DNA of 64,000 bases, from contig NCKB01000005.1 in assembly GCA_002279065.1 (NCBI GenBank), positions 124,001 through 188,000 on the forward strand, written 5' to 3'. The notes under the pieces were generated by a model, which was given only the letters and a program-made list of their open reading frames with translations, had not been told where the DNA came from and ran no database searches. Positions 1-64,000 of this stretch are shown here, piece after piece (the first letter of the stretch is position 1; every line of letters begins with the position of its first letter). Made by a program: the position numbers and the translations under genes. Source of the DNA: Lysobacterales bacterium 15-68-25. GTDB taxonomy: Bacteria > Pseudomonadota > Gammaproteobacteria > Xanthomonadales > Rhodanobacteraceae.

Positions 1-1
1 G

Positions 2-834
<833 letters not shown>

Positions 835-838
<4 letters not shown>

Positions 839-1359
839 TGTTCGGCGCCGTCGTGCTGGCCCTCGGGATGCACGCCGCCGGCGGGGTGGCCGGCGTGCAC
901 GCGCAACCGCTCATGTTTCTTGCCGGGCCTCATGTCGATCGACTGCATGGCGTGGTCCGCAGTGGCGAGGAATACGACTGCGGTGGTGAGATCGTGACCG
1001 CCACCGTGGATCACATGCCCGCCGACAACACGGAGCTGGTCGCCGACGAAATCTACGAGCTGGATGGTTCCGGAGCCGTCAGGGCGACGTGGCGGGTACC
1101 ACTGGAGTTCGCGCCGCTGGCCGTCCGGGGCGACACCGTGATTGCGGCGGACGAGTCGCTCGATCCGCCGCACCCGCTGGCGATCCGCACCGATGGATCA
1201 TTCGTGCCGGCGGCCACGCCATCGGCCGCAAAGGCACTGGCCGTCGCCGAGTGCCCGAAGTCGGCGCTTCCCCAGTCCGACTACCGCAGTTGCGTGCAGC
1301 TGATCGACCAGGCCGACGGCGAAAGGCGCCTTCTCGCGTTCAATCTTTCCTGCTCTTGA
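835..1359 (+). CDS. Putative secreted hypothetical protein embedded in the suf operon
   Basis: A 174-residue protein that I do not recognise. It begins with a hydrophobic, Ala/Gly-rich stretch of about 24 residues ending in VHAQ, which looks like a cleavable signal peptide with an AxA-type site. The mature part is acidic and contains four Cys residues (DCGG, AECP, RSCV, and a C-terminal SCS), compatible with disulfides in the periplasm. It has no visible catalytic motif. Its ATG overlaps the sufB stop (ATGA) and sufC follows 37 bases later, so it must be cotranscribed with suf genes. A periplasmic product in a cytosolic Fe-S operon is odd and no functional link is evident. Confidence 0.7.
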
Positions 1360-1396
1360 GCGCTACAAGGCGCCAAGCTTTTCCCAGAGACACATC

Positions 1397-2154
<758 letters not shown>

Positions 2155-2158
<4 letters not shown>

Positions 2159-3465
2159 GCCAGGCCGCGGCCCCCGTTCCGTTCGTCGAGGCGCAGCGCG
2201 AGGCGGCGCTGCCGGTCAGCGGCATCGCCTGGCTGGACGCGGCGCGCCGCGAGAACCTCGACGCCTTCCTCGCCGCCGGCCTGCCGGACACGCGGGTGGA
2301 AGCGTTCAAGTACACCGCGCTGCGCGCGCTGGGTCAGCGTCGCTATGCCGTCGGCGATGCGGCGGCGGCCACGCTGGTGATCGATGCGGCGGCGCTGGCG
2401 CTACCGGGTGTCGATGGTCCGCGCTTGGTGTTCGTCAATGGCGCGCTGCGTGCTGATCTCTCCTCGCTGGACGCATTACCCGCGGGCCTGAGCCTACAGC
2501 CGCTGTCGCGGGCGCTGGCCACCGACGCGGAGCCGCTGCGCTTTGCGCTGGCGCGAGCCTACCGCGAGGCCGGCGACGCATTCGCCCAGCTCAACGCGGC
2601 CTTCGCCGCCGAGGGGCTGGTGCTGCGCGTGGCGCCGGGTGCGCGGATCGAGGTGCCGGTGCACCTGTGCATCGTCGGCGCGGCTTCCGAGGGCGACGCG
2701 ATGTGGCACCTGCGCCAGGTGATCGAGCTGGGCGAGGGCGCTTCGCTCTCGCTGATCGAGCATCACCTGGGCCACGGCGAGCACGCCCACCTGGGCACCG
2801 TGGTGGCGGATATTTCCCTAGGCGAGCGGGCGCGGTTGCAGCACGTGATCCTGCAGTCGGCCGCCGAAGGCAGCGTGCTGGTGCGTCGCACCGGTGTGCA
2901 GCTGCGCGCCGGTGCGCACGCCACCCTGCACGCGCTGGAGCTGGGCGGTGCGCTCAGCCGCCATGAGCTGCAGGCCGACGTGGCCGGCGACGGCGCGCGG
3001 CTGGAAACGCGCGGCGCCTTCGTGCTGCACGGCCGCCAGCATGCGGATACGCAGATGCTGGTGCGCCACACCGCGCGCAACTCGTCTTCCGAGGCCCTGT
3101 GGCGCGGCGTCGCCGACGGTCGCGCGCGCGGCGTGTTCCGCGGCGCGATCTACGTGGCGCCGGGTGCCGACGGCACCGACGCCAGCCTCAGCAACAAGAA
3201 CCTGCTGCTCTCCGCCAACGCCGAGATCGACACCAAGCCCGAGCTGGAGATCCACGCCGACGAGGTGAAGGCGGCGCACGGCGCCACCGTCGGCCAGCTC
3301 GATGCGCGCGCGCTGTTCTATCTGCGCTCGCGCGGCATTCCCGAAGCGCAGGCGCGCGCCATGCTCACCGCCGCGTTCTGCCGCGCCGTGCTGGACGACC
3401 TGCCGAACGAAACGCTGCGCGAGCACCTGTCCGACCTCGTGGCCCGGCACCTGCCGCAGGCCTGA
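2155..3465 (+). CDS. sufD: SufD, Fe-S assembly scaffold partner
   Basis: SufD, 436 residues, the paralogue of SufB that completes the SufBC2D complex. The C-terminal half shows the family's right-handed beta-helix and the end region with LLLSANAEIDTKPELEI, DEVKAAHGATVGQLD and LFYLRSRGIPEAQA, the most conserved block of SufB/SufD proteins, including the conserved His in KAAHGA. The N-terminal part is more divergent, as usual. It starts on an ATG that overlaps the sufC stop, and sufS follows after 24 bases. Confidence 0.96.
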
Positions 3466-3489
3466 ACCCCCTTCGCCACCGGATTGCCG

Positions 3490-4734
3490 ATGAACGCCGC
3501 CACTGCCACCCCGACCGCTTTCGACGTGCAGCGCGTGCGCGCCGATTTCCCGCTGCTGTCGCGCTCGGTGCACGGCAAGCCGCTGGTGTACTTCGATAAC
3601 GCCAATACCAGCCAGAAGCCGGCGGCGGTCATCGACGCGGTGGACCGCTACTACCGCGAGTACAACGCCAACGTCTCGCGCGCCGTGCACTTCCTCGGCG
3701 AGGAGGCGACCAGCGCCTACGAGGGCGCCCGCGACAAGCTGGCCGCCTTCATCAACGCCGGCTCGCGCAACGAGCTGGTGCTCACCTCCGGCACCACCCA
3801 GGCCACCAACCTGGTCGCCTACAGCTACGCGCTGCCGCACCTCAAGCCGGGCGACGCCATCGTCACCACGGTGATGGAGCACCACGCCAACATCGTGCCG
3901 TGGCAGCTCATCGCCCAGCGCGCCGGCGCCACGGTGAAGGCGGCGCCGATCGACGAACGTGGCGAGCTGATCGTCGAGCGTTTCATCGAACTGCTCACGC
4001 CGGAAGTGAAGCTGGCTTGCGTCACCCACGTTTCCAACGTGCTCGGCACGGTGAACCCGGTGCGCGAGATCGCCCGCGAGTGCCGCAAGCGCGGCATCCC
4101 GCTGCTGGTCGACGGCTCGCAGGCGGTGCCGCACCGGCCGGTCGACGTGCAGGCGCTGGGCTGCGATTTCTACGCGCTCACCGGCCACAAGATGCTCTCG
4201 CCCACCGGCACCGGTGCACTGTGGGCGAAGAAGGAACACCTCGCCGCGATGCCGCCGTTCTTCGGCGGCGGCGAGATGATCCGCGAGGTGCGCTTCGACG
4301 GCACCACCTTCGCCGAGCCGCCGCACAAGTTCGAGGCCGGCACGCCGAACATCGCCGGCTTCGTCGGCCTGAGTGCGGCGATCGACTACTACCAGTCGCT
4401 CGGCTTCGAGGCGATTCACGCCCACGAGCAGCAGTTGCTGGCCTATGCCACCGAGCGTCTGCGCGAGGTGCCGGGTGTGCGCATCTTCGGCGAGGCGGCG
4501 GAGAAGGAGCCGGTGATCTCGTTCCTGGTCGAAGGCGCGCAGGCAACGGATCTGGCCACCTTGCTCGACCTGCAGGGCGTGGCCGTGCGCTCCGGCCACC
4601 ACTGCGCCCACCCGCTGATGCAGTTCTTTGGCGTCCCCGCCACCCTGCGCGCTTCGCTGGCGTTCTACAACACCCGCGAGGAAGTGGATGCCTTTGTCGA
4701 GGCGTTGCTGAAGGTGCGCAAGTTGTTGATGTGA
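3490..4734 (+). CDS. sufS: SufS, cysteine desulfurase
   Basis: PLP-dependent cysteine desulfurase (class V aminotransferase fold), 414 residues from the ATG at 3490; an in-frame TTG at 3484 is possible but less likely. It takes sulfur from L-cysteine as a persulfide for Fe-S assembly. The PLP lysine is K234 in TGHKMLSP, the PLP-binding His/Asp motif is LLVDGSQAVPH, and the catalytic Cys is C372 in SGHHCAHP, the group II form found in SufS rather than IscS. No sufE or sufA gene follows within the window, so the sulfur-transfer partner is encoded elsewhere or upstream. Confidence 0.97.
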   Translation: MNAATATPTAFDVQRVRADFPLLSRSVHGKPLVYFDNANTSQKPAAVIDAVDRYYREYNANVSRAVHFLGEEATSAYEGARDKLAAFINAGSRNELVLTSGTTQATNLVAYSYALPHLKPGDAIVTTVMEHHANIVPWQLIAQRAGATVKAAPIDERGELIVERFIELLTPEVKLACVTHVSNVLGTVNPVREIARECRKRGIPLLVDGSQAVPHRPVDVQALGCDFYALTGHKMLSPTGTGALWAKKEHLAAMPPFFGGGEMIREVRFDGTTFAEPPHKFEAGTPNIAGFVGLSAAIDYYQSLGFEAIHAHEQQLLAYATERLREVPGVRIFGEAAEKEPVISFLVEGAQATDLATLLDLQGVAVRSGHHCAHPLMQFFGVPATLRASLAFYNTREEVDAFVEALLKVRKLLM

Positions 4735-5062
4735 GGGATGGGCGGGCCGGATTGCGTTCAACCAGCGTCGGCCGCAGCAGATTCCCTCAACCCTCATTTG
4801 CCTCACCGTCATCCCAGCGCACGCTGGGATCCAGCGCCGTTGCTTTCTGGCTCCCCGCTCAAGTCACTGGATCCCAGCGTGCGCTGGGATGACGAGCGTG
4901 GAGCTTCCGACATCGCCGCAGCGTCCCGTCTTCGGGCGCCAAAGCCGATCAAGATGGGGGAGCCACGGACTGCCGCGCCAACCCCGCTCCGCCACCTGAC
5001 CCCAATCAAGCCACAATCCCACCGCCGCGCTACGCTGTCACCCATTCCACGACGGTCACCCC
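4735..5062 (+). other. Intergenic region of 328 bases after sufS
   Basis: No gene is supported here. A plus-strand frame stays open across it and runs on into the next gene, but it has no start signal and an Arg/Pro/His-rich composition typical of a frame shadow. The main content is the perfect inverted repeat at 4808-4893, listed separately. The last 100 bases before 5063 presumably contain the acyltransferase promoter, but I see no convincing -35/-10 pair. Confidence 0.7.
4808..4893. repeat. REP/MITE-like perfect inverted repeat, 2 x 27 bp
   Basis: The arms 4808-4834 and 4867-4893 are exact reverse complements over 27 bases, separated by 32 bases. Each arm also contains its own palindrome, ATCCCAGCG-CA-CGCTGGGAT, flanked outside by GTC/GAC and inside by CCAG/CTGG. 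The unit resembles the GTCAT-CCCAGCG...CGCTGGGAT-CCAG type of dispersed extragenic palindrome seen in many proteobacterial genomes. The whole can fold into one long stem or two small hairpins. It may act as terminator or mRNA stabiliser after sufS, or be a non-autonomous mobile unit. Copy number in the genome cannot be seen from here. Confidence 0.85.
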
Positions 5063-5950
5063 ATGTTCGCTTCGCTTCCCGCCATCCTGCGCATCCCGCT
5101 CGCCATCGCGGCGTTGATCTTCAACACGGTCGTCCATGTGGTGCCGCTGTTCGCGCTCACCTTCGTCAAGCTGCTGGTGCCGATCCATGGCGCGCGGGTG
5201 GCGTTGTCGCGGGCACTGGTGGTGATCGCCGAGAGCTGGATCGGCGTCAACAGCGCGCTGTTCGACCTGTTCACCCGCACCCGCTGGCAGGTGGAAGGGC
5301 TGGAAGGCCTGAAGCGCGACGGCAACTACCTGGTGCTGTGCAACCACCAGAGCTGGGTCGACATCCCGGTGCTGCAGAAGGTGTTCAACCGCCGCATCCC
5401 GTTCCTGCGCTTCTTCCTCAAGAGCCAGTTGATCTGGGTGCCGCTGCTGGGACCCGCCTGGTGGGCGCTGGACTTCCCCTTCATGAAGCGCCATTCGCGC
5501 GAGGAACTGGCGAAGCATCCCGAGCTGGCCGGCAAGGACCGCGAGACCACCCGCAAGGCCTGCGAGAAATTCCGCCACATGCCCGTGTCGGTGATGAACT
5601 TCGTGGAAGGCACACGCTTCACCCGCGCCAAGCACGACGCCCAGGGCGCGCCCTACACCCACCTGCTGCGGCCCAAGGCCGGCGGCGTCGCCTTCGTGCT
5701 GGACGCGATGGGCGAAGGCCTGCACGCCATCGTCGACGTCACCATCGTCTACGCCCAGGGCGCCGGCTCGATGATGGACCTCATCGCCGGCCGCGTGCGC
5801 GACATCCGCGTGCACATCCGCCAGCGCGTCATCGACCCCGCCCTGCGCGGCGACTACGAGAACGACGCAGCCTTCCGCGAACGCTTCCAGGCGTGGATCA
5901 ACACGCTGTGGGCAGAGAAGGATGCCGAGGTGGCGAAGCTGCTGAGCTAG
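5063..5950 (+). CDS. YihG-like 1-acylglycerol-3-phosphate acyltransferase family protein
   Basis: Membrane-associated acyltransferase of the PlsC superfamily, 295 residues. Residues 1-60 are hydrophobic and supply the membrane anchor. The catalytic HX4D box is NHQSWVD (H95, D100), and the acceptor-phosphate motif is FVEGTRFT (residues 181-188). The long insert KRHSREELAKHPELAGKDRE after the FPFMKR motif is typical of the YihG/LCLAT-like subgroup, which probably acylates lysophosphatidic acid or lysophospholipid at the sn-2 position. It is monocistronic by spacing. The last 21 codons are similar to a remnant at 7949-8014. Confidence 0.88.
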   Translation: MFASLPAILRIPLAIAALIFNTVVHVVPLFALTFVKLLVPIHGARVALSRALVVIAESWIGVNSALFDLFTRTRWQVEGLEGLKRDGNYLVLCNHQSWVDIPVLQKVFNRRIPFLRFFLKSQLIWVPLLGPAWWALDFPFMKRHSREELAKHPELAGKDRETTRKACEKFRHMPVSVMNFVEGTRFTRAKHDAQGAPYTHLLRPKAGGVAFVLDAMGEGLHAIVDVTIVYAQGAGSMMDLIAGRVRDIRVHIRQRVIDPALRGDYENDAAFRERFQAWINTLWAEKDAEVAKLLS

Positions 5951-6160
5951 GGAGGGCAGGTAGCCGGGAGGCCCATGTCGTCTGGTACTGGGGCCGTCGG
6001 TTCGGTGCCGTCGTGAGCGGGTGGCGCTTGCAGCGACAGCGCACATCCGTTGTCCGCGGCAGCCGTAGATCGTGCGTGCCTGTGCATCCCGCTCTGTGGG
6101 CTCGCCATCGGTGAAGCCGATGGTGCGATCGGAAAGTTCCGTTTCCGCGTGCGGCCAACC

Positions 6161-6189
6161 GCTGCGATGGTGTTGCACCCCATCGCAGC
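6161..6189. promoter_or_regulatory. Perfect 10-bp inverted repeat just before the SDR start
   Basis: GCTGCGATGG at 6161-6170 pairs perfectly with CCATCGCAGC at 6180-6189 over a 9-base loop. It ends 12 bases before the ATG at 6202, right beside the presumed ribosome binding site (AGAGA, about 6190-6194). It could be an operator or an mRNA hairpin affecting translation of the SDR. No T-run follows, so it is not a standard terminator. Confidence 0.5.
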
Positions 6190-6201
6190 AGAGACAATTC
6201 C

Positions 6202-6930
6202 ATGAATTTGCAGGACGCCAAGGTGCTCATCGTCGGCGGTAGCTCCGGCATGGGCCTGGCTGCCGCCCAGCGTTGCCTGGCGGCTGGAGCGTTCGTCACC
6301 GTTGCCGGGCGCAGCGCGGAGCGTCTGGAGGCAGCGCGGGTAACCCTGCAGGCGCCATCCGCGCTGCAGGTGATCGAGGTCGACATCGGCCAGGAGGCAC
6401 AGGTGGTCTCCCTGTTCGACCGTATCGGCTCGCTGGACCATATCGTCAGCACGGCGGCAGATATTCGCGGCGCGTACCAGTTGCTGCCAGAACTGGAGCT
6501 GGCGGATGCGCAACGCGTCGTGCAGAGCAAGTTCTTCGGGCCTCTGCTCCTGGCAAAACACGGTGCGCCCAGGCTTGCAGCCACGGGCTCGCTCACGTTC
6601 ACTTCCGGCGTGGCCGCCTATCGCCCGGCGCCGCGCGGCTCGGTGGTGGCTGCAATCAACGCTGCATTGGAAGGGCTGGTGCGGGCGCTTGCGGTGGAGC
6701 TGGCGCCGCTGCGCGTCAACGTCGTCTCGCCCGGATGGGTGGATACGCCGATCTGGTCGAACGTTGCCGGCGATGCCAAGGACGCCACGCTGCAGGCGAT
6801 GGCCGAGCGTCTACCGGTGGGGCGCATCGGTGAACCGGCAGACATTGCCGATGCCATCGCCTTTCTCATGGGAAACCCTTTCACGACCGGCACGGTGCTG
6901 CATGTGGAGGGAGGCCATCGGCTGGTGTGA
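6202..6930 (+). CDS. Divergent SDR-family protein lacking the YxxxK catalytic pair
   Basis: Short-chain dehydrogenase/reductase fold, 242 residues. The Rossmann glycine motif is GGSSGMG (12-18), the NNAG-equivalent is STAAD, and the C-terminal SPGWVDTP and VEGGH motifs are standard. S135 is kept (TFTSG), but the catalytic Tyr and Lys are replaced: the segment reads GSVVAAINAALE, with V149 and N153 at the YxxxK positions. This matches a known SDR clade in which the GAINAALE motif replaces YxxxK. Such proteins bind dinucleotide but their reaction is unknown to me. The 3' end overlaps the convergent LysR gene by 50 bases. Confidence 0.85.
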   Translation: MNLQDAKVLIVGGSSGMGLAAAQRCLAAGAFVTVAGRSAERLEAARVTLQAPSALQVIEVDIGQEAQVVSLFDRIGSLDHIVSTAADIRGAYQLLPELELADAQRVVQSKFFGPLLLAKHGAPRLAATGSLTFTSGVAAYRPAPRGSVVAAINAALEGLVRALAVELAPLRVNVVSPGWVDTPIWSNVAGDAKDATLQAMAERLPVGRIGEPADIADAIAFLMGNPFTTGTVLHVEGGHRLV

Positions 6931-7813
6931 GGCCGAGCCTGGCGCTGGCGTGTTCAATCACGTGCCCCAACGCCGGGCGCAGGGGGTGTTGCCGGCGCCA
7001 GAGCATCAACAGGCAGGCGGCTGCGTCGTGGTCGAGCCAGGCCATTTCCTGCAGTTCGCCGCGTGCGAGCTCGGCGGCCGCTGCCATGCGCGGCACCAGT
7101 CCCATGCCCGTGCCGGCCGCGACCAGGCGAACGATCGTGCGGATGCTGTCCACCTCGACCGCGGGAGTAGGGGCGGCCACGCCCGCGCGCGCGAACGCTG
7201 CATCGAAGAGATGGCGATAGACGCACCCTTTGCCGGTCGCGATGAAGGGAGCGGCCGTGGTGGTCGCGGCGAAGTCGCCCTGGGCGTGCAGCGATCCCGG
7301 TGCGGCGATCAGCGCCAGGGGTTCTCTCAGCAGTTGCCGGCTGGCCAGTCGCGGATCGAGTGCACCTCGTTCAAAGCAAAAGGCCGCGTCGATGGCGCCG
7401 TCGCCGACCGCGCGCAGCAGCTCGCCACTGCCCATCACTTCCAGCTTCAGGCCAATCGACGGGTACGCCTGCCGAAAGGCTGCCATCCAGGAGGCGAGCC
7501 GGGTCGCGGCAATCGTTTCCAGGGCGCCCAGGGTGACCGCACCGGTAGCCCGGCCTGCCGCGACGGCCACCGCGGACTTCGCTTCGTCGATACGTGCCAG
7601 GATCTCCCGAGCATGCGCAGCCAGCGCCTCTCCCGCCGCGGTCAACCGCAGGCCCTGGCGCGTGCGGGTGAACAGCTGCGCATCGAGCTCAGCCTCCAGC
7701 GCCTGCAGTTGGTCGCTCACGCTCGATTGCGCCAGATGCACGTCTTCCGCGGCCCGGGTCACGTTGCCGTGGCGCGCTACCGCAAGAAAGGTCTTGAGCA
7801 CTCTGGGTTGCAT
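6881..7813 (-). CDS. LysR-family transcriptional regulator
   Basis: LysR-type regulator, 310 residues from the ATG at 7813 (MQPRVLKTF); an upstream in-frame start at 7876 would add 21 residues that do not look like the family. The N-terminal winged HTH spans about residues 1-60 (FLAVARHGNVTRAAEDVHLAQSSVSDQLQALE), followed by a periplasmic-binding-protein-like effector domain. It resembles the family members that sense small aromatic or oxidant ligands, but no ligand can be named. It is convergent with the SDR gene, so it is not the classical divergent target arrangement; the intergenic side at 7814-7934 faces the minus-strand hydrolase gene's 3' end. Confidence 0.88.
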   Translation of the reverse strand: MQPRVLKTFLAVARHGNVTRAAEDVHLAQSSVSDQLQALEAELDAQLFTRTRQGLRLTAAGEALAAHAREILARIDEAKSAVAVAAGRATGAVTLGALETIAATRLASWMAAFRQAYPSIGLKLEVMGSGELLRAVGDGAIDAAFCFERGALDPRLASRQLLREPLALIAAPGSLHAQGDFAATTTAAPFIATGKGCVYRHLFDAAFARAGVAAPTPAVEVDSIRTIVRLVAAGTGMGLVPRMAAAAELARGELQEMAWLDHDAAACLLMLWRRQHPLRPALGHVIEHASARLGLTPADGLPPHAAPCRS

Positions 7814-7934
7814 GCGCGGGGTTCGCAGGTTCGACCCCGGAGATAGTCGCTGAAGCGGGCGCACGACGAAACCCATGGACGGACCGTCACGGGCGCAGGC
7901 TTGCTCTTCTGGAGTTCAGGAGTGGGCTTGCTCC

Positions 7935-8909
7935 TTACTTTGCCCCTCCAGGCGTGGATCCAAACGCTGTGGGCGAAAAAGGATGCGGAACTGTGGCGGT
8001 CGCTGGGCGGCTGAGGTGCAGACTCCCGGGTTCCGCGCCATGCCGCAACCAAGTATCCAGAAAAGCAAGGATGTGTGCGCGGTATGCCGGGCCTGCGTAG
8101 CGGTCCAGATCCACATGTCGGGCGCCGGGGACCACCCATAGCTGCTTGGGGATGGCGGCGGCGCGATACATCGCCAGCGATTCGTCAAGGGTGGTGTGCA
8201 GGTCGGCGGAGCCGGCGACAAGCAGCTTGGGAACACTCAGCGCGCGGATGTGATCGATGGGGCGCATCTGCTGCGTGGATAACCCGAGGTGCGGCTCCAC
8301 GGTCATCGCCAGCAGTGGTTCGAACCATGAGCCGACGACGCCGGCGTGCAGCCGCAAACGATCGTCGAGTGCCTGCGCCAGGGTAGGGTAGACCTGTTCC
8401 AGCACTATCGCGTCGACCTGCAGCCGCGGCTGCGCCAGCAGGGCGGCGGCTCCACCCATCGATGTGCCGATGAGGCCTATCGGTTGTCCGGGCGCCAGCT
8501 TCCTTAGTTCCGCGACGGCTGCCTCTGCGTCGCGCGCTTCCAGATAACCGAAGGTGATCGCCCGGCCCGGACTCTCGCCCGAGGCCTGGAAGTCGATCAA
8601 CAGCACCGAATAGCCCGACCTGTGCAGGAACCGAGCCCGTTCCAGCATGCTCAGCCGATTGGCGCGCACGCCATGCAGCAACAACACCGCGCCAGTGCCC
8701 TGGCCGGGAACGAACCAGCCGTGGATCGTCGAGCCAGAGTCGCTGCCGAACATCACCGGGTGTGCGGGGAGGTCGGTGGGCGGCGGCCCGACGTTGGCGG
8801 GCATCGGATGGATCAGGAGATCGCCTGCGAACCAGATCGCAGCGCCAGCCAGCAGGACGCAGAGCACCAGCCCGGCCACCAGCCGGCGCATCCAATGAAA
8901 GGTCTTCAT
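7935..8909 (-). CDS. Membrane-anchored alpha/beta hydrolase (dienelactone hydrolase/BEM46-like)
   Basis: Alpha/beta hydrolase, 324 residues from the ATG at 8909 (MKTFHWMRRL); an upstream start at 8981 is possible. A single N-terminal membrane segment (about residues 8-30) anchors it, probably facing the periplasm. Motifs are LLLHGVRANR near the oxyanion hole, the nucleophile elbow GTSMGG, and a late acid and His in AGSADLHT and GARHVDLD. It resembles BEM46/YtmA-type hydrolases. The last 24 residues (RPATATV to GGAK) are encoded on the strand opposite an acyltransferase remnant (7949-8014), so the natural C-terminus probably lay near WLRHGAEPGSLHLS. Confidence 0.85.
   Translation of the reverse strand: MKTFHWMRRLVAGLVLCVLLAGAAIWFAGDLLIHPMPANVGPPPTDLPAHPVMFGSDSGSTIHGWFVPGQGTGAVLLLHGVRANRLSMLERARFLHRSGYSVLLIDFQASGESPGRAITFGYLEARDAEAAVAELRKLAPGQPIGLIGTSMGGAAALLAQPRLQVDAIVLEQVYPTLAQALDDRLRLHAGVVGSWFEPLLAMTVEPHLGLSTQQMRPIDHIRALSVPKLLVAGSADLHTTLDESLAMYRAAAIPKQLWVVPGARHVDLDRYAGPAYRAHILAFLDTWLRHGAEPGSLHLSRPATATVPHPFSPTAFGSTPGGAK
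7949..8014 (+). pseudogene. 3'-terminal remnant of a YihG-like acyltransferase gene
   Basis: Read on the plus strand, these bases give QAWIQTLWAKKDAELWRSLG and then Gly-stop. The intact acyltransferase at 5063-5950 ends QAWINTLWAEKDAEVAKLLS-stop. Over the first 14 codons 35 of 42 bases are identical and 12 of 14 residues match; similarity ends just upstream of the Gln codon and fades at the end. There is no start codon or any other part of the gene. It is best read as the 3' scar of a lost second acyltransferase copy, about 2 kb downstream of the intact one, now overlapped by the hydrolase gene on the other strand. Confidence 0.75.
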
Positions 8910-9042
8910 GTCCCCATGCCCCAGGTCGCCATGTCCGCTCGCAACGCTCGCCGGGACGCTTGGCTTTTGCGTGGCTACCATGAGGCGTACCAGTGGCGGC
9001 GAAAGAAGGGTGGCTTAATTCCCTCCGTCCCCTTTTTCTCCG

Positions 9043-9513
9043 CTAGTAGGGGCTGTCCGCCGGCTGGCCGGCCAGATCGGTCCATATGTCATCAGGCAAT
9101 GAGCGGTCGCGGATGCATACGCGATTGTGTTCTGGGTACGTGATTCGATCGACAGGTGCGCGCATGCCGACGATCAAGCATCGCGCCGGAGATGCACTCC
9201 GATTCTCCAGATAATGTCCAAGAGCAACCCCGGCTTTGAACGTTGCCGCATCACCGGCATGCATGAGTGTCTCGGCGCTTCCCTCGATCGCGGTGATCTC
9301 GCCGACGAGTACGTAGACCATTTCGTCCTCGGCGCTGTGCCAATGCTTGATTGACGACCGGGTTCCTGGCTGCAGCACTTCGATGAAGGCGCCGAACTGT
9401 GTGAGTTCGCCTGCCTCGCTGATCCACAACGTCTGGTTCGGATCAGGCGAGCCGTCAACCGGGTTGACCTCGGAAATGAATTGCGAAGGGGTGAATATGG
9501 GCATGACGTGCAT
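9043..9513 (-). CDS. Cupin-domain protein
   Basis: Single-domain cupin, 156 residues (153 if the second ATG at 9504 is used). Cupin motif 1 is HWHSAEDEMVYVLVGE and motif 2 is GDAATFKAGVALGHYLEN; the two His and Glu of motif 1 and the late His would bind a metal. The N-terminus (IFTPSQFISEV) and C-terminus (ITYPEHNRVCIRDR) are typical of small cupins annotated as acting on sugars or anions, but the substrate is unknown. It lies 60 bases downstream of a small hypothetical gene on the same strand and is probably cotranscribed with it. Confidence 0.8.
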   Translation of the reverse strand: MHVMPIFTPSQFISEVNPVDGSPDPNQTLWISEAGELTQFGAFIEVLQPGTRSSIKHWHSAEDEMVYVLVGEITAIEGSAETLMHAGDAATFKAGVALGHYLENRSASPARCLIVGMRAPVDRITYPEHNRVCIRDRSLPDDIWTDLAGQPADSPY

Positions 9514-9573
9514 TCCGCAGGTTGGTTTCCAAGGCGTCCGCCTGGACGATGGGGCACGGCCGTAGGCAGGGGG

Positions 9574-9822
9574 CTACCCGTCGTCGCCGCGGAACCAGGA
9601 GGTCGCAACTATGAAGTTGCGCGCGTCTTCGGGCGAAGCGAAGGGGCCCACCAGATTGCCGGCATGCCTATTCCTGAAGGTGGTCCCTTCGAGCCATTCC
9701 CGCTCGTCGAGAAAGGTTTCACCGTTGCGGAACTCGAGCACGTCGGCGACCCGCTTTCCGTCCGCGCTGTAGAGCATGAACGCACTACGGTATTCCTGTC
9801 CTTCCAGAGAAAACCTGCTCAT
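9574..9822 (-). CDS. Small hypothetical protein (82 aa)
   Basis: Acidic cytosolic protein of 82 residues with no recognised domain. A strong ribosome binding site (GAGGAG, complement of about 9831-9836) sits nine bases before the ATG at 9822, which supports this as a real gene. The C-terminal half contains the motif SPEDARNFIVATSWFRGDDG, and the middle LEFRNGETFLDEREWLEG. No signal peptide or membrane segment. It is upstream of the cupin gene in the same orientation. Function unknown. Confidence 0.65.
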   Translation of the reverse strand: MSRFSLEGQEYRSAFMLYSADGKRVADVLEFRNGETFLDEREWLEGTTFRNRHAGNLVGPFASPEDARNFIVATSWFRGDDG

Positions 9823-10043
9823 TCGCTGCTTCTCCTCGCGTTACATGCTGCCCGGCTACGGGCATCACGCCAACTTTTGCCGTAGTCGCTTTCGCCGCCC
9901 GCCGAACCGTCCGCTGGAGGCGGTGGCGGTCATCGACCGGTGTCGGTCTCCCGATAAAGACGGATGCCGGTCTGGCGGTGAGCCGAACCGAAAGCGTACT
10001 TGCGGAGAACGGTACCAACGCGCATCAGAGGAGATGCGGTCCC

Positions 10044-10415
10044 TCACGGCACCAGGTAGAAATCCAGCGGAATCAACTCCACCGCCCACTCGCCTTCCTC
10101 ACCAATCTGCGCGGCAGGGTGCATCGAGGCGATGCGCAGTGCCTCGTCCTGGTCGTCCGCCTCGATGATGAACAGGCCGCCGACCACTTCCTTCGATTCG
10201 ATGTAGGGCCCGTCGGTGATCTGGGTCTTGCCGGCGCGCGGGCGCAGGGTGCGCCAGGTTTCCAGGTCGCCGAGCGAGGCGGAGAGCAGCACCTTGCCGG
10301 TGGCGCGCATCTTTTCGTCGAGCGCCGGGCACTGGCTGACGATGGCTTTCACGGCCTCGGGCGACAGAGCGGCGAATTTCTCGGGGGTGAAGTAGGCCAG
10401 GCCGAGGTATTTCAT
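10044..10415 (-). CDS. YCII/DGPF-domain protein
   Basis: Cytosolic protein of 123 residues belonging to the YCII-related (DGPF) family. The family hallmark is DGPYIESKEVVGG (residues 68-80), followed by the usual FIIEADDQDEALRIASMHPAA. The start at 10415 is fixed by a good ribosome binding site (AAGGA, complement of about 10423-10427). Members often sit beside ECF sigma-factor genes and may be dimeric alpha-beta barrel enzymes or regulators; none is adjacent here, although an ECF sigma gene occurs 5 kb away. It is divergent from the amidase gene. Confidence 0.88.
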   Translation of the reverse strand: MKYLGLAYFTPEKFAALSPEAVKAIVSQCPALDEKMRATGKVLLSASLGDLETWRTLRPRAGKTQITDGPYIESKEVVGGLFIIEADDQDEALRIASMHPAAQIGEEGEWAVELIPLDFYLVP

Positions 10416-10738
10416 GGGAGATCCTTTTGGGGTGGTCTGTTCGTACGACGAACCGGAGGATCGGACATCGACACCGACCCGCGTGCGTGTTGTAGCGGAT
10501 CGCGGCTCGTGCGTCCGTTCCGGCTTGCGGGCCGCTGGCTGGCCAAGCTCATCCCGATGCAGCGTGAACCGGTCGCAAGAAGCTGCCGCGACCGGCCTCT
10601 TCACCTAAGTCGAGTTGTGCGCACGCCGGGGGCTCGTTCACAGTGGGATGTCGTTCCGATACGTTCGTAACGCCGGGGGCTGTGCCCTCACCGGATTCGT
10701 CAGCAACGCGCTCTCGCAGGGGCGCATCGGGGAGAACC
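10416..10738. other. 323-base divergent intergenic region between the YCII gene and the amidase gene
   Basis: It must contain promoters for both flanking genes, but no clear -35/-10 pair was recognised. Two features were seen: a 12-base direct repeat ACGCCGGGGGCT at 10623-10634 and 10670-10681, and a short inverted repeat TTCGT-ACG-ACGAA near 10440-10452 close to the YCII start. Open frames through this region lack start signals and are not supported as genes. Confidence 0.5.
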
Positions 10739-12547
10739 ATGAAGACTCGTCGCGATTTCCTGACCCAGGCGCCGCTTGGCCTGCTGGGTGCCGTGGTAGC
10801 AGGTGGCGCCATCGCCCAGACCGGTGACAACCCGACGCCGGCGACCCCGCCGCCCGGTTCGCCGGGCGCGTTCAACACCGCGCCGCCGGTGGGGCCGAAG
10901 CTCACCACGGCGACCTTCGCCGAGGCGGAAAAGCTGATGCAGGTGACGATGACCGAGGCGCAGCGCGAGATGGCGGTGGCCAACTGGCCGACCTCCATGG
11001 CCGCGCTGCTGGAGCGTCGCACCGGTCCGCGCAAGGTGGCGCTGGAAGAAGGGCTGGCGCCGGCCACCACGTGGTTCCCGGCCATGGGGCGCGCGCATGT
11101 TGGCCCCGCGCATGACCGCTTCGTGCCGTCGAAGGTGGCCGCGACGCCGCTGCCGGCGAAGGACGAGGACATCGCCTTCGCCTCGGTGGCCCAGCTCGGC
11201 GCCTGGATCCGTGCGCGCAAGCTCACCTCCACTCGATTGACCAAGATCTACCTCGAGCGCCTGAAGCGCTTCGATCCGCAGCTTCATTGCGTGATCACGC
11301 TGTGCGAGGAGCACGCGCTGAAGCAGGCCGCGCAGGCCGACAAGGAAATCGCTGCCGGCAAGTACCGCGGCCCGCTGCACGGTATCCCGTGGGGCGCCAA
11401 GGATCTGCTCGACACCGCCGGCATCGCCACCACCTACGGCGCGGAGCCGTTCAAGAATCGCGTGCCGAAGGACGATGGCGCGGTCACCCGCAAGCTCAAC
11501 GAAGCCGGTGCGGTGCTGGTGGCCAAGCTCAGCCTGGGCGCGCTGGCGCTCAACGACATCTGGTTCGGCGGCCAGACCATGAACCCGTGGCTGCCGCAGG
11601 AAGGTTCCTCCGGCTCCAGCGCCGGCCCGGCCTCGGCCACGGCGGCCGGCCTGGTGGCCTTCGCCATCGGCAGCGAAACCCAGGGCAGCATCATCAGCCC
11701 GTGCATGCGCTGCGGCACCACCGGCCTGCGCCCGACCTACGGCCGCGTGCCGCGCACCGGCGCCATGACGCTGTGCTGGACGATGGACAAGCTCGGTCCG
11801 ATCACCCGCTCGGTGGAAGACACGATGCTGGTGCTTCAGGCCATCCACGGCACCGACCCGGGCGACAGCGCCAGCGTGGCGGCGCACTTCGACTACGACG
11901 CGGGCGCTTCGATCAAGGGCCTGAAGGTCGGCTACTTCCCCGCCTGGATGAAGGAGGCGCCGGCCACCGACCTGGACCGCGCCGCGCTCGACCAGCTGCG
12001 CTCGCTCGGCCTGGTGCCGACCGAGGTGTCCTTGCCCGACTGGCCGTACGACGATCTCAACCTGCTGCTGTTCGCCGAGGCCGCCGCCGCCTTCGAGGAG
12101 CTGACGCTCTCGGGTGCCGCCGACCACATGAGCGAGCAGACGCCGGACGCGTGGCCGAACCTGTTCCGCGAGTCGCGATTCCTCTCCGCCGTGGACTTCG
12201 TGCAGGCCGACCGCCTGCGCCGCCGGGTGGCCAGGGAGATGGAGCGCGTGATGGGCGAGGTGGACCTGCTGCTGGTGCCCTCGCTGCGCGACGAGATGAT
12301 GGTGATCTCCAACATGACCGGCCAGCCGTCGCTGACCCTGCGCACCGGCTTCGTGGAAGTGAGCCAGGTGCGCAGCGACTGGGCGCCCGACCCGAAGCAC
12401 CCGCGGCCGACGCTCGCCAAGCCGCACCGCGTGCCCTACGGCGTCACCCTGATAGGCCGTTTGTTCGAGGAAGGAACGCTTGGCCGCGTCGGCCGCGCGC
12501 TGGAAGCGAAGGTGGCGGTGGCGGGTGATCGGCCGCCGGGGTTCTGA
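10739..12547 (+). CDS. Exported amidase-signature family hydrolase
   Basis: Amidase-signature enzyme, 602 residues from the ATG at 10739. The N-terminus MKTRRDFLTQAPLGLLGAVVAGG is a twin-arginine type signal (RRDFL) ending near AIAQ, so the enzyme is probably exported folded to the periplasm. The Ser-cisSer-Lys triad is visible: Lys in IPWGAKDLLD, and the Ser residues in GSSGSSAGPAS with the following FAIGSETQGSI. The family hydrolyses amides, including glutamine amide transfer in GatA and peptide amides; the extended N-terminal region (about 140 residues before the core) is unlike GatA. The substrate is unknown. A strong terminator follows directly. Confidence 0.9.
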   Translation: MKTRRDFLTQAPLGLLGAVVAGGAIAQTGDNPTPATPPPGSPGAFNTAPPVGPKLTTATFAEAEKLMQVTMTEAQREMAVANWPTSMAALLERRTGPRKVALEEGLAPATTWFPAMGRAHVGPAHDRFVPSKVAATPLPAKDEDIAFASVAQLGAWIRARKLTSTRLTKIYLERLKRFDPQLHCVITLCEEHALKQAAQADKEIAAGKYRGPLHGIPWGAKDLLDTAGIATTYGAEPFKNRVPKDDGAVTRKLNEAGAVLVAKLSLGALALNDIWFGGQTMNPWLPQEGSSGSSAGPASATAAGLVAFAIGSETQGSIISPCMRCGTTGLRPTYGRVPRTGAMTLCWTMDKLGPITRSVEDTMLVLQAIHGTDPGDSASVAAHFDYDAGASIKGLKVGYFPAWMKEAPATDLDRAALDQLRSLGLVPTEVSLPDWPYDDLNLLLFAEAAAAFEELTLSGAADHMSEQTPDAWPNLFRESRFLSAVDFVQADRLRRRVAREMERVMGEVDLLLVPSLRDEMMVISNMTGQPSLTLRTGFVEVSQVRSDWAPDPKHPRPTLAKPHRVPYGVTLIGRLFEEGTLGRVGRALEAKVAVAGDRPPGF

Positions 12548-12574
12548 TCCGTAGCGCTCGTCCGGTTGGCATCG

Positions 12575-12604
12575 AAAGCGTGCCGGGGCAACCCGGCACG
12601 CTTT
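12575..12604 (+). terminator. Rho-independent terminator after the amidase gene
   Basis: AAAGCGTGCCGGG (12575-12587) pairs perfectly with CCCGGCACGCTTT (12592-12604) over a GCAA tetraloop; TTTCTTG follows on the plus strand. It lies 28 bases after the amidase stop. Confidence 0.9.
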
Positions 12605-12664
12605 CTTGTGGCGGCCGACGCGCGGATGCGCCACGCTGCGCGTTGCATCTCCACTCGCCGCCTC

Positions 12665-13072
12665 ATGGCCACCGACGCAACCTTTCCTTACGCCGACGCA
12701 CTCGCCCGCCTCGATGCCGGCGACAGCTCCGGCCTGCCACCGGATCTCGTCGACACGCCGCCGAAGCGCGAGGCGCTGCATGCGCTGCTAAAAGCCGCCG
12801 AAGCCGTGCACCGCGCGGCGGTCGGCACGACGCAGGTGGCCGATGCGCTGCGTCGCGACCAGAAGTTCGTCCGCCCCGGACCGCCGTCGCCGCACCTGGT
12901 GCGCCTGCGCCAGCAGCAGGCGGCGGCGCGGCAGGCGACAAACCAGGCGAAGCAGGTGTTCATCGTGGCGGCGGATGCGTTGGTACGGGTGTTCGGGCTC
13001 GCCGTGCCGGCGCGGGTGGGCGTCGAGGCGTTGGCGCAGGCCTGGCTCCGCGGCGCGCTCGGGGCGAAGTGA
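12665..13072 (+). CDS. Hypothetical protein (135 aa)
   Basis: Cytosolic protein of 135 residues, starting MATDATFPYADAL; no recognised family. The middle is rich in Ala, Arg and Gln with a heptad-like pattern (LVRLRQQQAAARQATNQAKQ) that could form a helix or coiled coil, and the C-terminal third is moderately hydrophobic (VFIVAADALVRVFGLAVP). It starts 60 bases after the amidase terminator, so it has its own promoter or is not expressed with the amidase. Codon use is like its neighbours, which favours a real gene, but evidence is modest. Confidence 0.5.
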   Translation: MATDATFPYADALARLDAGDSSGLPPDLVDTPPKREALHALLKAAEAVHRAAVGTTQVADALRRDQKFVRPGPPSPHLVRLRQQQAAARQATNQAKQVFIVAADALVRVFGLAVPARVGVEALAQAWLRGALGAK

Positions 13073-13257
13073 TCGCACGAGCGGTCGTGCGGCCCGAGCT
13101 TGCCGGTGCCTGTGTCGTTCGTCCCATTGTCCGTGCCCAGTCCGCGGGTCTAGGTTCCGCAGGGAGCACGCTCGACGGCGGCTGGTTACGGCGATGGCCA
13201 TCGACCGCAAAAGCGTGCTCCGCGATATCGCGCCAGTCGGACGAGGAGGGAACAGCC

Positions 13258-13791
13258 ATGCAGGGACGTGTCACGCGAAGAGTGCTGGGGACGATGCTGG
13301 TTGCCCTCACGCTCACCGGCTGCATGAACGATGCGCGCCGCGAGATCGAGGCCGATCGCGTAAAGGCCCATGCCGAGCCCCTGGATCTGAATGGTCCCGA
13401 GGGCACGCCGGTGGCGCACATCGGCACCGATGGCAACCTGGTCGTGGGCGATAAGGCTGTCGCACTCGATGCCGCGCAGCAGGCGGCGACCCTGGCCTAC
13501 CGCGAGGCCGCCCTAAAGGTCGTCGACGTGTCCATGATCGGCGCCGAGAAATACGTCCGAACCGCCGTGCCGCGGTTCCTGTTCGACTCCGTGCTGCACA
13601 TGGGCACCGACGGCGGTGCGCGGAGCATGGAGAAGGGGGCGGAAAGGATGGTTCGTTCTCCAAGGTTCTGCGACGCACTGGACAACTTGCGCCAGAAGCA
13701 GGGTGCCATGGTGGCCGAAGTGCCCCAGCTCCGCGCCTATACCCGCGTGAAGGCTGCGGACGTCGAGGACTGCCGCAAGGGACGGCTCTAG
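13258..13791 (+). CDS. Putative lipoprotein of unknown function
   Basis: A 177-residue protein with a type II signal: basic start, hydrophobic core and lipobox LTGC (Cys about residue 22), so it should be a periplasmic or outer-membrane lipoprotein. The start is fixed by a strong AGGAGG at about 13241-13246. The mature part contains a short domain with VAHIGTDGNLVVGDKAVALD followed by a helical region. No catalytic motif is evident. It stands alone by spacing. Confidence 0.8.
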   Translation: MQGRVTRRVLGTMLVALTLTGCMNDARREIEADRVKAHAEPLDLNGPEGTPVAHIGTDGNLVVGDKAVALDAAQQAATLAYREAALKVVDVSMIGAEKYVRTAVPRFLFDSVLHMGTDGGARSMEKGAERMVRSPRFCDALDNLRQKQGAMVAEVPQLRAYTRVKAADVEDCRKGRL

Positions 13792-13976
13792 CGGGTCGCC
13801 CGGCCCCCGATAGACCGAGGGAGCAGGTGTGGCCGGGACACGATGCGTGCGAGGCGATGTCGATTTCCGCCTGCACCGTCCGTCGTTCCCCCGACAGGCG
13901 CAGAGTCGGATGCAGGACATCGCCTGTCGATGACCGGTCCGCATTGCCTCCCGCCACCCATCCCGTGGAATCACCC

Positions 13977-14630
13977 ATGACCATCACCATCACCGCTTTC
14001 GAACGCTCGCCCGACGGCGGCAAGGGCCTGGCGCGCGACACGCGCGTGCGCTGGGCGCTGGAGGAGGCCGGCCTGCCCTATGAGGTGCGCTACGTGTCGT
14101 TCCAGGCGATGAAGGAGCCGGCGCACCTGCGGCTGCATCCCTTCGGCCAGATTCCCACCTACGAGGAGGGCGATCTTGCCCTGTTCGAGACCGGGGCCAT
14201 CGTCTTCCACATCGCCGACCGGCATGCGGGCCTGTTGCCGGAGGACGCCGATGCGCGGGCACGCGCGATCATGTGGATGTTCGCCGCGCTCAGTTCCGTC
14301 GAGCCCTGCATCCTGGAGCTGGTCACCACCCGGTTCCAGGAGGGCGACAAGCCGTGGACGCCGGAGCGCCTGCCGTTGGTGATGGACCGCATCCGCCAGC
14401 GCCTATCCCTGCTCGCCACCCGTCTGGGCGACGCCGAGTGGCTGGACGGCGGGTTCAGCGCGGGTGACCTGATGATGGTCTCGGTGCTGCTGCGGACGCG
14501 GCCGTCCGGCATTCTGGACGAGTTCCCCAACCTCGCGGCGTATGTCGCGCGCGGCGAAGCGCGGCCGGCGTACCAGCGTGCGTTTGCCGCGCAACTGGCC
14601 GCGAACACCGGCACGACGCCGGCCGGCTGA
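13977..14630 (+). CDS. Glutathione S-transferase family protein
   Basis: Cytosolic GST, 217 residues. The N-terminal thioredoxin-like domain (about 1-80) has RWALEEAGLPYEVRYVSF, FGQIPTYEEGDLALFETGAI, where the cis-Pro and the ETGAI (glutathione gamma-glutamyl binding) motif are clear. The C-terminal all-helical domain has WLDGGFSAGDLMMVSVL, the usual N-capping/hydrophobic-staple region. The ATG at 13977 gives the family's length; longer in-frame extensions upstream are unlikely. A 9-bp inverted repeat (14617-14640) spans the stop codon. Confidence 0.9.
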   Translation: MTITITAFERSPDGGKGLARDTRVRWALEEAGLPYEVRYVSFQAMKEPAHLRLHPFGQIPTYEEGDLALFETGAIVFHIADRHAGLLPEDADARARAIMWMFAALSSVEPCILELVTTRFQEGDKPWTPERLPLVMDRIRQRLSLLATRLGDAEWLDGGFSAGDLMMVSVLLRTRPSGILDEFPNLAAYVARGEARPAYQRAFAAQLAANTGTTPAG

Positions 14631-14771
14631 TCGGCCGGCGGGCGCTCGCGTCCGGTGACGATCGGCACTGGGGTCCGGCTTGCACGACCGCGATGATCCT
14701 CGTGACCCCGGTCACCCGCAGGTGGATCGGGGCGTGGCCGGACATTTCCTGCCGTAGGCCTTGGAGGGGAC

Positions 14772-15323
14772 ATGGACGACCGATCGTTCTCGCGCGTGCG
14801 CCTCGTCGGGACGGCATGCGTCGCCGCCGCCGAGTGGGCTTTCCTCGCCTGGCAGCACGCCCACGGCGGCGTGTCCAGCCATCACTTCCTCGATCGCGCC
14901 GACATGCCGGCCATCTCCAACGGATGGGGCGCGCTGGTGTTGCCGGGCATGGCGTGGTTCCTGCTGGGGCGCGTGCAGCGGCGTGTCGCATCGCACGGCG
15001 GCGCGTCGACCCGCGGTGCCGCTGTCGGCTTCCTCGGCGCCTTGTGTTTCGGCGTGCTGCTGTCGGTGTTCTTCACGCGCGGCGACGATCAGGTGACGGG
15101 CACGATGTTCGAATCGCTGTTCCTGGTCGCGCTGGTGGTTCCGATCTACCGGGCCGAATACCTGCTGGGCTTCGTGCTGGGCATGGGCTACACCTTCGGC
15201 GGCGTGTTGCCCGGCGTGGTCAGTTCGGTCCTCGCGCCGGTCCTGTGGGTGATCCATCGCTACCTCCGGACCGGGCTGCTGTTCCTCGGGCGCCGGCTGG
15301 TCGGGCGGGCGAGCCGCGCCTGA
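14772..15323 (+). CDS. Hypothetical integral membrane protein (183 aa)
   Basis: Inner-membrane protein with an estimated four hydrophobic segments (about residues 10-28, 50-65, 83-100 and 115-160). The start at 14772 follows GGAGGGG at about 14762. The first loop carries HAHGG and SSHHFLDR, with several His residues. It resembles no family I can name; similar small proteins with SSHHFL(D/N)R motifs occur as uncharacterised membrane proteins. It is convergent with the anti-sigma gene 48 bases away. Confidence 0.7.
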   Translation: MDDRSFSRVRLVGTACVAAAEWAFLAWQHAHGGVSSHHFLDRADMPAISNGWGALVLPGMAWFLLGRVQRRVASHGGASTRGAAVGFLGALCFGVLLSVFFTRGDDQVTGTMFESLFLVALVVPIYRAEYLLGFVLGMGYTFGGVLPGVVSSVLAPVLWVIHRYLRTGLLFLGRRLVGRASRA

Positions 15324-15371
15324 GATTGCCAGTCTCGCTGGCGCCTGGACTGGGCGTCGGGTGGCGGCGCC

Positions 15372-15818
15372 TCAGCCTAGCCGCCGCCGCAGCAGTTCGG
15401 CGCCCTGCGAGGCCCCCAGGCAGGCCAGCAGCGCCAGTACCCAAGGGTTCGCCGCCACCGACCAGGCGGCCGGGTCGGCACGGAACCAGCTGCCGCCCTC
15501 CAGCAGGGCGACGACGAGGCCGGCGATCACTAGTGCGGCGAGCAGCAGGCGGGTGAGCTGCTTTTCCAGGCCCGTGTCCGGTGTGCCCGCGGCGGTGGGC
15601 ACCGGGCCGGCCCGGGCGGCGAGCCGTTCGGCGAAGTCGGCGTCCAGGCCGATGGCGTCGTCGGCGCGCACGGCCGCGTCGATCCGGCGGTAGGCCGCCT
15701 CGCGCGCGTCGGCGGGGGCGCGGCCCTCGCGCGCGGCATGCAGCGCCGCTTCCTGCGCCTGCCACTCGCGGGCGGCGGCAGGCTGTTCGAAGAAATCGAT
15801 GTCGCGATGCTTGCTCAT
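15372..15818 (-). CDS. Putative membrane anti-sigma factor or sigma-linked membrane protein
   Basis: A 148-residue protein with a cytosolic, charged N-terminal half (about 1-85) and a hydrophobic C-terminal half with one or two membrane segments (LLLAALVIAGLVVALLEGG and NPWVLALLACLGAS). Its ATG overlaps the stop of the ECF sigma gene by four bases (15815-15818), the usual arrangement of an anti-sigma factor. It lacks a ZAS His/Cys motif, so the identification rests on context and topology. Confidence 0.65.
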   Translation of the reverse strand: MSKHRDIDFFEQPAAAREWQAQEAALHAAREGRAPADAREAAYRRIDAAVRADDAIGLDADFAERLAARAGPVPTAAGTPDTGLEKQLTRLLLAALVIAGLVVALLEGGSWFRADPAAWSVAANPWVLALLACLGASQGAELLRRRLG

Positions 15819-16408
15819 GACGGAACTCCCAACCGGGTTTCCAGCGTCTCGCGCAGTTTCAGGCGCGTGCGGAACAGGTGGCTCTTGATGGTACCGGCGG
15901 CCAGGCCGGTGACCTGGGCGATCTCGGGAATGCTCAGCTCGTCCAGATGGTAGAGCGTCAGCACGGTGCGTGGCAGCGGGGGCAGGGTGTCGATGGCGGC
16001 CAGCAGGTGGCCGTGCATCTCCTCGTCGGCGCAGTCGGCTTCCAGGTCGCGGCCGTCGCCGATGGAGTCCAGCAGCGAGAGGTCGTCGTCCTCGCCCAGC
16101 ACGTTGTCGACGATGGCGATGCGCTTGCGCTCCAGGTGGCGCAGGGCGACGGTGTAGGCGACCCGGCCGATCCAGGACTTCAGCGCGCTCTCGTGACGGT
16201 ACTGGTGCAGGTGCTGGTGCACCTTGAGGAAGGTGTCCTGGCACAGCTCGCGGGCGTCCTCCGGGTTGCGCACCATGCGCTGGACGATGTGCCAGCACAG
16301 CCCCTGGTACTCGCGCACCAGGCGCGTGAACGCTCCCGGTGCGTTGGCCAGCACGGCTTGCACCAGGGCGCGGTCGTCGCTGCGCGGGTCGGCGGGGGCT
16401 TCGGTCAT
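15815..16408 (-). CDS. ECF-type RNA polymerase sigma factor
   Basis: Sigma-70 family ECF factor, 197 residues. Region 2 spans about 25-95 (FTRLVREYQGLCWHIVQRMVRNPEDARELCQDTFLKVHQHL then SWIGRVAYTVALRHLERKR), and region 4 about 135-190 (LPPLPRTVLTLYHLDELSIPEIAQVTGLAAGTIKSHLFRTRLKLRE). It redirects RNA polymerase to a small regulon, here probably controlled by the coupled downstream membrane protein. The upstream region holds a long inverted repeat (16423-16475). Confidence 0.93.
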   Translation of the reverse strand: MTEAPADPRSDDRALVQAVLANAPGAFTRLVREYQGLCWHIVQRMVRNPEDARELCQDTFLKVHQHLHQYRHESALKSWIGRVAYTVALRHLERKRIAIVDNVLGEDDDLSLLDSIGDGRDLEADCADEEMHGHLLAAIDTLPPLPRTVLTLYHLDELSIPEIAQVTGLAAGTIKSHLFRTRLKLRETLETRLGVPS

Positions 16409-16422
16409 GGCACGCTAGCTTT

Positions 16423-16475
16423 CATGCCGGCAGGGATACGTGCATGTGCCGGACGGTTGCATCCCTTCCGGCATG
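16423..16475. promoter_or_regulatory. 15-bp near-perfect inverted repeat in the divergent region of the ECF sigma gene
   Basis: CATGCCGGCAGGGAT (16423-16437) is the reverse complement of ATCCCTTCCGGCATG (16461-16475) except for one position, with a 23-base spacer. It begins 15 bases upstream of the sigma gene start on the minus strand. It could be a leader hairpin, a regulator binding site, or a fossil repeat. Confidence 0.5.
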
Positions 16476-16568
16476 CATGACTTCCGACAGGGGGTGCTCC
16501 CGGCCTGCAACCGCCGCCGGGATGCCCGTATCTATGGCCCCGTCACCCAACCACCGCTGGAGCACCCC

Positions 16569-16895
16569 ATGATCGACGGCAATCTGATCCCCATCGTCCT
16601 GTTCCTCTGCATCACCTACGCCATCAAGTCAGTCATCGACGCCCGCTTCCGCCAGAAGATGGTCGGCGTGGGCGGCTCGGAAGAGCTGATCCGCTCGATC
16701 CTGCAGGGGGAGGAGGTGCGCCGCCGCCACGCCTCGCTGCGCTGGGGCATCATCCTGGTCGCGCTGGCCGCCGGCTTCGCCTTCATCCAGCAGTCCGACT
16801 GGCATGAGCTCACCCCCGGCATGATCGCCGTGCTCGCCGGCGCCACCGGCCTCGGCAACCTCGTGTACTTCGCGATCGCCCGCAAGCTGAGCTGA
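16569..16895 (+). CDS. Small membrane protein (DUF6249-like)
   Basis: A 108-residue inner-membrane protein with an N-terminal hydrophobic segment (IPIVLFLCITYAIKSVID), a charged central loop (SEELIRSILQGEEVRRRHASLR) and two further hydrophobic segments. This layout matches the small DUF6249-type proteins that are often found next to ECF sigma genes; the family name is tentative. It is divergent from the ECF sigma gene and has a GGAG ribosome binding site at about 16559. Confidence 0.65.
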   Translation: MIDGNLIPIVLFLCITYAIKSVIDARFRQKMVGVGGSEELIRSILQGEEVRRRHASLRWGIILVALAAGFAFIQQSDWHELTPGMIAVLAGATGLGNLVYFAIARKLS

Positions 16896-17046
16896 TCGCC
16901 CGCCCGCGGCCGCGTCCTGCGGCTTAAGGGCACCCGCGCCGGCGCACGCTCCGCCGCCGGCGCCGCTCCTCCCCCTGTCCCTGCGCATCGAGTGCCGCGT
17001 GAACGCGGCGCCGCGGAGCCGTGCGCGCCCGTCGTGGAGAATCCCC

Positions 17047-17385
17047 ATGTCCAAGACCCTGATCGCCTTGCTCGTCGCCCTGCCGTTCGCTGCGCCGGTC
17101 GCCGCCACCCAGTACCTGCGCGTGGTCAACGCGACCTCCTCGCCCATCGTCGCGGTGGAGGCCGCGCCGGTCGGCTCCTCCGACTGGGCCCAGCTGTCGC
17201 TGGCCGACCGCCCGCTGGCGCAGGGCCGCCAGTTGGGCGTGGCCGTGCACGGCGTGTACCGCTGCCGCTACGACGTTCACGTGATCCATGCCGACGGCAG
17301 CGAGACGTTGTCGCGCGGTTTCAACCTGTGCCGACGGCTGCGTTCCGGCGCCCCGACGCTGACCGTCCGCGCCGACGAGGCCTGA
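17047..17385 (+). CDS. Small secreted hypothetical protein (112 aa)
   Basis: A 112-residue protein with a clear signal peptide (MSKTLIALLVALPFAAPVAA, cleavage near residue 20). The mature 90-residue domain is probably all-beta (YLRVVNATSSPIVAVEAAPVG) and has two Cys residues (RCRYD and LCRR) that could form one disulfide. It resembles small periplasmic proteins of unknown function. Start supported by GGAGA at about 17035-17039. A hairpin follows at 17403-17431. Confidence 0.7.
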   Translation: MSKTLIALLVALPFAAPVAATQYLRVVNATSSPIVAVEAAPVGSSDWAQLSLADRPLAQGRQLGVAVHGVYRCRYDVHVIHADGSETLSRGFNLCRRLRSGAPTLTVRADEA

Positions 17386-17402
17386 TGTCCTGATCACGCC
17401 CC

Positions 17403-17431
17403 GCCACGCCGCAACTGATCCGCGGCGTGGC
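17403..17431 (+). other. 10-bp perfect hairpin after the small secreted protein gene
   Basis: GCCACGCCGC (17403-17412) pairs perfectly with GCGGCGTGGC (17422-17431) over nine bases. It lies 17 bases after the stop codon at 17385. No T-run follows, so it may be a degenerate terminator or an mRNA 3' stabiliser. Confidence 0.5.
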
Positions 17432-17569
17432 GACGCAGGCGGCCGGCCGATGCGTGGCCCTTGTGATCGCGGCGCCTTGTGCGGTGCCGGTTGCGGGCAC
17501 CCGGCGGTTGCCTTCGCCGGGTCGCATCGCAGCATGCGGCGGGGGACGGGCCCGGATTATGATCGGCGG

Positions 17570-18124
17570 ATGATCATGCGTTCCTCCCCTGTCCTTGCCT
17601 TCCGCACCGCCACGGCGGCGGACATCCCGGCCGTGGTGGCCCTGGTCGAATCGGCTTACCGCGGCGAGTCCGGCCTGCGCGGCTGGACCACCGAAACCCA
17701 TCTGCTCGACGGCCAGCGCACCGATGCGCAGGACGTCGGCGACGCGATCGCCCGTCCTGACAGTCTCGTGCTGCTGGCCGAGCTCGACGGTGCGCTGGTG
17801 TCCTGCTGCCACCTGGAGAAGCAGGACGGCGCAGCCTACTTCGGCATGTTCGCGGTCGATCCCTCGCGGCAGACCGGCGGTATCGGCAAGCAGGTGATCG
17901 CCGAGGCCGAGCGCGTGGCGCGCGCGCGCTGGGGCGTGGACCGCATGCGCATGACGGTGATCGTGCAGCGCGAGGAACTGATCGCCTTCTACGAGCGCCG
18001 CGGCTACGTGCGCACCGGGCAGAGCAAGCCGTTCCCGTACGGCGACGAGCGCTTCGGCATCCCGCGCCGCGACGACCTGCGCTTCGAGGTGCTGGAAAAG
18101 CCGCTGGCCGAGGTGCTCGCATGA
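17570..18124 (+). CDS. GNAT-family N-acetyltransferase
   Basis: Acetyl-CoA-dependent N-acetyltransferase, 184 residues from the ATG at 17570 (a second ATG is two codons on). The GNAT core is clear: FRTATAADIPAVVALVESAY at the N-terminus, YFGMFAVDPSRQTGGIGKQVI as motif A with the Q/R-x-x-G-x-G/A-type loop (RQTGGIG), and AFYERRGYVRTG as motif B. The substrate is unknown. Its stop overlaps the start of the Rieske gene (ATGA, 18121-18124), indicating a two-gene translationally coupled operon. Confidence 0.88.
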   Translation: MIMRSSPVLAFRTATAADIPAVVALVESAYRGESGLRGWTTETHLLDGQRTDAQDVGDAIARPDSLVLLAELDGALVSCCHLEKQDGAAYFGMFAVDPSRQTGGIGKQVIAEAERVARARWGVDRMRMTVIVQREELIAFYERRGYVRTGQSKPFPYGDERFGIPRRDDLRFEVLEKPLAEVLA

Positions 18125-18444
18125 GCGGCCCGGCCGGCTGGGTGAAGGTGGGCACCCGCAGCGAGATCCTGCCCGGCGAGTACCGTATTGCCTGGGACGG
18201 CGACACCGCGATCGCGGTCTACAACATCGACGGCGACCTCTACGCCATCGAGGACGTGTGCACCCACGACGGCGCCGAACTGGCCGGCGGCGAGGTGCAT
18301 GGTTTCGAGGTGGAATGCGTGCGCCACGGCGCGCGCTTCGACCTGCGTACCGGCGCGGTGACCTGCCCGCCGGCGTACGAGCCGGTCGCCACCTTCCCGG
18401 TGCGCGAGGAGGACGGCTTCATCTGGACGCGCGACGACCGCTGA
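18121..18444 (+). CDS. Rieske [2Fe-2S] ferredoxin-type protein
   Basis: Small soluble Rieske protein, 107 residues. The cluster ligands are C47 and H49 (VCTHDGA) and C66 and H69 (ECVRHGARFD), that is CxH-x16-CxxH. The length and the TRSEILPGEYR start match dioxygenase-type Rieske ferredoxins (BphF/NirD-like) that pass electrons to an oxygenase or reductase. No oxygenase or reductase is adjacent; the only partner in the operon is the GNAT gene, so its redox partner is unknown. Confidence 0.92.
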   Translation: MSGPAGWVKVGTRSEILPGEYRIAWDGDTAIAVYNIDGDLYAIEDVCTHDGAELAGGEVHGFEVECVRHGARFDLRTGAVTCPPAYEPVATFPVREEDGFIWTRDDR

Positions 18445-18489
18445 TCGCGGGCGGCGGGGGCCGCGTCATCCGAGGGGAAAGGGGAGTCC

Positions 18490-19290
18490 ATGGGGAAGAG
18501 GGAGGCACCGCGGTGGCGGGCCGTCGCCGCATTCGCGGTGCTGTTCGTGCTGTACCAGTCGGCCGAGGGGATCGGCCAGCGGCTGCTGCACAGTTTTCCG
18601 TTGCAGGCCGCACTGATGGTGGCCTGCGTGCTGGTGGCCTGGCCGCTGTCGCGCTGGCTGGGCTGGCGCGGCTACGGCGCCTACGCGCTGGACCGGCGTT
18701 CGTCGTCGCTGGCGTGGCTGGGATTCGGGCTGGTGGTGTCGCTGATCGCCAACGCGCTGGCGATCCTGGCCGGCGAGCGGCTCGGCATCTACGCGCCGAC
18801 CGGGCCCGCGCTGTCCGCGGCCGGCTTCCACGCGCTGGCCGCGGCGCTGCCGATGCTGGCGTTGTCGACTTTCGTGCCGTCCATCGCCGAAGACATCCTG
18901 GCGCGCGGCTTCTGGTACCGCGCGTCCGGCATCGTCTGGCGCCGGGGACTCGTCTTCGTCGCGTTCTCGGCCGGCTACTTCGTGCTCAACCATCTGTACC
19001 GGCTGGGCAGCGGGCCGAACGAGTGGCTGATGATCTTCTGCATGGGCGTCGCCTACGCTACGGCGCTGTGTCGTGCCGGCACGCTGTGGGCGGCGGTGGG
19101 CCTGCACTGGGGCTGGAACCTGGCCAACGGCGTGCTCGATCCGTTGCTGCCCGCCGACACGGTGGACGTGGCCGGAAGCCGCTGGCTCATCGCCGGCGTG
19201 CACCTGCTGATCGCGCTGCTGGTGGTCGCGGTGCCTCCACCGTCACGGGTGGTAGATGAAGGCCAGCGACTGCGACCACTGCGTGGTTGA
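18490..19290 (+). CDS. CPBP-family intramembrane protease-like protein
   Basis: Integral membrane protein of 266 residues with about seven or eight hydrophobic segments. The CPBP (Abi/CAAX protease-like) motifs are present in variant form: motif 1 is AEDILARGFWYR (E134, D135, R139, the EDxxxR form of EExxxR), motif 2 is FVLNHLY (H168), and motif 3 is GLHWGWN (H206, N210). These are the glutamic-type active-site residues of Rce1-like proteases; the substrate is unknown. Start has a GGGGAG ribosome binding site. The 3' end overlaps the convergent MipA-like gene by 48 bases. Confidence 0.85.
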   Translation: MGKREAPRWRAVAAFAVLFVLYQSAEGIGQRLLHSFPLQAALMVACVLVAWPLSRWLGWRGYGAYALDRRSSSLAWLGFGLVVSLIANALAILAGERLGIYAPTGPALSAAGFHALAAALPMLALSTFVPSIAEDILARGFWYRASGIVWRRGLVFVAFSAGYFVLNHLYRLGSGPNEWLMIFCMGVAYATALCRAGTLWAAVGLHWGWNLANGVLDPLLPADTVDVAGSRWLIAGVHLLIALLVVAVPPPSRVVDEGQRLRPLRG

Positions 19291-20013
19291 TCCGAAGCGG
19301 CTCACCAGCGGGCTGTTGCCCGCACCGCCCAGCAGGCGCCCGTAGACCACCGCCAGCGCCACGCCGGTGTGCCGGCTGGTCGGCAGGTACAGGTCGTATT
19401 CCAGCGAGGCCATCTCGCTGCCGGCTCCCGGATGCCAGGGGGTGACCCCGAGTGCGCTGGCGGAGGCCGGGCCGAGACCGAAGAAGCGGTTCATCGCCGC
19501 GCCGTTCATCAGCGACCAACGCACGCTCGCCGCTTCCTCCAGCCGGCCGATCGGCGGCAGGGTGGTGTCGGCGTACAGGTTGAGGTAGGCCCCGGCGCCC
19601 GCGGTGTCATGGCTGAGGTTGGCGCCCACGTCCACGGACTTGTTCAGCTGCCACTCCAGATAGCCGCCGGCATTCAGGCGGGGAGCCAGGCTGGGTACCT
19701 TGCCGCCGAGCGAGCCCAGGTCGGTGCGCTCGCGGCCCCACTGGTAGCTGCCGTAGAACCCGCCGCGCAGCGCCGGGCCGTGCAGCAGCTCCACCTCCAG
19801 CCCGTCCAGCGTGGACAGGCTGCCGATGCCCGGCAGCTCGACGTCGATGTAGGGTATCGGGTCCTCGCGCTGGTGCTTCGAGCCTGGCCAGGCCGGCATG
19901 CGCTGCATGCCCAGGCCCACCGCCACCACAGTGCTGTCGCTGGCCCGGCCGGCGAGCGGAAGCATCGTCAGAAGCAGGGCGAGGGGGAGGAGAAGGCGGG
20001 CGCTCGATGGCAT
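19243..20013 (-). CDS. MipA/OmpV-family outer-membrane protein
   Basis: A 256-residue protein with a signal peptide (SARLLLPLALLLTMLPLAGRAS) and a beta-barrel-like mature part ending in an aromatic-rich strand (WSQSLAFIYHP). Features of the MipA/OmpV family include the start VGLGMQRMPAWPGSKHQREDPIPYIDV, the alternating strands and SLEYDLYLPTSRHTGVALAVVYGRLLG near the end. MipA homologues are outer-membrane scaffolds implicated in murein synthesis or lipid A-related functions; a specific role cannot be inferred. The upstream start at 20094 is unlikely because 20013 gives the signal peptide at the N-terminus. Confidence 0.8.
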   Translation of the reverse strand: MPSSARLLLPLALLLTMLPLAGRASDSTVVAVGLGMQRMPAWPGSKHQREDPIPYIDVELPGIGSLSTLDGLEVELLHGPALRGGFYGSYQWGRERTDLGSLGGKVPSLAPRLNAGGYLEWQLNKSVDVGANLSHDTAGAGAYLNLYADTTLPPIGRLEEAASVRWSLMNGAAMNRFFGLGPASASALGVTPWHPGAGSEMASLEYDLYLPTSRHTGVALAVVYGRLLGGAGNSPLVSRFGSTTQWSQSLAFIYHP

Positions 20014-20138
20014 GGGCGTCGTGGTGCGTCGGCAAGGGGCGGGTCTCCGGCGAACGCGCGAAGCCCGTTTGCGATGACATCCGGGCCATCGCAAGAAAGG
20101 GAAAGGACGGGGAAAGACTGCCTGCCTAGCCTTTCACC

Positions 20139-20864
20139 ATGCCTACGAATGCGAATACCCCTGTGCCTGTCTCCGGTTGGACCATCCTGTGCGATTTCGA
20201 CGGCACCATTTCCGTCGAAGACGTCATCGACTCGCTGCTCGACCGCTACGGCCGTCCCGGCTGGGAGGCGCTGGAGCAGGACTGGCGCGCCGGCCGCATC
20301 GGCTCGCGTGAGTGCATGAGCGGGCAGGTCGCCCTGCTCGACATGAGCCGCGAACAGCTCGATGCCCATCTCGCCACGCTGTGGATCGACCATGCATTCC
20401 CCGGTTTCGTGGCCAAGGCGCGCGAACTCGGCGTGCCGATCCGCGTGGTCAGCGACGGCCTGGACTATGCGATCCACCGCATTCTCGGCCGCTACGGCCT
20501 GGACAACCTGCCGCTGGCCGCCAACCACCTCGCGCCGGGCACGCCGCCGCAGCGCTGGCAGCTCACCTCGCCGTTCCAGGCCGAGGGCTGCCGCAGCGGC
20601 ACCTGCAAGTGCGCCTGCGTCGATCAGGCACGCGCTTCCGGCGCCACCCGCACCCTGCTGATCGGCGATGGCGCCTCGGACTTCTGCGCCGCCGACCGCG
20701 TCGACTTCGTGTTCGCCAAGCACCGCCTGATCGAGCATTGCCGCGCCGCCGGCATTCCCTACGTGCCGATCACCGGCTTCGAGGACGCGCTCGACTTCCT
20801 GCCCCGCCTGCTCGACGGCAGCCTGCTCGCCGAGGCGACGCCGGCCGTCGCGGCCATCCCCTGA
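20139..20864 (+). CDS. HAD-family phosphatase (MtnX/SerB-like)
   Basis: Cytosolic HAD-superfamily phosphatase, 241 residues. Motif I is CDFDGTI (D19 nucleophile, D21), motif II is in VVSDGLDY (Ser/Asp), and motif IV is IGDGASDFCAADRVD. The C1 cap and the cysteine cluster GTCKCACV (about residues 152-159) are like MtnX-type 2-hydroxy-3-keto-5-methylthiopentenyl-phosphate phosphatases, which carry such cysteines. In context it may dephosphorylate an intermediate of the pathway encoded downstream. First gene of a six-gene operon; the aminotransferase follows after 23 bases. Confidence 0.88.
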   Translation: MPTNANTPVPVSGWTILCDFDGTISVEDVIDSLLDRYGRPGWEALEQDWRAGRIGSRECMSGQVALLDMSREQLDAHLATLWIDHAFPGFVAKARELGVPIRVVSDGLDYAIHRILGRYGLDNLPLAANHLAPGTPPQRWQLTSPFQAEGCRSGTCKCACVDQARASGATRTLLIGDGASDFCAADRVDFVFAKHRLIEHCRAAGIPYVPITGFEDALDFLPRLLDGSLLAEATPAVAAIP

Positions 20865-20887
20865 TCCCCATCTTTTCCGGATATTTC

Positions 20888-22294
20888 ATGAACGCTTTCG
20901 ACAAGAACGCCAGCCTGGTGATCGACGACGCGCAGCTGCTCGCCGACGAGGCGAAGTACAGCTCCTTCGGCGACACCGTGCATTACGTGGATCCGCCGAA
21001 GATCTTCCGCACCTGCAACGGCAGCTACATGTACGACACCGCAGGCACGCCGTTCCTGGACCTGCAGATGTGGTACTCGGCGGTCAACTTCGGCTACGCC
21101 AACCAGCGCCTCAACAACGTGCTGAAGGCGCAGATCGACCTGCTGCCGCAGGTGGCCAGCCAGTACCTGCACCAGACCCGCATCGAGCTGGCCAAGACCA
21201 TCGCGCTGGACGCCAAGGGCAAGTTCGGCCTCGACGGTCGCGTCCACTTCAACGTGGGTGGCGCGCAGGCGATCGAGGATTCGCTCAAGCTGGTGCGCAA
21301 CTTCAAGAACGGCAAGAGCCTGATGTTCGCCTTCGAGGGTGGCTACCACGGCCGCACCCTGGGCGCCTCGTCGATCACCTCCAGCTACCGCTACCGCCGC
21401 CGCTTCGGCCACTTCGGCGAGCGCGCGATGTTCCTGCCGTTCCCGTACCCGTTCCGTCGCCCGAAGGGCATGACGGCCGAGGAGTACTCGGAGAACTGCG
21501 TGAACCAGTTCGCCCGCCTGTTCGAGACCGAATACAACGGCGTGTGGGACCCGAAGACCGGCCAGTGCGAGTACGCCGCGTTCTACGTCGAGCCGATCCA
21601 GGGCACCGGCGGCTACGTCGTCCCTCCGATGGGCTTCTTCCAGGGCCTGAAGAAGGTGCTCGACCAGTACGGCATCCTGATGGTGGTCGACGAGATCCAG
21701 ATGGGCTTCTGGCGCACCGGCAAGCTGTGGTCGATCGAGCACTTCGGCGTGACGCCGGACGTGATCGTGTTCGGCAAGGCGCTGACCAACGGCCTGAACC
21801 CGCTGTCCGGCCTGTGGGCGCGCGAGGAGATGATCAACCCGACCATCTTCCCGCCGGGTTCCACCCATTCCACCTTCAACTCCAACCCGCTGGGCACCTC
21901 GCTCGGCCTGGAAGTGATGAAGATGGGCTACGAGCTCGACTACGAGACCTCGGTGCCGAAGAAGGGCGCGCACTTCCTGGAGGGCCTGAAGGACCTGCAG
22001 AAGAAGCACAAGGAGATCGGCGACGTCGACGGCCTGGGCCTGGCGCTGCGCGCCGAGATCTGCACCGACGACGGCTTCACCCCGAACAAGGCGCTGCTCG
22101 ACCGCATGGTCGACATCGGCCTGGCCGGCGACCTGGAGCACAACGGCAAGAAGATCGGACTCGTGCTCGACGTCGGCGGCTGGTACAAGAACGTCATCAC
22201 CTTCGCCCCCTCGCTGGAAATCACCCACGAGGAGATCGACCTGGCCATCGCGCTGCTGGACCAGTTGATCACCAAGGCGAAGCGTTCGATGTAA
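20888..22294 (+). CDS. Class III PLP-dependent aminotransferase
   Basis: PLP enzyme of fold type I, class III (omega-amino acid, ornithine, GABA or lysine-type), 468 residues. The PLP lysine is K297 (VFGKALTNGLNP), with D268 in MVVDEIQMGF, HGRT-type glycine loop FEGGYHGRTLGAS, and the class III EPIQGTGGYVVPP motif. The opening segment (NAFDKNASLVIDDAQLLADEAKYSSFG) is unlike common housekeeping ArgD or GabT. It would transaminate an amino-bearing substrate; with the ACP and ketosynthase just downstream, a terminal-amine or amino acid starter is conceivable. Substrate not known. Confidence 0.9.
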   Translation: MNAFDKNASLVIDDAQLLADEAKYSSFGDTVHYVDPPKIFRTCNGSYMYDTAGTPFLDLQMWYSAVNFGYANQRLNNVLKAQIDLLPQVASQYLHQTRIELAKTIALDAKGKFGLDGRVHFNVGGAQAIEDSLKLVRNFKNGKSLMFAFEGGYHGRTLGASSITSSYRYRRRFGHFGERAMFLPFPYPFRRPKGMTAEEYSENCVNQFARLFETEYNGVWDPKTGQCEYAAFYVEPIQGTGGYVVPPMGFFQGLKKVLDQYGILMVVDEIQMGFWRTGKLWSIEHFGVTPDVIVFGKALTNGLNPLSGLWAREEMINPTIFPPGSTHSTFNSNPLGTSLGLEVMKMGYELDYETSVPKKGAHFLEGLKDLQKKHKEIGDVDGLGLALRAEICTDDGFTPNKALLDRMVDIGLAGDLEHNGKKIGLVLDVGGWYKNVITFAPSLEITHEEIDLAIALLDQLITKAKRSM

Positions 22295-22318
22295 TTCCAC
22301 ACCAGGGACGCTTTCGAC

Positions 22319-22597
22319 ATGACCGAGCCGCAATCCATCGACGCCATCCGCGACCAGGTGTTCGCGATCATCGCCAAGCAGGCGAAGATCGACGTGGCCA
22401 CCATCCGCAACGAATCCACCCTGAAGGACCTGGGCGTGGCGTCGCTGGATGCGATCGAGGTGATCTTCGACATCGAGGAGCACTTCGACATCCACTTCCC
22501 CGACCAGGGCACCAACTTCGACACCGACACGGTGCAGCACCTGATCGACGCCGTGGTGGCCGCCCAGGCCGCCGGCAAGGAAGGCGGGACGCAGTGA
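22319..22597 (+). CDS. Dedicated acyl carrier protein
   Basis: Small acidic acyl carrier protein, 92 residues, expected to carry a 4'-phosphopantetheine arm on S42. The attachment motif is DLGVASLDAIEV: the usual D-S-L reads A-S-L, an uncommon variant of the conserved Asp before the Ser. Helix structure and the EEHFDIHFPDQ segment fit the type II ACP fold. Its stop overlaps the ketosynthase start (GTGA). As a second, pathway-specific ACP it is typical of polyketide or fatty-acyl-derived metabolite clusters, not of primary fatty acid synthesis. Confidence 0.88.
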   Translation: MTEPQSIDAIRDQVFAIIAKQAKIDVATIRNESTLKDLGVASLDAIEVIFDIEEHFDIHFPDQGTNFDTDTVQHLIDAVVAAQAAGKEGGTQ

Positions 22598-23823
22598 CCG
22601 ACGCCGACTCCCGCGCCATCGCCATCACCGGCATGGGCGCGATCAGCGCCTTCGGCGAGGGCGCCGAAGCCCTGTGGTCCGGGTTGCGCGAAGGGCGCAG
22701 CGGCATCCGCCCGCTGCGCCACGAGCGCGCCGCCGAGCTGCGCGTGCGCATCGCCGCGCAGGTGCCGGAGAGCTTCGATCCGGCCGCGCATTTCGGCGAG
22801 CGGGCGCTGCCGATGCTCGACCGCGCCTCGCAGTTCGCGCTGCTCGCGGCGAACGAGGCGGTGGCCCAGTCCGGTCTGGACTTCGCCGCAGGCGCCCTCG
22901 GCGACCGCACCGGCGTGGTGATCGGTACCGGCGTGGGCGGCGAGACCACCCAGGACGAGCAGAGTCGCCGGCTCTACGCGGAGAACGCCACGCGCCTGCA
23001 TCCGCTCACCATCGTGCGCCTGATGATCAACGCGCCGGCGAGCCAGATCAGCATGGCGCACGGCCTGCGCGGACCGTCGTTCGCGGTGGCCAGCGCGTGC
23101 GCGTCCACCAATCACGCCATCGCCCAGGCCGCGCTGATGATCCGCGCCGGCCTGATCGACGTCGCCGTGGCCGGCGGCACCGAGGCCTGCCTCAGCTACG
23201 GCGCCCTGCGCGCGTGGGAGGCGATGCGCGTGCTCGCCGACGACACCTGCCGGCCGTTCAGCGCCAACCGCCGCGGCCTGGTGCTGGGCGAGGGCGCGGG
23301 TGTGTTCGTGCTCGAGTCGATGGCCCATGCCAGGGCGCGCGGCGCGAACATCCTCGGCGTGCTGGCCGGCGTGGGCATGAGTGCCGATGCCGGCGACATC
23401 GTGGCTCCAGACCCGGCCGGCAGCGGCTCGGCGATGGTGCAGGCACTGGCCGACGCGGGCCTGGTACCCGAAGACATCGACTACATCAACGCCCACGGCA
23501 CCGGCACGCCGGCGAACGATCCGACCGAGACGCGGGCGATCCACGCGGTGTTCGGTGCGCATGCGCCGAAGCTGGCGGTGTCCTCGACCAAGTCGATGCA
23601 TGGCCACGCGCTGGGTGCTTCCGGCGCACTGGAACTGGTCGCCGTGCTGGGCGCGATGCGCGACGGCGTGGTACCGCCGACCGCCAACCTGGACGTGGCC
23701 GACCCAGCCTGCGACCTGGACTATGTGCCCAACCAGCCTCGCGAGCTGAAGGTGCGTGCTGCGCTCAGCAACTCGTTCGCCTTCGGCGGCCTGAACGCCG
23801 TACTGGCGGTGCGCGCTGCCTGA
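22594..23823 (+). CDS. Beta-ketoacyl-ACP synthase (KAS I/II-type)
   Basis: Thiolase-fold ketosynthase, 409 residues, starting at a GTG that overlaps the ACP stop. The catalytic residues are C169 (VASACASTNHA), H301 (NAHGTGTPAND) and H338 (STKSMHGHALGASG), so it has the full Cys-His-His set of a FabF-like condensing enzyme, with the last two in the canonical contexts. Residues around the Cys differ from housekeeping FabB/FabF. It likely extends an acyl group carried by the upstream ACP by a malonyl-derived two-carbon unit; whether it makes a fatty-acyl or polyketide chain is not visible. Confidence 0.92.
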   Translation: MTDADSRAIAITGMGAISAFGEGAEALWSGLREGRSGIRPLRHERAAELRVRIAAQVPESFDPAAHFGERALPMLDRASQFALLAANEAVAQSGLDFAAGALGDRTGVVIGTGVGGETTQDEQSRRLYAENATRLHPLTIVRLMINAPASQISMAHGLRGPSFAVASACASTNHAIAQAALMIRAGLIDVAVAGGTEACLSYGALRAWEAMRVLADDTCRPFSANRRGLVLGEGAGVFVLESMAHARARGANILGVLAGVGMSADAGDIVAPDPAGSGSAMVQALADAGLVPEDIDYINAHGTGTPANDPTETRAIHAVFGAHAPKLAVSSTKSMHGHALGASGALELVAVLGAMRDGVVPPTANLDVADPACDLDYVPNQPRELKVRAALSNSFAFGGLNAVLAVRAA

Positions 23824-23853
23824 CACCGGGTAGCGCGCGCCGTTCCGACACCC

Positions 23854-24921
23854 ATGAGCTATCTCGCGCAACTGGAGCCCGAGAGCCTGCTGCGGCAGTT
23901 CCTCGCCCACCCCCCGGACGGCTTCGTCGCCGGCACCACGCCCTCGGGCATGCCCACCTTCGTGGCTCCGTTCGACCTGCTGACCACGGCGGACGATGCG
24001 CTGCGCCAGCGGGTGATGAAGCTGCCGGGCTATGCCCGCTGGGGACGCTTGCTGCGCTGGCGTACCCGCTTCGTCGGCTGCACCGCCACCGAGTTCGCGC
24101 CCTTGCCGCGTGGTGCCGAGCCGGAGGCGTTGGCGGGCGAGCTGGTGTCCGGCTACGGACGAGACTGCGCGCTGATGGTGGTGAAGGACATCGCGACCGA
24201 ATCGCCGCTGCTGGACGTGTCCGACAACCTGCGCGCGGCAGCGCTCGCCCACGCGCTGGAAGCGGAGGGCTGCGTGCTGCTCGAGGGGATGGCGCTGGCC
24301 TGGGTGCCGATCGACTTCGACAGCGAGGAGGACTACCTCGCCCGCCTCTCGCGCAGCCGTCGCAAGGAGATGAAGCGCAAGCTGCGCTCCCGCGCCGACC
24401 TTCGCATCGAGACCTGGCACACCGGCGATCGTGCCTTTGCGGTCGATTCGGTGATGGAGCGCTTCATCGAGCTCTACGAGAACGTCTACGCGCAGAGCGA
24501 GATCCACTTCGACCATCTCTCGGCCGATTACCTGCGTGCGTTGCTGTGCGACGCGGGCAGCGGCGGGCTGGTGTTCACCTACTTCGCCGGCGACGAGCTG
24601 ATCGGCTGGAACCTCTGCTACGAGTACGCCGGCAAGCTGGTGGACAAGTACATCGGGCTGGCCTATCCGGCCGCGCGCGAACACAACCTGTATTTCGTCA
24701 GCTGGATGGAAAACCTCGAATACGCGCGGTCACGCGGCCTGAGCCATTACGTGGCCGGCTGGACCGATACCGCGGTCAAGCGCCAGCTCGGCGCGCGCTT
24801 CTGCATCACCCGCCATGCGGTCTACGTGCGCAACCCGTTGCTGCGCGCGCTGTTCCGCCGCATCTCCCATCATTTCGAAAGTGAGCCGGTGCAGCCGGCC
24901 CAGGCCATGGATCCGGCATGA
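23854..24921 (+). CDS. FemAB/GNAT-like acyltransferase (peptidoglycan-type)
   Basis: A 355-residue protein with a C-terminal GNAT-like (BioF2/FemAB-type) acyltransferase domain, starting near SRRKEMKRKLRS and continuing through GGLVFTYFAGDELIGWNLCYEYAGKLVDKYIGLAYPAAREHNL and GLSHYVAGWTDTAVKRQLGARF. Such proteins transfer aminoacyl or acyl groups to an amine, and some modify peptidoglycan or amino lipids. The N-terminal third is not recognised. It would be the acyl-transfer step that joins the ACP-bound chain or an amino acid to an amine acceptor. The 3' end overlaps the arginase-fold gene by four bases. Confidence 0.78.
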   Translation: MSYLAQLEPESLLRQFLAHPPDGFVAGTTPSGMPTFVAPFDLLTTADDALRQRVMKLPGYARWGRLLRWRTRFVGCTATEFAPLPRGAEPEALAGELVSGYGRDCALMVVKDIATESPLLDVSDNLRAAALAHALEAEGCVLLEGMALAWVPIDFDSEEDYLARLSRSRRKEMKRKLRSRADLRIETWHTGDRAFAVDSVMERFIELYENVYAQSEIHFDHLSADYLRALLCDAGSGGLVFTYFAGDELIGWNLCYEYAGKLVDKYIGLAYPAAREHNLYFVSWMENLEYARSRGLSHYVAGWTDTAVKRQLGARFCITRHAVYVRNPLLRALFRRISHHFESEPVQPAQAMDPA

Positions 24922-25796
24922 ACCGCCCCGTCGTCCTCGATATCGACCACTCCGTCGGGCCGCTGCCGCAGCGGCTGGTGATCCCGCTCGAGCATTGGCA
25001 GGAAGCGCTGCGCTTCGGTTGCTCGTTGCGCATCATGGAGCGCTTCCGCCGCGTGCTTGACGACACCTTGCCGGCCGCCTACGACACGGTGCTGCTGGGC
25101 AGCGGCGATTTCCACCACCTGACCTGGCCGCTGGTCGAGCGCGTACGTGCCGCCGCGCCGTTCCAGGTGGTGGTGCTGGACAATCATCCGGACAACATGC
25201 GCTATCCGTTCGGCGTCCACTGCGGTTCGTGGGTGCGCCGCGTGGCGATGCTGCCGACGGTGAGCCATGTGCACGTGGTCGGCATCGGCTCGTCCGACAT
25301 CGGCGCCGGCCATGCCTGGGAGAACTACCGCACGCCGCTGCGCGAGGGGCGCCTGAGCTACTGGAGCATCGGGGTGGACGTGGACTGGGCGTCGCGTGCC
25401 GGGCTGGCGCATGCCTTCCGCGCCTTCGACGACGCCGATGCCCTGGTGCAGGCCTTCGTCGGGGAGCAGCGCGCCGCGCCGCAGCCGACCTATCTGTCGA
25501 TCGACAAGGACGTGTTCGCCGCCAACGTGGCCCGCACCAACTGGGACCAGGGCCAGTTCCAGCTGTCCCACGCGATCGGCGTGATCGACAGCCTGCGCAG
25601 CGGCGGCCTGGTCGGCAGCGACATCACCGGCGAGATCTCCGCCTACCGCTACAAGAGCTGGTGGAAGCGGCGCCTGGCCGCGATCGACGACCAGCCGGAC
25701 GTGGACGCGCGCGAGCTTGCCGGCTGGCAGGCGCAGCAGCACGCGTTGAACGAGCAGTTGCTGCTGGCGATCCAGGCCGCGTCGACGGCGCCGTAG
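24918..25796 (+). CDS. Arginase-fold metallohydrolase (ureohydrolase-like)
   Basis: A 292-residue protein of the arginase/agmatinase/deacetylase fold, the last gene of the operon. All six binuclear manganese ligand positions of arginase can be placed: H66 or H67 (GSGDFHH), D88, H90 and D92 (DNHPD), and D196 and D198 (SIDKD). The flanking motifs differ from arginase (GGDHS is GSGDFHH; the third Asp-Pro of SxDxDxxDP is absent), so the substrate need not be arginine. Families with this fold hydrolyse guanidino, amidine or acetamide groups. Convergent with the DegT gene after 17 bases. Confidence 0.78.
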   Translation: MNRPVVLDIDHSVGPLPQRLVIPLEHWQEALRFGCSLRIMERFRRVLDDTLPAAYDTVLLGSGDFHHLTWPLVERVRAAAPFQVVVLDNHPDNMRYPFGVHCGSWVRRVAMLPTVSHVHVVGIGSSDIGAGHAWENYRTPLREGRLSYWSIGVDVDWASRAGLAHAFRAFDDADALVQAFVGEQRAAPQPTYLSIDKDVFAANVARTNWDQGQFQLSHAIGVIDSLRSGGLVGSDITGEISAYRYKSWWKRRLAAIDDQPDVDARELAGWQAQQHALNEQLLLAIQAASTAP

Positions 25797-25813
25797 CGCG
25801 CGCCGGGTCCGGC

Positions 25814-27031
25814 TCAGTCGAGCATCAGCGCCAATACCGAAAGGATGTGCTCGAACGAGGCGTCGTCGAGCCAGCCGCTGTTGCTGATGGTGATCGCCCG
25901 TGCGGCGAAGTCGGTGGCGTGCGGCGTCGGCGTGTGCGGCACGCGGTCGGCGAGGTAGGCGTAGTCCGGCAGTGCGTGCACGAACAGCCGGCTGACGCCG
26001 AGGCCGGATGTCCACAGCGCGGCCAGCGCCGCGCGGGCCCGGTGCGCGTCGGGCATCAGCAGCATCAGGAACGGCCAGCTGCCGGTGGTGTGCGGCGTCT
26101 CCTCGAACACGGTCACGCCGGGCAGCGTGCGCAGCCGGGCGAGGCGCGCCAGCGCGCGCGTGCGGTTGGCGGCGAGGAAGGCCGGCAGCCGGGTCGCGGC
26201 GCGCGTGCCGACGCCGCGGCGCCAGCGCCCGACGCGATGGAACGGAATGTCGGGCGGGAAATCGTCGCCGACCGCGGCGACCGAGTCGCCCTCGCGCAGG
26301 GCGCGGCGCAGCGGCACGCCGTAGGCGAGGCGCAGTCCGATCGGGTGGTACAGCGCGGCCAGGCCGAACAGCTCCAGGCTGCGCCGCAGCTCCCAGCCGG
26401 GTTTTGCCGGCACGTCGCGCGCGGCCGTGGCGCGCAGGGCGCGGCGCAGTTCGTCGTCGCGCGTCACCAGCAGGCCGCCCTCGAAGATCGACAGCCCCTT
26501 GCCCGCGGCGAGGCTGAAGAAGCCGATGTCGCCGCGCAGCCCCACGCTGTGGCCGCCGTCGCGCGCGCCCAGCGCCTGTGCGGCGTCCTCGATCACGAAG
26601 GCGCCGTTTTCGCGGGCGATCGCCAGCGGCGCGTCGAGATCGGCCACCAGTCCGCCCAGGTGGGTCGGAATGATGGCCAGCGTGCGCTCGTCGCAAAGCT
26701 CGGTCAGTGCCCGCCGGTCCAGGTCCCAATGATCCGGACGCGTGTCGCACAGGCGCAGGGTCAGGCCCAGGCGGTGCACGGCGATCGCCACCAGCGGGCA
26801 GGTGTAGGCGGGAACCACCACCACGTCGCGGCCGGGGGCGCGTTCGCGCAGCGTGGCAAGGGCGATCAGCAGGGCGGCGGTACCCGAGCACTCCAGTTGC
26901 AGCGGTGGCGTTTCCAGTTGCGCTGCAAGACGCCCGGCCAGCGCATCGGCCCGCGGCAACAGATCGAGCGCCTGCAGCGGCAGGCCGGCGGTGGGCGGAA
27001 TCTCGCGCAGCCGGCGGAGCATGACGGTCAC
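25814..27031 (-). CDS. DegT/DnrJ/EryC1-family PLP aminotransferase
   Basis: PLP enzyme of the sugar-aminotransferase/dehydratase type, 405 residues. The PLP lysine is K178 (FFSLAAGKGLSIFEGG), D149 sits in VIEDAAQALGA, and the substrate-loop motif is VPAYTCPL. The family usually transaminates nucleotide-linked keto sugars, but some act on other substrates. The GTG start at 27031 overlaps the stop of the transporter gene upstream (GTGA); an ATG at 27022 is the alternative. It is the last gene of the minus-strand series that faces the six-gene operon. Confidence 0.88.
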   Translation of the reverse strand: MTVMLRRLREIPPTAGLPLQALDLLPRADALAGRLAAQLETPPLQLECSGTAALLIALATLRERAPGRDVVVVPAYTCPLVAIAVHRLGLTLRLCDTRPDHWDLDRRALTELCDERTLAIIPTHLGGLVADLDAPLAIARENGAFVIEDAAQALGARDGGHSVGLRGDIGFFSLAAGKGLSIFEGGLLVTRDDELRRALRATAARDVPAKPGWELRRSLELFGLAALYHPIGLRLAYGVPLRRALREGDSVAAVGDDFPPDIPFHRVGRWRRGVGTRAATRLPAFLAANRTRALARLARLRTLPGVTVFEETPHTTGSWPFLMLLMPDAHRARAALAALWTSGLGVSRLFVHALPDYAYLADRVPHTPTPHATDFAARAITISNSGWLDDASFEHILSVLALMLD

Positions 27032-27417
27032 GCCCCGTCGGGCGCCGCTTCCTCGCGTTCGGCCAGGGCCAGGCAGACGATGCCGGCGATGATCGCCGTC
27101 GCCCCGATCAGCTTGGTCGCCGTGAGCGGCTCGTGGAACAGCCAGACCGACAGCAGCATCACGCTGACCACCTCCAGGTGCGAGGCGGCGAAGGCCGGGC
27201 CGATCGGCGCGTGCTTGAGCAGGGTCATCCAGGTGAAGAACGCGCCCAGGTAGCCCAGTGCCGCGCCGTATACCCAGGGCTCGGCGGCCAGGCGCAGCAG
27301 CCAGGCGAGGCTCGCCTCCACCGGCAGCGCATGGTTGCCCGCCATCTTGAAACAGATGAAGTTGAACGTGTCGAACAGCATCAGCATGGCGAAGCCGATC
27401 AGGTAGAAGCGCTTCAT
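27028..27417 (-). CDS. EamA/SMR-like half-size transporter, second partner
   Basis: A 129-residue membrane protein with four hydrophobic segments, the size of a small-multidrug-resistance or EamA half domain. Motif PLTATKLIGATAIIAGIVCLALAE near the end and PIGPAFAASHLEVVSVMLLSVWLFHEP are typical of DMT-superfamily repeats (PxxAF/E14-type regions). Its ATG overlaps the previous half-transporter gene's stop (ATGA), suggesting the two halves form a heterodimer, as in paired SMR proteins. Substrate unknown; in context it may move the pathway's product or intermediate. Confidence 0.8.
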   Translation of the reverse strand: MKRFYLIGFAMLMLFDTFNFICFKMAGNHALPVEASLAWLLRLAAEPWVYGAALGYLGAFFTWMTLLKHAPIGPAFAASHLEVVSVMLLSVWLFHEPLTATKLIGATAIIAGIVCLALAEREEAAPDGA

Positions 27418-27773
27418 GCGCCGGCCCCCACCACCGCCACGCCGATGCTCACCAGCAGGATGCCGGCCACGCGCAGCCGCGTGAGCTTCTCGCCGAACAG
27501 CATGCGGCCGGCGATCATGATCACCACGATGTTGATCGAGCCCAGCAGCACGCCCTCGGACGCCTCCACCAGGGAGAGGAAGGCGATCCACACCAGGAAT
27601 TCGAACACGTAGCAGCCGATGCCGATCCACAGCCAGGGACGCGCGGCCATGTATTTCCAGCGGGCGGCGCCATCGCCGGCTGCCGGGTCACCGGCTGCCG
27701 CCTTGAAGGCGAGCTGGCCACCGGTGTCGAGCAGCGCATTGGACAGCCAGAGTACGACCGTTAGCAGCGGCAC
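27414..27773 (-). CDS. EamA/SMR-like half-size transporter, first partner
   Basis: A 119-residue membrane protein with four hydrophobic segments. It starts at a GTG (27773), eight bases after the end of the upstream hydrolase gene, and is followed with a four-base overlap by a second half-size transporter. Features are VVLWLSNALLDTGGQLAFKAAA at the start (DTGGQLAFKAA is like the EmrE-type N-terminal repeat), and GSINIVVIMIAGRMLFGEKLTRLRVAGILLVSIGVAVVG. A GTG start and close packing show it is translated with its neighbours. The two halves share topology but are not identical. Confidence 0.78.
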   Translation of the reverse strand: MPLLTVVLWLSNALLDTGGQLAFKAAAGDPAAGDGAARWKYMAARPWLWIGIGCYVFEFLVWIAFLSLVEASEGVLLGSINIVVIMIAGRMLFGEKLTRLRVAGILLVSIGVAVVGAGA

Positions 27774-27781
27774 GGAGGGCC

Positions 27782-28618
27782 TCAGGCCGCGGCGGGCACG
27801 GCCTCGCGGCCGGCCACGATGGCGTCGAAGAAGCGCGCGGAACGCTCGATCAGCGTGCGGCGCTCCTTGTCGATGGTGATCATGTGGTAGCTGTCGTCCA
27901 GCAGCAGCAGCTCGGTCGGCGCGTTCACCCCGCGCAGCACGGTCTCGGCGTTGCGCACGCTGGCCACGTCGTCCTCGCTGGCGTGGGCAACCAGGCAGGG
28001 CGAGGTCACCTTCGGCAGCAGGCCGCGCACATGGGTGGACAGCTGATACAGGTCGGCCAGCGAGTGCCACGGGTTGCCGAGCAGGCCGGCCACGGTGCTG
28101 TCGCCCGAACGCATGGCCGCCTCGACCTGGTTGCGCAGGCGCTCGTCGCGCAGGCCGTAGGGGTGCTGCTCCTCGAATACGCGGTGGCGACCCAGGCCGA
28201 GCTTCTTCACCAACGGCAGCAGGAACGACAGCTTCGCCGTCCACGGGATGCTCCAGCCGTCGTAGCGGAAGGTGGCGCCGTATACGCCGACACCGGCGAC
28301 CTGCCGTGGCCGCTCGGCGGCGAGCTTGAGCGAGAGCAGGGCGCCCATCGACAGGCCGCCCACGAACAGGTGATCGACCCGCTCCAGCAGCTTGTCGGCG
28401 GCGGCCTCGACGCTGGCATACCAGTCGCGCCAGCCGGTGGCGAGCAGATCGTCGATGTCGCCGCAGTGACCGGCCAGCTGCATGCCGTAGACGGTGAAGC
28501 CGGCATTGTTCAGGCCCTTGGCCAGCAGCCGCATTTCCATCGGCGTGCCGGTCAGGCCGTGGATCAGCAGCACGCCGCGGCGGTCGCCTTCGAGGAGGAA
28601 ATCGGTCGGTCGGATCAC
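27782..28618 (-). CDS. Alpha/beta hydrolase (carboxylesterase/lipase-like)
   Basis: Cytosolic alpha/beta hydrolase, 278 residues, from a GTG at 28618 with an AGGA ribosome binding site seven bases away. The oxyanion-hole motif is LLIHGLTGTPMEM, the nucleophile elbow GGLSMG (S90), then ASEDDVASV for the acid and DSYHMITIDKE for the His. This is the profile of the Est30/monoacylglycerol-lipase-like carboxylesterases with the lid FDG-type insert (AGHCGDIDDLL). It may release an acyl product from the carrier protein or hydrolyse a protecting ester; substrate unknown. It lies 44 bases downstream of the HlyD-like gene. Confidence 0.88.
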   Translation of the reverse strand: MIRPTDFLLEGDRRGVLLIHGLTGTPMEMRLLAKGLNNAGFTVYGMQLAGHCGDIDDLLATGWRDWYASVEAAADKLLERVDHLFVGGLSMGALLSLKLAAERPRQVAGVGVYGATFRYDGWSIPWTAKLSFLLPLVKKLGLGRHRVFEEQHPYGLRDERLRNQVEAAMRSGDSTVAGLLGNPWHSLADLYQLSTHVRGLLPKVTSPCLVAHASEDDVASVRNAETVLRGVNAPTELLLLDDSYHMITIDKERRTLIERSARFFDAIVAGREAVPAAA

Positions 28619-28662
28619 GGGGTATTCCTGCGCATGGGCTGACAGCGTGCCCGGTGCGCTTT

Positions 28663-29574
28663 TCAGTGGACTTTCGCGGGGTTGGACGGCTTGCCGAAGC
28701 GGACCAGCACCCGCTGGCCCACCCGCACATCGTCCGACGGCGGCTGGTCGAAGGCCAGGACGCAGCTCACGGTGCGCAGGTTGGCCCGCTGCTGCGGGTC
28801 GTCCTCCAGCGTGGAGGGGCCGACCACGCGGCCGATGCGCAGCACGTGGGCCGGCCAGCTGCGGTCCGCGCCGCTGCCGTCGGTGCTGACGGTGGCCGCC
28901 ATGCCGACCTTCACCGCGTCGACATAGGACTCGCTCAGCTCCGCCCGCACGATCGGCGGCGTAGCCGGCAACAGGGTGAACAAGGCGCCGGAGGCGGGCG
29001 AGACGCTGGCGCCGGTCTGTGCGGTGACCCGCACCACCTGTGCCGCGAGGGGGGCGCGCAGGGTGCGCAGGCCCAACTCGTAGCGGGCCTCGTCGCGCTT
29101 CTGGGTGGCCATCGCCACCGCCGCGTCGGCCGCGGCGCGTTCGGCCACCAGCGACTGCACGGCGGCGTCGGCCGCGTCGGCGCTCTGGCCGTCGCCGGCC
29201 CCTGCCGCGGCGGCCTCGGCCAGGCGTTTGGCCTGGACCTGGGCGTTCTTCAGCTTGCCGTCGAGCAGCTCGCGCTGGGCCTTGGCCTGGGCCAGCGCCG
29301 CGTCGGCCGCCTCCAGCTGCAGGCGGGCCGGCTCGGCGTCCAGGGTGGCCAGCACCTGGCCTTTGGCCACGCGGTCGCCCTCGTGCACGTCGACCGAGGC
29401 CAGGGTGCCGGGGCGCGCGACATCGAGCTTCAGCAGGCCGCCATCGACGTCGATGCGGCCGCGGGCCACCGCGGCGTAGGTGGGGGCGACGCTGGCGGGC
29501 GCCGACGGGGTCTCGTGCGAGCAGCCGGCGGCCAGCAGCAGGGGAACGAGCAGGGTGAGGCGCAGCGGTTTCAT
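28663..29574 (-). CDS. HlyD-family periplasmic adaptor of an ABC exporter
   Basis: Membrane-fusion protein, 303 residues, with a type II signal and lipobox LAAGC (Cys about residue 18), so it is a lipid-anchored periplasmic adaptor. Biotinyl-lipoyl domain parts are visible around VARPGTLASVDVHEGDRVAKGQVLATLD, then a coiled-coil hairpin of Ala-rich helices (about 75-165) and APLAAQVVRVTAQTGASVSPASGALFTLLP. It joins the FtsX-like permease and ATPase in the inner membrane to an outer-membrane NodT-type channel. Its start overlaps the upstream ATPase stop. Confidence 0.88.
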   Translation of the reverse strand: MKPLRLTLLVPLLLAAGCSHETPSAPASVAPTYAAVARGRIDVDGGLLKLDVARPGTLASVDVHEGDRVAKGQVLATLDAEPARLQLEAADAALAQAKAQRELLDGKLKNAQVQAKRLAEAAAAGAGDGQSADAADAAVQSLVAERAAADAAVAMATQKRDEARYELGLRTLRAPLAAQVVRVTAQTGASVSPASGALFTLLPATPPIVRAELSESYVDAVKVGMAATVSTDGSGADRSWPAHVLRIGRVVGPSTLEDDPQQRANLRTVSCVLAFDQPPSDDVRVGQRVLVRFGKPSNPAKVH

Positions 29575-30329
29575 GGCGCGGTTCCTTCGGGCGTCGCGGC
29601 CGGCGGCGCGGGGCGGCGGTCGCTGAGGATGCGGCCATCCTCCATCGACAGCACGCGGTCGGCGTGACGGATCAGGCGGGGATCATGGCTCACGCACAGC
29701 ACGGTGGTGCCGTGGGTGCGGGCGATCCGGTGGAGGATGTCGATGATGGTCTGGCCGTTGGCGGCGTCCAGCGCGCTGGTCGGTTCGTCGGCAAACAGCA
29801 GCTCAGGCTGCTTGGCCAGCGCGCGGGCGATCGCCACGCGTTGCTTCTCGCCGCCGGACAGCTCGCTGGGGCGCAGGTGCATGCGCGGGGTCATGCCGAC
29901 CTCGTCCAGCGACTGCGCGGCACGCTCGCGCGCCTGCCGGCTGGACAGGCCCAGGTAGTGCAGCGGCAGTTCCACCTGTTCCAGCCCGGTGAGCGCGGGG
30001 AACAGGTTGAAACCCTGGAAGACGAAGCCGGTGTGCAGCAGGCGGAAGCGCTCCAGCGCGCGGCTGTCCAGCCCGCCCAGCTCGCTGCCCAGCGCGATCA
30101 CGCGGCCGGCGTCGACCTTCTGCAGGCCGCTGAGAATCGCCAGCAGCGTGCTCTTGCCGCAGCCGGACGGTCCGGAGATCAGGGTCAGCTCGCCGGCCTC
30201 GATCGACAGCGTGAGGCCGTCCAGCACCTGGGTGCGCACCTTGCCGGAGACGAACGCCTTGGCGATGCCCTCGGCGCGCAGCGCCGGGCCGGAGGGATTG
30301 GCGGAAATCACGGGAGCGGGGCGGCTCAT
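29571..30329 (-). CDS. ABC transporter ATP-binding protein (LolD/MacB-type)
   Basis: ABC ATPase, 252 residues. Walker A is GPSGCGKST, the signature is LSGGEKQRVAIARALAKQPELLFADEPTSALDAANG, and the Q-loop region is FVFQGFNLFPALT, all typical of the LolD/DevA/MacB subfamily that drives FtsX-type permeases. It overlaps the permease stop by four bases and the adaptor start by four. It energises the tripartite exporter. Confidence 0.93.
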   Translation of the reverse strand: MSRPAPVISANPSGPALRAEGIAKAFVSGKVRTQVLDGLTLSIEAGELTLISGPSGCGKSTLLAILSGLQKVDAGRVIALGSELGGLDSRALERFRLLHTGFVFQGFNLFPALTGLEQVELPLHYLGLSSRQARERAAQSLDEVGMTPRMHLRPSELSGGEKQRVAIARALAKQPELLFADEPTSALDAANGQTIIDILHRIARTHGTTVLCVSHDPRLIRHADRVLSMEDGRILSDRRPAPPAATPEGTAP

Positions 30330-31459
30330 CGCAGCAGGCTCGCCGGATCGGCGCGGCGCAGGCTGCGCATCGCCACCAGGCCGGAGACGGCCGCCAGGGC
30401 CATCGCCAGCACCACGCACAGCAGGGTGATCGGGATGTTCAGCACCACCGGCACGTCCTGGCTGCGCGCAGCCACCAGCAGCAGGAAGCCCAGCACGGTG
30501 GCCCCGAGCAGGCCGATCGCGCCGACCCAGAACGCCTGCTCCAGCACCACCCAGCGCAGGTTGCCGACGCCCACGCCGAGCGCGTTGAGCGTGGCGTATT
30601 CGCGCACCGAGCCGGCCACCGCGGCCATCAGGGTCTGGCTGGTGATCACCGCACCGACCAGGAACACGATGCCGGCCAGGAACACCACGCCGGCACCCGC
30701 GCCGGTGTCGAGCATCCAGTACAGCACCGAGCGGCGCGCGAAGCTGCGCGCGGTCCAGACGTCGTAGGGGCCGAAGCCCTTGTCGCCGCGCAGGCGCGCG
30801 GCCACCGCATCGGCCTGCGCGGGATCGTGCAGGCGGGCGACCAGGTAGGTGGGGCGGCCCAGGTCGGTGGGGTCGTTGTCGAGCTGGCGCGCGGTGTCCA
30901 GCGAGGTCACCACGTTGACGCCACCGAGTGCGCGCAGGCCGCTGCTCTCGCCGACCACCCGCACGCGGTGGCCGTTGATCACCGCGGTGTCGCCGACCGT
31001 CACGCCCAGCTTGCCGACGTCGGCGCGGTCCACGATCACCGCATCGGGCTCGGCCAGTCGCGCGCGCAGCGCCGGGGGCAGGGCCTGCGAGAACATCAGC
31101 CCGTCGGCGCGGGTGTCGATGCCGGTGACGTAGACCGACTCGCCGCCGGTGTCGTGGGCGCCGCGCCAGTCGGCGTCGACCCAGTAGAACGGCTCGACCT
31201 GTGCCACTGCCGGGTCCATGCGCAGGCGCATTTCCACGTCCGGGTCGATCGGTCGGCCCAGGCTCACGCTCTGCGTGCCGGGGTAGCCGATCCACAGATC
31301 CGCGCTGGAGCCGGTGATGTACACGCTGGCGCTGGAAAAGATGCCCAGTACCAGCGCCGCCTGCAGCAGCTGCAGCAGGCCGGCGAAGCCGACCGCGAGG
31401 ATCGCCGGCAGGAAGCGCCGCCACTCGTAGACCAGCGTCTTGCGGGCCAGCGCGACCAT
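30326..31459 (-). CDS. FtsX/MacB-like ABC transporter permease
   Basis: Inner-membrane permease, 377 residues, with an N-terminal membrane helix (about 20-40), a large periplasmic domain (about 50-245) and three C-terminal helices. The start ATG overlaps the NodT-type gene's stop (TGATG at 31457-31461). The layout and the motif TLNALGVGVGNLRWVVLEQAFWVGAIGLLGA match DevC/MacB-type permeases. The periplasmic domain differs from LolC/E, so the cargo is probably not a lipoprotein. Together with the two genes downstream it forms an ABC exporter. Confidence 0.88.
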   Translation of the reverse strand: MVALARKTLVYEWRRFLPAILAVGFAGLLQLLQAALVLGIFSSASVYITGSSADLWIGYPGTQSVSLGRPIDPDVEMRLRMDPAVAQVEPFYWVDADWRGAHDTGGESVYVTGIDTRADGLMFSQALPPALRARLAEPDAVIVDRADVGKLGVTVGDTAVINGHRVRVVGESSGLRALGGVNVVTSLDTARQLDNDPTDLGRPTYLVARLHDPAQADAVAARLRGDKGFGPYDVWTARSFARRSVLYWMLDTGAGAGVVFLAGIVFLVGAVITSQTLMAAVAGSVREYATLNALGVGVGNLRWVVLEQAFWVGAIGLLGATVLGFLLLVAARSQDVPVVLNIPITLLCVVLAMALAAVSGLVAMRSLRRADPASLLR

Positions 31460-32871
31460 CAGCGCGGCTCCTCGCGCGTTTTGGCGGCCGCGGCGGGTTC
31501 TTCGGGCAGCGGCGCACCGCCCAGGGCCTTGTACAGGCTGACGAAGGCCAAGTCGCGCGCGGCGGTCGCCTCGGTCAGCGCCAGCGACGCCTGCGCCAGC
31601 GCAAGCTGGCTGTCGATCTGCTCGGAGGGGGCCGCCAGGCGCAGGCGCACGCGGGTGGCAGCGGCCTGCTCGGCGCGGGCCAGTGCGGCACGGGCGCGCT
31701 CGTTTGCCGCCTGCCGTTCGCGCTGGCGGTCCAGCTGGCCGAGCGAGGTTTCCACGTCGGCCACGCCCTCGAGCACGGCCTGGCGGTAGGCGTATACGCT
31801 GGCCTTGAGGTCGTGTTTGCTGGCGCGCAACTCGGCCTCGCGCGCACCCCAGTCGAACAGCGGGATGTCGATCATCGGGCCGGCCGAGAACAGCGCGTTG
31901 TCGCGGGTGCGGCGGTGGGTGGTGAGGTTGGTCGACCAGATCAGTGAGCCGCCGATGCCCAGTCGCGGCAGCAGGTCGGCGCGTGCGATGCCGGCGTCGC
32001 CGGCGGCCTTGAGCACCTCGGCCTCGGCGCGGGCGATTTCCGGGCGCGTGCGCAGCAGGTCGGCCGGTGCCTGGTCGACGCGCAGGTCGCCCAGCGTGGG
32101 CATCGGGGCGGGCGCAAGCCAGGCCGGATCCGGCTCGTTGCGTCCCAGCAGCACGGCCAACTGCTGCGCCAGGCGGTCGATCTCGCCACGCGGCCCGGCC
32201 AGTGCGGCCTCGGCCTGGGCCAGGTCCGCTTCGGCCTCGGCCACCGCCTGCGGGGCGGCCAATCGCAGCCGGGCGCGCACGCGCGCCTGGTCGAGCAGGC
32301 GCTGGCGCAGGTCGCGCATGGCGCTGAGGGTGGCCTCGCGCTGCTGGGTGGCGCGCAGCTCGAGCCAGTCGCGCACGACCTCGCTGACCAGGCTGACGCG
32401 GATCTGCTGCAGGCTGGCTGCGCTGGCATCCACCTCGCCGCGTGCCTGACGGTTCGTCGCGGTGCCGCGTCCGAACAGGCTCAGTTCCCAGGTCGCATCG
32501 AAGCCGGCGACGAAGAACGATGCGCTGGCATCCGGATCGATGGCGTCCTCGGTCTTGGCGCGCAGGCGCGGCAGGTACTGGACCCGCGCGCTGCGGAAGC
32601 GCTCGCGGGAGGCAAGCAGGCGCTCCCTCGCTTCGGCGGCCTGCAGGTTGTCGCGAAGCGCGGTGTCGACCAGGGCGTCGAGCGCGGGATCGTGGAAGGC
32701 GTGCCACCAGCCGCGCAGGTCCACCGGCATCGCCGCCGCCGGTGATGCGGCGTGGTTCCAGCGGGCCGGGACCGGGGCGTCGAGCTTCGGCATGGCGATG
32801 CCGGCGCAGCCGGCGACCAGGCCAGCCGAGACAGCCAGCACGGCGCGCGCGAACCGACGGGTGAAGCGCAT
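31459..32871 (-). CDS. NodT-family outer-membrane efflux channel
   Basis: TolC-type outer-membrane lipoprotein, 470 residues, with a signal peptide and lipobox VAGC (about residue 22) and two long alpha-helical hairpin repeats. The segments KLDAPVPARWNHA, LRDNLQAAEARERLLASRERFRSARVQYLPRL and RADLLPRLGIGG are NodT/OprM-type. It provides the outer-membrane exit for the downstream ABC exporter. It is the first gene of the exporter series; the sensor kinase gene stop is 128 bases upstream. Confidence 0.9.
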   Translation of the reverse strand: MRFTRRFARAVLAVSAGLVAGCAGIAMPKLDAPVPARWNHAASPAAAMPVDLRGWWHAFHDPALDALVDTALRDNLQAAEARERLLASRERFRSARVQYLPRLRAKTEDAIDPDASASFFVAGFDATWELSLFGRGTATNRQARGEVDASAASLQQIRVSLVSEVVRDWLELRATQQREATLSAMRDLRQRLLDQARVRARLRLAAPQAVAEAEADLAQAEAALAGPRGEIDRLAQQLAVLLGRNEPDPAWLAPAPMPTLGDLRVDQAPADLLRTRPEIARAEAEVLKAAGDAGIARADLLPRLGIGGSLIWSTNLTTHRRTRDNALFSAGPMIDIPLFDWGAREAELRASKHDLKASVYAYRQAVLEGVADVETSLGQLDRQRERQAANERARAALARAEQAAATRVRLRLAAPSEQIDSQLALAQASLALTEATAARDLAFVSLYKALGGAPLPEEPAAAAKTREEPR

Positions 32872-32999
32872 GTCAGCGCCGGATCGAGCCGGCCGGGGAA
32901 TGTGTCCCGCTCGGATGCAACAGATGGCAGTAGAGGTCGGAAGGGACGGAGCGGAGCACAGGGTAATTCATGGCGAAAGATTCCACGATCTGGGTTTCA

Positions 33000-34394
33000 T
33001 CAACTTTTCGGCGGTGGCGGGAACTGCAGGCTGATCCGCAGCCCGCCACCGGCAACCGCGCCGAAGCCGAGGCGTGCGCCGTGCTGCTGGGCGATCTGCT
33101 GCACGATCGCCAGGCCCAGGCCGGTGCCCGACGCCTGCGTGCCCGCGACCCGGAAGAAGCGCTCGCCGAGCCGCTCCAGCGCCTCGGGCGGCACGCCGGG
33201 GCCGGAGTCCTCCACCTGCAGCAGCACACCCTGGTCGGGCAGCGGCAGCACGCTGACGGTGGCGCGGGCACCCTCGCCGGCGTAGCGCAGGATATTGTCG
33301 ATCAGATTGTCCAGCAGTTCCTGCAGCGCGGCGGCATCGCCATGGATCACGGCCGGATGGTCGGGACCCTGGTAGCCGAGGTCGATCCCCGCGCGCAGCG
33401 CCTCGGGAATGCGCAATTCGACCGCCTTCGGTACCAGCCTGGCCAGGTCCACGTCGCCGGCGGTCGCGCGCTCCTTCCAGGGACTCTGTGCGCGGGTCAG
33501 CGCAAGCAGCTGGGTGGAGGTGCGTGCGGTGCGTTGGGTCAGCTGCTCGATGTGTTCCAGCGCGTCGCGCACCACGGCGGGATCGCTGCTGCCGCGGGCG
33601 CGGTCGACATGCAGCCGCAGGCCGGCCAGCGGCGTGCGCAGCTGGTGGGCCGCATCGGCGATGAAGCGCTCCTGCAGCGACAGTACCGCGCGCAGGCGCT
33701 CGAACAGCCCGTCGATGGTGCGTGTCAGCGGCAGGATCTCCACCGGCACGTCGGGACCGGTGATCGGCTCGAGTTCGTGCTCGCGCAGGGCCAGGCGACG
33801 GGTCAGCGGGTGCAGGATGCGCAGGCCGCGGGTCACGCCCAGCCAGACCAGCGAGAGCACGCTGAGGATCAGGAAGGTCTGCAACGGGATCGCGAGCAAC
33901 AGGATCTGTCGTGCCCGGTGCTGGCGGTCGCGCAGGGTCTCGGCGATCGTCACCGTCAGCACGTCCGAGGGGTCGGTCGGCGAGCGCAGGCTCAGTGCGG
34001 CCCCGCGCAGGGGGCGTCCGGCGAGGCGGGAGTAGAACAGCTGCGGGCTGGCATCGGCCGGCGGCGGTGGCGGCTGTGCGAAGTCGCCGTTGCCTCCCAG
34101 CAGGCCGCGCTTGCTGGAGTGGACGCTGTAGTAGTTGTGGCCGTCCGGCTCGTATTCGATGAGGAAGCGTGCCTCCTCCGGCAGGTCGCTGGACACCTCG
34201 CCGGAGCGGAACATCTGCGCCAGCGTGCGCACGTCGTTGGCCAGGTCGGCATCGTGCACCCGGTTGGAGTAGTTGAGCGCCACGCCGTAGGTGACCACCG
34301 CGTCGACGATCAGCAGCAGCAGCATCGGCAGCAGCAGGATCAGCAGCAACCGGCGCCGCAGGCTGGGGCGACGCTGGCTGGCGGTTTCACTCAT
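33000..34394 (-). CDS. Sensor histidine kinase of a two-component system
   Basis: Inner-membrane HK, 464 residues, with membrane segments at about 15-40 and 165-190 and a periplasmic domain between. Phosphoacceptor H250 lies in FIADAAHQLRTPLAGL (DHp), and the ATPase domain has ELLDNLIDNILRYA (N-box), VEDSGPGVP (G1) and GTGLGLAIVQQ (G2). This is the QseC/TctE-like class IA form. The periplasmic domain has a Pro-rich loop (QPPPPPADASPQ). The start overlaps the response-regulator stop by eight bases. Confidence 0.95.
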   Translation of the reverse strand: MSETASQRRPSLRRRLLLILLLPMLLLLIVDAVVTYGVALNYSNRVHDADLANDVRTLAQMFRSGEVSSDLPEEARFLIEYEPDGHNYYSVHSSKRGLLGGNGDFAQPPPPPADASPQLFYSRLAGRPLRGAALSLRSPTDPSDVLTVTIAETLRDRQHRARQILLLAIPLQTFLILSVLSLVWLGVTRGLRILHPLTRRLALREHELEPITGPDVPVEILPLTRTIDGLFERLRAVLSLQERFIADAAHQLRTPLAGLRLHVDRARGSSDPAVVRDALEHIEQLTQRTARTSTQLLALTRAQSPWKERATAGDVDLARLVPKAVELRIPEALRAGIDLGYQGPDHPAVIHGDAAALQELLDNLIDNILRYAGEGARATVSVLPLPDQGVLLQVEDSGPGVPPEALERLGERFFRVAGTQASGTGLGLAIVQQIAQQHGARLGFGAVAGGGLRISLQFPPPPKS

Positions 34395-35061
34395 CGCCGG
34401 TTTCCTCGAGCAGGTAGCCGAGACCGCGCACCGTGCGTACGTTGGCCCCGCTCCCGTGAAGCTTGCGGCGCAGGCGGTGGATGGCGATGTCCAGGCCGTT
34501 GTCGGTCAGGTCCTGGTCCCAGTTGCACAGTGCCTCGACCAGTTGCGCGCGGTTGGTGATGCGGTCCGGCCGGCTGGCCAGTGCCTCGATCAGGCCGAAC
34601 TCGCGCGCGGTCAGTTCCAGCGGCGCATCGCCGACCCAGGCGCGGTGCCCGGGCAGGTCCAGACGCAGCCGGCCGATGCGCACCTCGGTGCTGCCCTTGC
34701 TGGCCGAGCGACGCAGCAGGGCCCGCACGCGGGCCTCGAACTCGGTCAGTGCGAACGGTTTCACCAGATAGTCGTCGGCGCCGAGGTCGAGCACGCGGAC
34801 GCGCTCGTTCAGCCCCTCGCGGGCGGTGATCACCAGCACCGGCACGCCGGAGCCGCGCTGGCGCAGGCGATGCAGCACCTCGCTGCCGTCCAGTCCGGGC
34901 AGCCCGAGATCGAGCACCAGCAGGTCGTGGGTGCCGTCGCGCAGGGCGACGTCCGCCTGCGCCCCGCTGGCCACGTGATCGACGGCGTGGCCGCCCTGGC
35001 GCAGCGCGTCGGTGATGGCGGCGGCGATGGCAGGGTCGTCTTCGGCGATCAGGATGCGCAT
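34387..35061 (-). CDS. OmpR-family response regulator
   Basis: Response regulator, 224 residues. The receiver domain has the acidic pair EDD (7-9), the phosphoacceptor D51 (LLVLDLGLPG), and K in DYLVKPF. The C-terminal winged helix has LTAREFGLIEALASRPDRI and GLDIAIHRLRRKLHGSGANVRTVRGLGYLL. It is coupled to the kinase and precedes the exporter operon, so it probably controls the exporter and possibly the whole minus-strand series. It is divergent from the M1 peptidase gene over 175 bases. Confidence 0.96.
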   Translation of the reverse strand: MRILIAEDDPAIAAAITDALRQGGHAVDHVASGAQADVALRDGTHDLLVLDLGLPGLDGSEVLHRLRQRGSGVPVLVITAREGLNERVRVLDLGADDYLVKPFALTEFEARVRALLRRSASKGSTEVRIGRLRLDLPGHRAWVGDAPLELTAREFGLIEALASRPDRITNRAQLVEALCNWDQDLTDNGLDIAIHRLRRKLHGSGANVRTVRGLGYLLEETGDE

Positions 35062-35236
35062 GGAACACCTTGCGGGCGGGGGAGGCGGTGCGGGCTACGA
35101 CAGCGCCCATCACCGGGAGTTGCAGGCGCGCATGATGCCTCGCGGAGGGCCCGGATGGCGACCGTCGCCGTCGTCGCCCTTGCCGCCGTCACGGGATTGT
35201 TCCAGTCTGGGGCGTTGCCGTTCCACAGGGGGAGTC

Positions 35237-37471
35237 ATGCGGTCTTCGTTCCGATCCGGCGGGTGGTTGCCCGTCCTGTTTGTCCTTGCGTGGCCGCTCG
35301 CGGCCCAGTCTCGCCAGACTGCGCCGACGGTACCTGCCGACGCGACGCTCGCGACGGCGACCACGGCCAGCGCGCCATACGTGCCGATCCCGCTGGCGTC
35401 CCCGGACGCCGCGGCGGTGAGCACGCCGAGTGCCCCGGGCGCCTGGGGCGGCGAGCGCACCGGCAACGAGCCGACACTGTCCGATCGCGTGGTGGCCTAT
35501 CACATCGACGCCGAACTGGACGCCGTCAAACACGCGGTGCACGGCAGGGAGCAGCTGCAGTGGCGCAATCGCAGCGACCGCGAGGTACGCAGCATCTACA
35601 TGCACCTGTACCTCAACGCGTTCGCCAACGAGGGCAGCACGTTCTTCACCGAGCGCGGGGTACTCACTGCGCATGGCAGCTCGCGCGGCAAGGCCAGCCT
35701 GAAGAAGGGGCAGTGGGGCTGGATCGACCTCAGCAGCGTGCGGCAGGCCGATACCGACCTGAAGTGGAGCTTCGTCCATCCGGATGGCGGTCCGGCCACC
35801 GACCACACCGTGGTGCGCGTGGATCTCGCCCAGCCGGTACCGGCCGGCGGCACGCTGACCCTGGATATCGACTTCCTCAGCCAGCTGCCGCGGGTGGTCG
35901 AGCGCACCGGCTGGTTCGGCGACTTCAACCTGGTGGCGCAGTGGTTCCCGAAGATCGGCGTGCTCGAGCTGCCGGGCGAGCGCGGCGCCACTGAAGTGCG
36001 CTGGAATTGCCACGAGTTCCACTTCAACAGTGAGTTCTACGCCGATTTCGGCCTGTACGACGTCCGGCTCACGGTGCCGGCGGACTACACCGTCGGTGCC
36101 GTGGGCGAACTGCAGGGCCAGCCGCAGACGGCCGATGGCAAGACCACCTACCACTACGTGCAGGCTGACGTGCACGACTTTGCCTGGGTCGCCGCCAAGG
36201 GCTACCGGACGCTGGACGGCAGCTACGAGGGCCCGGGCAGCCCGAAGGTCGCGGTGCGGGTGATCTATCCACCCGAGTACGAGGCCAGTGCCAAGCCCGT
36301 GCTGAAGGCCAGCATCGATTCGCTCGGCTACTTCTCGAAAACCCTGGGCGCGTACCCGTACCGGACGCTGACCGCCGTGGTGCCGCCGTACAACGCCGGC
36401 GAGGCGGGCGGCATGGAATACCCGACCTTCTTCACCGCGGAGGGCTACAAGGAGGTCGAGCCCGGAACGATCACGCAGTACATGCTGGACTTCGTGACCA
36501 TCCACGAATTCGGTCATGGCTATTTCTACGGCCTGCTCGCCTCAAACGAGTTCGAGGAGCCGATGCTCGACGAGGGTCTGAACGAGTACTGGGACCAGCG
36601 CATGCTGCGCGAGCGGGGGCAGGATCTGGACCTGGCCACGCCGCTGATGAAGCGGCTCGGCATCGTGCCGCGTGCCAGCGGTTTCGCGCTGGAGCGGCTG
36701 GGTGCCGGCCTGCGCCAGCCGCCCGATCCGATCGGCGAGAACGCATGGGATCGGCTGTCGTCCTCCAGCTACGGGACGGTCTATTCGCGCACTGCCACCG
36801 CCATGCACGATCTGGAGGAGCGGCTCGGCAGGCCGGTGATGGAGCAGGCGTTCCGCGAGTACTACAAGCGCTGGCGCTATCGACACCCTTCGGCAGCCGA
36901 CCTGCGCGCGGCACTGATCGATGTCTCCGGCAAGCCGGACATCGTGAACCAGGTGTTCGACCAGACCGTCTACGGCACCGCCTGGGTCGACGACGCCGTG
37001 ACCTCGATCGATACCGAGCGGGTGGAGCCGCTGGCCGGTACCTTCGTGAAGGATGGCCAGCGCACCGAGAACGATGCCTCGGCCCGCGACGAGGCGGTCG
37101 ACAAGCAGTTGGCGGACTGGAAGAAGCAGCATCCGGGCACGAAGGACGGGGCCGGCCCGTTCCCCTGGCGCAGCACGGTGACGGTGCGCCGCTACGGCGC
37201 CGCGGCTCCGCAGACGCTGCGCCTGACCTACGCCGACGGCAGCCACGAGGACCTGCCGTGGAACGACCACCGGCGCTGGGCGCGTTTCGTGGTGACCAAG
37301 CCGACCAAGGTCGTGTCGGCCGAGCTCGATCCGCAGCAGACGGTCTACCTGGACGCCGACAAGCTCAACGACAGCTATGCCACCAAGGCCAATGGCGCCG
37401 CCTCGCGGCGCTGGGCGGCCGATGCCGCGGCGCTGTTGCAGAACCTGTATTCCTTGCTGGGGACCCTGTGA
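35237..37471 (+). CDS. M1-family metallopeptidase, exported
   Basis: Zinc aminopeptidase-like protein, 744 residues, with a signal peptide (GWLPVLFVLAWPLAAQS). The zinc site is H423-E-F-G-H427 with the third ligand E446 (DEGLNE), the x18 spacing of M1 peptidases. Upstream, AGGMEYPTFF replaces the GAMEN exopeptidase motif, so its exopeptidase activity is not certain. The start at 35237 is fixed by a strong GGGGGAG. The 3' end overlaps the next membrane-protein gene (TGATG). Confidence 0.9.
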   Translation: MRSSFRSGGWLPVLFVLAWPLAAQSRQTAPTVPADATLATATTASAPYVPIPLASPDAAAVSTPSAPGAWGGERTGNEPTLSDRVVAYHIDAELDAVKHAVHGREQLQWRNRSDREVRSIYMHLYLNAFANEGSTFFTERGVLTAHGSSRGKASLKKGQWGWIDLSSVRQADTDLKWSFVHPDGGPATDHTVVRVDLAQPVPAGGTLTLDIDFLSQLPRVVERTGWFGDFNLVAQWFPKIGVLELPGERGATEVRWNCHEFHFNSEFYADFGLYDVRLTVPADYTVGAVGELQGQPQTADGKTTYHYVQADVHDFAWVAAKGYRTLDGSYEGPGSPKVAVRVIYPPEYEASAKPVLKASIDSLGYFSKTLGAYPYRTLTAVVPPYNAGEAGGMEYPTFFTAEGYKEVEPGTITQYMLDFVTIHEFGHGYFYGLLASNEFEEPMLDEGLNEYWDQRMLRERGQDLDLATPLMKRLGIVPRASGFALERLGAGLRQPPDPIGENAWDRLSSSSYGTVYSRTATAMHDLEERLGRPVMEQAFREYYKRWRYRHPSAADLRAALIDVSGKPDIVNQVFDQTVYGTAWVDDAVTSIDTERVEPLAGTFVKDGQRTENDASARDEAVDKQLADWKKQHPGTKDGAGPFPWRSTVTVRRYGAAAPQTLRLTYADGSHEDLPWNDHRRWARFVVTKPTKVVSAELDPQQTVYLDADKLNDSYATKANGAASRRWAADAAALLQNLYSLLGTL

Positions 37472-38388
37472 TGGCCTGGAAACAATCCCGCCGGGTCGAC
37501 CTCGGCTCGCTCGTCGCTGCACCGTTTGCCGCCATGCAGTGGCGCCTGCTGCTGCTGTGGGTGCTGTTCCTGCTGCTGCCCACCGCCGTGGTCGCGTTGC
37601 CGCTGTGGAAGTCGCTGGGCGACCTGCTCGACCATTCGGTGCGCGTGCCGGAGTGGGCGCAGTCCTTCCACGCGACGATGTTCGGCGACGTGGCGATGCA
37701 GCTCGGTCGCCATGGCGGCTGGTTGAGCGGTGCCGCCCTGGCCGGCATCGTCCTGACGGTGCTGTTGCTGCCGTTGCTGCACGGCATGGTGGTGGCGGCT
37801 GGCCGCGCCGGGCGTGCACTCGGCTTCGGCCACCTGCTGCAAAGCGGCCTGATCGAGTACGGCCGGATGTTCCGGCTGATGCTCTGGTCGCTGCTGCCTT
37901 ACGCGGTGATGCTCGGCCTGGCCGCGTTCGCCATGAAGACGGCCAGCGAGCATGCCCGGGCCGACGTGCTGCAGTCGCAGGCCGATGCGGCCAGTCGTGC
38001 AGCGCAGTGGGCAGCGGTGGTCCTGTTCGTGCTGGCGCAGGCGATCGTCGAGTCTTCCCGCGCGGCCTTCGTGGCGGATGTCGGCCTGCGCTCGGCCACG
38101 CGTGCCTTCGGTCGCGGCGTGATGCAACTGCTGCGGCGCCCGTTGAGCACGTTGCTGAGCTACCTGGTGATCAGCGTCGTCGGCCTGGCGCTCGCAATGG
38201 TGCTGGGGGTGTGGCGCGCGCACACCCCGGCGATCGGCCTCGGCGGCTTCATGCTGGCCCTGGTGATCAGCCAGCTGGCGGTGGCGGTCACCGGCTGGAT
38301 GCATGCGGCGCGGGTGTTCGCATTGGCGCGGGTGGCCGGATCGCTGGCGCCATCGCGCCGCGGCAGCGGGCTCTCGCCGGCGCGCTGA
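37471..38388 (+). CDS. Hypothetical polytopic membrane protein
   Basis: A 305-residue inner-membrane protein with about six hydrophobic segments (at about 28-45, 85-105, 130-150, 175-195, 225-245 and 255-275). It does not match a family I can name with certainty. Its ATG overlaps the stop of the M1 peptidase gene (TGATG at 37469-37473), so the two are translationally coupled and the protein may be a membrane partner of that peptidase. The convergent HutD-like gene begins 28 bases beyond its stop. Confidence 0.72.
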   Translation: MAWKQSRRVDLGSLVAAPFAAMQWRLLLLWVLFLLLPTAVVALPLWKSLGDLLDHSVRVPEWAQSFHATMFGDVAMQLGRHGGWLSGAALAGIVLTVLLLPLLHGMVVAAGRAGRALGFGHLLQSGLIEYGRMFRLMLWSLLPYAVMLGLAAFAMKTASEHARADVLQSQADAASRAAQWAAVVLFVLAQAIVESSRAAFVADVGLRSATRAFGRGVMQLLRRPLSTLLSYLVISVVGLALAMVLGVWRAHTPAIGLGGFMLALVISQLAVAVTGWMHAARVFALARVAGSLAPSRRGSGLSPAR

Positions 38389-38407
38389 GCGCAGCGAAGC
38401 GGAGCGT

Positions 38408-38429
38408 CCCGGCCGGTCAGGCGGCCGGG
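38408..38429. other. 8-bp perfect hairpin between convergent genes
   Basis: CCCGGCCG (38408-38415) pairs with CGGCCGGG (38422-38429) around a six-base loop. The minus-strand stop codon (38417-38419) lies in the loop. There is no T-run on either side, so it may be a weak bidirectional terminator of the two converging genes. Confidence 0.45.
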
Positions 38430-38980
38430 ATCGTCCGGAAGCGGACCAGCAGCAACTCGCCTGCGCCTTCCAGTCGCAGGCGCTGGCCCGCTTCGGTGGG
38501 CAGCCAGGCGGGCACGCCCGCTGCCAGTTCCCAGCCGGCTTCGCCCAGTTTCACCACGGCATGGCCGACAAGCAGCCAGGCCAGCCAGCCCTGGTCGGTG
38601 GTGGGCAGCAGCATCGGACCCTGCAGCGGACGGGCGATCAGCTCGGCATCGTCCGGGTGACTGCGCTCCAGACGAACGACCCGGGTGGGTGCGGCCAGGT
38701 GCAGCGTCTGGTTGGGGAGCAGGCTGGCGACCTGCAGCCGCAGCAGCGGACGCCCGCCGGGGTCGCCCAGCGCCAGCGGTGCGTCGAGCGGTGCGAGCTG
38801 GGTCGACGCGTTCTCGCGAAGCGCGGAATGTGCTCCGGGATCCAGATGCTGCAGATGCAGCCGCCAGGGCCCGGCTGCGCTGCCGTGGGTGTGCGCCGAA
38901 GCGAGCTGGATACCGGTCGCGTGGCCGCTGGGATCCGGCACCGCCGGCAGCGTGCGCAACGTGGCCGGGCCGGCGTTCAT
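38417..38980 (-). CDS. Hypothetical protein, possible HutD-like or bicupin fold
   Basis: A 187-residue cytosolic protein. The C-terminal half has a cupin-like pattern (GWLAWLLVGHAVVKLGEAGWELAAGVPAWLPTEAGQRLRLEGAGELLLVRF), and the N-terminal part resembles the first cupin of HutD-type proteins (SAAGPWRLHLQHLDPGAHSAL). No metal-binding His set is obvious. Start overlaps the GNAT gene's stop by four bases (ATGA, 38977-38980). The family is weakly supported. Confidence 0.55.
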   Translation of the reverse strand: MNAGPATLRTLPAVPDPSGHATGIQLASAHTHGSAAGPWRLHLQHLDPGAHSALRENASTQLAPLDAPLALGDPGGRPLLRLQVASLLPNQTLHLAAPTRVVRLERSHPDDAELIARPLQGPMLLPTTDQGWLAWLLVGHAVVKLGEAGWELAAGVPAWLPTEAGQRLRLEGAGELLLVRFRTIPAA

Positions 38981-39516
38981 GCCCAGGCGCGGCGGGGCTC
39001 GCGAAACGGCGGGTAGTAGGCGAACACGTGCGTGTTGCAGCCGTAGAAGTCCATGTCCTCGATGTGCTCGCCGCCCAGTCGCTCGGCGACGCGGTCGGAG
39101 GCTTCGTTGCCGATGCGCACCAGGCTGATCACGCGCTTGGCGTGCAGGGTGTTCCAGGCGAAGTCGAGGATCGCGGCACCGGCCTCGGTGGCATAGCCGT
39201 GGTGCCGGTGCTCGGGCTTGAGCATCCAGCCCATCTCCAGGTCGGGCCAGCCCTCGGGGTACATCAGGCCGGCGCGGCCGAGGAACTCGCCGGTCTCCTT
39301 CAGCTCCAGCGCCCACATGCCGCAGCCGCGCAACTGCCAGTGGCCCAGCAGCATGGCCAGCGAGCGCCAGGCGTTGGTGCGGTCCAGCGGCTGTCCGTCA
39401 CCGATCCACCGCGTGCTTTCCGGATCGGCCAGCATCGCTGCGTAGTCGTCGAAGTGCCGCTCGGTGAGTGCAGTCAGGCGCAGGCGCGCCGTTTCGATGG
39501 TGGGAATGTTGGACAT
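38977..39516 (-). CDS. GNAT-family N-acetyltransferase (RimJ/RimL-like)
   Basis: A 179-residue acetyltransferase from the ATG at 39516 (an earlier ATG at 39522 is possible). The family features are TIETARLRLTALTERHFDDYAAMLADPESTRWIGDG at the start, EMGWMLKPEHRHHGYATEAGAAILDFAWNTL (motif A; R/H-x-x-G-x-A loop HHGYA), and VRIGNEASDRVAERLGG (motif B). RimJ/RimL-type enzymes acetylate ribosomal or other protein N-termini or small amines. It lies next to a SET-domain gene and a HutD-like gene in the same orientation. Confidence 0.88.
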   Translation of the reverse strand: MSNIPTIETARLRLTALTERHFDDYAAMLADPESTRWIGDGQPLDRTNAWRSLAMLLGHWQLRGCGMWALELKETGEFLGRAGLMYPEGWPDLEMGWMLKPEHRHHGYATEAGAAILDFAWNTLHAKRVISLVRIGNEASDRVAERLGGEHIEDMDFYGCNTHVFAYYPPFREPRRAWA

Positions 39517-39529
39517 GGCCATTCGGTTT

Positions 39530-40000
39530 TCAGCGACGGCTATCCAGCAGTCGGCTGAGCGCTTGCGTACTTGAGACCAGGGCGTCCTCCCAGGCCAAGC
39601 CCACGATTCTCTCACCTGTGACCGAATCCACAAAATCCTCCGCCTCGCCGGGCGGCAGCAGATGCCGGTAGTCGACGGTCACCTCGGTGCCGGCCGGCAG
39701 GTCCGCCAGCGCGAAGATGAACCCCAGATGCCAGAGACCGGTGGGCGAAAAGCTGTGGTTGACGTAGCACTCGTCGGGCCAGTCCGGGGACACCGTGTAG
39801 CGGTCCTCGAACCAGCGCGCGCTGGCGTGGCGCAGGGCGGCGAGCTCCGGATTGCTCTCCAGTTCGTCGTGGCGCCAGGTGCGGTCGATCGCGTCGGGCG
39901 CGGTGATGATGCTGCCGGCGCGAACCGCTTCGTCGAGGAACAGGCCCTGGCCGGCACCGCCAATGGTGGAGGCGGCGATGCGGTAACGCGGAAGGATCAT
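39530..40000 (-). CDS. SET-domain protein
   Basis: A 156-residue cytosolic protein with a SET-like fold. The start (YRIAASTIGGAGQGLFLDEAVRAGSII) is the G-rich N-terminal SET motif; the core YVNHSFSPTGLWHLGFIFALADLPAGTEVTVDYRHLLPPGE has the NHS and GTEVTVDYR (EELTxDYR-like) motifs of S-adenosylmethionine-dependent lysine methyltransferases. Bacterial single-domain SET proteins are known in this order, but their targets are mostly unknown. The ATG at 40000 gives the expected length. Confidence 0.85.
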   Translation of the reverse strand: MILPRYRIAASTIGGAGQGLFLDEAVRAGSIITAPDAIDRTWRHDELESNPELAALRHASARWFEDRYTVSPDWPDECYVNHSFSPTGLWHLGFIFALADLPAGTEVTVDYRHLLPPGEAEDFVDSVTGERIVGLAWEDALVSSTQALSRLLDSRR

Positions 40001-40118
40001 GGAGCACACGAAGCGCGAGGCCCGGATCGGGCGCGCCGGAGTGTAGCGCAAGCGTGGCGGGCCGCCAGCGACTCGCCACGCCGCCCCATCCATGGGTCGG
40101 GGAGTCCCTGCGGGGGAA

Positions 40119-40439
40119 TTACTTGGCGCTGGCCTTGTGCTTCACCTTCGCGGCCTTGGGGGGCGCGCCGGCGGCGTTGCCGCTGAACTGGATGGCCTGC
40201 TGGTTGCGCTTGAGCGTGGCCGGGCCCATGCCCTTCACCTGGGCCAGGTCGTCCAGGGTCTTGAACGGGCCGTGGGCCTCGCGCCAGGCCACGATGGCCT
40301 TGGCCTTGGCCGCACCTACGCCGTCGAGCGAACTGGCGATGGTGGCCGCATCGGCCTTGTTGATGTTGACCGGTGTGGCGGCGATGGCGGGCAGGGTGAC
40401 GGCCAGTGCCAGGGCGGCGGCGAGCAGGGTGCGAAGCAT
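40119..40439 (-). CDS. ComEA-like exported helix-hairpin-helix protein
   Basis: A 106-residue protein with a signal peptide (MLRTLLAAALALAVTLPAIAA) and one ComEA-type double helix-hairpin-helix domain: VNINKADAATIASSLDGVGAAKAKAIVAWREAHGPFKTLDDLAQVKGMGPATLKR. ComEA family proteins bind DNA in the periplasm during natural transformation, and short ComEA-like proteins are common without a linked com operon. The C-terminus is Lys-rich (KAAKVKHKASAK). A strong GGAGGAAA ribosome binding site supports the start. Confidence 0.9.
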   Translation of the reverse strand: MLRTLLAAALALAVTLPAIAATPVNINKADAATIASSLDGVGAAKAKAIVAWREAHGPFKTLDDLAQVKGMGPATLKRNQQAIQFSGNAAGAPPKAAKVKHKASAK

Positions 40440-40654
40440 GGCATTTCCTCCGTGAAAGCGTTGACTGGGGCCGAATCGGGCCGTGGAGAACTGTGCGGCA
40501 ACGGTGGCGCCGACGATGCCGGTGCGGACCACATGCCGGCCGGGGGCTGGCCGGACCGCTCTGTGGGCATGCCCCGACGGTCGTGTCGGGGCCGGGAGGG
40601 GCGAAGGTGGGCGCTGTTACAATGGCAACCTTTGCCAGCATCACGGAGTCGCCG

Positions 40655-42076
40655 ATGGATACCGCCCGCCTTTCCCGTTTCGTCAGCGGCCTGTGGGACG
40701 ACGAGATCGTGCCGCAGCTGGTGGAATACATCCGCATTCCCAACAAGTCGCCGATGTTCGACAGGGACTGGGTCGCCCACGGCTACATGGACCAGGCCGT
40801 CGAACTGATGTCGAGCTGGGCCCGCGGCAAGCTGGCCGCGTTCCCCGGCGCCACGCTGGAGGTGGTGCGACTGGAAGGGCGCACGCCGCTGATCTACATC
40901 GAGGTCCCGGGCGAGGGCGATGACACCGTCGTGCTCTACGGCCACCTGGACAAGCAGCCGGAGATGACCGGCTGGGTCGACGGCCTCGGTCCGTGGACGC
41001 CGGTGATCAAGGGCGACAAGCTGTACGGTCGCGGCGGCGCCGACGACGGCTACGCGATCTTCGGCTCGCTCGCAGCCCTGCTGGCGCTGCGCGAGCAGGG
41101 CATCGCGCACAGCCGCTGCGTGATCCTGATCGAGGCCTGCGAGGAGTCCGGCAGCTATGACCTGCCGTTCTACGTCGACCACCTGGCCGCGCGCATCGGC
41201 AATCCGTCGCTGGTGGTCTGCCTGGATTCGGGCTGCGGCAACTACGACCAGCTCTGGCTGACCACCAGCCTGCGCGGAATGACCGGCGGCGAACTCACGG
41301 TGCAGGTGCTGGAAGAGGGCGTGCATTCAGGCGACGCCTCCGGCGTGGTGCCGTCGAGCTTCCGCATCCTGCGCGAGCTGCTGTCGCGGCTGGAGGACCC
41401 GGCCACCGGCCGGATCCTGCCGAAGGAGCTCTACGTCGACATCCCGGCCGAGCGCATCGAGCAGGCGCGCCACTCCACCGAGGTGCTTGGCACGGCCATC
41501 TACGACAAGTTCCCGTTCGTCGAGGGCATGCAGCCGGTCACCGAGGACCTGGTCGAGCTGGTGCTCAACCGTACCTGGCGTCCGCAGCTGGCGGTCACCG
41601 GCGTGGACGGCATGCCGCCGCTGGAAAGCGCCGGCAACGTGCTGCGCCCGAAGACCGCGGTGAAGCTGAGCCTGCGCGTGCCGCCGACGCTCAACGGCTC
41701 GAAGGCCGGCGACTTCGTCAAGCAACTGCTGGAGACCGATCCGCCGTACGGCGCGAAGGTCACCTTCAAGCTGGAGAAGGACGGCAGCGGCTGGAACGCG
41801 CCGCAGCTCTCGCCGTGGCTGGCCGAAGCGGTGAAGGAGGCTTCCGAGCACTACTTCGGCGCGCCGGCGGCGTACATGGGCGAAGGCGGCTCGATCCCGT
41901 TCATGGGCATGCTGGGCGAGAAGTTTCCGCAGGCGCAGTTCCTGATCACCGGTGTGCTGGGCCCGCACTCCAATGCGCACGGCCCGAACGAGTTCCTGCA
42001 CATCCCCACCGGCAAGAAGGTGTCGATGGTGGTGGCCGAGGTGGTGGCTCGCCACTACGAGCAGCAGGGCAAGTAA
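40655..42076 (+). CDS. M20-family dipeptidase
   Basis: Zinc metallopeptidase of the ArgE/DapE/CPG2 family, 473 residues. Metal and catalytic residues are seen in VVLYGHLDKQPE (H, D), RGGADDGY (the bridging Asp), ACEESGS (E-E), LDSGCG (Asp) and HSNAHGPNEFL (His). The long form with the lid domain and PDGMPPLESAGNVL is the M20 dipeptidase (carnosinase-like) type. The start is fixed by GGAG six bases before the ATG at 40655. It is followed three bases later by the YggS gene. Confidence 0.93.
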   Translation: MDTARLSRFVSGLWDDEIVPQLVEYIRIPNKSPMFDRDWVAHGYMDQAVELMSSWARGKLAAFPGATLEVVRLEGRTPLIYIEVPGEGDDTVVLYGHLDKQPEMTGWVDGLGPWTPVIKGDKLYGRGGADDGYAIFGSLAALLALREQGIAHSRCVILIEACEESGSYDLPFYVDHLAARIGNPSLVVCLDSGCGNYDQLWLTTSLRGMTGGELTVQVLEEGVHSGDASGVVPSSFRILRELLSRLEDPATGRILPKELYVDIPAERIEQARHSTEVLGTAIYDKFPFVEGMQPVTEDLVELVLNRTWRPQLAVTGVDGMPPLESAGNVLRPKTAVKLSLRVPPTLNGSKAGDFVKQLLETDPPYGAKVTFKLEKDGSGWNAPQLSPWLAEAVKEASEHYFGAPAAYMGEGGSIPFMGMLGEKFPQAQFLITGVLGPHSNAHGPNEFLHIPTGKKVSMVVAEVVARHYEQQGK

Positions 42077-42078
42077 AC

Positions 42079-42795
42079 ATGGCTGGTGACGTCGAGCCCG
42101 CCGTGCTGGCCGCCAACCTGGCGGCCGTGCGGGCACGGGTCGATGCCGCCTGCCGCGCGGCGGGTCGCGATCCGGCCGAGGTGCGCGTGCTGCCCGTCAG
42201 CAAGACCTTCGGCGCGGACGCGGTGCGTGCGGCGTTCGCCCTGGGCGAGCGCCGCTTCGGCGAGAACCGCGTGCAGGAAGTGCGCGAAAAGGCGCCGCTG
42301 CTGGCCGATTGCGCCATCGAGTGGGTGATCATCGGCCCGCTGCAGACCAACAAGGCCAGGGACGTCGCGCGCCTCGCGCACGAGGTGCAGACGCTGGACC
42401 GCATCGAGCTGGCCGAGGCGCTGGACCACCGCCTGCAGATCGAGGGGCGGGCCATCGACGCCCTGGTGCAGGTGAAGACCTCGCCGGAGGAGAGCAAGCA
42501 CGGCCTCGCCCCCGAGGCCTTGCCCGGTCTGATGGCCGAGCTGCGTCGCTTCGATACCCTGCGCGTGCGCGGCCTGATGACCATCGCCACGCATACCGAC
42601 GACGAGGCCGAGGTGCGCCGCTGCTTCCGCCAGCTGCGCGAGCTGCGCGACGCGATGATGGCTTCGGGGCACGACCTGCCGCGGCTGTCGATGGGCATGA
42701 GTGGCGACTTCGCCCTGGCCATCGCCGAAGGGGCGACCGAGGTGCGCATCGGCAGCGCGATCTTCGGGGCGCGCCCGCCGACGCACGCCGGTTGA
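42079..42795 (+). CDS. yggS: YggS/PROSC-family PLP homeostasis protein
   Basis: PLP-binding alanine-racemase-fold protein, 238 residues, that keeps PLP and vitamin B6 vitamers balanced. The PLP lysine is K42 (VLPVSKTFG), and the family motifs HFIGPLQTNK (here VIIGPLQTNK), VQVKTSPEESKHG, RGLMTIATHTDDE and SMGMSGDFALAIAEGATEVRIGSAIFGAR are all present; the C-terminal SxGMSxDxxxAIxxGxTxVRxGxxIFG motif is diagnostic. Start three bases after the M20 stop. Confidence 0.97.
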   Translation: MAGDVEPAVLAANLAAVRARVDAACRAAGRDPAEVRVLPVSKTFGADAVRAAFALGERRFGENRVQEVREKAPLLADCAIEWVIIGPLQTNKARDVARLAHEVQTLDRIELAEALDHRLQIEGRAIDALVQVKTSPEESKHGLAPEALPGLMAELRRFDTLRVRGLMTIATHTDDEAEVRRCFRQLRELRDAMMASGHDLPRLSMGMSGDFALAIAEGATEVRIGSAIFGARPPTHAG

Positions 42796-42980
42796 GTGGC
42801 GTTCGGCTGAACGGTTGCCCCGGGGAAGGGGTGGGGAATACTGATCGCCGGGGTTCACTTAACCCCGATCCAACAAACCCGTCGCCTCCCTTTGATAGCT
42901 TCAACGGTCTGTTCCCGGCCTGCCGCAGCCGGTCGGGACTTCAACCGTTCACCGAGTGTTGCGAGGGGAGCCTGTCCCGC

Positions 42981-43640
42981 ATGACGATCAAGCCGCTGAC
43001 CGCGCTCGCCGCGCTGGCCATCGCCGTGTTCGCCGCTCCCGCACATGCCGCCGGGTCCGTCACCCCGACACCGTCGATGAGTCCGGTGGTCGCTCCGCTG
43101 GCGCAGGCGCTGCCGTTGGCCGATCCGGCCTCGAAGCTGGCCATGTCGGTGCTGCCGGCCAATCCGTCGGCACTCCTCGCTGCCGCCGACACGCAGGCCA
43201 GCAGCACCGGTCAGGAGGCGGCCGGCCTGCGCCAGTCGCTGATCGGGCTGGCCATGGCGTTGCGCCACATCCGCTACGTGCGCGGCGGTCGCAACCCCTC
43301 GACCGGGTTCGACTGCAGCGGCTTCGTGCATTACGTGTTCGCCCATGCGGTGGGTCTGGACCTGCCGGCCAACGCCGCCTCGCAGTTCCTGGCCGGATTG
43401 AAGGTGAGCCGTGGGGAGATGCAGCCGGGCGACCTGGTGTTCTTCCGCACGGCCGGCCGTCGCGGGCGCATCTCGCACGTGGGCATCTATCTGGACAACG
43501 GCCGGTTCATCCATTCGCCCTCGCGCGGGCAGACCGTGCGGGTGGACAACCTGGCCGATGCCTACTGGGCCCGGCACTTCGCCGGTGCCGCACGGCCCGA
43601 GGGACTGGCCCAGGTCAGCCCGGTGCCGGGCAAGAGCTGA
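42981..43640 (+). CDS. NlpC/P60 cysteine peptidase (cell-wall endopeptidase)
   Basis: Secreted peptidoglycan endopeptidase of family C40, 219 residues. Signal peptide cleaves near residue 23 (APAHAA). The catalytic Cys is C112 (TGFDCSGFV), followed by H166 (ISHVGIYLDNG) and H178 (FIHSPS), the Cys-His-polar set. It cleaves D-Glu-meso-DAP type cross-peptide bonds. The start is the ATG at 42981. A terminator follows at 43667. Confidence 0.93.
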   Translation: MTIKPLTALAALAIAVFAAPAHAAGSVTPTPSMSPVVAPLAQALPLADPASKLAMSVLPANPSALLAAADTQASSTGQEAAGLRQSLIGLAMALRHIRYVRGGRNPSTGFDCSGFVHYVFAHAVGLDLPANAASQFLAGLKVSRGEMQPGDLVFFRTAGRRGRISHVGIYLDNGRFIHSPSRGQTVRVDNLADAYWARHFAGAARPEGLAQVSPVPGKS

Positions 43641-43666
43641 TCCGCGCACAAAGCATGATCCGACAC

Positions 43667-43691
43667 AGCCGCCGCGAGGCGGCTTCTTTTT
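43667..43691 (+). terminator. Rho-independent terminator after the NlpC/P60 gene
   Basis: AGCCGCC (43667-43673) pairs with GGCGGCT (43678-43684) over a GCGA loop and is followed by TCTTTTT. It lies 26 bases after the stop and before the glyoxalase gene. Confidence 0.85.
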
Positions 43692-43796
43692 CGCTGCCGT
43701 GGCACGCACGCTGCCCGGAGCGCCGCAGGGTGTTGTGCCGTGGCACATGACCCCCATCTCGTCGGTCTCTACCTGACGTCCCGAAGGAGCCTTGCG

Positions 43797-44327
43797 ATGC
43801 CGTTGTCGACCCTGCTGGATCTGCCTGGCGTGACCGCCCAGCCGGAAGCCGACACCCATGGCTACGTGTTCAACCACACCATGATCCGGGTGAAGGACGT
43901 TGCGGCCTCGCTGGACTTCTACACCCGCGTGCTCGGCTTCACGCCGGTGCACAGGCAGGTGTTCGATGAGGCGAAGTTCACCATCTACTACCTGGTGCTG
44001 CGGGCCGATCGCGCGGCGATTCCCGACGACGATGCCGCGCGGCTGGAGTGGGTGCTCGGTCAGCCGGGCGTGCTGGAGCTGACCCACAACCACGGCACCG
44101 AGGACGATCCGGATTTCCGCTACCACGACGGCAACGGCGAGCCGCGCGGCTTCGGCCACCTGTGCGTGTCGGTGCCGGACGTGCAGGCCGCCTGCGAACG
44201 CTTCGAAGCGCTGGGCGTGCCGTTCCAGAAGCGCCTGACCGACGGGCGCATGAAGCACATCGCCTTCATCAAGGATCCGGACGGCTACTGGATCGAGATC
44301 CTGCAGCCGGCGCGTTTCGTCGGCTGA
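43797..44327 (+). CDS. gloA: Lactoylglutathione lyase (glyoxalase I)
   Basis: Glyoxalase I converts the methylglyoxal-glutathione hemithioacetal to S-lactoylglutathione. The 176-residue protein has metal ligands H27 (FNHTMIRVKD), E94 (VLELTHNHG), H121 (GFGHLCVSV) and E167 (YWIEIL). The length, and the insertion before GHLCVSV, match the longer Zn-dependent class (human/Pseudomonas GloA3 type) rather than the short Ni-dependent E. coli type. The start at 43797 is set by AAGGAG eight bases away, rather than the upstream in-frame ATG at 43740. Confidence 0.95.
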   Translation: MPLSTLLDLPGVTAQPEADTHGYVFNHTMIRVKDVAASLDFYTRVLGFTPVHRQVFDEAKFTIYYLVLRADRAAIPDDDAARLEWVLGQPGVLELTHNHGTEDDPDFRYHDGNGEPRGFGHLCVSVPDVQAACERFEALGVPFQKRLTDGRMKHIAFIKDPDGYWIEILQPARFVG

Positions 44328-44391
44328 GCCCGGAACCGCCGCGGCGTGGTGCGGTCCGTGCCACGCCCGTCCCCCGACTGGAAACGCATCG

Positions 44392-45006
44392 ATGCCCCTC
44401 GCGCTTGCCCCGGTGACCCGGAACCTGCTGATCGCCAACGTGGCGATCTTCCTGTTGCAGATGGTGATGCCCGGCATCGCCGTCCAACTGGCGCTGTGGC
44501 CGCTGGGCAGCGGGTACTTCGAGCCGTGGCAGATCGTCACCGGCGGGTTCCTGCACGGCGGCTTCGCGCACATCGCGTTCAACATGCTGGCGCTGTACAT
44601 GTTCGGCAGCCAGATCGAGCGGTTGTTCGGTTCGCGCCAGTTCACCGTGTACTACTTCACCTGCCTGGTGGTGTCCTCGCTGCTGCAACTGGTGGTGCTG
44701 CGCTGGTTCATGCACGACTTCCAGACGCCGACGGTGGGCGCATCCGGGGCGATCTTCGGCCTGCTGCTCGCCTTCGGCATGTTCTATCCGCACGAGAAGG
44801 TCTACTTCATCCTGCTGCCGATCCCGATGCCGGCGTGGCTGTTCGTGATCCTCTACGGCGGGCTGGAACTCTTGTCGGGCGTCTTCGGCTGGATGCCCGG
44901 CGTGGCGCACTTCGCCCACCTCGGCGGCATGCTCGGCGGCTGGGTGCTGATCCAGTACTGGCGCGGCAAGCTGCCGATCAAGCCGCGGCGACGGTTGATG
45001 TGGTGA
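44392..45006 (+). CDS. Rhomboid-family intramembrane serine protease
   Basis: A 204-residue polytopic protein with about six membrane segments. The catalytic dyad is S118 (VGASGAIFG) and H176 (HFAHLGGMLGG), and the conserved loop-1 HGGFAHIAFNM motif is present. Rhomboid proteases cleave transmembrane helices. Start has no strong RBS but it fits the family length. A long bidirectional terminator follows 17 bases after the stop. Confidence 0.93.
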   Translation: MPLALAPVTRNLLIANVAIFLLQMVMPGIAVQLALWPLGSGYFEPWQIVTGGFLHGGFAHIAFNMLALYMFGSQIERLFGSRQFTVYYFTCLVVSSLLQLVVLRWFMHDFQTPTVGASGAIFGLLLAFGMFYPHEKVYFILLPIPMPAWLFVILYGGLELLSGVFGWMPGVAHFAHLGGMLGGWVLIQYWRGKLPIKPRRRLMW

Positions 45007-45023
45007 GGTTTCGCCGGGACATG

Positions 45024-45051
45024 AAAAAGGCGGCCGGGTGGCCGCCTTTTT
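45024..45051. terminator. Bidirectional Rho-independent terminator
   Basis: AAAAAGGCGGCC (45024-45035) pairs perfectly with GGCCGCCTTTTT (45040-45051) around a GGGT loop, with A and T tracts on the two sides. It sits between the rhomboid gene (+) and the rapA gene (-), which converge, and can serve both. Confidence 0.93.
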
Positions 45052-45072
45052 CGTGGTGCACGGACGGATCGC

Positions 45073-47913
45073 TCAGCGCAGCGCGAGGAAGTCCGCGCTG
45101 ACCACGAAGCGCACCGCATCCAGCCGCAGGCGCGCCTTGGGCAGGGCATCGAGCAGGGCCTGGCGCTCGGCCTGCACCAGGGCGAGCTCGGCCGCGCTGA
45201 CCGACGGGTTCACCGCCCGCAGCGCCTGCAGCCGGGCCAGTTCGGCGTCCAGCGTCTCGCCGGCCAGCGCCGTGGCCTCGGTCACCCGTTCCTGCGCCTG
45301 CGCGGTGGCGACGGCTTCGGCCTTCTCCAGCATCGGCGGCACCAGCTTGTTGAGGAACTTGCGGTAGCGCGCCACCTCGATGGTCCGGTCGGCGGCCTTG
45401 CGCAACGCGATCTCGCTGGGCTGGAAGTCGGGCCGCTCGGCCAGCCGCGTGTCGATGGTCACCAGCAGCGGTAGCACCGGCAGGAAGCGCTCGGCGTCCA
45501 GCGCGCGGTCGGCCACGCACTCGAGCACGAACACCGCCTGCAGCAGCGCGCTGCGCGGCCCCAGCGCGTCGTCCACCATGAAGGCGGCATTGCCCTGTTC
45601 GCCCGACACCACCAGGTCCATCGCGCCGAGCACCAGCGGATGGTCCAGCCGCATCAGCGGCAGCTCCTCGCGGGCCAGCGCGGTATCGCGGTCGAAGGTC
45701 ACCGAGACCGGGCCGTCGGCGAAGCCGGGCAGGGCATCGGTGGACAGGTACTGCGGGTCGAGCAGCAGCACCTTCGGCCCCAGCTCCTCGGCGTGGATGC
45801 CGAACTGCTCGAGCAGGCGCTGGATGAAGGCGTCGCGGGCCGGGTCGACGTCTTCGCGACGGAATGCCTGGGCCAGTTCATCGGCGTGCAGGTCGCGGCT
45901 GGCGGCCAGTTCCAGCAGGTGGTCGCGGCCCTCGCGGATCAGCGCGGCGAGTTCCTCGTGGGTGGCACGGGTCTCGGCGACCAGCACGTCCAGCTCCTGG
46001 TCGCGGCCGTCGGCGCTGCGCGCGTGCTCGTCGGCCAGCCGGGCCAGCGGCTCGCCGTAGCGGCGCAGCAGTTCGCGGCCATCGGACGGGCTGACGCGGA
46101 ACGCGTCCAGGCCCTCGTCGTACCAGCGCGCCAGCACGTGCTGCGCGCTGCCTTCCACGGCGAGCACGTGGATAGTGATGTCGCTGCGCTGGCCGATGCG
46201 GTCGAGGCGGCCGATGCGCTGCTCGAGCAGGTCCGGGTCCAGCGGCAGGTCCCACAGCACCAGATGGTGGGCGAACTGGAAGTTGCGGCCTTCCGAGCCG
46301 ATCTCCGAGCACAGCAGCAGGCGCGCGCCATCCGGCTGGGCGAAGAACGCCGCGTTGCGGTCGCGCTGCACGATGCCCAGGCCTTCGTGGAAACGGGCGA
46401 TGCCAGCGCCGGTGCGGGTGCGCAGGGCTTCTTCCAGCGCCAGCACCTTGGCCTGGCTGCGGCAGATCAGCAGGAACTTGGCCTGCGGGTGCGCCTCGAG
46501 CAGGTCGACCAGCGCCTGCAGCCGCGGGTCGTCGGCGTAGTCCAGGGTCAATGCGGGCGGTGGCTGCTGGATGTCGGCATGGAACTCGGCCAGCAGTGCC
46601 TGGCGGCGGCTGTCGTCGAGCGCGCCGGCATCGAGCAGGTGCCAGGCCGGCACGCGCTGGGGAAAGCCGCCGATGCCGGCACGTCGGTTGCGGAACATCG
46701 CCCGGCCGGTGCCGTGGCGGTCGATCAGCGCGGCGAGGATGGCGCGGGCGTGTTCGGGCGCCACCGTTTCGGCCAGCTTGCCGGTGAGCTCGGCATCGTC
46801 CGCCAGCACGCTGGCCAGCAGGCTGCGGTCGTCCACGGTGAGCGGCTGCTGGTTGGTCAGGCGGTCGGCCACCTGCGACAGCGCCTGGAAGCCCTCGGAC
46901 TCGGCCAGGTAGGCGTCCAGGTCGCTGTAGCGCTGCGGATCGAGCAGGCGCAGGCGGGCGAAGTGGCCGCTGCGGCCGAGCTGCTCGGGCGTGGCGGTGA
47001 GCAGGATCACGCCGGGCGTCTTCGCTGCCAGCTGCTCGACCAGGGTGTAGCGGGGGCTGGCCGCCTCCGGCGTCCACTCCAGATGGTGCGCTTCGTCGAC
47101 CACCAGCAGGTCCCAGCCGGCTTCGAGCAGTTGCTGCGCACGCTTGGGCGAGGACTCCAGGAAGGCGAAGTCGGCGATCACCAGCTGCTCGTCCTCGAAC
47201 GGGTTGCTGCCCGGCTCGGACTGTTCCAGCGCCTCGCAGCGCTCTTCGTCATAGATCGCGAAGCTGAGGTTGAAGCGGCGCAGCAGTTCGACGAACCACT
47301 GGTACACCAGCGTGTCCGGCAGCAGCACCAGGGCGCGCGACGCGCGGCCGGTGGCGAGCTGGCGGGCCAGGATCATGCCGGCCTCGATGGTTTTCCCTAA
47401 GCCCACCTCGTCGGCCAGCAGCACGCGGGGCGGGCGCCGTGCGGAGGCGATGCCGGCCACGCGCAACTGGTGCGGCACCAGGCCGATGCGCGCGGCGCCC
47501 AGGCCCCAGGTCGGGGACCGACGGGCCTCGGCGCGGCGGCGCAGGGCATCCAGGCGCAGCTCGAACTGGGACACCGGATCGGTACGTCCGCCGATCAGGC
47601 GGTCGTCGGCCTGGCTGACGGCCTGTTCGTCGTCGAGCTGGCCTTCCTCCATCTCGCGACCCTCGCCGCGATAGACCAGCAGGCCCTCGCGCACGTCCAC
47701 GCGCTCGACCAGGAAGGAGATGCCCTTGCCGGCGATGCGCTGGCCGGGGCGGAACTCGGCGCGGACCAGCGGCGCGGATTCCATCGCGTAAGGCCGCAAC
47801 ACGCCTGCCTTGGCGAACAGCACCTGCACGCTGCGTCCCTGGACGCGCAGCACGGTGCCGAGGCCGAGCTCCGGCTCGGCGGTGGAGATCCAGCGTTGAC
47901 CGGGTACGAACAT
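45073..47913 (-). CDS. rapA: RapA, RNA polymerase-associated SNF2 ATPase
   Basis: RapA (HepA) recycles stalled RNA polymerase. About 946 residues from MFVPGQRWIS, which matches the usual RapA start; an upstream in-frame ATG at 47928 would add five residues. The N-terminal Tudor-like domains (FVPGQRWISTAEPELGLGTV), Walker A (ADEVGLGKTIEA), DEAH box (VVDEAHHLEW), and the helicase C-terminal motifs (LLICRSQAK, LCSEIGSEGRNFQ, QRIGRLDRIGQ) are all there. E. coli RapA is 968 residues. Confidence 0.96.
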   Translation of the reverse strand: MFVPGQRWISTAEPELGLGTVLRVQGRSVQVLFAKAGVLRPYAMESAPLVRAEFRPGQRIAGKGISFLVERVDVREGLLVYRGEGREMEEGQLDDEQAVSQADDRLIGGRTDPVSQFELRLDALRRRAEARRSPTWGLGAARIGLVPHQLRVAGIASARRPPRVLLADEVGLGKTIEAGMILARQLATGRASRALVLLPDTLVYQWFVELLRRFNLSFAIYDEERCEALEQSEPGSNPFEDEQLVIADFAFLESSPKRAQQLLEAGWDLLVVDEAHHLEWTPEAASPRYTLVEQLAAKTPGVILLTATPEQLGRSGHFARLRLLDPQRYSDLDAYLAESEGFQALSQVADRLTNQQPLTVDDRSLLASVLADDAELTGKLAETVAPEHARAILAALIDRHGTGRAMFRNRRAGIGGFPQRVPAWHLLDAGALDDSRRQALLAEFHADIQQPPPALTLDYADDPRLQALVDLLEAHPQAKFLLICRSQAKVLALEEALRTRTGAGIARFHEGLGIVQRDRNAAFFAQPDGARLLLCSEIGSEGRNFQFAHHLVLWDLPLDPDLLEQRIGRLDRIGQRSDITIHVLAVEGSAQHVLARWYDEGLDAFRVSPSDGRELLRRYGEPLARLADEHARSADGRDQELDVLVAETRATHEELAALIREGRDHLLELAASRDLHADELAQAFRREDVDPARDAFIQRLLEQFGIHAEELGPKVLLLDPQYLSTDALPGFADGPVSVTFDRDTALAREELPLMRLDHPLVLGAMDLVVSGEQGNAAFMVDDALGPRSALLQAVFVLECVADRALDAERFLPVLPLLVTIDTRLAERPDFQPSEIALRKAADRTIEVARYRKFLNKLVPPMLEKAEAVATAQAQERVTEATALAGETLDAELARLQALRAVNPSVSAAELALVQAERQALLDALPKARLRLDAVRFVVSADFLALR

Positions 47914-48183
47914 TGAGAAACCGCGCATCGATAAAGGGCGTCGATTATCCGCCCCTTGTCGCGTGCAGGGAACAGCGGAACGCGTCCTGGGACGGTTCGA
48001 TCAACCCCGGCGCAGGCGGCATGATGTCCAGAAGGCCTGCAGCGGGGCGCCTGTGGTGCCGCCCGAGCCGTCCTTCCAGGCGAGGCGCGCCGGGCGATGT
48101 GAAGACCTTCCGCACATCACCTCCTCCGGGAATTCAAACCGCAGAGGCCGGTGACCCCTGCGCCGGGATTGATCGGGCCTTCC

Positions 48184-48861
48184 TCAGGTCTGCGACCACT
48201 CGCGCAGCAGGTTGTGGTAGATGCCGGTGAGCTGCAGCACCGCGGCCTCGTCGCCGCCGGCCGCGCGCAGGCGCGAAATGGCCTGGTCCAGCTCCAGCAG
48301 TGTGCGCCGGTGGCCGACGTCGCGGACGAGGCTCTGCACCCAGAAGAACGCCGCCAGCCTCGCGCCGCGGGTGACCGGCGTGACCCGGTGCAGGCTGCTG
48401 GACGGGTAGAGGATGGCGTCGCCGGCCGGCAGTTTCACCGCGTGCTCGCCGTAGGTGTCGGAAACCACCAGCTCGCCGCCGTCGTACTCCTCCGGCGCGT
48501 TGAGGAACACCGTGCAGGACACGTCGCTGCGCAACTGGCTGCCGTCGGCCAGCGCCATCACCGCGCCATCGACGTGGAAGCCGTACTCGCCGCCGCCCCG
48601 GTAGCGGTTGAAGCGTGGCGGCAGCTGGCGCGCGGGCAGGGCGGCGGCGTGGAACAGCGGGTGCTGCGCCAGTGCCACCTGCACCAGTGCGCCCAGTTCG
48701 CGCCGCAGTGGCGAGGAGTCCGGCAGCTGTTCGTTGCGCTTGACCCTCGCGCCCTGGGCGCCGACGGTCTCGCGACCGTCGGTCCACTCGGCCGCGTCGA
48801 GTCCTGCGCGGATGTGCGCGATCTGCGCAGCGGCGAGTACGCCAGGGATGTGCAGCAGCAT
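48184..48861 (-). CDS. piuC: PKHD-type Fe(II)/2-oxoglutarate dioxygenase, PiuC/YbiX family
   Basis: Non-heme iron hydroxylase, 225 residues. The iron ligands are H96 and D98 (GFHVDG) and H158 (SLHRVTPV); the 2-oxoglutarate-binding Arg is probably R165 or R168 ([10 protein letters not shown]). The start is [13 protein letters not shown]. It belongs to the Fur-regulated PiuC family usually paired with a TonB siderophore receptor, as here, where the receptor's stop is only 22 bases away in the same direction. The biological substrate is not established. Confidence 0.93.
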
Positions 48862-48883
48862 GGTCTAAGTCTCCCGGTGGGCA

Positions 48884-51181
48884 TCAGAAGCGGAAGTTGG
48901 CGGTGACCATCGCCGAGCGTGGGGTGCCCGGCGTGTAGCGGTAGCCGCTCTTGTTGATCGCCGCCACGTACTTCCTGTCGAACAGGTTGTAGACGTTCAA
49001 CTGCAGGTCGACGTGCTTGTTGACCGGATAACTCGTCATCGCGTCGAACACCCAGTAGGCGTCGGTGTGGGCAGGCGTGCCGATCGCGCCGTCGGTGCCC
49101 CGTTTGAGCCGGCCGGAGTAGCGCGCGCCACCGCCGATGGTCAGGCCGAAGGGGAGGTGGTAGGTGGTCCAGGCGGTGAAGGCGCGCTTCGGGGTATAGG
49201 CCAGGGCATCGGAGCCGTCGGCTGCGACCGCGCTGCCGTTCACCACCCGGGCGTCCATCGTCGTCAGGCCGGCACTGACCGCCCAGTGTTTCGTGATCTC
49301 GCCGACCGCGGTCAGCTCCACGCCCTGCACCCGCTTCCGGCCGATCTGGTAGTACACCGAGGTGTCGACCGGGTCCTGCACCAGCTCGTTGCTCACCGTG
49401 GTGCGGTACAGCGCACCGGTGACCAGCAGGCGGCTGTCGAGGAGGTCCCACTTGGTACCCAGTTCGATCGTGCGGGCTTTCTGCGGATCGAGATTCGGGT
49501 TGTCCAGGCTGTTGGACGAACTGCTCAGGGTGAGCGTGCTTCCGCCCGGCGGCTCCTGCGACTGTGCGAGGTTGAGGTAGAGGCTGCCGTTGGCGGCCGG
49601 CTTGTAGAGCACGCCGAGCTTGTAGCTGGGCAGGTTGCCGGTGGTGCGCGTGTCCAGTCCGCGCACGATGCTGCCGGTGGGCAGGCCGCCACAGTCGGGG
49701 CCGCGGCGACCGCCGCAGGCGACCATGCTGGAAAAGTCGGTGGTGTAGTGGTCCAGTCGCAGGCCGGCATTCACCTGCCAGTGCGTGCCGAACTTGAGCG
49801 TGTCGAACAGGTAGGCCGCGGCGGTGTCGGTCTTGCCCGTGCTGTAGGCGCCGGTCGGACCGAACACCAGTCCGGCGGCCGACGGGTCGGGGCGGTACAG
49901 GCTGGCCGCCGGCCAGGCGCTGCCGCCGAGCGCCGCGATGCCGAGGGTGGTGGCCTTCTCCTGGCTCAGCTCCAGGCCCGCGCTCAGGTCCTGCACCACC
50001 AGGTCGCCGTCGACGTGCGCGGTGAGGTTGGTCTGGTTGGAGACGATGCGGTTGGCCGCATGCTTGAAGTTCGGGTTGCTGCGGGCGACCGTCCAGGTCG
50101 ATGGATCGGTCGGGTCCGGCGTGAGCAGGTTGGCCGCCGAGGCGACGAACGAGGTCAGCAGGTAATCCTGCCGAGTGCGTCCCCAGCGCGTGGTGTTGTG
50201 CACGGCCAGGTCGGGCGAGATGTCGTGCTGCACGATCGCGGTGAACATGTCCGCGGTGACGTCGTCGTGGTCCTGCGAGGTGCCATAGAAACGGCTCGGG
50301 TCCACCTTCGGCGCGTCGCCGATGAAGGGCCGCGTCGGGTCCGGGCTGGTGTAGCCGGGCAGGCCGATGGTCGGGACGCCGCCATCGGGCACATTGGTCT
50401 GCTTCACGTGCAGCGCATCGAGATAGACGCGGGTAGCCGTGCCCAGTCCCAGGGCCAGCGACGGCGCGATGCCCCAGCGGTCGTTCTTCACGCGGTCGCG
50501 GCCGGACACGCCGCTGTCCTGGCCCATGGCGTTGAGGCGGAACGCCGAGTGTTCGCCGGTCTGCTGGTTCCAGTCCACGGTGCTGCGCTTGTGATCGCCG
50601 CTGCCGTAGGACACCGAGGCGTTCACGCCCTGGCCCAGCTCCGGCTGCTTGCTCACCAGGTTGACCGCGCCGGTGGGTGCGGTGCGGCCGTACTCGGTGC
50701 CGTCCGGTCCCTTGGTGACCTCGATCTGTTCGATGTTGAACACGTCGCGCGAGATCGAGCCGAGGTCGCGCACGCCGTCCACGAAGATGCTGCCGGAGGT
50801 GTCGAAGCCGCGCATGTAGATCGCATCGCCGGTGCTGGTGGTGCCGTTCTCGCCGACGTAGAAGGTGCCCACGCCGGGGCTATTGCGCAGCGCCTCGGTC
50901 AGCGTGGTGGCGCCCTGTTCCTGCAGCAGCTCCTTGCTGATCACGGTGACGGTCTGCGGCGTGTCCAGCAGCGGCTGGGTGAACTTGGGCGAGGACAGCG
51001 TATCGACGCGGTAGTCGGGTCCGCGGTTGGCTTCGACCTTGAGGCCGGGCAGGGTGCGGGCCTGGGCAACCTGGGCGGCGGTGGTCACCTCGGCGGCGCC
51101 GGCCGTCTGGGCGACGGCCATGCCGGCGAGCAGGGCAGCGGTGGAGGGGAGGGCGTGCTTGCGCGCGGTGATGAAAGCCAT
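48884..51181 (-). CDS. TonB-dependent siderophore receptor (PiuA/Fiu-like)
   Basis: Outer-membrane TonB-dependent receptor, 765 residues, with a signal peptide (MAFITARKHALPSTAALLAGMAVAQTAGA start). The plug domain shows TPQTVTVISKELLQEQGATTLTEALRNSPGV and EQIEVTKGPDGTEYGRTAPTGAVNLVSKQP, the usual siderophore-receptor motifs; the C-terminus is a barrel ending in TANFRF. The plug sequence resembles catecholate receptors of the PiuA/Fiu/CirA group. The start at 51181 follows AAGGA. A Fur box lies upstream, and piuC is downstream. Confidence 0.93.
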   Translation of the reverse strand: MAFITARKHALPSTAALLAGMAVAQTAGAAEVTTAAQVAQARTLPGLKVEANRGPDYRVDTLSSPKFTQPLLDTPQTVTVISKELLQEQGATTLTEALRNSPGVGTFYVGENGTTSTGDAIYMRGFDTSGSIFVDGVRDLGSISRDVFNIEQIEVTKGPDGTEYGRTAPTGAVNLVSKQPELGQGVNASVSYGSGDHKRSTVDWNQQTGEHSAFRLNAMGQDSGVSGRDRVKNDRWGIAPSLALGLGTATRVYLDALHVKQTNVPDGGVPTIGLPGYTSPDPTRPFIGDAPKVDPSRFYGTSQDHDDVTADMFTAIVQHDISPDLAVHNTTRWGRTRQDYLLTSFVASAANLLTPDPTDPSTWTVARSNPNFKHAANRIVSNQTNLTAHVDGDLVVQDLSAGLELSQEKATTLGIAALGGSAWPAASLYRPDPSAAGLVFGPTGAYSTGKTDTAAAYLFDTLKFGTHWQVNAGLRLDHYTTDFSSMVACGGRRGPDCGGLPTGSIVRGLDTRTTGNLPSYKLGVLYKPAANGSLYLNLAQSQEPPGGSTLTLSSSSNSLDNPNLDPQKARTIELGTKWDLLDSRLLVTGALYRTTVSNELVQDPVDTSVYYQIGRKRVQGVELTAVGEITKHWAVSAGLTTMDARVVNGSAVAADGSDALAYTPKRAFTAWTTYHLPFGLTIGGGARYSGRLKRGTDGAIGTPAHTDAYWVFDAMTSYPVNKHVDLQLNVYNLFDRKYVAAINKSGYRYTPGTPRSAMVTANFRF

Positions 51182-51336
51182 GCCGGGGTCCTTGTTGCGT
51201 CGGTTTCGCCGGTCCGGTGGCAAATGCAGGCAAGGCGCCACCGTCCTGCGCCGCCTGGAGCGGTGCCGGAGACCGGGATCGGGTGGTGCGCTGGCTACCG
51301 TGTGAAGCGGGCTGGGCGCGGATGCGACCATGGTAT

Positions 51337-51355
51337 CGAAATGAGAATGATTTGC
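51337..51355. promoter_or_regulatory. Putative Fur box upstream of the TonB receptor gene
   Basis: The bases cgaaatgagaatgatttgc match the 19-base Fur consensus in 12 positions, with the core ATGA-AAT-ATT pattern. It is about 155 bases upstream of the receptor start, between that gene and the M13 gene, where a promoter is required because a terminator separates the two. Iron regulation is expected from the receptor-piuC gene pair. Confidence 0.65.
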
Positions 51356-51376
51356 AACAACGATCGTGCGGCAGGC

Positions 51377-51410
51377 AAGAAAAAGGCCCCGTGCCGGGGC
51401 ACGGGGCCTT
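51377..51410 (-). terminator. Rho-independent terminator after the downstream M13 peptidase gene (minus strand)
   Basis: AAGGCCCCGTGC (51383-51394) pairs perfectly with GCACGGGGCCTT (51399-51410). Read on the minus strand the stem is followed by TTTTTCTT, complementary to the A-run at 51377-51384. It ends the M13 gene at 51448, before the Fur-regulated promoter. Confidence 0.9.
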
Positions 51411-51447
51411 GCGGTTCAACCGGGCCGCGGGGCGGCCCGGCGGCGAC

Positions 51448-53571
51448 TTACCAGATCTTCACCTGCTGGTCGCCGGTGCGGACCATCGGATCGGTCGGCT
51501 TGCACTGGAACGCCGCCGCGAAGGCCGGCATGTTCGACGGGGCGCCGATCGCGCGCAGCGAAGCCGGGGCGTGCGGATCGGTGTTCAGGCGCAGCAGCGC
51601 CTCCTTCTCGCGGATGTTGCCGCGCCACACGCGGGCCCAGTTGAGGAAGAAGCGCTGGTCTTCGGTGTAGCCGTCGATCTTCTTGCCGGCTTCCTCCGGA
51701 TGCTGCTTCAGCGCCACCTGCAGGGCGTCGTAGGCGACGTTCAGGCCGCCCAGGTCGGCGATGTTCTCGCCCAGGGTGAGCTTGCCGTTGACGTGCGCGT
51801 CCGGCTTGTCCTTGATCGGCGTGTAGGCGTTGAACTGCGCCACCAGCTTGTCGGTGCGGGCGTCGAACTTGGCGCGGTCCTCCTTGGTCCACCAGTTCAC
51901 GTTGTTGCCGGCGCCGTCGAACTGGCTGCCCTCGTCGTCGAAGCCGTGGCTGGCCTCATGGCCGATCACCGCACCGATGCCGCCGTAGTTGATCGCGTCG
52001 TCCGCCTTGGCATCGAAGAACGGCGGCTGCAGGATCGCGGCCGGGAAGTTGATCGTGTTGTCGGTCGGGTTGTAGTACGCGTTGACCGTCTGCGGGGTCA
52101 TGCCCCACTCCTTGCGGTCGGTCGGCTTGCCGATCTTGTCGATGTCGTAGCGGTAGTTGAACTTGCCGGCGGCCATCACGTTGGCATAGAAGTTGTCAGA
52201 CGTGATCGACAGACCGTCCCAGCTGCGCCACTTGTCCGGGTAGCCGATCTTCGGCAGGAAGGTGTTCCACTTGGCGATCGCCTTTTCCTTGGTCTCGGCG
52301 CTCATCCAGTCGAGGTTCTCGATGCGCGCCTTCAGCGCGTTGCGCACGTTGTCGACCAGCTCCTGCGCGCGGGCCTTGGCTTCCGGGGTGAATTCCTTCT
52401 TGACGTACAGCTCGCCCAGGGCCATGCCCATCGCGCCGTTCACGGTGCCCAGCACGCGCTTCCACAGCGGCTTCTGTTCCGGCTGGCCGGAGAGCGTCTT
52501 GCCGTAGAAGGCGAACTTGTTGTCCTGGAACGCCGTGCTCAGGTACGGCGAGGCATCGTCGATCACGTGGAAGCGCAGGTAGGCCTGCCACTGCGACGCC
52601 GGAGCCTTGGCGAGCAGCTTGTCGAACTCGGCGAAGAACTTCGGCTGGGACAGCGAGAAGCCCTTGTCGATGGTCACGCCCTGGTCCTTGAAGAACTGCT
52701 CCCACTGGAAGTGCGGGGTGACCTTGTCCGCTTCCTTCACGCTGACGAAGTGGTACTGGTTCGACGGATCGCGCAGTTCCACCGGCGCCAGCGAGGCCTT
52801 GGCCAGCTCGGTCTCGAACGCCATCACCTGGTCGGCCTGCTTCTTCGCGTCGGCCTCGGACACGCCGGTCAGCTCCAGCGTCTTGGCGATGTAGTCGAGG
52901 TAGGCCTTGCGCTCGTCGGCGTGCTTCGGATCGAGGTAGTAGTCCTTCGTCGGCAGGCCCAGTCCGCTCTGGAAGGTGTAGCCGATCTGGGTTTCGGCGT
53001 GCTTGAAGTCGGCGCCGGAGCCGAACGCGAACACCTGCTGATCGCCGTCAGCGAAGCTCTTCATCAGGTACTCGGCCACGTCCTTGCCGTTCTTCAGGCC
53101 GGCGATTGCATCGAGCTTGGGCCTGATCGGGTCGAAGCCGGCCTTGTCGCGGGCCGCCTCGTCCATGCCGGACTGGTACAGGTAGCCGATCTTCTGCTCG
53201 ATCGATCCGGCCGGGGCGGTGGCGGCGCTCTTGGCCGCGTTCTCGACGATCTCGTGCTGGGTGTTGAGGCTGTCCTCGGCCAGCTTGTCGAAGGCGCCCC
53301 AGCGGGTGCGGTCGGCGGGAATCGGATTGGCGGCCACCCACTTGGCGTTGACGAAGGTGTTGAAGTCCTGGCAGGCCTCGCTGGCCGGGCCGAGCTCGCT
53401 CACGTCGAAGACGCTCTTGGTGGCCGGTGCCGCGGCAGCGGTGGCTGCGGTGGTGGCCTTGGCCGGAGCGGCCGGGGCTGGCGTGGCGGCCTGCTCATGC
53501 TTGCCGCAGGCGGTAAGGGACAGGGTCAGCGCTAGCGCAAGCGCGGTCGGCTTCAGGAAGGCATTGGACAT
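51448..53571 (-). CDS. M13-family metallopeptidase (neprilysin/PepO type), lipoprotein, copy 2
   Basis: Periplasmic zinc metallopeptidase, 707 residues, with a lipobox signal (TLSLTACGKHEQ). The zinc site is H538-EASH in GAVIGHEASHGFDDEGSQFDG, followed by the M13 zinc-ligand motif ENIADLGGL and the C-terminal CKPTDPMVR. It is closely similar to the tandem upstream gene 53671-55797 over the whole length. M13 enzymes cleave peptides on the amino side of hydrophobic residues. Its own ribosome site is AGAGAG. A terminator follows. Confidence 0.94.
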   Translation of the reverse strand: MSNAFLKPTALALALTLSLTACGKHEQAATPAPAAPAKATTAATAAAAPATKSVFDVSELGPASEACQDFNTFVNAKWVAANPIPADRTRWGAFDKLAEDSLNTQHEIVENAAKSAATAPAGSIEQKIGYLYQSGMDEAARDKAGFDPIRPKLDAIAGLKNGKDVAEYLMKSFADGDQQVFAFGSGADFKHAETQIGYTFQSGLGLPTKDYYLDPKHADERKAYLDYIAKTLELTGVSEADAKKQADQVMAFETELAKASLAPVELRDPSNQYHFVSVKEADKVTPHFQWEQFFKDQGVTIDKGFSLSQPKFFAEFDKLLAKAPASQWQAYLRFHVIDDASPYLSTAFQDNKFAFYGKTLSGQPEQKPLWKRVLGTVNGAMGMALGELYVKKEFTPEAKARAQELVDNVRNALKARIENLDWMSAETKEKAIAKWNTFLPKIGYPDKWRSWDGLSITSDNFYANVMAAGKFNYRYDIDKIGKPTDRKEWGMTPQTVNAYYNPTDNTINFPAAILQPPFFDAKADDAINYGGIGAVIGHEASHGFDDEGSQFDGAGNNVNWWTKEDRAKFDARTDKLVAQFNAYTPIKDKPDAHVNGKLTLGENIADLGGLNVAYDALQVALKQHPEEAGKKIDGYTEDQRFFLNWARVWRGNIREKEALLRLNTDPHAPASLRAIGAPSNMPAFAAAFQCKPTDPMVRTGDQQVKIW

Positions 53572-53622
53572 GGATATCTCTCTGGCGGAAACGGGACCCG
53601 GTCAGAAGACCGGAAAACACAA

Positions 53623-53662
53623 CCGCCCCGCCGTACCGCCGGATGGCGGCACGACGGGGCGG
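53623..53662 (-). other. Long hairpin between the tandem M13 genes
   Basis: CCGCCCCG (53623-53630) pairs with CGGGGCGG (53655-53662), and the intervening bases can add an inner stem (CCGCC/GGCGG). It lies just downstream of the upstream M13 gene's stop (53671). No T-run follows on the minus strand, so it is a probable weak terminator or an mRNA-stabilising structure. Confidence 0.55.
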
Positions 53663-53670
53663 CAAGGGGG

Positions 53671-55797
53671 TTACCAGATCTTCACCTGCTGGTCGGCCGG
53701 ACGGACCATCGGGTCGGTCGGCTTGCACTGGAATGCAGCGGCGAAGGCCGGCATGTTCGACGGCGCACCGATCGCGCGGAATTTCTCAGGCGAATGCGGG
53801 TCGGCGTTGAGGTAGACCATCTGCGCCTTGTCGCGGATCGAGCCACGCCACACGCGTGCCCAGTTGAGGAAGAAGCGCTGGTCCTCGGTGTAGCCGTCGA
53901 TCTTCTTGCCGGCTTCCTCGGGGTGGTTCTTCAGCGCGGTCTGCAGCGCGTCGTAGGCGATGTTCAGGCCGCCCAGGTCGGCGATGTTCTCGCCCAGGGT
54001 CAGCTTGCCGTTGACGTGCAGGTCCGGATGGCTGGGGATCGGCGCATAGGCATCGAACTGCTTGACCAGCTTGTCGGTGCGGGCGTCGAACTTGGCGCGG
54101 TCGTCCTTGGTCCACCAGTTCTCGTTGTTGCCGTCGCCGTCGAACTGGCTGCCCTGGTCGTCGAAGCCGTGGCTCGCCTCGTGGCCGATCACCGCGCCGA
54201 TGCCGCCGTAGTTGATCGCGTCGTCGGCGTTGGCGTCGAAGAACGGCGGCTGCAGGATCGCGGCGGGGAAGTTGATCGTGTTGTCGGTCGGGTTGTAGTA
54301 CGCGTTGACCGTCTGCGGGGTCATACCCCACTCCAGGCGGTCGGTCGGCTTGCCGATCTTGGCGATGTCGTAGTCGTAGTTGAACTTGCCGGCCGCTTCC
54401 ATGCTGGCGTAGTAGTCACCCTTGGTGATGGTCAGGCCATCCCAGCTGCGCCAGTGGTCGGGATAGCCGATCTTCGGCAGGAACTTCGACCACTTGTCCA
54501 GCGCCTTGGCCTTGGTCTCGGCGCTCATCCAGTCGAGGTTCTCGATGCGCGTCTTCAGCGCGTTGCGCACGTTGTCGACCAGCTTCTCCGCGCGCTCCTT
54601 GGCTTCCGGCGGGAAGTACTTGGCCACGTACAGCTCGCCCAGGGCCATGCCCATCGCGCCATTGACCGAGCCCAGCGCGAGCTTCCACTGGGGCTTCTGC
54701 TTCGGCTGGCCGCGCAGGGTCTTGCCGTAGAAGTCGAACTGCGCGTCGACGAACGGCTGCGACAGCGCCGCCGCCGCCCCGGAGATCGTGCGGGCCTTGA
54801 GGTAGGCCTTCCACTCGGCCAGCGGGGCCTTGGTCAGCAACTGGTCGAACTCGGCGAAGAACTTCGGTTGCGACAGCGAGAAGCCCTTGTCCACCGTCAC
54901 GCCCTGGGCCTTGAAGAAGGCCGCCCAGTCGAAGCGCGGGGTGACCTTGTCCGCTTCCTTCACCGTGACGAAGTGGTACTGGTTCTTCGGATCGCGCATC
55001 TCCACGCGCGGCACCGAGTGCTTGGCCAGGTCGGTCTCGAACTTCATCGCCAGGTCGGCCTGCCTGGCCGCATCGGCCGCGCTGTCGCCGGTCAGCTCGA
55101 ACAGCTTGGCCAGGTACTTCACGTAGGCGTCGCGCACGTCCTTCTGCTTGGGGTCGCTGTAGTAGTCCGGCGTCGGCAGGCCCAGACCGCCCTGCTCGGC
55201 GTAGCCGATCTGCATCTTGGCGTCCTTGAAGTCGGCGCCGGAGCCGAAGCGGAACACCGCACCGTCGCCCTTGGCGAAGGACTGGTTGAGCCAGCCCGGC
55301 AGATCCTTGTTGGACTTCAGCGCATCGATCCCGGCCAGGTCCGGCTTGATCGGGTCGAAGCCGGCCTTGTTGCGCGTGTCCATGTCCATCGCGGAGGCGT
55401 ACAGCCAGCCGATCTTCTGCTCGAGCGAGCCGGCCTTGGCGCTGTCGGCGCTCTTGGCGGCGTCCTCGACGAGCTGGTGCTGGTCGGCCAGGCTCTTTTC
55501 GTAGAGCACGTTGAACGAGCCCCACGAGGTCTGGTCGGCCGGGATCGGGTTGGCGGCAATCCACTTGGCGTTGACGAAGCTGTTGAAGTCCTGGCAGGCC
55601 TCGCTGGACTGACCCAGCTCACCGACGTCGAACACGCTCTTGGGCGCGGCAGGAGCGACCGCGGCCTGGGCAGCAGTGGCGGCCTTGGCCGGCGCGGTCG
55701 CGGCGGGCTTGGCCGCCTCGTCGTGCTTGCCGCAGGCGGAGAGCGAGAGCGCCAGGCTGACGGCGAGCGCCAAGGGTTTCAGGAACGGCTTGGTCAT
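53671..55797 (-). CDS. M13-family metallopeptidase (neprilysin/PepO type), lipoprotein, copy 1
   Basis: Zinc metallopeptidase, 708 residues, paralogue of the gene at 51448-53571. Lipobox is SLSACGKHD. The zinc site is H539-EASH in GAVIGHEASHGFDDQGSQFDG, with ENIADLGGL and the Cys-Lys-Pro motif at the C-terminus. The start at 55797 follows AGAGGGAA. It is separated by 99 bases from its downstream copy, and both are in the same orientation, so the pair arose by tandem duplication and may be cotranscribed. Confidence 0.94.
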   Translation of the reverse strand: MTKPFLKPLALAVSLALSLSACGKHDEAAKPAATAPAKAATAAQAAVAPAAPKSVFDVGELGQSSEACQDFNSFVNAKWIAANPIPADQTSWGSFNVLYEKSLADQHQLVEDAAKSADSAKAGSLEQKIGWLYASAMDMDTRNKAGFDPIKPDLAGIDALKSNKDLPGWLNQSFAKGDGAVFRFGSGADFKDAKMQIGYAEQGGLGLPTPDYYSDPKQKDVRDAYVKYLAKLFELTGDSAADAARQADLAMKFETDLAKHSVPRVEMRDPKNQYHFVTVKEADKVTPRFDWAAFFKAQGVTVDKGFSLSQPKFFAEFDQLLTKAPLAEWKAYLKARTISGAAAALSQPFVDAQFDFYGKTLRGQPKQKPQWKLALGSVNGAMGMALGELYVAKYFPPEAKERAEKLVDNVRNALKTRIENLDWMSAETKAKALDKWSKFLPKIGYPDHWRSWDGLTITKGDYYASMEAAGKFNYDYDIAKIGKPTDRLEWGMTPQTVNAYYNPTDNTINFPAAILQPPFFDANADDAINYGGIGAVIGHEASHGFDDQGSQFDGDGNNENWWTKDDRAKFDARTDKLVKQFDAYAPIPSHPDLHVNGKLTLGENIADLGGLNIAYDALQTALKNHPEEAGKKIDGYTEDQRFFLNWARVWRGSIRDKAQMVYLNADPHSPEKFRAIGAPSNMPAFAAAFQCKPTDPMVRPADQQVKIW

Positions 55798-55913
55798 GGG
55801 ATTCCCTCTGTGGATGGTCCGTCCGCGGGTGGAACGGTAAACGCCGGGCCCGGGGCCTGCGGCCACCGGGCATGACTTTTGACGCTAGGTCAATAGTCAT
55901 GGGCCAGACAGTG

Positions 55914-57737
55914 TCAAAGGTCAGGGGTGGGGGGCGGCGCCCGATCGACGTCAGCGGGTTCGCTCCGCAGCGCGCCCAGCCCCGCCGAGTCGAGGCGGAG
56001 CACGGGATAGGCGCCGACGTCCTGGGCCGTGTACCAGGGGGAGCGACGGTAGAACCATTCCAGCCGTGCCCGCGGGTCGGCGGCGAAGGCCGGGTCGGTG
56101 GCGAGCCGTTGCCGGAATGCGGCCTCCAGCTCCCGGTCGCGCGCCAGCATGTCGCGGGCGAGTTTTTCCAGCACGCGCGGTTCGCCGTATTCCTTGGCTT
56201 CGAAAACGGCGTCGAGGTAACCCCAACGCAGCAGCGAATCGGGTGCCTGCGGCTCCAGCAGCTCGATCGCCACGTTGGCGGCGCGCTGGTCCATCGGCAC
56301 GATCACCGAGTCCGGCGGCAGCGTGACGGTGCGGGTCACTGGCGCTACATCCACCGTGCGCAGCATGTGGTGGCCTTCGAACGGGGTCTCCGCCCAGACC
56401 GGATGGTCGAGCCGGTAGCCACCGGCAGTGACGGTCGCGGCACGGCCGAGCCGCTGCATCGCGACGCCGTGGGCCGCCAGGCGGTCGATCACCGCCGTCC
56501 ATTGCGCCGGCACCACGTAGGCGGCCGGCGGCGTGACCGAAAGATCCGGCAGCAGCGTGTTCCAGTTCGGGATGGTCCAGGTGCGTGGCTTGCTCGGGTC
56601 GTAGCGGATCCAGCCGGCGCCGGAGATGTCGCTGGGCGTGACGGTGAACTCGTAGCCTTTGAACGCATACGACGTCGACTCGGGCGAGAGCTTGAAGGTG
56701 AGCGGCACGCGCGCATCGGGTCGGCTGGCGCGGGCGACCACGCGTGCGTCGGCGGCGGCATCCGCCGCGAGCAGCGGCTTCGGATCGGCATCGATCCGCG
56801 CCAGCAGCAGCTGCACCAGGTCGTAGACGGCGCGCACGCGCACCGCGTACGGCTTGAGCATATGCGTTTCGATCAGCAGCGCCGGCCGGTTCTGCAGTGC
56901 CGCGTAGCCGGTGGAGAAGCGCGGACCGGAGCCGAAGTTGGTGATACCCCGGGTCGGGTCGCGCCCGTCCTTGAACTCCAGGTAGATCGAGGCGAGGTGG
57001 CCGCGCTTCTGGTAGGCCGGCAACGTGCGGTCCATCAGCGCCTGCTGCCAGGCGGAGACGCCGGGATCGAGCTTGTGCGGGTCCTCGGTGTACCAGGTGA
57101 GGTCGTACTGATAGTCGGCGCCGTCGGTGGTGTGCACGTCGATCAGGAAATCCGGCAACCAGTGTCGCCAGAGCGCCAGCCAATCGCGCATCTCCGGCGC
57201 GTCGGCCTTGATGTAGTCGCGGTTGAGGTTGAGGTACTGCGACTGGCCGCGGAAGCCCTGGCGCTCCGGGCCATTCTGGTTGATGCGGTGGTATGGCGAG
57301 CTGTTCTCGTGGCCGTCCACGCTGAACACCGGGATGAACACCAGCACCACGTGATCGAGCAGGTGCGGCCACTTGCCGGTGACGGCGATATCGCGCAGCA
57401 GCATCAGGCCGGCGTCCTTGCCCTCGATCTCGCCCGGGTGGATGCCGGCCTGCAGCAGCACCACGGCCTTGTGCGCGGCGCGTGCGGCGGCCGGGTCGAA
57501 CGTGCCGTCGCCGCTGGCGATGACCGCGGTCATCGGGCGGCCTTCCGGGGTGGTGCCGAAGGTCACCAGCTTCAGCTTGTCCGGCGCGGCGCGCTGCAGG
57601 CGTTCGAGGTAGGCGATCGTGTCGGCGTAGCTGGGCGTGGTGCGGAAGTGCGTCGCCTCGGCGGGCGTGGTCCAGTCGGTGGCCTGGGTGCCAAGGGCGG
57701 CGAGGCCGAGCATGCCGGCGAGGATCGGTCGGAGCAT
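55914..57737 (-). CDS. M14-family zinc carboxypeptidase, exported
   Basis: Zinc carboxypeptidase-like protein, 607 residues, with a signal peptide (MLRPILAGMLGLAALGTQA). The zinc-binding set is H100 and E103 (GIHPGEIEG) and H202 (DVHTTDG); a Glu for catalysis is likely in LIETHMLKP. The C-terminal half is an accessory domain (GYEFTVTPSDISGAGWIRYD). The start is 57737, 13 bases after the DUF502 gene stop. It belongs to the peptidase-rich block, but is in its own frame and not duplicated. Confidence 0.9.
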   Translation of the reverse strand: MLRPILAGMLGLAALGTQATDWTTPAEATHFRTTPSYADTIAYLERLQRAAPDKLKLVTFGTTPEGRPMTAVIASGDGTFDPAAARAAHKAVVLLQAGIHPGEIEGKDAGLMLLRDIAVTGKWPHLLDHVVLVFIPVFSVDGHENSSPYHRINQNGPERQGFRGQSQYLNLNRDYIKADAPEMRDWLALWRHWLPDFLIDVHTTDGADYQYDLTWYTEDPHKLDPGVSAWQQALMDRTLPAYQKRGHLASIYLEFKDGRDPTRGITNFGSGPRFSTGYAALQNRPALLIETHMLKPYAVRVRAVYDLVQLLLARIDADPKPLLAADAAADARVVARASRPDARVPLTFKLSPESTSYAFKGYEFTVTPSDISGAGWIRYDPSKPRTWTIPNWNTLLPDLSVTPPAAYVVPAQWTAVIDRLAAHGVAMQRLGRAATVTAGGYRLDHPVWAETPFEGHHMLRTVDVAPVTRTVTLPPDSVIVPMDQRAANVAIELLEPQAPDSLLRWGYLDAVFEAKEYGEPRVLEKLARDMLARDRELEAAFRQRLATDPAFAADPRARLEWFYRRSPWYTAQDVGAYPVLRLDSAGLGALRSEPADVDRAPPPTPDL

Positions 57738-57750
57738 GCGGCGTCGGTTC

Positions 57751-58404
57751 CTACGGGGCGAGGGTGCGGCTGGCGGGCAGCGTATCCGGTGCCACGGCAC
57801 CGCCGGAGATGATGAAGGCCATCGCCTGGTCCATGCTCCAGTCGGTCGGTGTCAGCTCCGCCACCGGAACCACCACGAGGTAGCCTCCGGTCGGATTCGG
57901 CGTGGTCGGGATGTATACCGCGGCCATCTCGCGCCCGCTGCCTTCCTCGGTCATCACCCGGGTGACGAAGCCGGCCACCTTCATGCCGGGGCGGGGGAAG
58001 TCGATCAGCACCACGCGCTGGGTGTTGGAGGGCTTCTGCTGCAGCACCGCCATCAGCTTCTTGGTGCCGCCGTAGATGGTCTGCACCAGCGGGATGCGGG
58101 TGAGCAGGCCGTCGAAGGCGTCGATCAGCCGGCGGCCGATCATGCGGTTGGCCAGCCAGCCCACCACGTACAGCCCGAGCAGGGTGAGAACCAGCGCCAT
58201 GATGGCGAGCACCCAGCCGTGGTCGAGGGCGGCGGCGGCGTCCGGTGCGGCGAGGCCGAGCGCCCGGCGCACCAGCGTGGCCATCGGCGCGCCGACCCCG
58301 GCGAGCACGCCGAACACGAACTTGAACACCAGCCAGGTCACCCACAGCGGCAGGAAGGTGAGCAGGCCGGTCAGGACATAGCGTTTGACGCGCAGCGGTC
58401 GCAT
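57751..58404 (-). CDS. DUF502-family membrane protein
   Basis: A 217-residue membrane protein with two N-terminal membrane segments (about 10-35 and 65-88) followed by a cytosolic or periplasmic domain. The motifs YVLTGLLTFLPLWVTWLVF, TRIPLVQTIYGGTKKLMAVL and VYIPTTPNPTGGYLVVVP are diagnostic of DUF502, whose cellular role is not established. It is upstream of the M14 gene in the same direction and may be cotranscribed. Confidence 0.93.
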   Translation of the reverse strand: MRPLRVKRYVLTGLLTFLPLWVTWLVFKFVFGVLAGVGAPMATLVRRALGLAAPDAAAALDHGWVLAIMALVLTLLGLYVVGWLANRMIGRRLIDAFDGLLTRIPLVQTIYGGTKKLMAVLQQKPSNTQRVVLIDFPRPGMKVAGFVTRVMTEEGSGREMAAVYIPTTPNPTGGYLVVVPVAELTPTDWSMDQAMAFIISGGAVAPDTLPASRTLAP

Positions 58405-58512
58405 GGATCATTCCTTGGGCGGGGTCACGCCGGATTGTAGGGCGGCGCGCGGCTGTGATTTTTCCGCCGCGCCAGCGAATCATCCCCGTGAGCCTACCGT
58501 CGACCCGTGCCG

Positions 58513-59034
58513 ATGACCCGTCCCGATCCCGACCGATTCCAGAGCCTGCTGCACGAGCACCAGGGCATCGTGCTCAAGGTCGCGGCGAGTTACGCGCCGC
58601 ACGCCGAGGACCGACGCGACCTGGCGCAGGAGATCGGCCTGCAGGCCTGGCGCTCGTTCGGGCGCTACGACCCGGCGCGCGCGAAGTTTTCCACCTGGCT
58701 GTACCGCGTGGCGCTGAACGTGGCGATTTCCCACCGGCGCCGTGGCGAGGCGGCGCGGGGCGCGAAGCTGGAGCCGCTCGATACCCACCATCTGGACACC
58801 GTGGCCGGCGAGCCGGCGCCCGAGCCGGACGAGCGGATCGCGGATCTGCACGCCTTCATTGCCCGGCTCGACCCGCTCCACCGGGCGCTGATCGTGCTGT
58901 ACCTCGACGAGCGCTCGTACGCGGAAATCGCCGAGATCCTCGGCATCAGCGAAACCAACGTGGCCACCCGGATCGGCCGCATCAAGCAGACCCTGCGCGG
59001 GCAGATGACCGCCGCAGCCACTATCGGAGCATGA
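58513..59034 (+). CDS. ECF-type RNA polymerase sigma factor
   Basis: ECF sigma factor of about 173 residues from the ATG at 58513; a GTG at 58507 would give two more residues. Region 2 includes HQGIVLKVAASYAPHAEDRRDLAQEIGLQAWRSFGRYDPARAKFSTWLYRVALNVAISHRRR, and region 4 DPLHRALIVLYLDERSYAEIAEILGISETNVATRIGRIKQTLRG. The stop overlaps the next gene by four bases (ATGA, 59031-59034), coupling it to a membrane protein. It differs clearly from the other ECF factor at 15815. Confidence 0.93.
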   Translation: MTRPDPDRFQSLLHEHQGIVLKVAASYAPHAEDRRDLAQEIGLQAWRSFGRYDPARAKFSTWLYRVALNVAISHRRRGEAARGAKLEPLDTHHLDTVAGEPAPEPDERIADLHAFIARLDPLHRALIVLYLDERSYAEIAEILGISETNVATRIGRIKQTLRGQMTAAATIGA

Positions 59035-59714
59035 GCATGGAACTGGACGAGATGAAACTCGCATGGCAAGCGCTGGACCAGCGACTGGCGAAGCAGCAGG
59101 CCCTCAACCTGCGCCTGCTTCGCGACCAGGGCATGGACCGGCTGCGCCGCGGGCTGCGCCCGCTGGTTTGGGGGCAGTCGGTGCAGTTGGCGTTCGGCGT
59201 GGCCTTCATGCTGTTCGGCATCGATTTCTGGGCGACCCACCCGGAGCGCCTGCACACCGTGGCCTGGGGCGTGTCGGTGCAGCTGTTCGGCATGCTGATG
59301 GTGCTGTCCTCCGGCCGCGTGCTGCATCTGGTGCAACAGGTGGACTACGGCTTGCCGGTGCTGGATATCCAGCAACGACTGGCCCGGCTGCGTGCATGGC
59401 GGGTGCGCGTGGAGGCACCGGTGTTCAGCGTCGTGGGCGCGGTGGTCTGGATTCCGCTGGTGCTGATCCTGATCCAGCGCGGTTGGGACGAGATGCAGGG
59501 CAGGCCGGCCTATTTCCTCGACCGGCCGGAGTTCGCCGGCGTGCTGCCGCATCTGTTTCTCGGCGCACTGGCGTCGCTGCTGCTGGTCGGGCTCGCCTAC
59601 GTGCTGCTGCGGCGGTTCGGTCGGCTGCGCTGGCTGCACGACCAGTTCGCCGGCAGTGCGGTGCGCCGTGCCGAGTCGGAGCTGGAGGCGATCGCCCGCT
59701 TCGAGCGCGAGTGA
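59031..59714 (+). CDS. ECF-linked membrane protein
   Basis: A 227-residue protein with a charged N-terminal cytosolic part of about 45 residues (MELDEMKLAWQALDQRLAKQQALNL) and about four membrane segments at 50-68, 75-95, 120-150 and 180-200. It has no ZAS-type anti-sigma motif. It is translated from the ATG that overlaps the sigma gene's stop, so it probably acts in the same regulatory unit, perhaps as a membrane-bound regulator of the sigma factor. Function unknown. Confidence 0.72.
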   Translation: MSMELDEMKLAWQALDQRLAKQQALNLRLLRDQGMDRLRRGLRPLVWGQSVQLAFGVAFMLFGIDFWATHPERLHTVAWGVSVQLFGMLMVLSSGRVLHLVQQVDYGLPVLDIQQRLARLRAWRVRVEAPVFSVVGAVVWIPLVLILIQRGWDEMQGRPAYFLDRPEFAGVLPHLFLGALASLLLVGLAYVLLRRFGRLRWLHDQFAGSAVRRAESELEAIARFERE

Positions 59715-59733
59715 TGCGGCCGTCCGCCGGGCA

Positions 59734-61392
59734 TCAGGGGCAGGGCGTCGTGGCGTGTGCCTGATACGTCGCCGCCGGCCGGATCGCCAGCCACACCCCC
59801 CGGAAGCGCTGGATGTGGAGCGACGGACAGGCGCGCGCTTCGGCTTCGGTCTTCGGATAGACGATCACCAGCCCTCGCGGATTGGCCCTGGCCCAGCTCC
59901 GCAGCGCTTCGGCGCCGGCGGCTTCCTCGACCGGCCGGGTCAGCCTTCCGAGGAAGGTGAACTGCCCGTTGTAGCTTTCGTTGTTGAAGATCGGTCGTCC
60001 CTCGGCTTCCGCCCGGGCGAGCAGCTCCGAGGCGTCGCGCACATCGAAGGCATGCCACCAGGTCAGGGTGAACAGGGTATTGACGGCAAGCACCCCGAGC
60101 AGGGCAACCAGCACGATCTTCTCCAGTTCCGCCCCCCGGCGGACGAGCAGCGCTGCCAACAGCATGAACAGCAGGCCGAATCCGCGGCTCCGGGTGCCGA
60201 GCGACTGCAGCATCGGCGACGTCGCCATGCCATGCGCGACCAGGGTCGGCAGCGACAACAGTCCGATACCGAGCGCCAGGGTGAACACGGCGAGCGGCCA
60301 CGGGGCGAGCCATCGCGAAGTGCGGGTGGTCATCCCTGGCGCATGCGCCAGGGCCGCGGCGAGCAGCAGGGCGAAGCCGGCGTATTCAGGCAGCAGGTAG
60401 TACGCCTGCTTGCCGGACACCAGCGAAAAGCCGAGTAGCACCGGCAGCAGCCAGGCGGCGAGGAAGCGCAGACCGTCGTCGCGACGCAGCGGCAGGGCAG
60501 CGATGCCGAGCCAGGGACGCGGCCACAGCACGAACGGGAACACCAGTACCGGCAACACCGGCAGGTACCACCAGAACGGCTGCCGGTGTGCGAACGCATC
60601 GACCACCCGTCCGGCGGTCTGGTGGAACAGCAACTGCTGCCGATAGACCTCGCCGCCAGCCGCACTGGCACTCAGCGCCCACGTCAGCAGCACCGCCACC
60701 GCGCCGAGCACGGCCAGCGCACCGGTGGCGTACCAGCGTGCACGATGACGCGATGCCCACGACTGCCACAGCGGGCCCAGCAACCAGGGCAGGCCGACGT
60801 GCAGCAGCATCACCGGTCCCTTGGTCAGCAGGCCGAGTGCCGTGGCCACCGCAAAGCCGGCCAGGTTCGGTGGCGCCTCGCCGGGCCCGGGGCGCAGTGC
60901 CAGCAGGGCCGCCAGCACGCAATCGGCGAGCAGCACCTCGTACATCGACTGCAGCCCGAACTCGAACGCGTAACTGAAGCTCATCAACATCAGCGGCGCG
61001 GCGTACGCGATGGCCGCCTGTGCCGGGAACAGCCGCCGCGCGAGCCGGATGCACAACAGCAACTGGACCCCGCCGAGCAGCACTTCGAGCAGGCGCGGCC
61101 AGCCATCGCCGACGCCGCCGACGGCCCAGCCGGCGTGGATCAGCCAGAACAGCAGCGGTGCCTTGTCGCTGTAGGGCGCACCGTTGAGATAGGGCACCAG
61201 GAAGCTGTGCCGTTGCCACATCTCCCACGCCACCGCGAGGGTGCGGGTGGAATACATCGGCACCGGGCCATGCTGGAAGATCGCCACCAGCGCGACGCCG
61301 AACCACAGCGCCAGCCAGGCAGCGAGGCGGCCCTTCGATGCAAGCGGATGTCCCGGATACACCGGGCCGACGTTCGACTGCACGTCGCTCAC
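59734..61392 (-). CDS. GT-C glycosyltransferase (GT39-like), acidic motif lost
   Basis: Inner-membrane glycosyltransferase-like protein, 552 residues, with about 11 membrane segments. It is a paralogue of the upstream GT39-like protein, with the lysine-containing motif SDKAPLLFW, but the acidic pair in the first periplasmic loop (DE of EPDEGRYAE in its neighbour) reads YS (VPMYSTRTLA). In GT39/ArnT enzymes that acidic residue is catalytic, so activity on polyprenyl-phosphate sugars is in doubt. Its start overlaps the upstream gene's stop by four bases. Confidence 0.8.
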   Translation of the reverse strand: MSDVQSNVGPVYPGHPLASKGRLAAWLALWFGVALVAIFQHGPVPMYSTRTLAVAWEMWQRHSFLVPYLNGAPYSDKAPLLFWLIHAGWAVGGVGDGWPRLLEVLLGGVQLLLCIRLARRLFPAQAAIAYAAPLMLMSFSYAFEFGLQSMYEVLLADCVLAALLALRPGPGEAPPNLAGFAVATALGLLTKGPVMLLHVGLPWLLGPLWQSWASRHRARWYATGALAVLGAVAVLLTWALSASAAGGEVYRQQLLFHQTAGRVVDAFAHRQPFWWYLPVLPVLVFPFVLWPRPWLGIAALPLRRDDGLRFLAAWLLPVLLGFSLVSGKQAYYLLPEYAGFALLLAAALAHAPGMTTRTSRWLAPWPLAVFTLALGIGLLSLPTLVAHGMATSPMLQSLGTRSRGFGLLFMLLAALLVRRGAELEKIVLVALLGVLAVNTLFTLTWWHAFDVRDASELLARAEAEGRPIFNNESYNGQFTFLGRLTRPVEEAAGAEALRSWARANPRGLVIVYPKTEAEARACPSLHIQRFRGVWLAIRPAATYQAHATTPCP

Positions 61393-63086
61393 GGGGTGCG
61401 CTGGCGGGCGATGACGGTGCCGGTCGGCAGCTGGCCGAGCACCACGTAAGGAAGACCATGCTGCGTCAGCACGGGCATGGTGACGTGGTCGACCAGCGCC
61501 ACACCGCGATCGGCAGCGCGCCAGCGTGCCTCGAATGCGTCCAGCGTGGGGATGTAGCCGTCGGGGCGGGAGTGGATGAAAGGCGTGAGGTCATCGCGCT
61601 CCTGCGCCACGATGGTCACCGGGCGCTGCAGGTAGAACGGCAGGCCACGCACGAAGCCACCGACCATGTAGACGGGCGTGTCCGCACTCAGCGCCGGCGC
61701 CATGAGGCGTGCCACCGGCTCGGCTGAACGCGGGCCGGCCCAGGCTTGCGATACCAGCAGGACGATCGTCCAGCCGACGATGCCGGCCAGTGCCAGCCCG
61801 TGCACCGCGGCGTCGTGGTGATCATGCCGGGACAACCGGCGCGCGGCGTAGCCTGCGGCCAGCCCCATCACCACCAGTCCGGCCGCGAGACCGCCGAGCG
61901 CCGTCGGCATGCCGATGTGTGCCGGGGTGTGGCGCAGCGCAAGCGCTGCGATCAGCGCGGCGATCGCGCCAGCGCCGGCGGTCCAGGTCGTCGCGCGCAT
62001 GCGCCGCGCCAGTGCCTCGTGTGGAAGCCGGGCTGCTGCGCGCCCCAGCAGCAGGGCGGCCGCCGGGAACAGCGGAAGGATGTAGAACGCCAGTTGCGAG
62101 TGCGAGATCGAGAAGAACACGAACACCACGCCGACCCAGGCCAGCAGCAGGCGGTCCACCGGCGCGCCGCTCCACATCGCCCGCCAGCCGTCGCGGGTGA
62201 ACGGCACCAGTGCGGTCCACGGGAACAGTCCCAGCAGCACCACCGGAATGAAGAAGCCGGGCGGCTTGCCGCGGTTGTCGGCCGAGGTGAGGAAGCGCGT
62301 GAAGTGCTCGCGGATGAAGAAATAGTCGAAGAACTCCGGGTGCCGCCGCGTCACCTCGACGAACCAGGGCGCGGACACCGCCAGCAGCAGGATCAGCCCG
62401 GGCAACAGCGAGACGCGGCCGAGCACGCGCCAGTCCCGCTGCCACAGCATGTACACCCCCAGCACCATGCCCGGCAGCACCACCCCGATCAGACCCTTGG
62501 ACAGCACCGCCAGCGCCAGCGCTGCCCACATGCCGAGGTTGATCGCGGTCCGGCGCGGAGCCGACGCGGGATCGAACTGCGCCACCACGAAGCACGCCAT
62601 GCCCAGCGCCAGGAACGCCGCCACGCCCAGGTCCAGCGTGCCCACGTGCGCGCCCACCGCGAACAGCATGCTGCTGCCGAGGATCGCCGCCGCATACAGC
62701 CCGGCCGCGCGTCCCCACACCCGCCATCCGGCCCAGGCCACCGCGGCGATCGCCAGCAGGCCGGCCATCGCACCCCACAGCCGGGCGACCCACGGCTCGG
62801 TGCCGAGCAGCGCGTAGGCTGCCGCCGTGCCCCAGTAATGGAGCGGCGGCTTGTCGAAGAACAGGAAGCCATCCAGCCGCGGCGTCACCCAGTCGCCACT
62901 GGCGAGCATCTCGCGCGCCACTTCGGCGTAGCGGCCCTCGTCGGGTTCGGCCAGGCCGCTGCGCATCAGTCCGGCGATCCAGGCCACGCCCCACAACAGG
63001 GTGGCGAGCAGCGAGAGCAGACCCGCGCGTTCGGCGTGGGCCGTCGCGGTGCGGTGCGTGGAAAGGCCGGGACGGGCACTCAGCAT
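61389..63086 (-). CDS. ArnT/GT39-type polyprenyl-linked glycosyltransferase
   Basis: Inner-membrane glycosyltransferase with 565 residues and 11 or 12 membrane segments. The ArnT signature is EPDEGRYAEVAREML (D49, E50 in the first periplasmic loop) and FFDKPPLHYWGTA. Enzymes of this type transfer a sugar from a polyprenyl phosphate to lipid A or to another acceptor on the periplasmic side. The donor and acceptor are not known. It overlaps the downstream paralogue by four bases, so they are cotranslated. Confidence 0.9.
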   Translation of the reverse strand: MLSARPGLSTHRTATAHAERAGLLSLLATLLWGVAWIAGLMRSGLAEPDEGRYAEVAREMLASGDWVTPRLDGFLFFDKPPLHYWGTAAAYALLGTEPWVARLWGAMAGLLAIAAVAWAGWRVWGRAAGLYAAAILGSSMLFAVGAHVGTLDLGVAAFLALGMACFVVAQFDPASAPRRTAINLGMWAALALAVLSKGLIGVVLPGMVLGVYMLWQRDWRVLGRVSLLPGLILLLAVSAPWFVEVTRRHPEFFDYFFIREHFTRFLTSADNRGKPPGFFIPVVLLGLFPWTALVPFTRDGWRAMWSGAPVDRLLLAWVGVVFVFFSISHSQLAFYILPLFPAAALLLGRAAARLPHEALARRMRATTWTAGAGAIAALIAALALRHTPAHIGMPTALGGLAAGLVVMGLAAGYAARRLSRHDHHDAAVHGLALAGIVGWTIVLLVSQAWAGPRSAEPVARLMAPALSADTPVYMVGGFVRGLPFYLQRPVTIVAQERDDLTPFIHSRPDGYIPTLDAFEARWRAADRGVALVDHVTMPVLTQHGLPYVVLGQLPTGTVIARQRTP

Positions 63087-63203
63087 GTCGGATGGGCCAC
63101 GGTGGGTGGGGGCGTCCTGCCGGAGAACGTGCCACTGTGTCCGCTCACTCTTTCAGGACGTTTTCAGCGTGCCTGCAGTTCCCGCCCCGGAGTTTGCCCA
63201 CGA

Positions 63204-63677
63204 TCAAGCGATCGCATCGCTCCGTCCGCGCAAGGCCGGCTTGAGGCGCACGTAAAGCTGCTTGCGCACACGCGCCACCACCTCGCCGTCCGCAGCGGTG
63301 ATGTCGGTCTCGAACCAGCGCAGCACCTTGTCGCCGTGAGCCGCCGCCGAGCGCAGCTCGTCGACTACCGCATCGGGCATGTGGAATACCGCATGGACAT
63401 CGTCGCGGCCCGGCGCCACGAAATCGATGGCACCGGCCTTGTCCCATACCAGGTAGTCGCGTCCCAGCCGGTGCATCGCCAGCAGCATCCAGAACGGGTC
63501 GCTCATCGCGAACAGGTTGCCGCCGAACTGCGTGCGCACGTAGTTGCGGTTCCAGGGGCGCAGCCGCAGGGTCACCCTCGCCTCGCTCCAGTCCTGCGCG
63601 ATCGACCGCACGCGGATGCTGTTGAACAGGAACGGAGGCCAGAAGTTGATGAGACGGCGGAAGGTGTTCGGGCGCAT
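63204..63677 (-). CDS. DUF4442 / hotdog-fold thioesterase-like protein
   Basis: A 157-residue cytosolic protein of the DUF4442 hotdog-fold family. The typical motifs are RRLINFWPPFLFNSIRV, LRPWNRNYVRTQFGGNLFAMSDPFWMLLAM and VWDKAGAIDFVAPGRDDV, which resemble YiiD-type C-terminal thioesterase domains. The start at 63677 gives the normal N-terminus; the upstream in-frame ATG at 63800 is unlikely. Substrate is not known; a link to acyl-CoA is plausible from the fold. Confidence 0.85.
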   Translation of the reverse strand: MRPNTFRRLINFWPPFLFNSIRVRSIAQDWSEARVTLRLRPWNRNYVRTQFGGNLFAMSDPFWMLLAMHRLGRDYLVWDKAGAIDFVAPGRDDVHAVFHMPDAVVDELRSAAAHGDKVLRWFETDITAADGEVVARVRKQLYVRLKPALRGRSDAIA

Positions 63678-63715
63678 GCGCGGGTTGGCGGGCAGGGCGG
63701 GAACGCACAGTCTAC

Positions 63716-63743
63716 CCAATCCATACGCAAAGGTATGGATTGG
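63716..63743. promoter_or_regulatory. 11-bp perfect palindrome between divergent genes
   Basis: CCAATCCATAC (63716-63726) pairs perfectly with GTATGGATTGG (63733-63743) over six bases (GCAAAG). It lies between the DUF4442 (-) and S9 peptidase (+) genes, 39 bases from the first and 89 bases from the second. It is AT-richer than its surroundings. It could be an operator, or a hairpin in one of the transcripts. No T-run is present. Confidence 0.55.
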
Positions 63744-63831
63744 CGGTCCGCCGGACTGCGATCTTGGCGAGCGCAATCGGGGCGGAGATACTCCTCGCAT
63801 GGGGCACGCAACGTGCCCAAAGGGGGAATCT

Positions 63832-64000
63832 ATGGAGAGGATCGGCAGGTGGATGCTGGGAGCCGCGCTGGTGCTGGCGGCAGGTCCCGCATGGACGGAG
63901 GCGGTGTCGCTCTCGGATCTTGCTCGACACGCCGAGTACTCGGACCTGCAGATCTCGCCCGATGGGCAGCATGTCGCGGCGAAGGCGGTGGTCGACGGCA
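63832..64000 (+). CDS. S9-family peptidase, 5' end only (runs off the window)
   Basis: First 56 codons of a gene that continues beyond base 64000. The start at 63832 follows a strong AGGGGGA. The signal peptide is MERIGRWMLGAALVLAAGPAWTEA. The mature start LSDLARHAEYSDLQISPDGQH (residues about 28-48) is the typical first blade of the S9 prolyl-oligopeptidase beta-propeller. The catalytic domain lies outside the window. Confidence 0.7.
   Translation, partial: MERIGRWMLGAALVLAAGPAWTEAVSLSDLARHAEYSDLQISPDGQHVAAKAVVDG

Follow-up and report, generated by a model that had tools for sequence, protein, structure and literature searches.

Six tightly packed genes, here called HAD, AT, ACP, KS, GNAT and ARG, belong to a larger gene set that is widely shared and apparently unstudied. 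Its product is probably a fatty compound with an amine group that is carried to the cell surface, with a stress-type sensor system in control. Facing the six genes in the 64-kb window, the whole stretch of DNA that we analyzed, lies a conserved run (positions 25814-35061) comprising DegT, EamA, EamB, Est, HlyD, an ABC ATPase, a permease, TolC, a kinase and a regulator (Table 1). This run, its two-component system and a direct repeat shared by the two operons are stronger evidence of linkage than the packing of the six genes. None of the three appears in the first-pass annotation.

Table 1. Genes and putative regulatory sites of the locus, in window coordinates
Feature	Position	Strand	Remark
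MipA/OmpV outer-membrane protein	19243..20013	-	divergent from HAD; recurrent neighbor, membership uncertain
Direct repeat GAAAGG-N5-GAAAGA, putative response-regulator box 5' of HAD	20101..20117	+	
HAD-IB phosphatase, MtnX-like (HAD)	20139..20864	+	TIGR01489 above cut-off
Class III PLP aminotransferase (AT)	20888..22294	+	most conserved member
Acyl carrier protein (ACP)	22319..22597	+	optional module
FabF-type ketosynthase (KS)	22594..23823	+	Cys-His-Lys-His kept; optional module
Tandem-GNAT/FemAB-like transferase (GNAT)	23854..24921	+	domain profiles, fold match
Arginase-fold (ureohydrolase) enzyme (ARG)	24918..25796	+	complete metal site
DegT/DnrJ/EryC1 PLP enzyme (DegT)	25814..27022	-	profile; lysine kept
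Half-size EamA transporter, ArnE/ArnF-like (EamA)	27028..27417	-	
Second half-size EamA transporter (EamB)	27414..27773	-	
Alpha/beta hydrolase, monoacylglycerol-lipase/Est30 group (Est)	27782..28618	-	
Direct repeat GAAAG-N6-GAAAAG, putative response-regulator box 5' of Est	28659..28675	-	overlaps HlyD gene end
HlyD-type periplasmic adaptor	28663..29574	-	
ABC exporter ATPase, DevA/LolD-like	29571..30329	-	
ABC exporter permease (MacB_PCD/FtsX), DevC-like	30326..31459	-	
TolC-family outer-membrane efflux protein	31459..32871	-	
Sensor kinase (2CSK_N, QseC/PmrB-like)	33000..34394	-	
Response regulator, PmrA-like	34387..35061	-	

The six open reading frames, which lie in a Dyella-like member of Lysobacterales, are confirmed to be intact and packed as first described, with gaps of 23, 24, -4, 30 and -4 bp at HAD/AT, AT/ACP, ACP/KS, KS/GNAT and GNAT/ARG, so that two junctions overlap; KS starts with GTG. 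The families originally assigned to all six genes also stand, family calls being scores above Pfam or NCBIfam cut-offs. HAD matched PF12710 (42.6 versus a cut-off of 27) and the MtnX-like TIGR01489 (92.4 versus 81.55), AT matched Aminotran_3 (237.9 versus 30.5), ACP matched PP-binding (34.1 versus 20.8), KS matched ketoacyl-synt (168.3 versus 20.8), GNAT matched both Acetyltransf_6 (38.6 versus 22) and FemAB_like (34.3 versus 27), and ARG matched the Arginase domain (32.2 versus 22). HAD scored below the true MtnX equivalog models (87.0 versus 292 and 74.5 versus 303.2), while KS passed the beta-ketoacyl-ACP synthase II subfamily model PRK07314 (420.4 versus 387) and fell below the FabF equivalog model (439.8 versus 493.75). 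At the positions that we take to be catalytic, aligned orthologues keep the HAD DxD in 84/86 cases (the other two being gapped), the AT lysine in 83/83, the ACP serine in 40/40, KS Cys-His-Lys-His in 42/42 and each ARG metal-site residue in 69/69; the DegT lysine is likewise kept in its orthologue alignment. A role in anti-phage defense was rejected, with 0 PADLOC families matched at E values up to 1e-10 by each of the six proteins.

The order of the six genes exceeds chance. HAD adjoins AT in all 80 named loci, which were collected through AT and are uninformative on loci lacking it. Among these, 13 carry HAD-AT-ACP-KS-GNAT-ARG in the order and strand of the window; in 24 an inverted KS-ACP pair separates AT from GNAT; 20 have HAD-AT-GNAT-ARG with no KS-ACP between (one has KS-ACP after ARG); and in 23 the fetched stretch shows HAD-AT but not GNAT-ARG, some of these being cut by contig ends and two including the beginning of an inverted KS. 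With the full order in 13/80 loci and the facing run conserved, the earlier view that the six genes form the unit is not sustained. Scattering of the genes in close relatives had been named beforehand as grounds for abandoning the link; this does occur in part, with the two halves on different contigs or far apart in some relatives (G049 and G019).

Co-occurrence was assessed in 147 relatives. AT was present in 62, all of which also carried Est; GNAT was accompanied by Est in 68/68 and by ARG in 65, AT lacked GNAT in 6 relatives and GNAT lacked AT in 12. The Fisher P values for these associations ignore relatedness, the strict cut-offs for Est (E ≤ 1e-60) and AT (1e-150) drop weaker homologues, and those for GNAT (1e-10) and ARG (1e-5) let in a few fragments and remote forms at 28-41% identity. 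An even sample of the phylum yielded 24 AT-positive genomes, and of the 21 contexts read, 19 had HAD and 18 had Est within the stretch, with at most four candidates (six in one other scan) scored per genome, so that rare distant members may have been missed. HAD-AT-Est recurs across Pseudomonadota, and Est adjoins HAD-AT outside the order Lysobacterales; proteins of L150-L153 are part of the distant-set profiles, which makes the scores for those four loci circular. Either the whole set or much of it was seen in Rhodanobacteraceae, Xanthomonas, Stenotrophomonas, Agrobacterium, Rhizobium, a few Bartonella plasmids and further Pseudomonadota families, and named plasmids from X. sacchari, Agrobacterium and Rhizobium carry it complete or nearly so. 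Wherever annotation was seen, the genes bear only generic names.

The direct repeat lies 5' of both HAD and Est. GAAAG-N6-GAAA has exactly two matches in the window against 0.05 expected, a figure that flatters because the pattern was picked after viewing these loci; with up to two mismatches, the 17-base repeat has 4 matches against 1.85 expected, and 11 of 100 shuffles reach 4. Among the named loci, GAAAG-N6-GAAA stands 5' of HAD in 73/78 and 5' of Est in 37/38, counts that include the loci at which it was spotted (by script for HAD, by eye for Est) and omit genes too near contig ends, as called by a simple in-house gene caller. In the same loci it precedes none of the other 15 genes in the same orientation, and altering the spacing by 1 or 2 bases gave zero sites 5' of HAD or Est. 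Both sites were found in all 12 whole genomes scanned, a partly separate check, and the repeat persists in genomes that have HAD and Est unlinked or on separate contigs (G049, G019 and G068).

It is quite improbable that HAD-AT with the ABC exporter forms one system and ACP-KS/GNAT-ARG/DegT/Eam/Est another, the two being independent and neighbors here by chance. They do occupy separate loci in G049 and G019, and AT and GNAT are each found without the other in some genomes, but the same repeat precedes HAD and Est even when these are unlinked, AT comes with Est in 62/62 relatives and Est adjoins HAD-AT outside the order. A chance neighborhood of unrelated housekeeping genes, for which nothing more than generic family names can be cited, is hardly credible, being contradicted by the conserved order, the co-occurrence and the shared repeat. 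The earlier claim that the six genes are functionally linked is supported.

The reversed pattern is no control at HAD, where it was found in 73/78 upstream regions, because GAAAG-N6-GAAAG contains it. The 12 genomes contain 135 occurrences of the pattern and 104 of the reversed control, the locus's own genome 7 and 6; this control itself matches the HAD sites, so that only the HAD and Est positions stand out. On the own-genome count we claim no genome-wide regulon beyond the two operons. Within the named loci, the genes for the exporter and the two-component system lack a repeat of their own, TolC sharing the HAD site only where it is divergent, and so does GNAT-ARG where KS-ACP is inverted. 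The repeat was not found 5' of distant sets outside Lysobacterales, nor in genomes G016, G018 and G027, and we therefore claim shared regulation for Lysobacterales only. Control by a riboswitch or other known RNA was rejected, no Rfam family reaching its gathering score within window positions 17000-37500.

KS/ACP and GNAT/ARG are optional modules. No KS orthologue was found in the three Stenotrophomonas-like genomes (G107, G122 and G128, so called from an arrangement common to named loci), four f171 genomes and three f118 genomes tested, the best matches in those ten genomes being 41-44% identical to KS and resembling general FabF, and KS/ACP was not seen in the annotated stretches of three plasmids. 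The dedicated ACP and KS, taken in the first-pass annotation to point to an acyl-derived product, are thus accessory, and the set departs from a classical fatty-acyl or polyketide biosynthetic cluster in that neither is indispensable to it. Close to that earlier view is a diffusible specialized metabolite (a signal, antibiotic or metallophore) that would be acylated, aminated and pumped out by the ABC-TolC exporter. We consider this possible, though unlikely. The ACP and a KS with a complete active site do occur together with an aminotransferase and a transferase, the tripartite exporter adjoins many loci, and the patchy distribution and plasmid carriage would suit such a compound. However, the exporter is missing from the fetched stretches of several sets (e.g., L093, L139 and L152) in which Est, and EamA/EamB in most GNAT-ARG sets, are present, KS-ACP is dispensable, and half-size EamA pairs of the ArnE/F type would fit lipid-linked flipping better than efflux.

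The best fold matches of GNAT include MprF, LPGS, APGS, FemX and Sbb17, at a TM-score of about 0.5, and PDB searches gave no sequence match to its MprF/FemX-type fold relatives. ARG combines a ureohydrolase domain above cut-off with the binuclear metal-site residues; its fold matches have TM-scores near 0.5, the protein alone gave no match among solved sequences at E values up to 0.01, and its profile gave weak matches. The solved relatives of AT are 4-aminobutyrate aminotransferase and alanine/serine racemase, followed at lower rank by putrescine, ornithine and acetylornithine aminotransferases. For none of the 25 families listed, out of 69, did AT come near the cut-off, and it scored 198.2 versus 410.05 for acetylornithine/succinylornithine transaminase (TIGR00707). 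The ornithine, acetylornithine and 4-aminobutyrate enzymes among these relatives, and the ureohydrolase residues kept in ARG, would accord with a primary arginine, ornithine or polyamine route resembling the arginine succinyltransferase (AST) pathway, in which GNAT acylates, ARG removes urea and AT transaminates. Such a route is improbable given the linked EamA pair, alpha/beta hydrolase, exporter and envelope-type two-component system, the patchy distribution (AT in 62/147 relatives), the sparse matches of ARG and the distance of AT from the cut-offs of those 25 families.

We favor, tentatively and at somewhat less than an even chance, a regulated locus of the envelope that would synthesize, flip and export an amine-bearing acyl product, for which we infer the following chemical steps, transport direction and product. 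The six genes would be the biosynthetic arm of a two-operon locus (the HAD-first operon and Est-EamB-EamA-DegT), with both operons switched jointly via GAAAGG-N5-GAAAGG repeats, most likely through predicted binding by the adjoining PmrA-like system. As their pairing suggests, AT and HAD, the core enzymes, may yield a small amine, most simply by transamination of a phosphorylated oxo compound followed by removal of the phosphate, a sequence for which SerC and SerB are a precedent, and a serinol- or serine-type head group made in this way is an attractive candidate. GNAT, with a fold as in FemX and the MprF synthase domains, would join an acyl or aminoacyl group to the amine, ARG may hydrolyze a bond of the guanidino, amidine or amide type, a dedicated acyl chain could come from KS and ACP in the loci that have them, and Est might cleave or recycle an ester. 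Flipping across the inner membrane would fall to the half-size EamA/EamB pair and outward transport to the HlyD-ABC-permease-TolC pump, the predicted product being an amine-bearing acyl lipid or lipopeptide-like compound. The conserved facing run, the repeat common to HAD and Est, the co-occurrence, the plasmid sets, the best curated matches (ArnE, DevA, DevC and PmrA) and the GNAT and ARG folds support this reading, which is weakened by ArnE/F, DevA/C and PmrA matches under curated cut-offs, TM-scores near 0.5, the confinement of the repeat to Lysobacterales and the occurrence of AT and GNAT each alone in relatives.

A broader proposal, which we regard as conceivable and doubtful, is a modular aminolipid pathway across Pseudomonadota, with a HAD-AT-hydrolase core making the amine head group, swappable modules (ketosynthase/ACP, tandem-GNAT/ureohydrolase and DegT) completing it, an ArnE/F-like pair and a Dev-like pump delivering it to the envelope, and a PmrA-like regulator with its own GAAAGG direct-repeat box in control. 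Such a pathway could be the source of some of the "unidentified aminolipids" reported in Lysobacterales species descriptions.

In the titles and opening lines of abstracts from one open-license library we found no description of the gene set, in keeping with the earlier statement that this exact set is in no described pathway; overall, the first-pass interpretation is partly supported. The locus lends itself to immediate testing, having a defined core, optional modules and a predicted regulator box. An envelope aminolipid would add a new one to the few surface-charge systems with which bacteria counter cationic peptides and other stresses on the envelope, whereas a secreted compound would represent an unrecognized biosynthetic class, of which cluster searches centered on KS probably miss the loci without KS.

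Several known systems resemble the locus in part. The AST pathway is analogous in placing a GNAT-type transferase and a class III aminotransferase around a guanidino compound; it differs in that ARG has a ureohydrolase fold and is not an AST dihydrolase, and we know of no AST counterpart of HAD, KS, ACP, the EamA pair or the exporter. Aminoacyl-phosphatidylglycerol synthesis by MprF/LpiA with the AcvB/AtvA hydrolase shares the tandem-GNAT transferase fold, as judged by fold matches, and its partner hydrolase and aminolipid flipping extend the analogy. Here, however, there are separate small transporter subunits in place of a fused membrane domain, AT, HAD, ARG, KS and ACP are extra, and profile and PDB searches showed no recognizable MprF sequence kinship for GNAT, which matched FemAB_like and Acetyltransf_6 only.

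The PmrAB/Arn system of lipid A modification shares a PmrA/PmrB-like two-component system, a DegT-type PLP enzyme, the envelope logic and two half-size EamA transporters, both with ArnE as best curated match. All scores were under cut-off: EamA gave 28.3 for ArnE (cut-off 92) and 27.6 for ArnF (99), EamB gave 25.5 for ArnE (92), the regulator gave 210.3 bits for the PmrA equivalog (330), though this was its best match, and DegT gave 71.9 bits for the ArnB equivalog PRK11658 (631). PmrA-type TTAA boxes, a candidate that we rejected, are scarce (1/90 HAD upstream regions), whereas the repeat here is GAAAGG-N5-GAAAGG, and to our knowledge Arn has no counterpart of the class III AT, HAD, ARG, KS/ACP or tandem GNAT. 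The likeness to the DevBCA-TolC exporter of heterocyst glycolipids lies in the pump: DevA is the best match of the ATPase (221.3 versus a cut-off of 295.8), DevC is the only NCBIfam match of the permease (92.2 versus 290.35), the adaptor also matches DevB, lower in its list (53.3 versus 129), and there is a TolC partner. The difference is that the exporter here adjoins an amine-biosynthesis operon.

The first-pass annotation had described six tightly packed ORFs encoding a HAD phosphatase (HAD), a class III aminotransferase (AT), an ACP, a ketosynthase (KS), a FemAB/GNAT-like acyltransferase (GNAT), and an arginase-fold hydrolase (ARG), and this run is present as described, with two junction overlaps of 4 bp each and every one of the six ORFs falling in its stated family in domain profile searches. 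AT is 98% identical in the nearest named contigs, from Dyella ginsengisoli and D. lutea. Orthologue alignments retain the expected catalytic residues.

Features of the window and of loci compared with it
Location	Position (strand)	Feature
Window	1397-4734	presumably a suf iron-sulfur cluster assembly operon, which it resembles from protein starts
Window	18648-18719	ARAGORN tRNA, undefined anticodon, inside CPBP-protease-like gene; probably a false positive
Window	19243-20013 (-)	MipA/OmpV gene (MipA), divergent to HAD
Window	20139-25796 (+)	six-gene run
Window	25814-35061 (-)	facing run
L152, Rhizobium BG4 set	14676-15551	annotated fatty acid desaturase inside the set
L124	10030-10938	desaturase-like ORF by appearance, next to ARG
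L161 (G688:C31)	~9084-10500	stand-alone KS-ACP; same genome also has an AT-ARG-Est set

HAD adjoins AT in all 80 loci fetched through AT (the named loci). The complete six-gene order of the window is found in 13 of these, KS-ACP is flipped and placed between AT and GNAT in 24, and 20 show HAD-AT-GNAT-ARG without an intervening KS-ACP, one of them (L092) placing KS-ACP after ARG. The other 23 have HAD-AT without GNAT-ARG within the fetched stretch; two of these begin an inverted KS and some end at contig ends. Opposite the six genes runs a convergent set, DegT-EamA-EamB-Est-(HlyD-ABC-permease-TolC)-kinase-regulator, Est being an alpha/beta hydrolase. Two loci, L093 of Stenotrophomonas and L121, lack KS-ACP and have the core genes of the two arms all pointing the same way. 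The halves can also be apart: G049 carries HAD-AT with exporter and two-component genes on one contig (L157) and KS-ACP/GNAT-ARG/DegT/Eam/Est on another (L156), and in G019 Est-EamB-EamA-ACP-KS lies 2.3 Mb from an HAD-AT locus that includes the exporter, GNAT and ARG not being found in that genome at the thresholds used. In the window, this second block lies between HAD-AT and the exporter.

Among 147 related genomes, Est is carried by 75, GNAT by 68, ARG by 66, and AT by 62, counts that ignore kinship. Neither AT nor GNAT occurs without Est, GNAT and ARG are both present in 65, and AT is without GNAT in 6 and GNAT without AT in 12.

A direct repeat, GAAAGG-N5-GAAAGG with an 11-bp period, is located 5' of HAD. 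Its core form, GAAAG-N6-GAAA, a pattern picked after inspecting the loci, has two matches in the 64 kb, one preceding HAD and one preceding Est, both gene-oriented, versus 0.05 expected (two were reached in 0/100 shuffles); a 17-base form allowing ≤2 mismatches was not significant in the window (4 versus 1.85 expected, 11/100 shuffles). In the named loci, the repeat lies between -160 and +90 of the called start for 73/78 HAD and 37/38 Est genes, and no gene-oriented repeat was found at AT (81), ACP (37), KS (37), GNAT (56), ARG (57), DegT (41), EamA (42), EamB (41), HlyD (35), ABC (20), permease (20), kinase (38), regulator (32), MipA (34), or TolC (19). Opposite-strand repeats occur at MipA (15/34), TolC (5/19), and HAD (1/78), and MipA and TolC can have intergenic space in common with HAD. 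Altering the spacing by 1 or 2 gave zero matches in every gene set of these loci; the repeat itself totals 122 matches in 1.31 Mb. Unlinked HAD/Est pairs (L156 with L157, L158 with L159) retain both sites, and a site stands directly 5' of both genes in 12/12 whole genomes. The signal is positional, because the pattern is not much commoner across these 12 genomes than its reversed control (135 versus 104), which itself also matches HAD sites. The repeat was not seen in genomes G016, G018, and G027, nor 5' of distant sets.

The two repeats tie the HAD-first operon to Est-EamB-EamA-DegT, the exporter and two-component genes being tied in by synteny only, and two independent neighbouring systems are a less likely reading. 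The neighbouring regulator, PmrA-like by a best match below cut-off, is a putative binder of the repeats. MipA, which also adjoins HAD in genomes of family f171, could be a member of the regulon, acting as a sensor or pore in the envelope.

An even sample of 349 Pseudomonadota genomes yielded AT in 24 (E <= 1e-110). In the 21 contexts read (G007, G122, and G659 were left out), AT is accompanied by HAD in 19, Est in 18, ARG and GNAT in 11 each, and KS in 6; as to HAD/Est misses, G690 and G644 are truncated by a contig boundary, and in G534 AT stands by itself. Two further genomes (G473 and G511) carry HAD-AT-ACP-KS, and G688 and G691 have a separate KS-ACP pair away from the locus, with a KS 54-55% identical to the window's; in G688, ACP was observed next to the distant KS. 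AT is also present in 34 plasmid records. On an X. sacchari plasmid, the set is present with its KS-ACP pair reversed. Plasmid pAt-B441 of A. tumefaciens combines a regulator-kinase pair with HAD-AT-arginase-EamA-hydrolase-GNAT-EamA and TolC-permease-ABC-adaptor, and a Rhizobium sp. BG4 plasmid carries regulator-kinase-HAD-AT-arginase-permease-desaturase-hydrolase-GNAT-EamA, ending with MipA. Bartonella sp. HY328 shows AT-GNAT-"hypothetical"; the third protein scores as ARG against a profile in whose construction it had been included. The ARG profile found no member outside Lysobacterales in 369 class genomes (E <= 1e-20), a scan that under-counts, because family f118 genomes, within the class and outside the order, have an ARG of 58-60% identity near AT; the ARG near AT in f171 and f225 is 28-29% identical. 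AT conservation (74-99% in relatives, 53-81% in other families) is well above its neighbours', ARG and GNAT being mostly at 46-75% outside the genus.

The AlphaFold model of ARG (pLDDT 90.7) best matches the folds of proclavaminate amidinohydrolase, guanidinopropionase, and agmatinase (TM ~0.5), and its motifs GDxHH, DNHPD, and SIDKD align with arginases in a profile search. Solved relatives of AT are headed by 4-aminobutyrate aminotransferase and alanine/serine racemase, with ornithine aminotransferases lower. The GNAT model (pLDDT 90.9) best matches the aminoacyl-tRNA-dependent transferases Sbb17, MprF/LPGS domains, and FemX (TM ~0.5), matches without sequence support in a search of solved structures. 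Est grouped with monoacylglycerol lipase and Est30. EamA/EamB are nearest ArnE/ArnF and the exporter is nearest DevA/DevC, all under cut-offs. The evidence is best read as a regulated locus that would produce an amine-bearing acyl product, flip it over the inner membrane, and export it. Gene content, co-occurrence, and the repeat are observed; we infer both the chemistry and the envelope destination. A secreted specialised metabolite is the chief alternative, and a catabolic arginine route is less likely. The desaturase annotated in the BG4 set and the desaturase-like ORF of L124 would fit an acyl product.

No description of the gene set was found in searches of one open-licence library, as judged by titles and the starts of abstracts. 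No defining test assigns the whole set to the Arn, MprF, or Dev systems or to a ketosynthase-centred cluster, whereas its individual parts all have known relatives.
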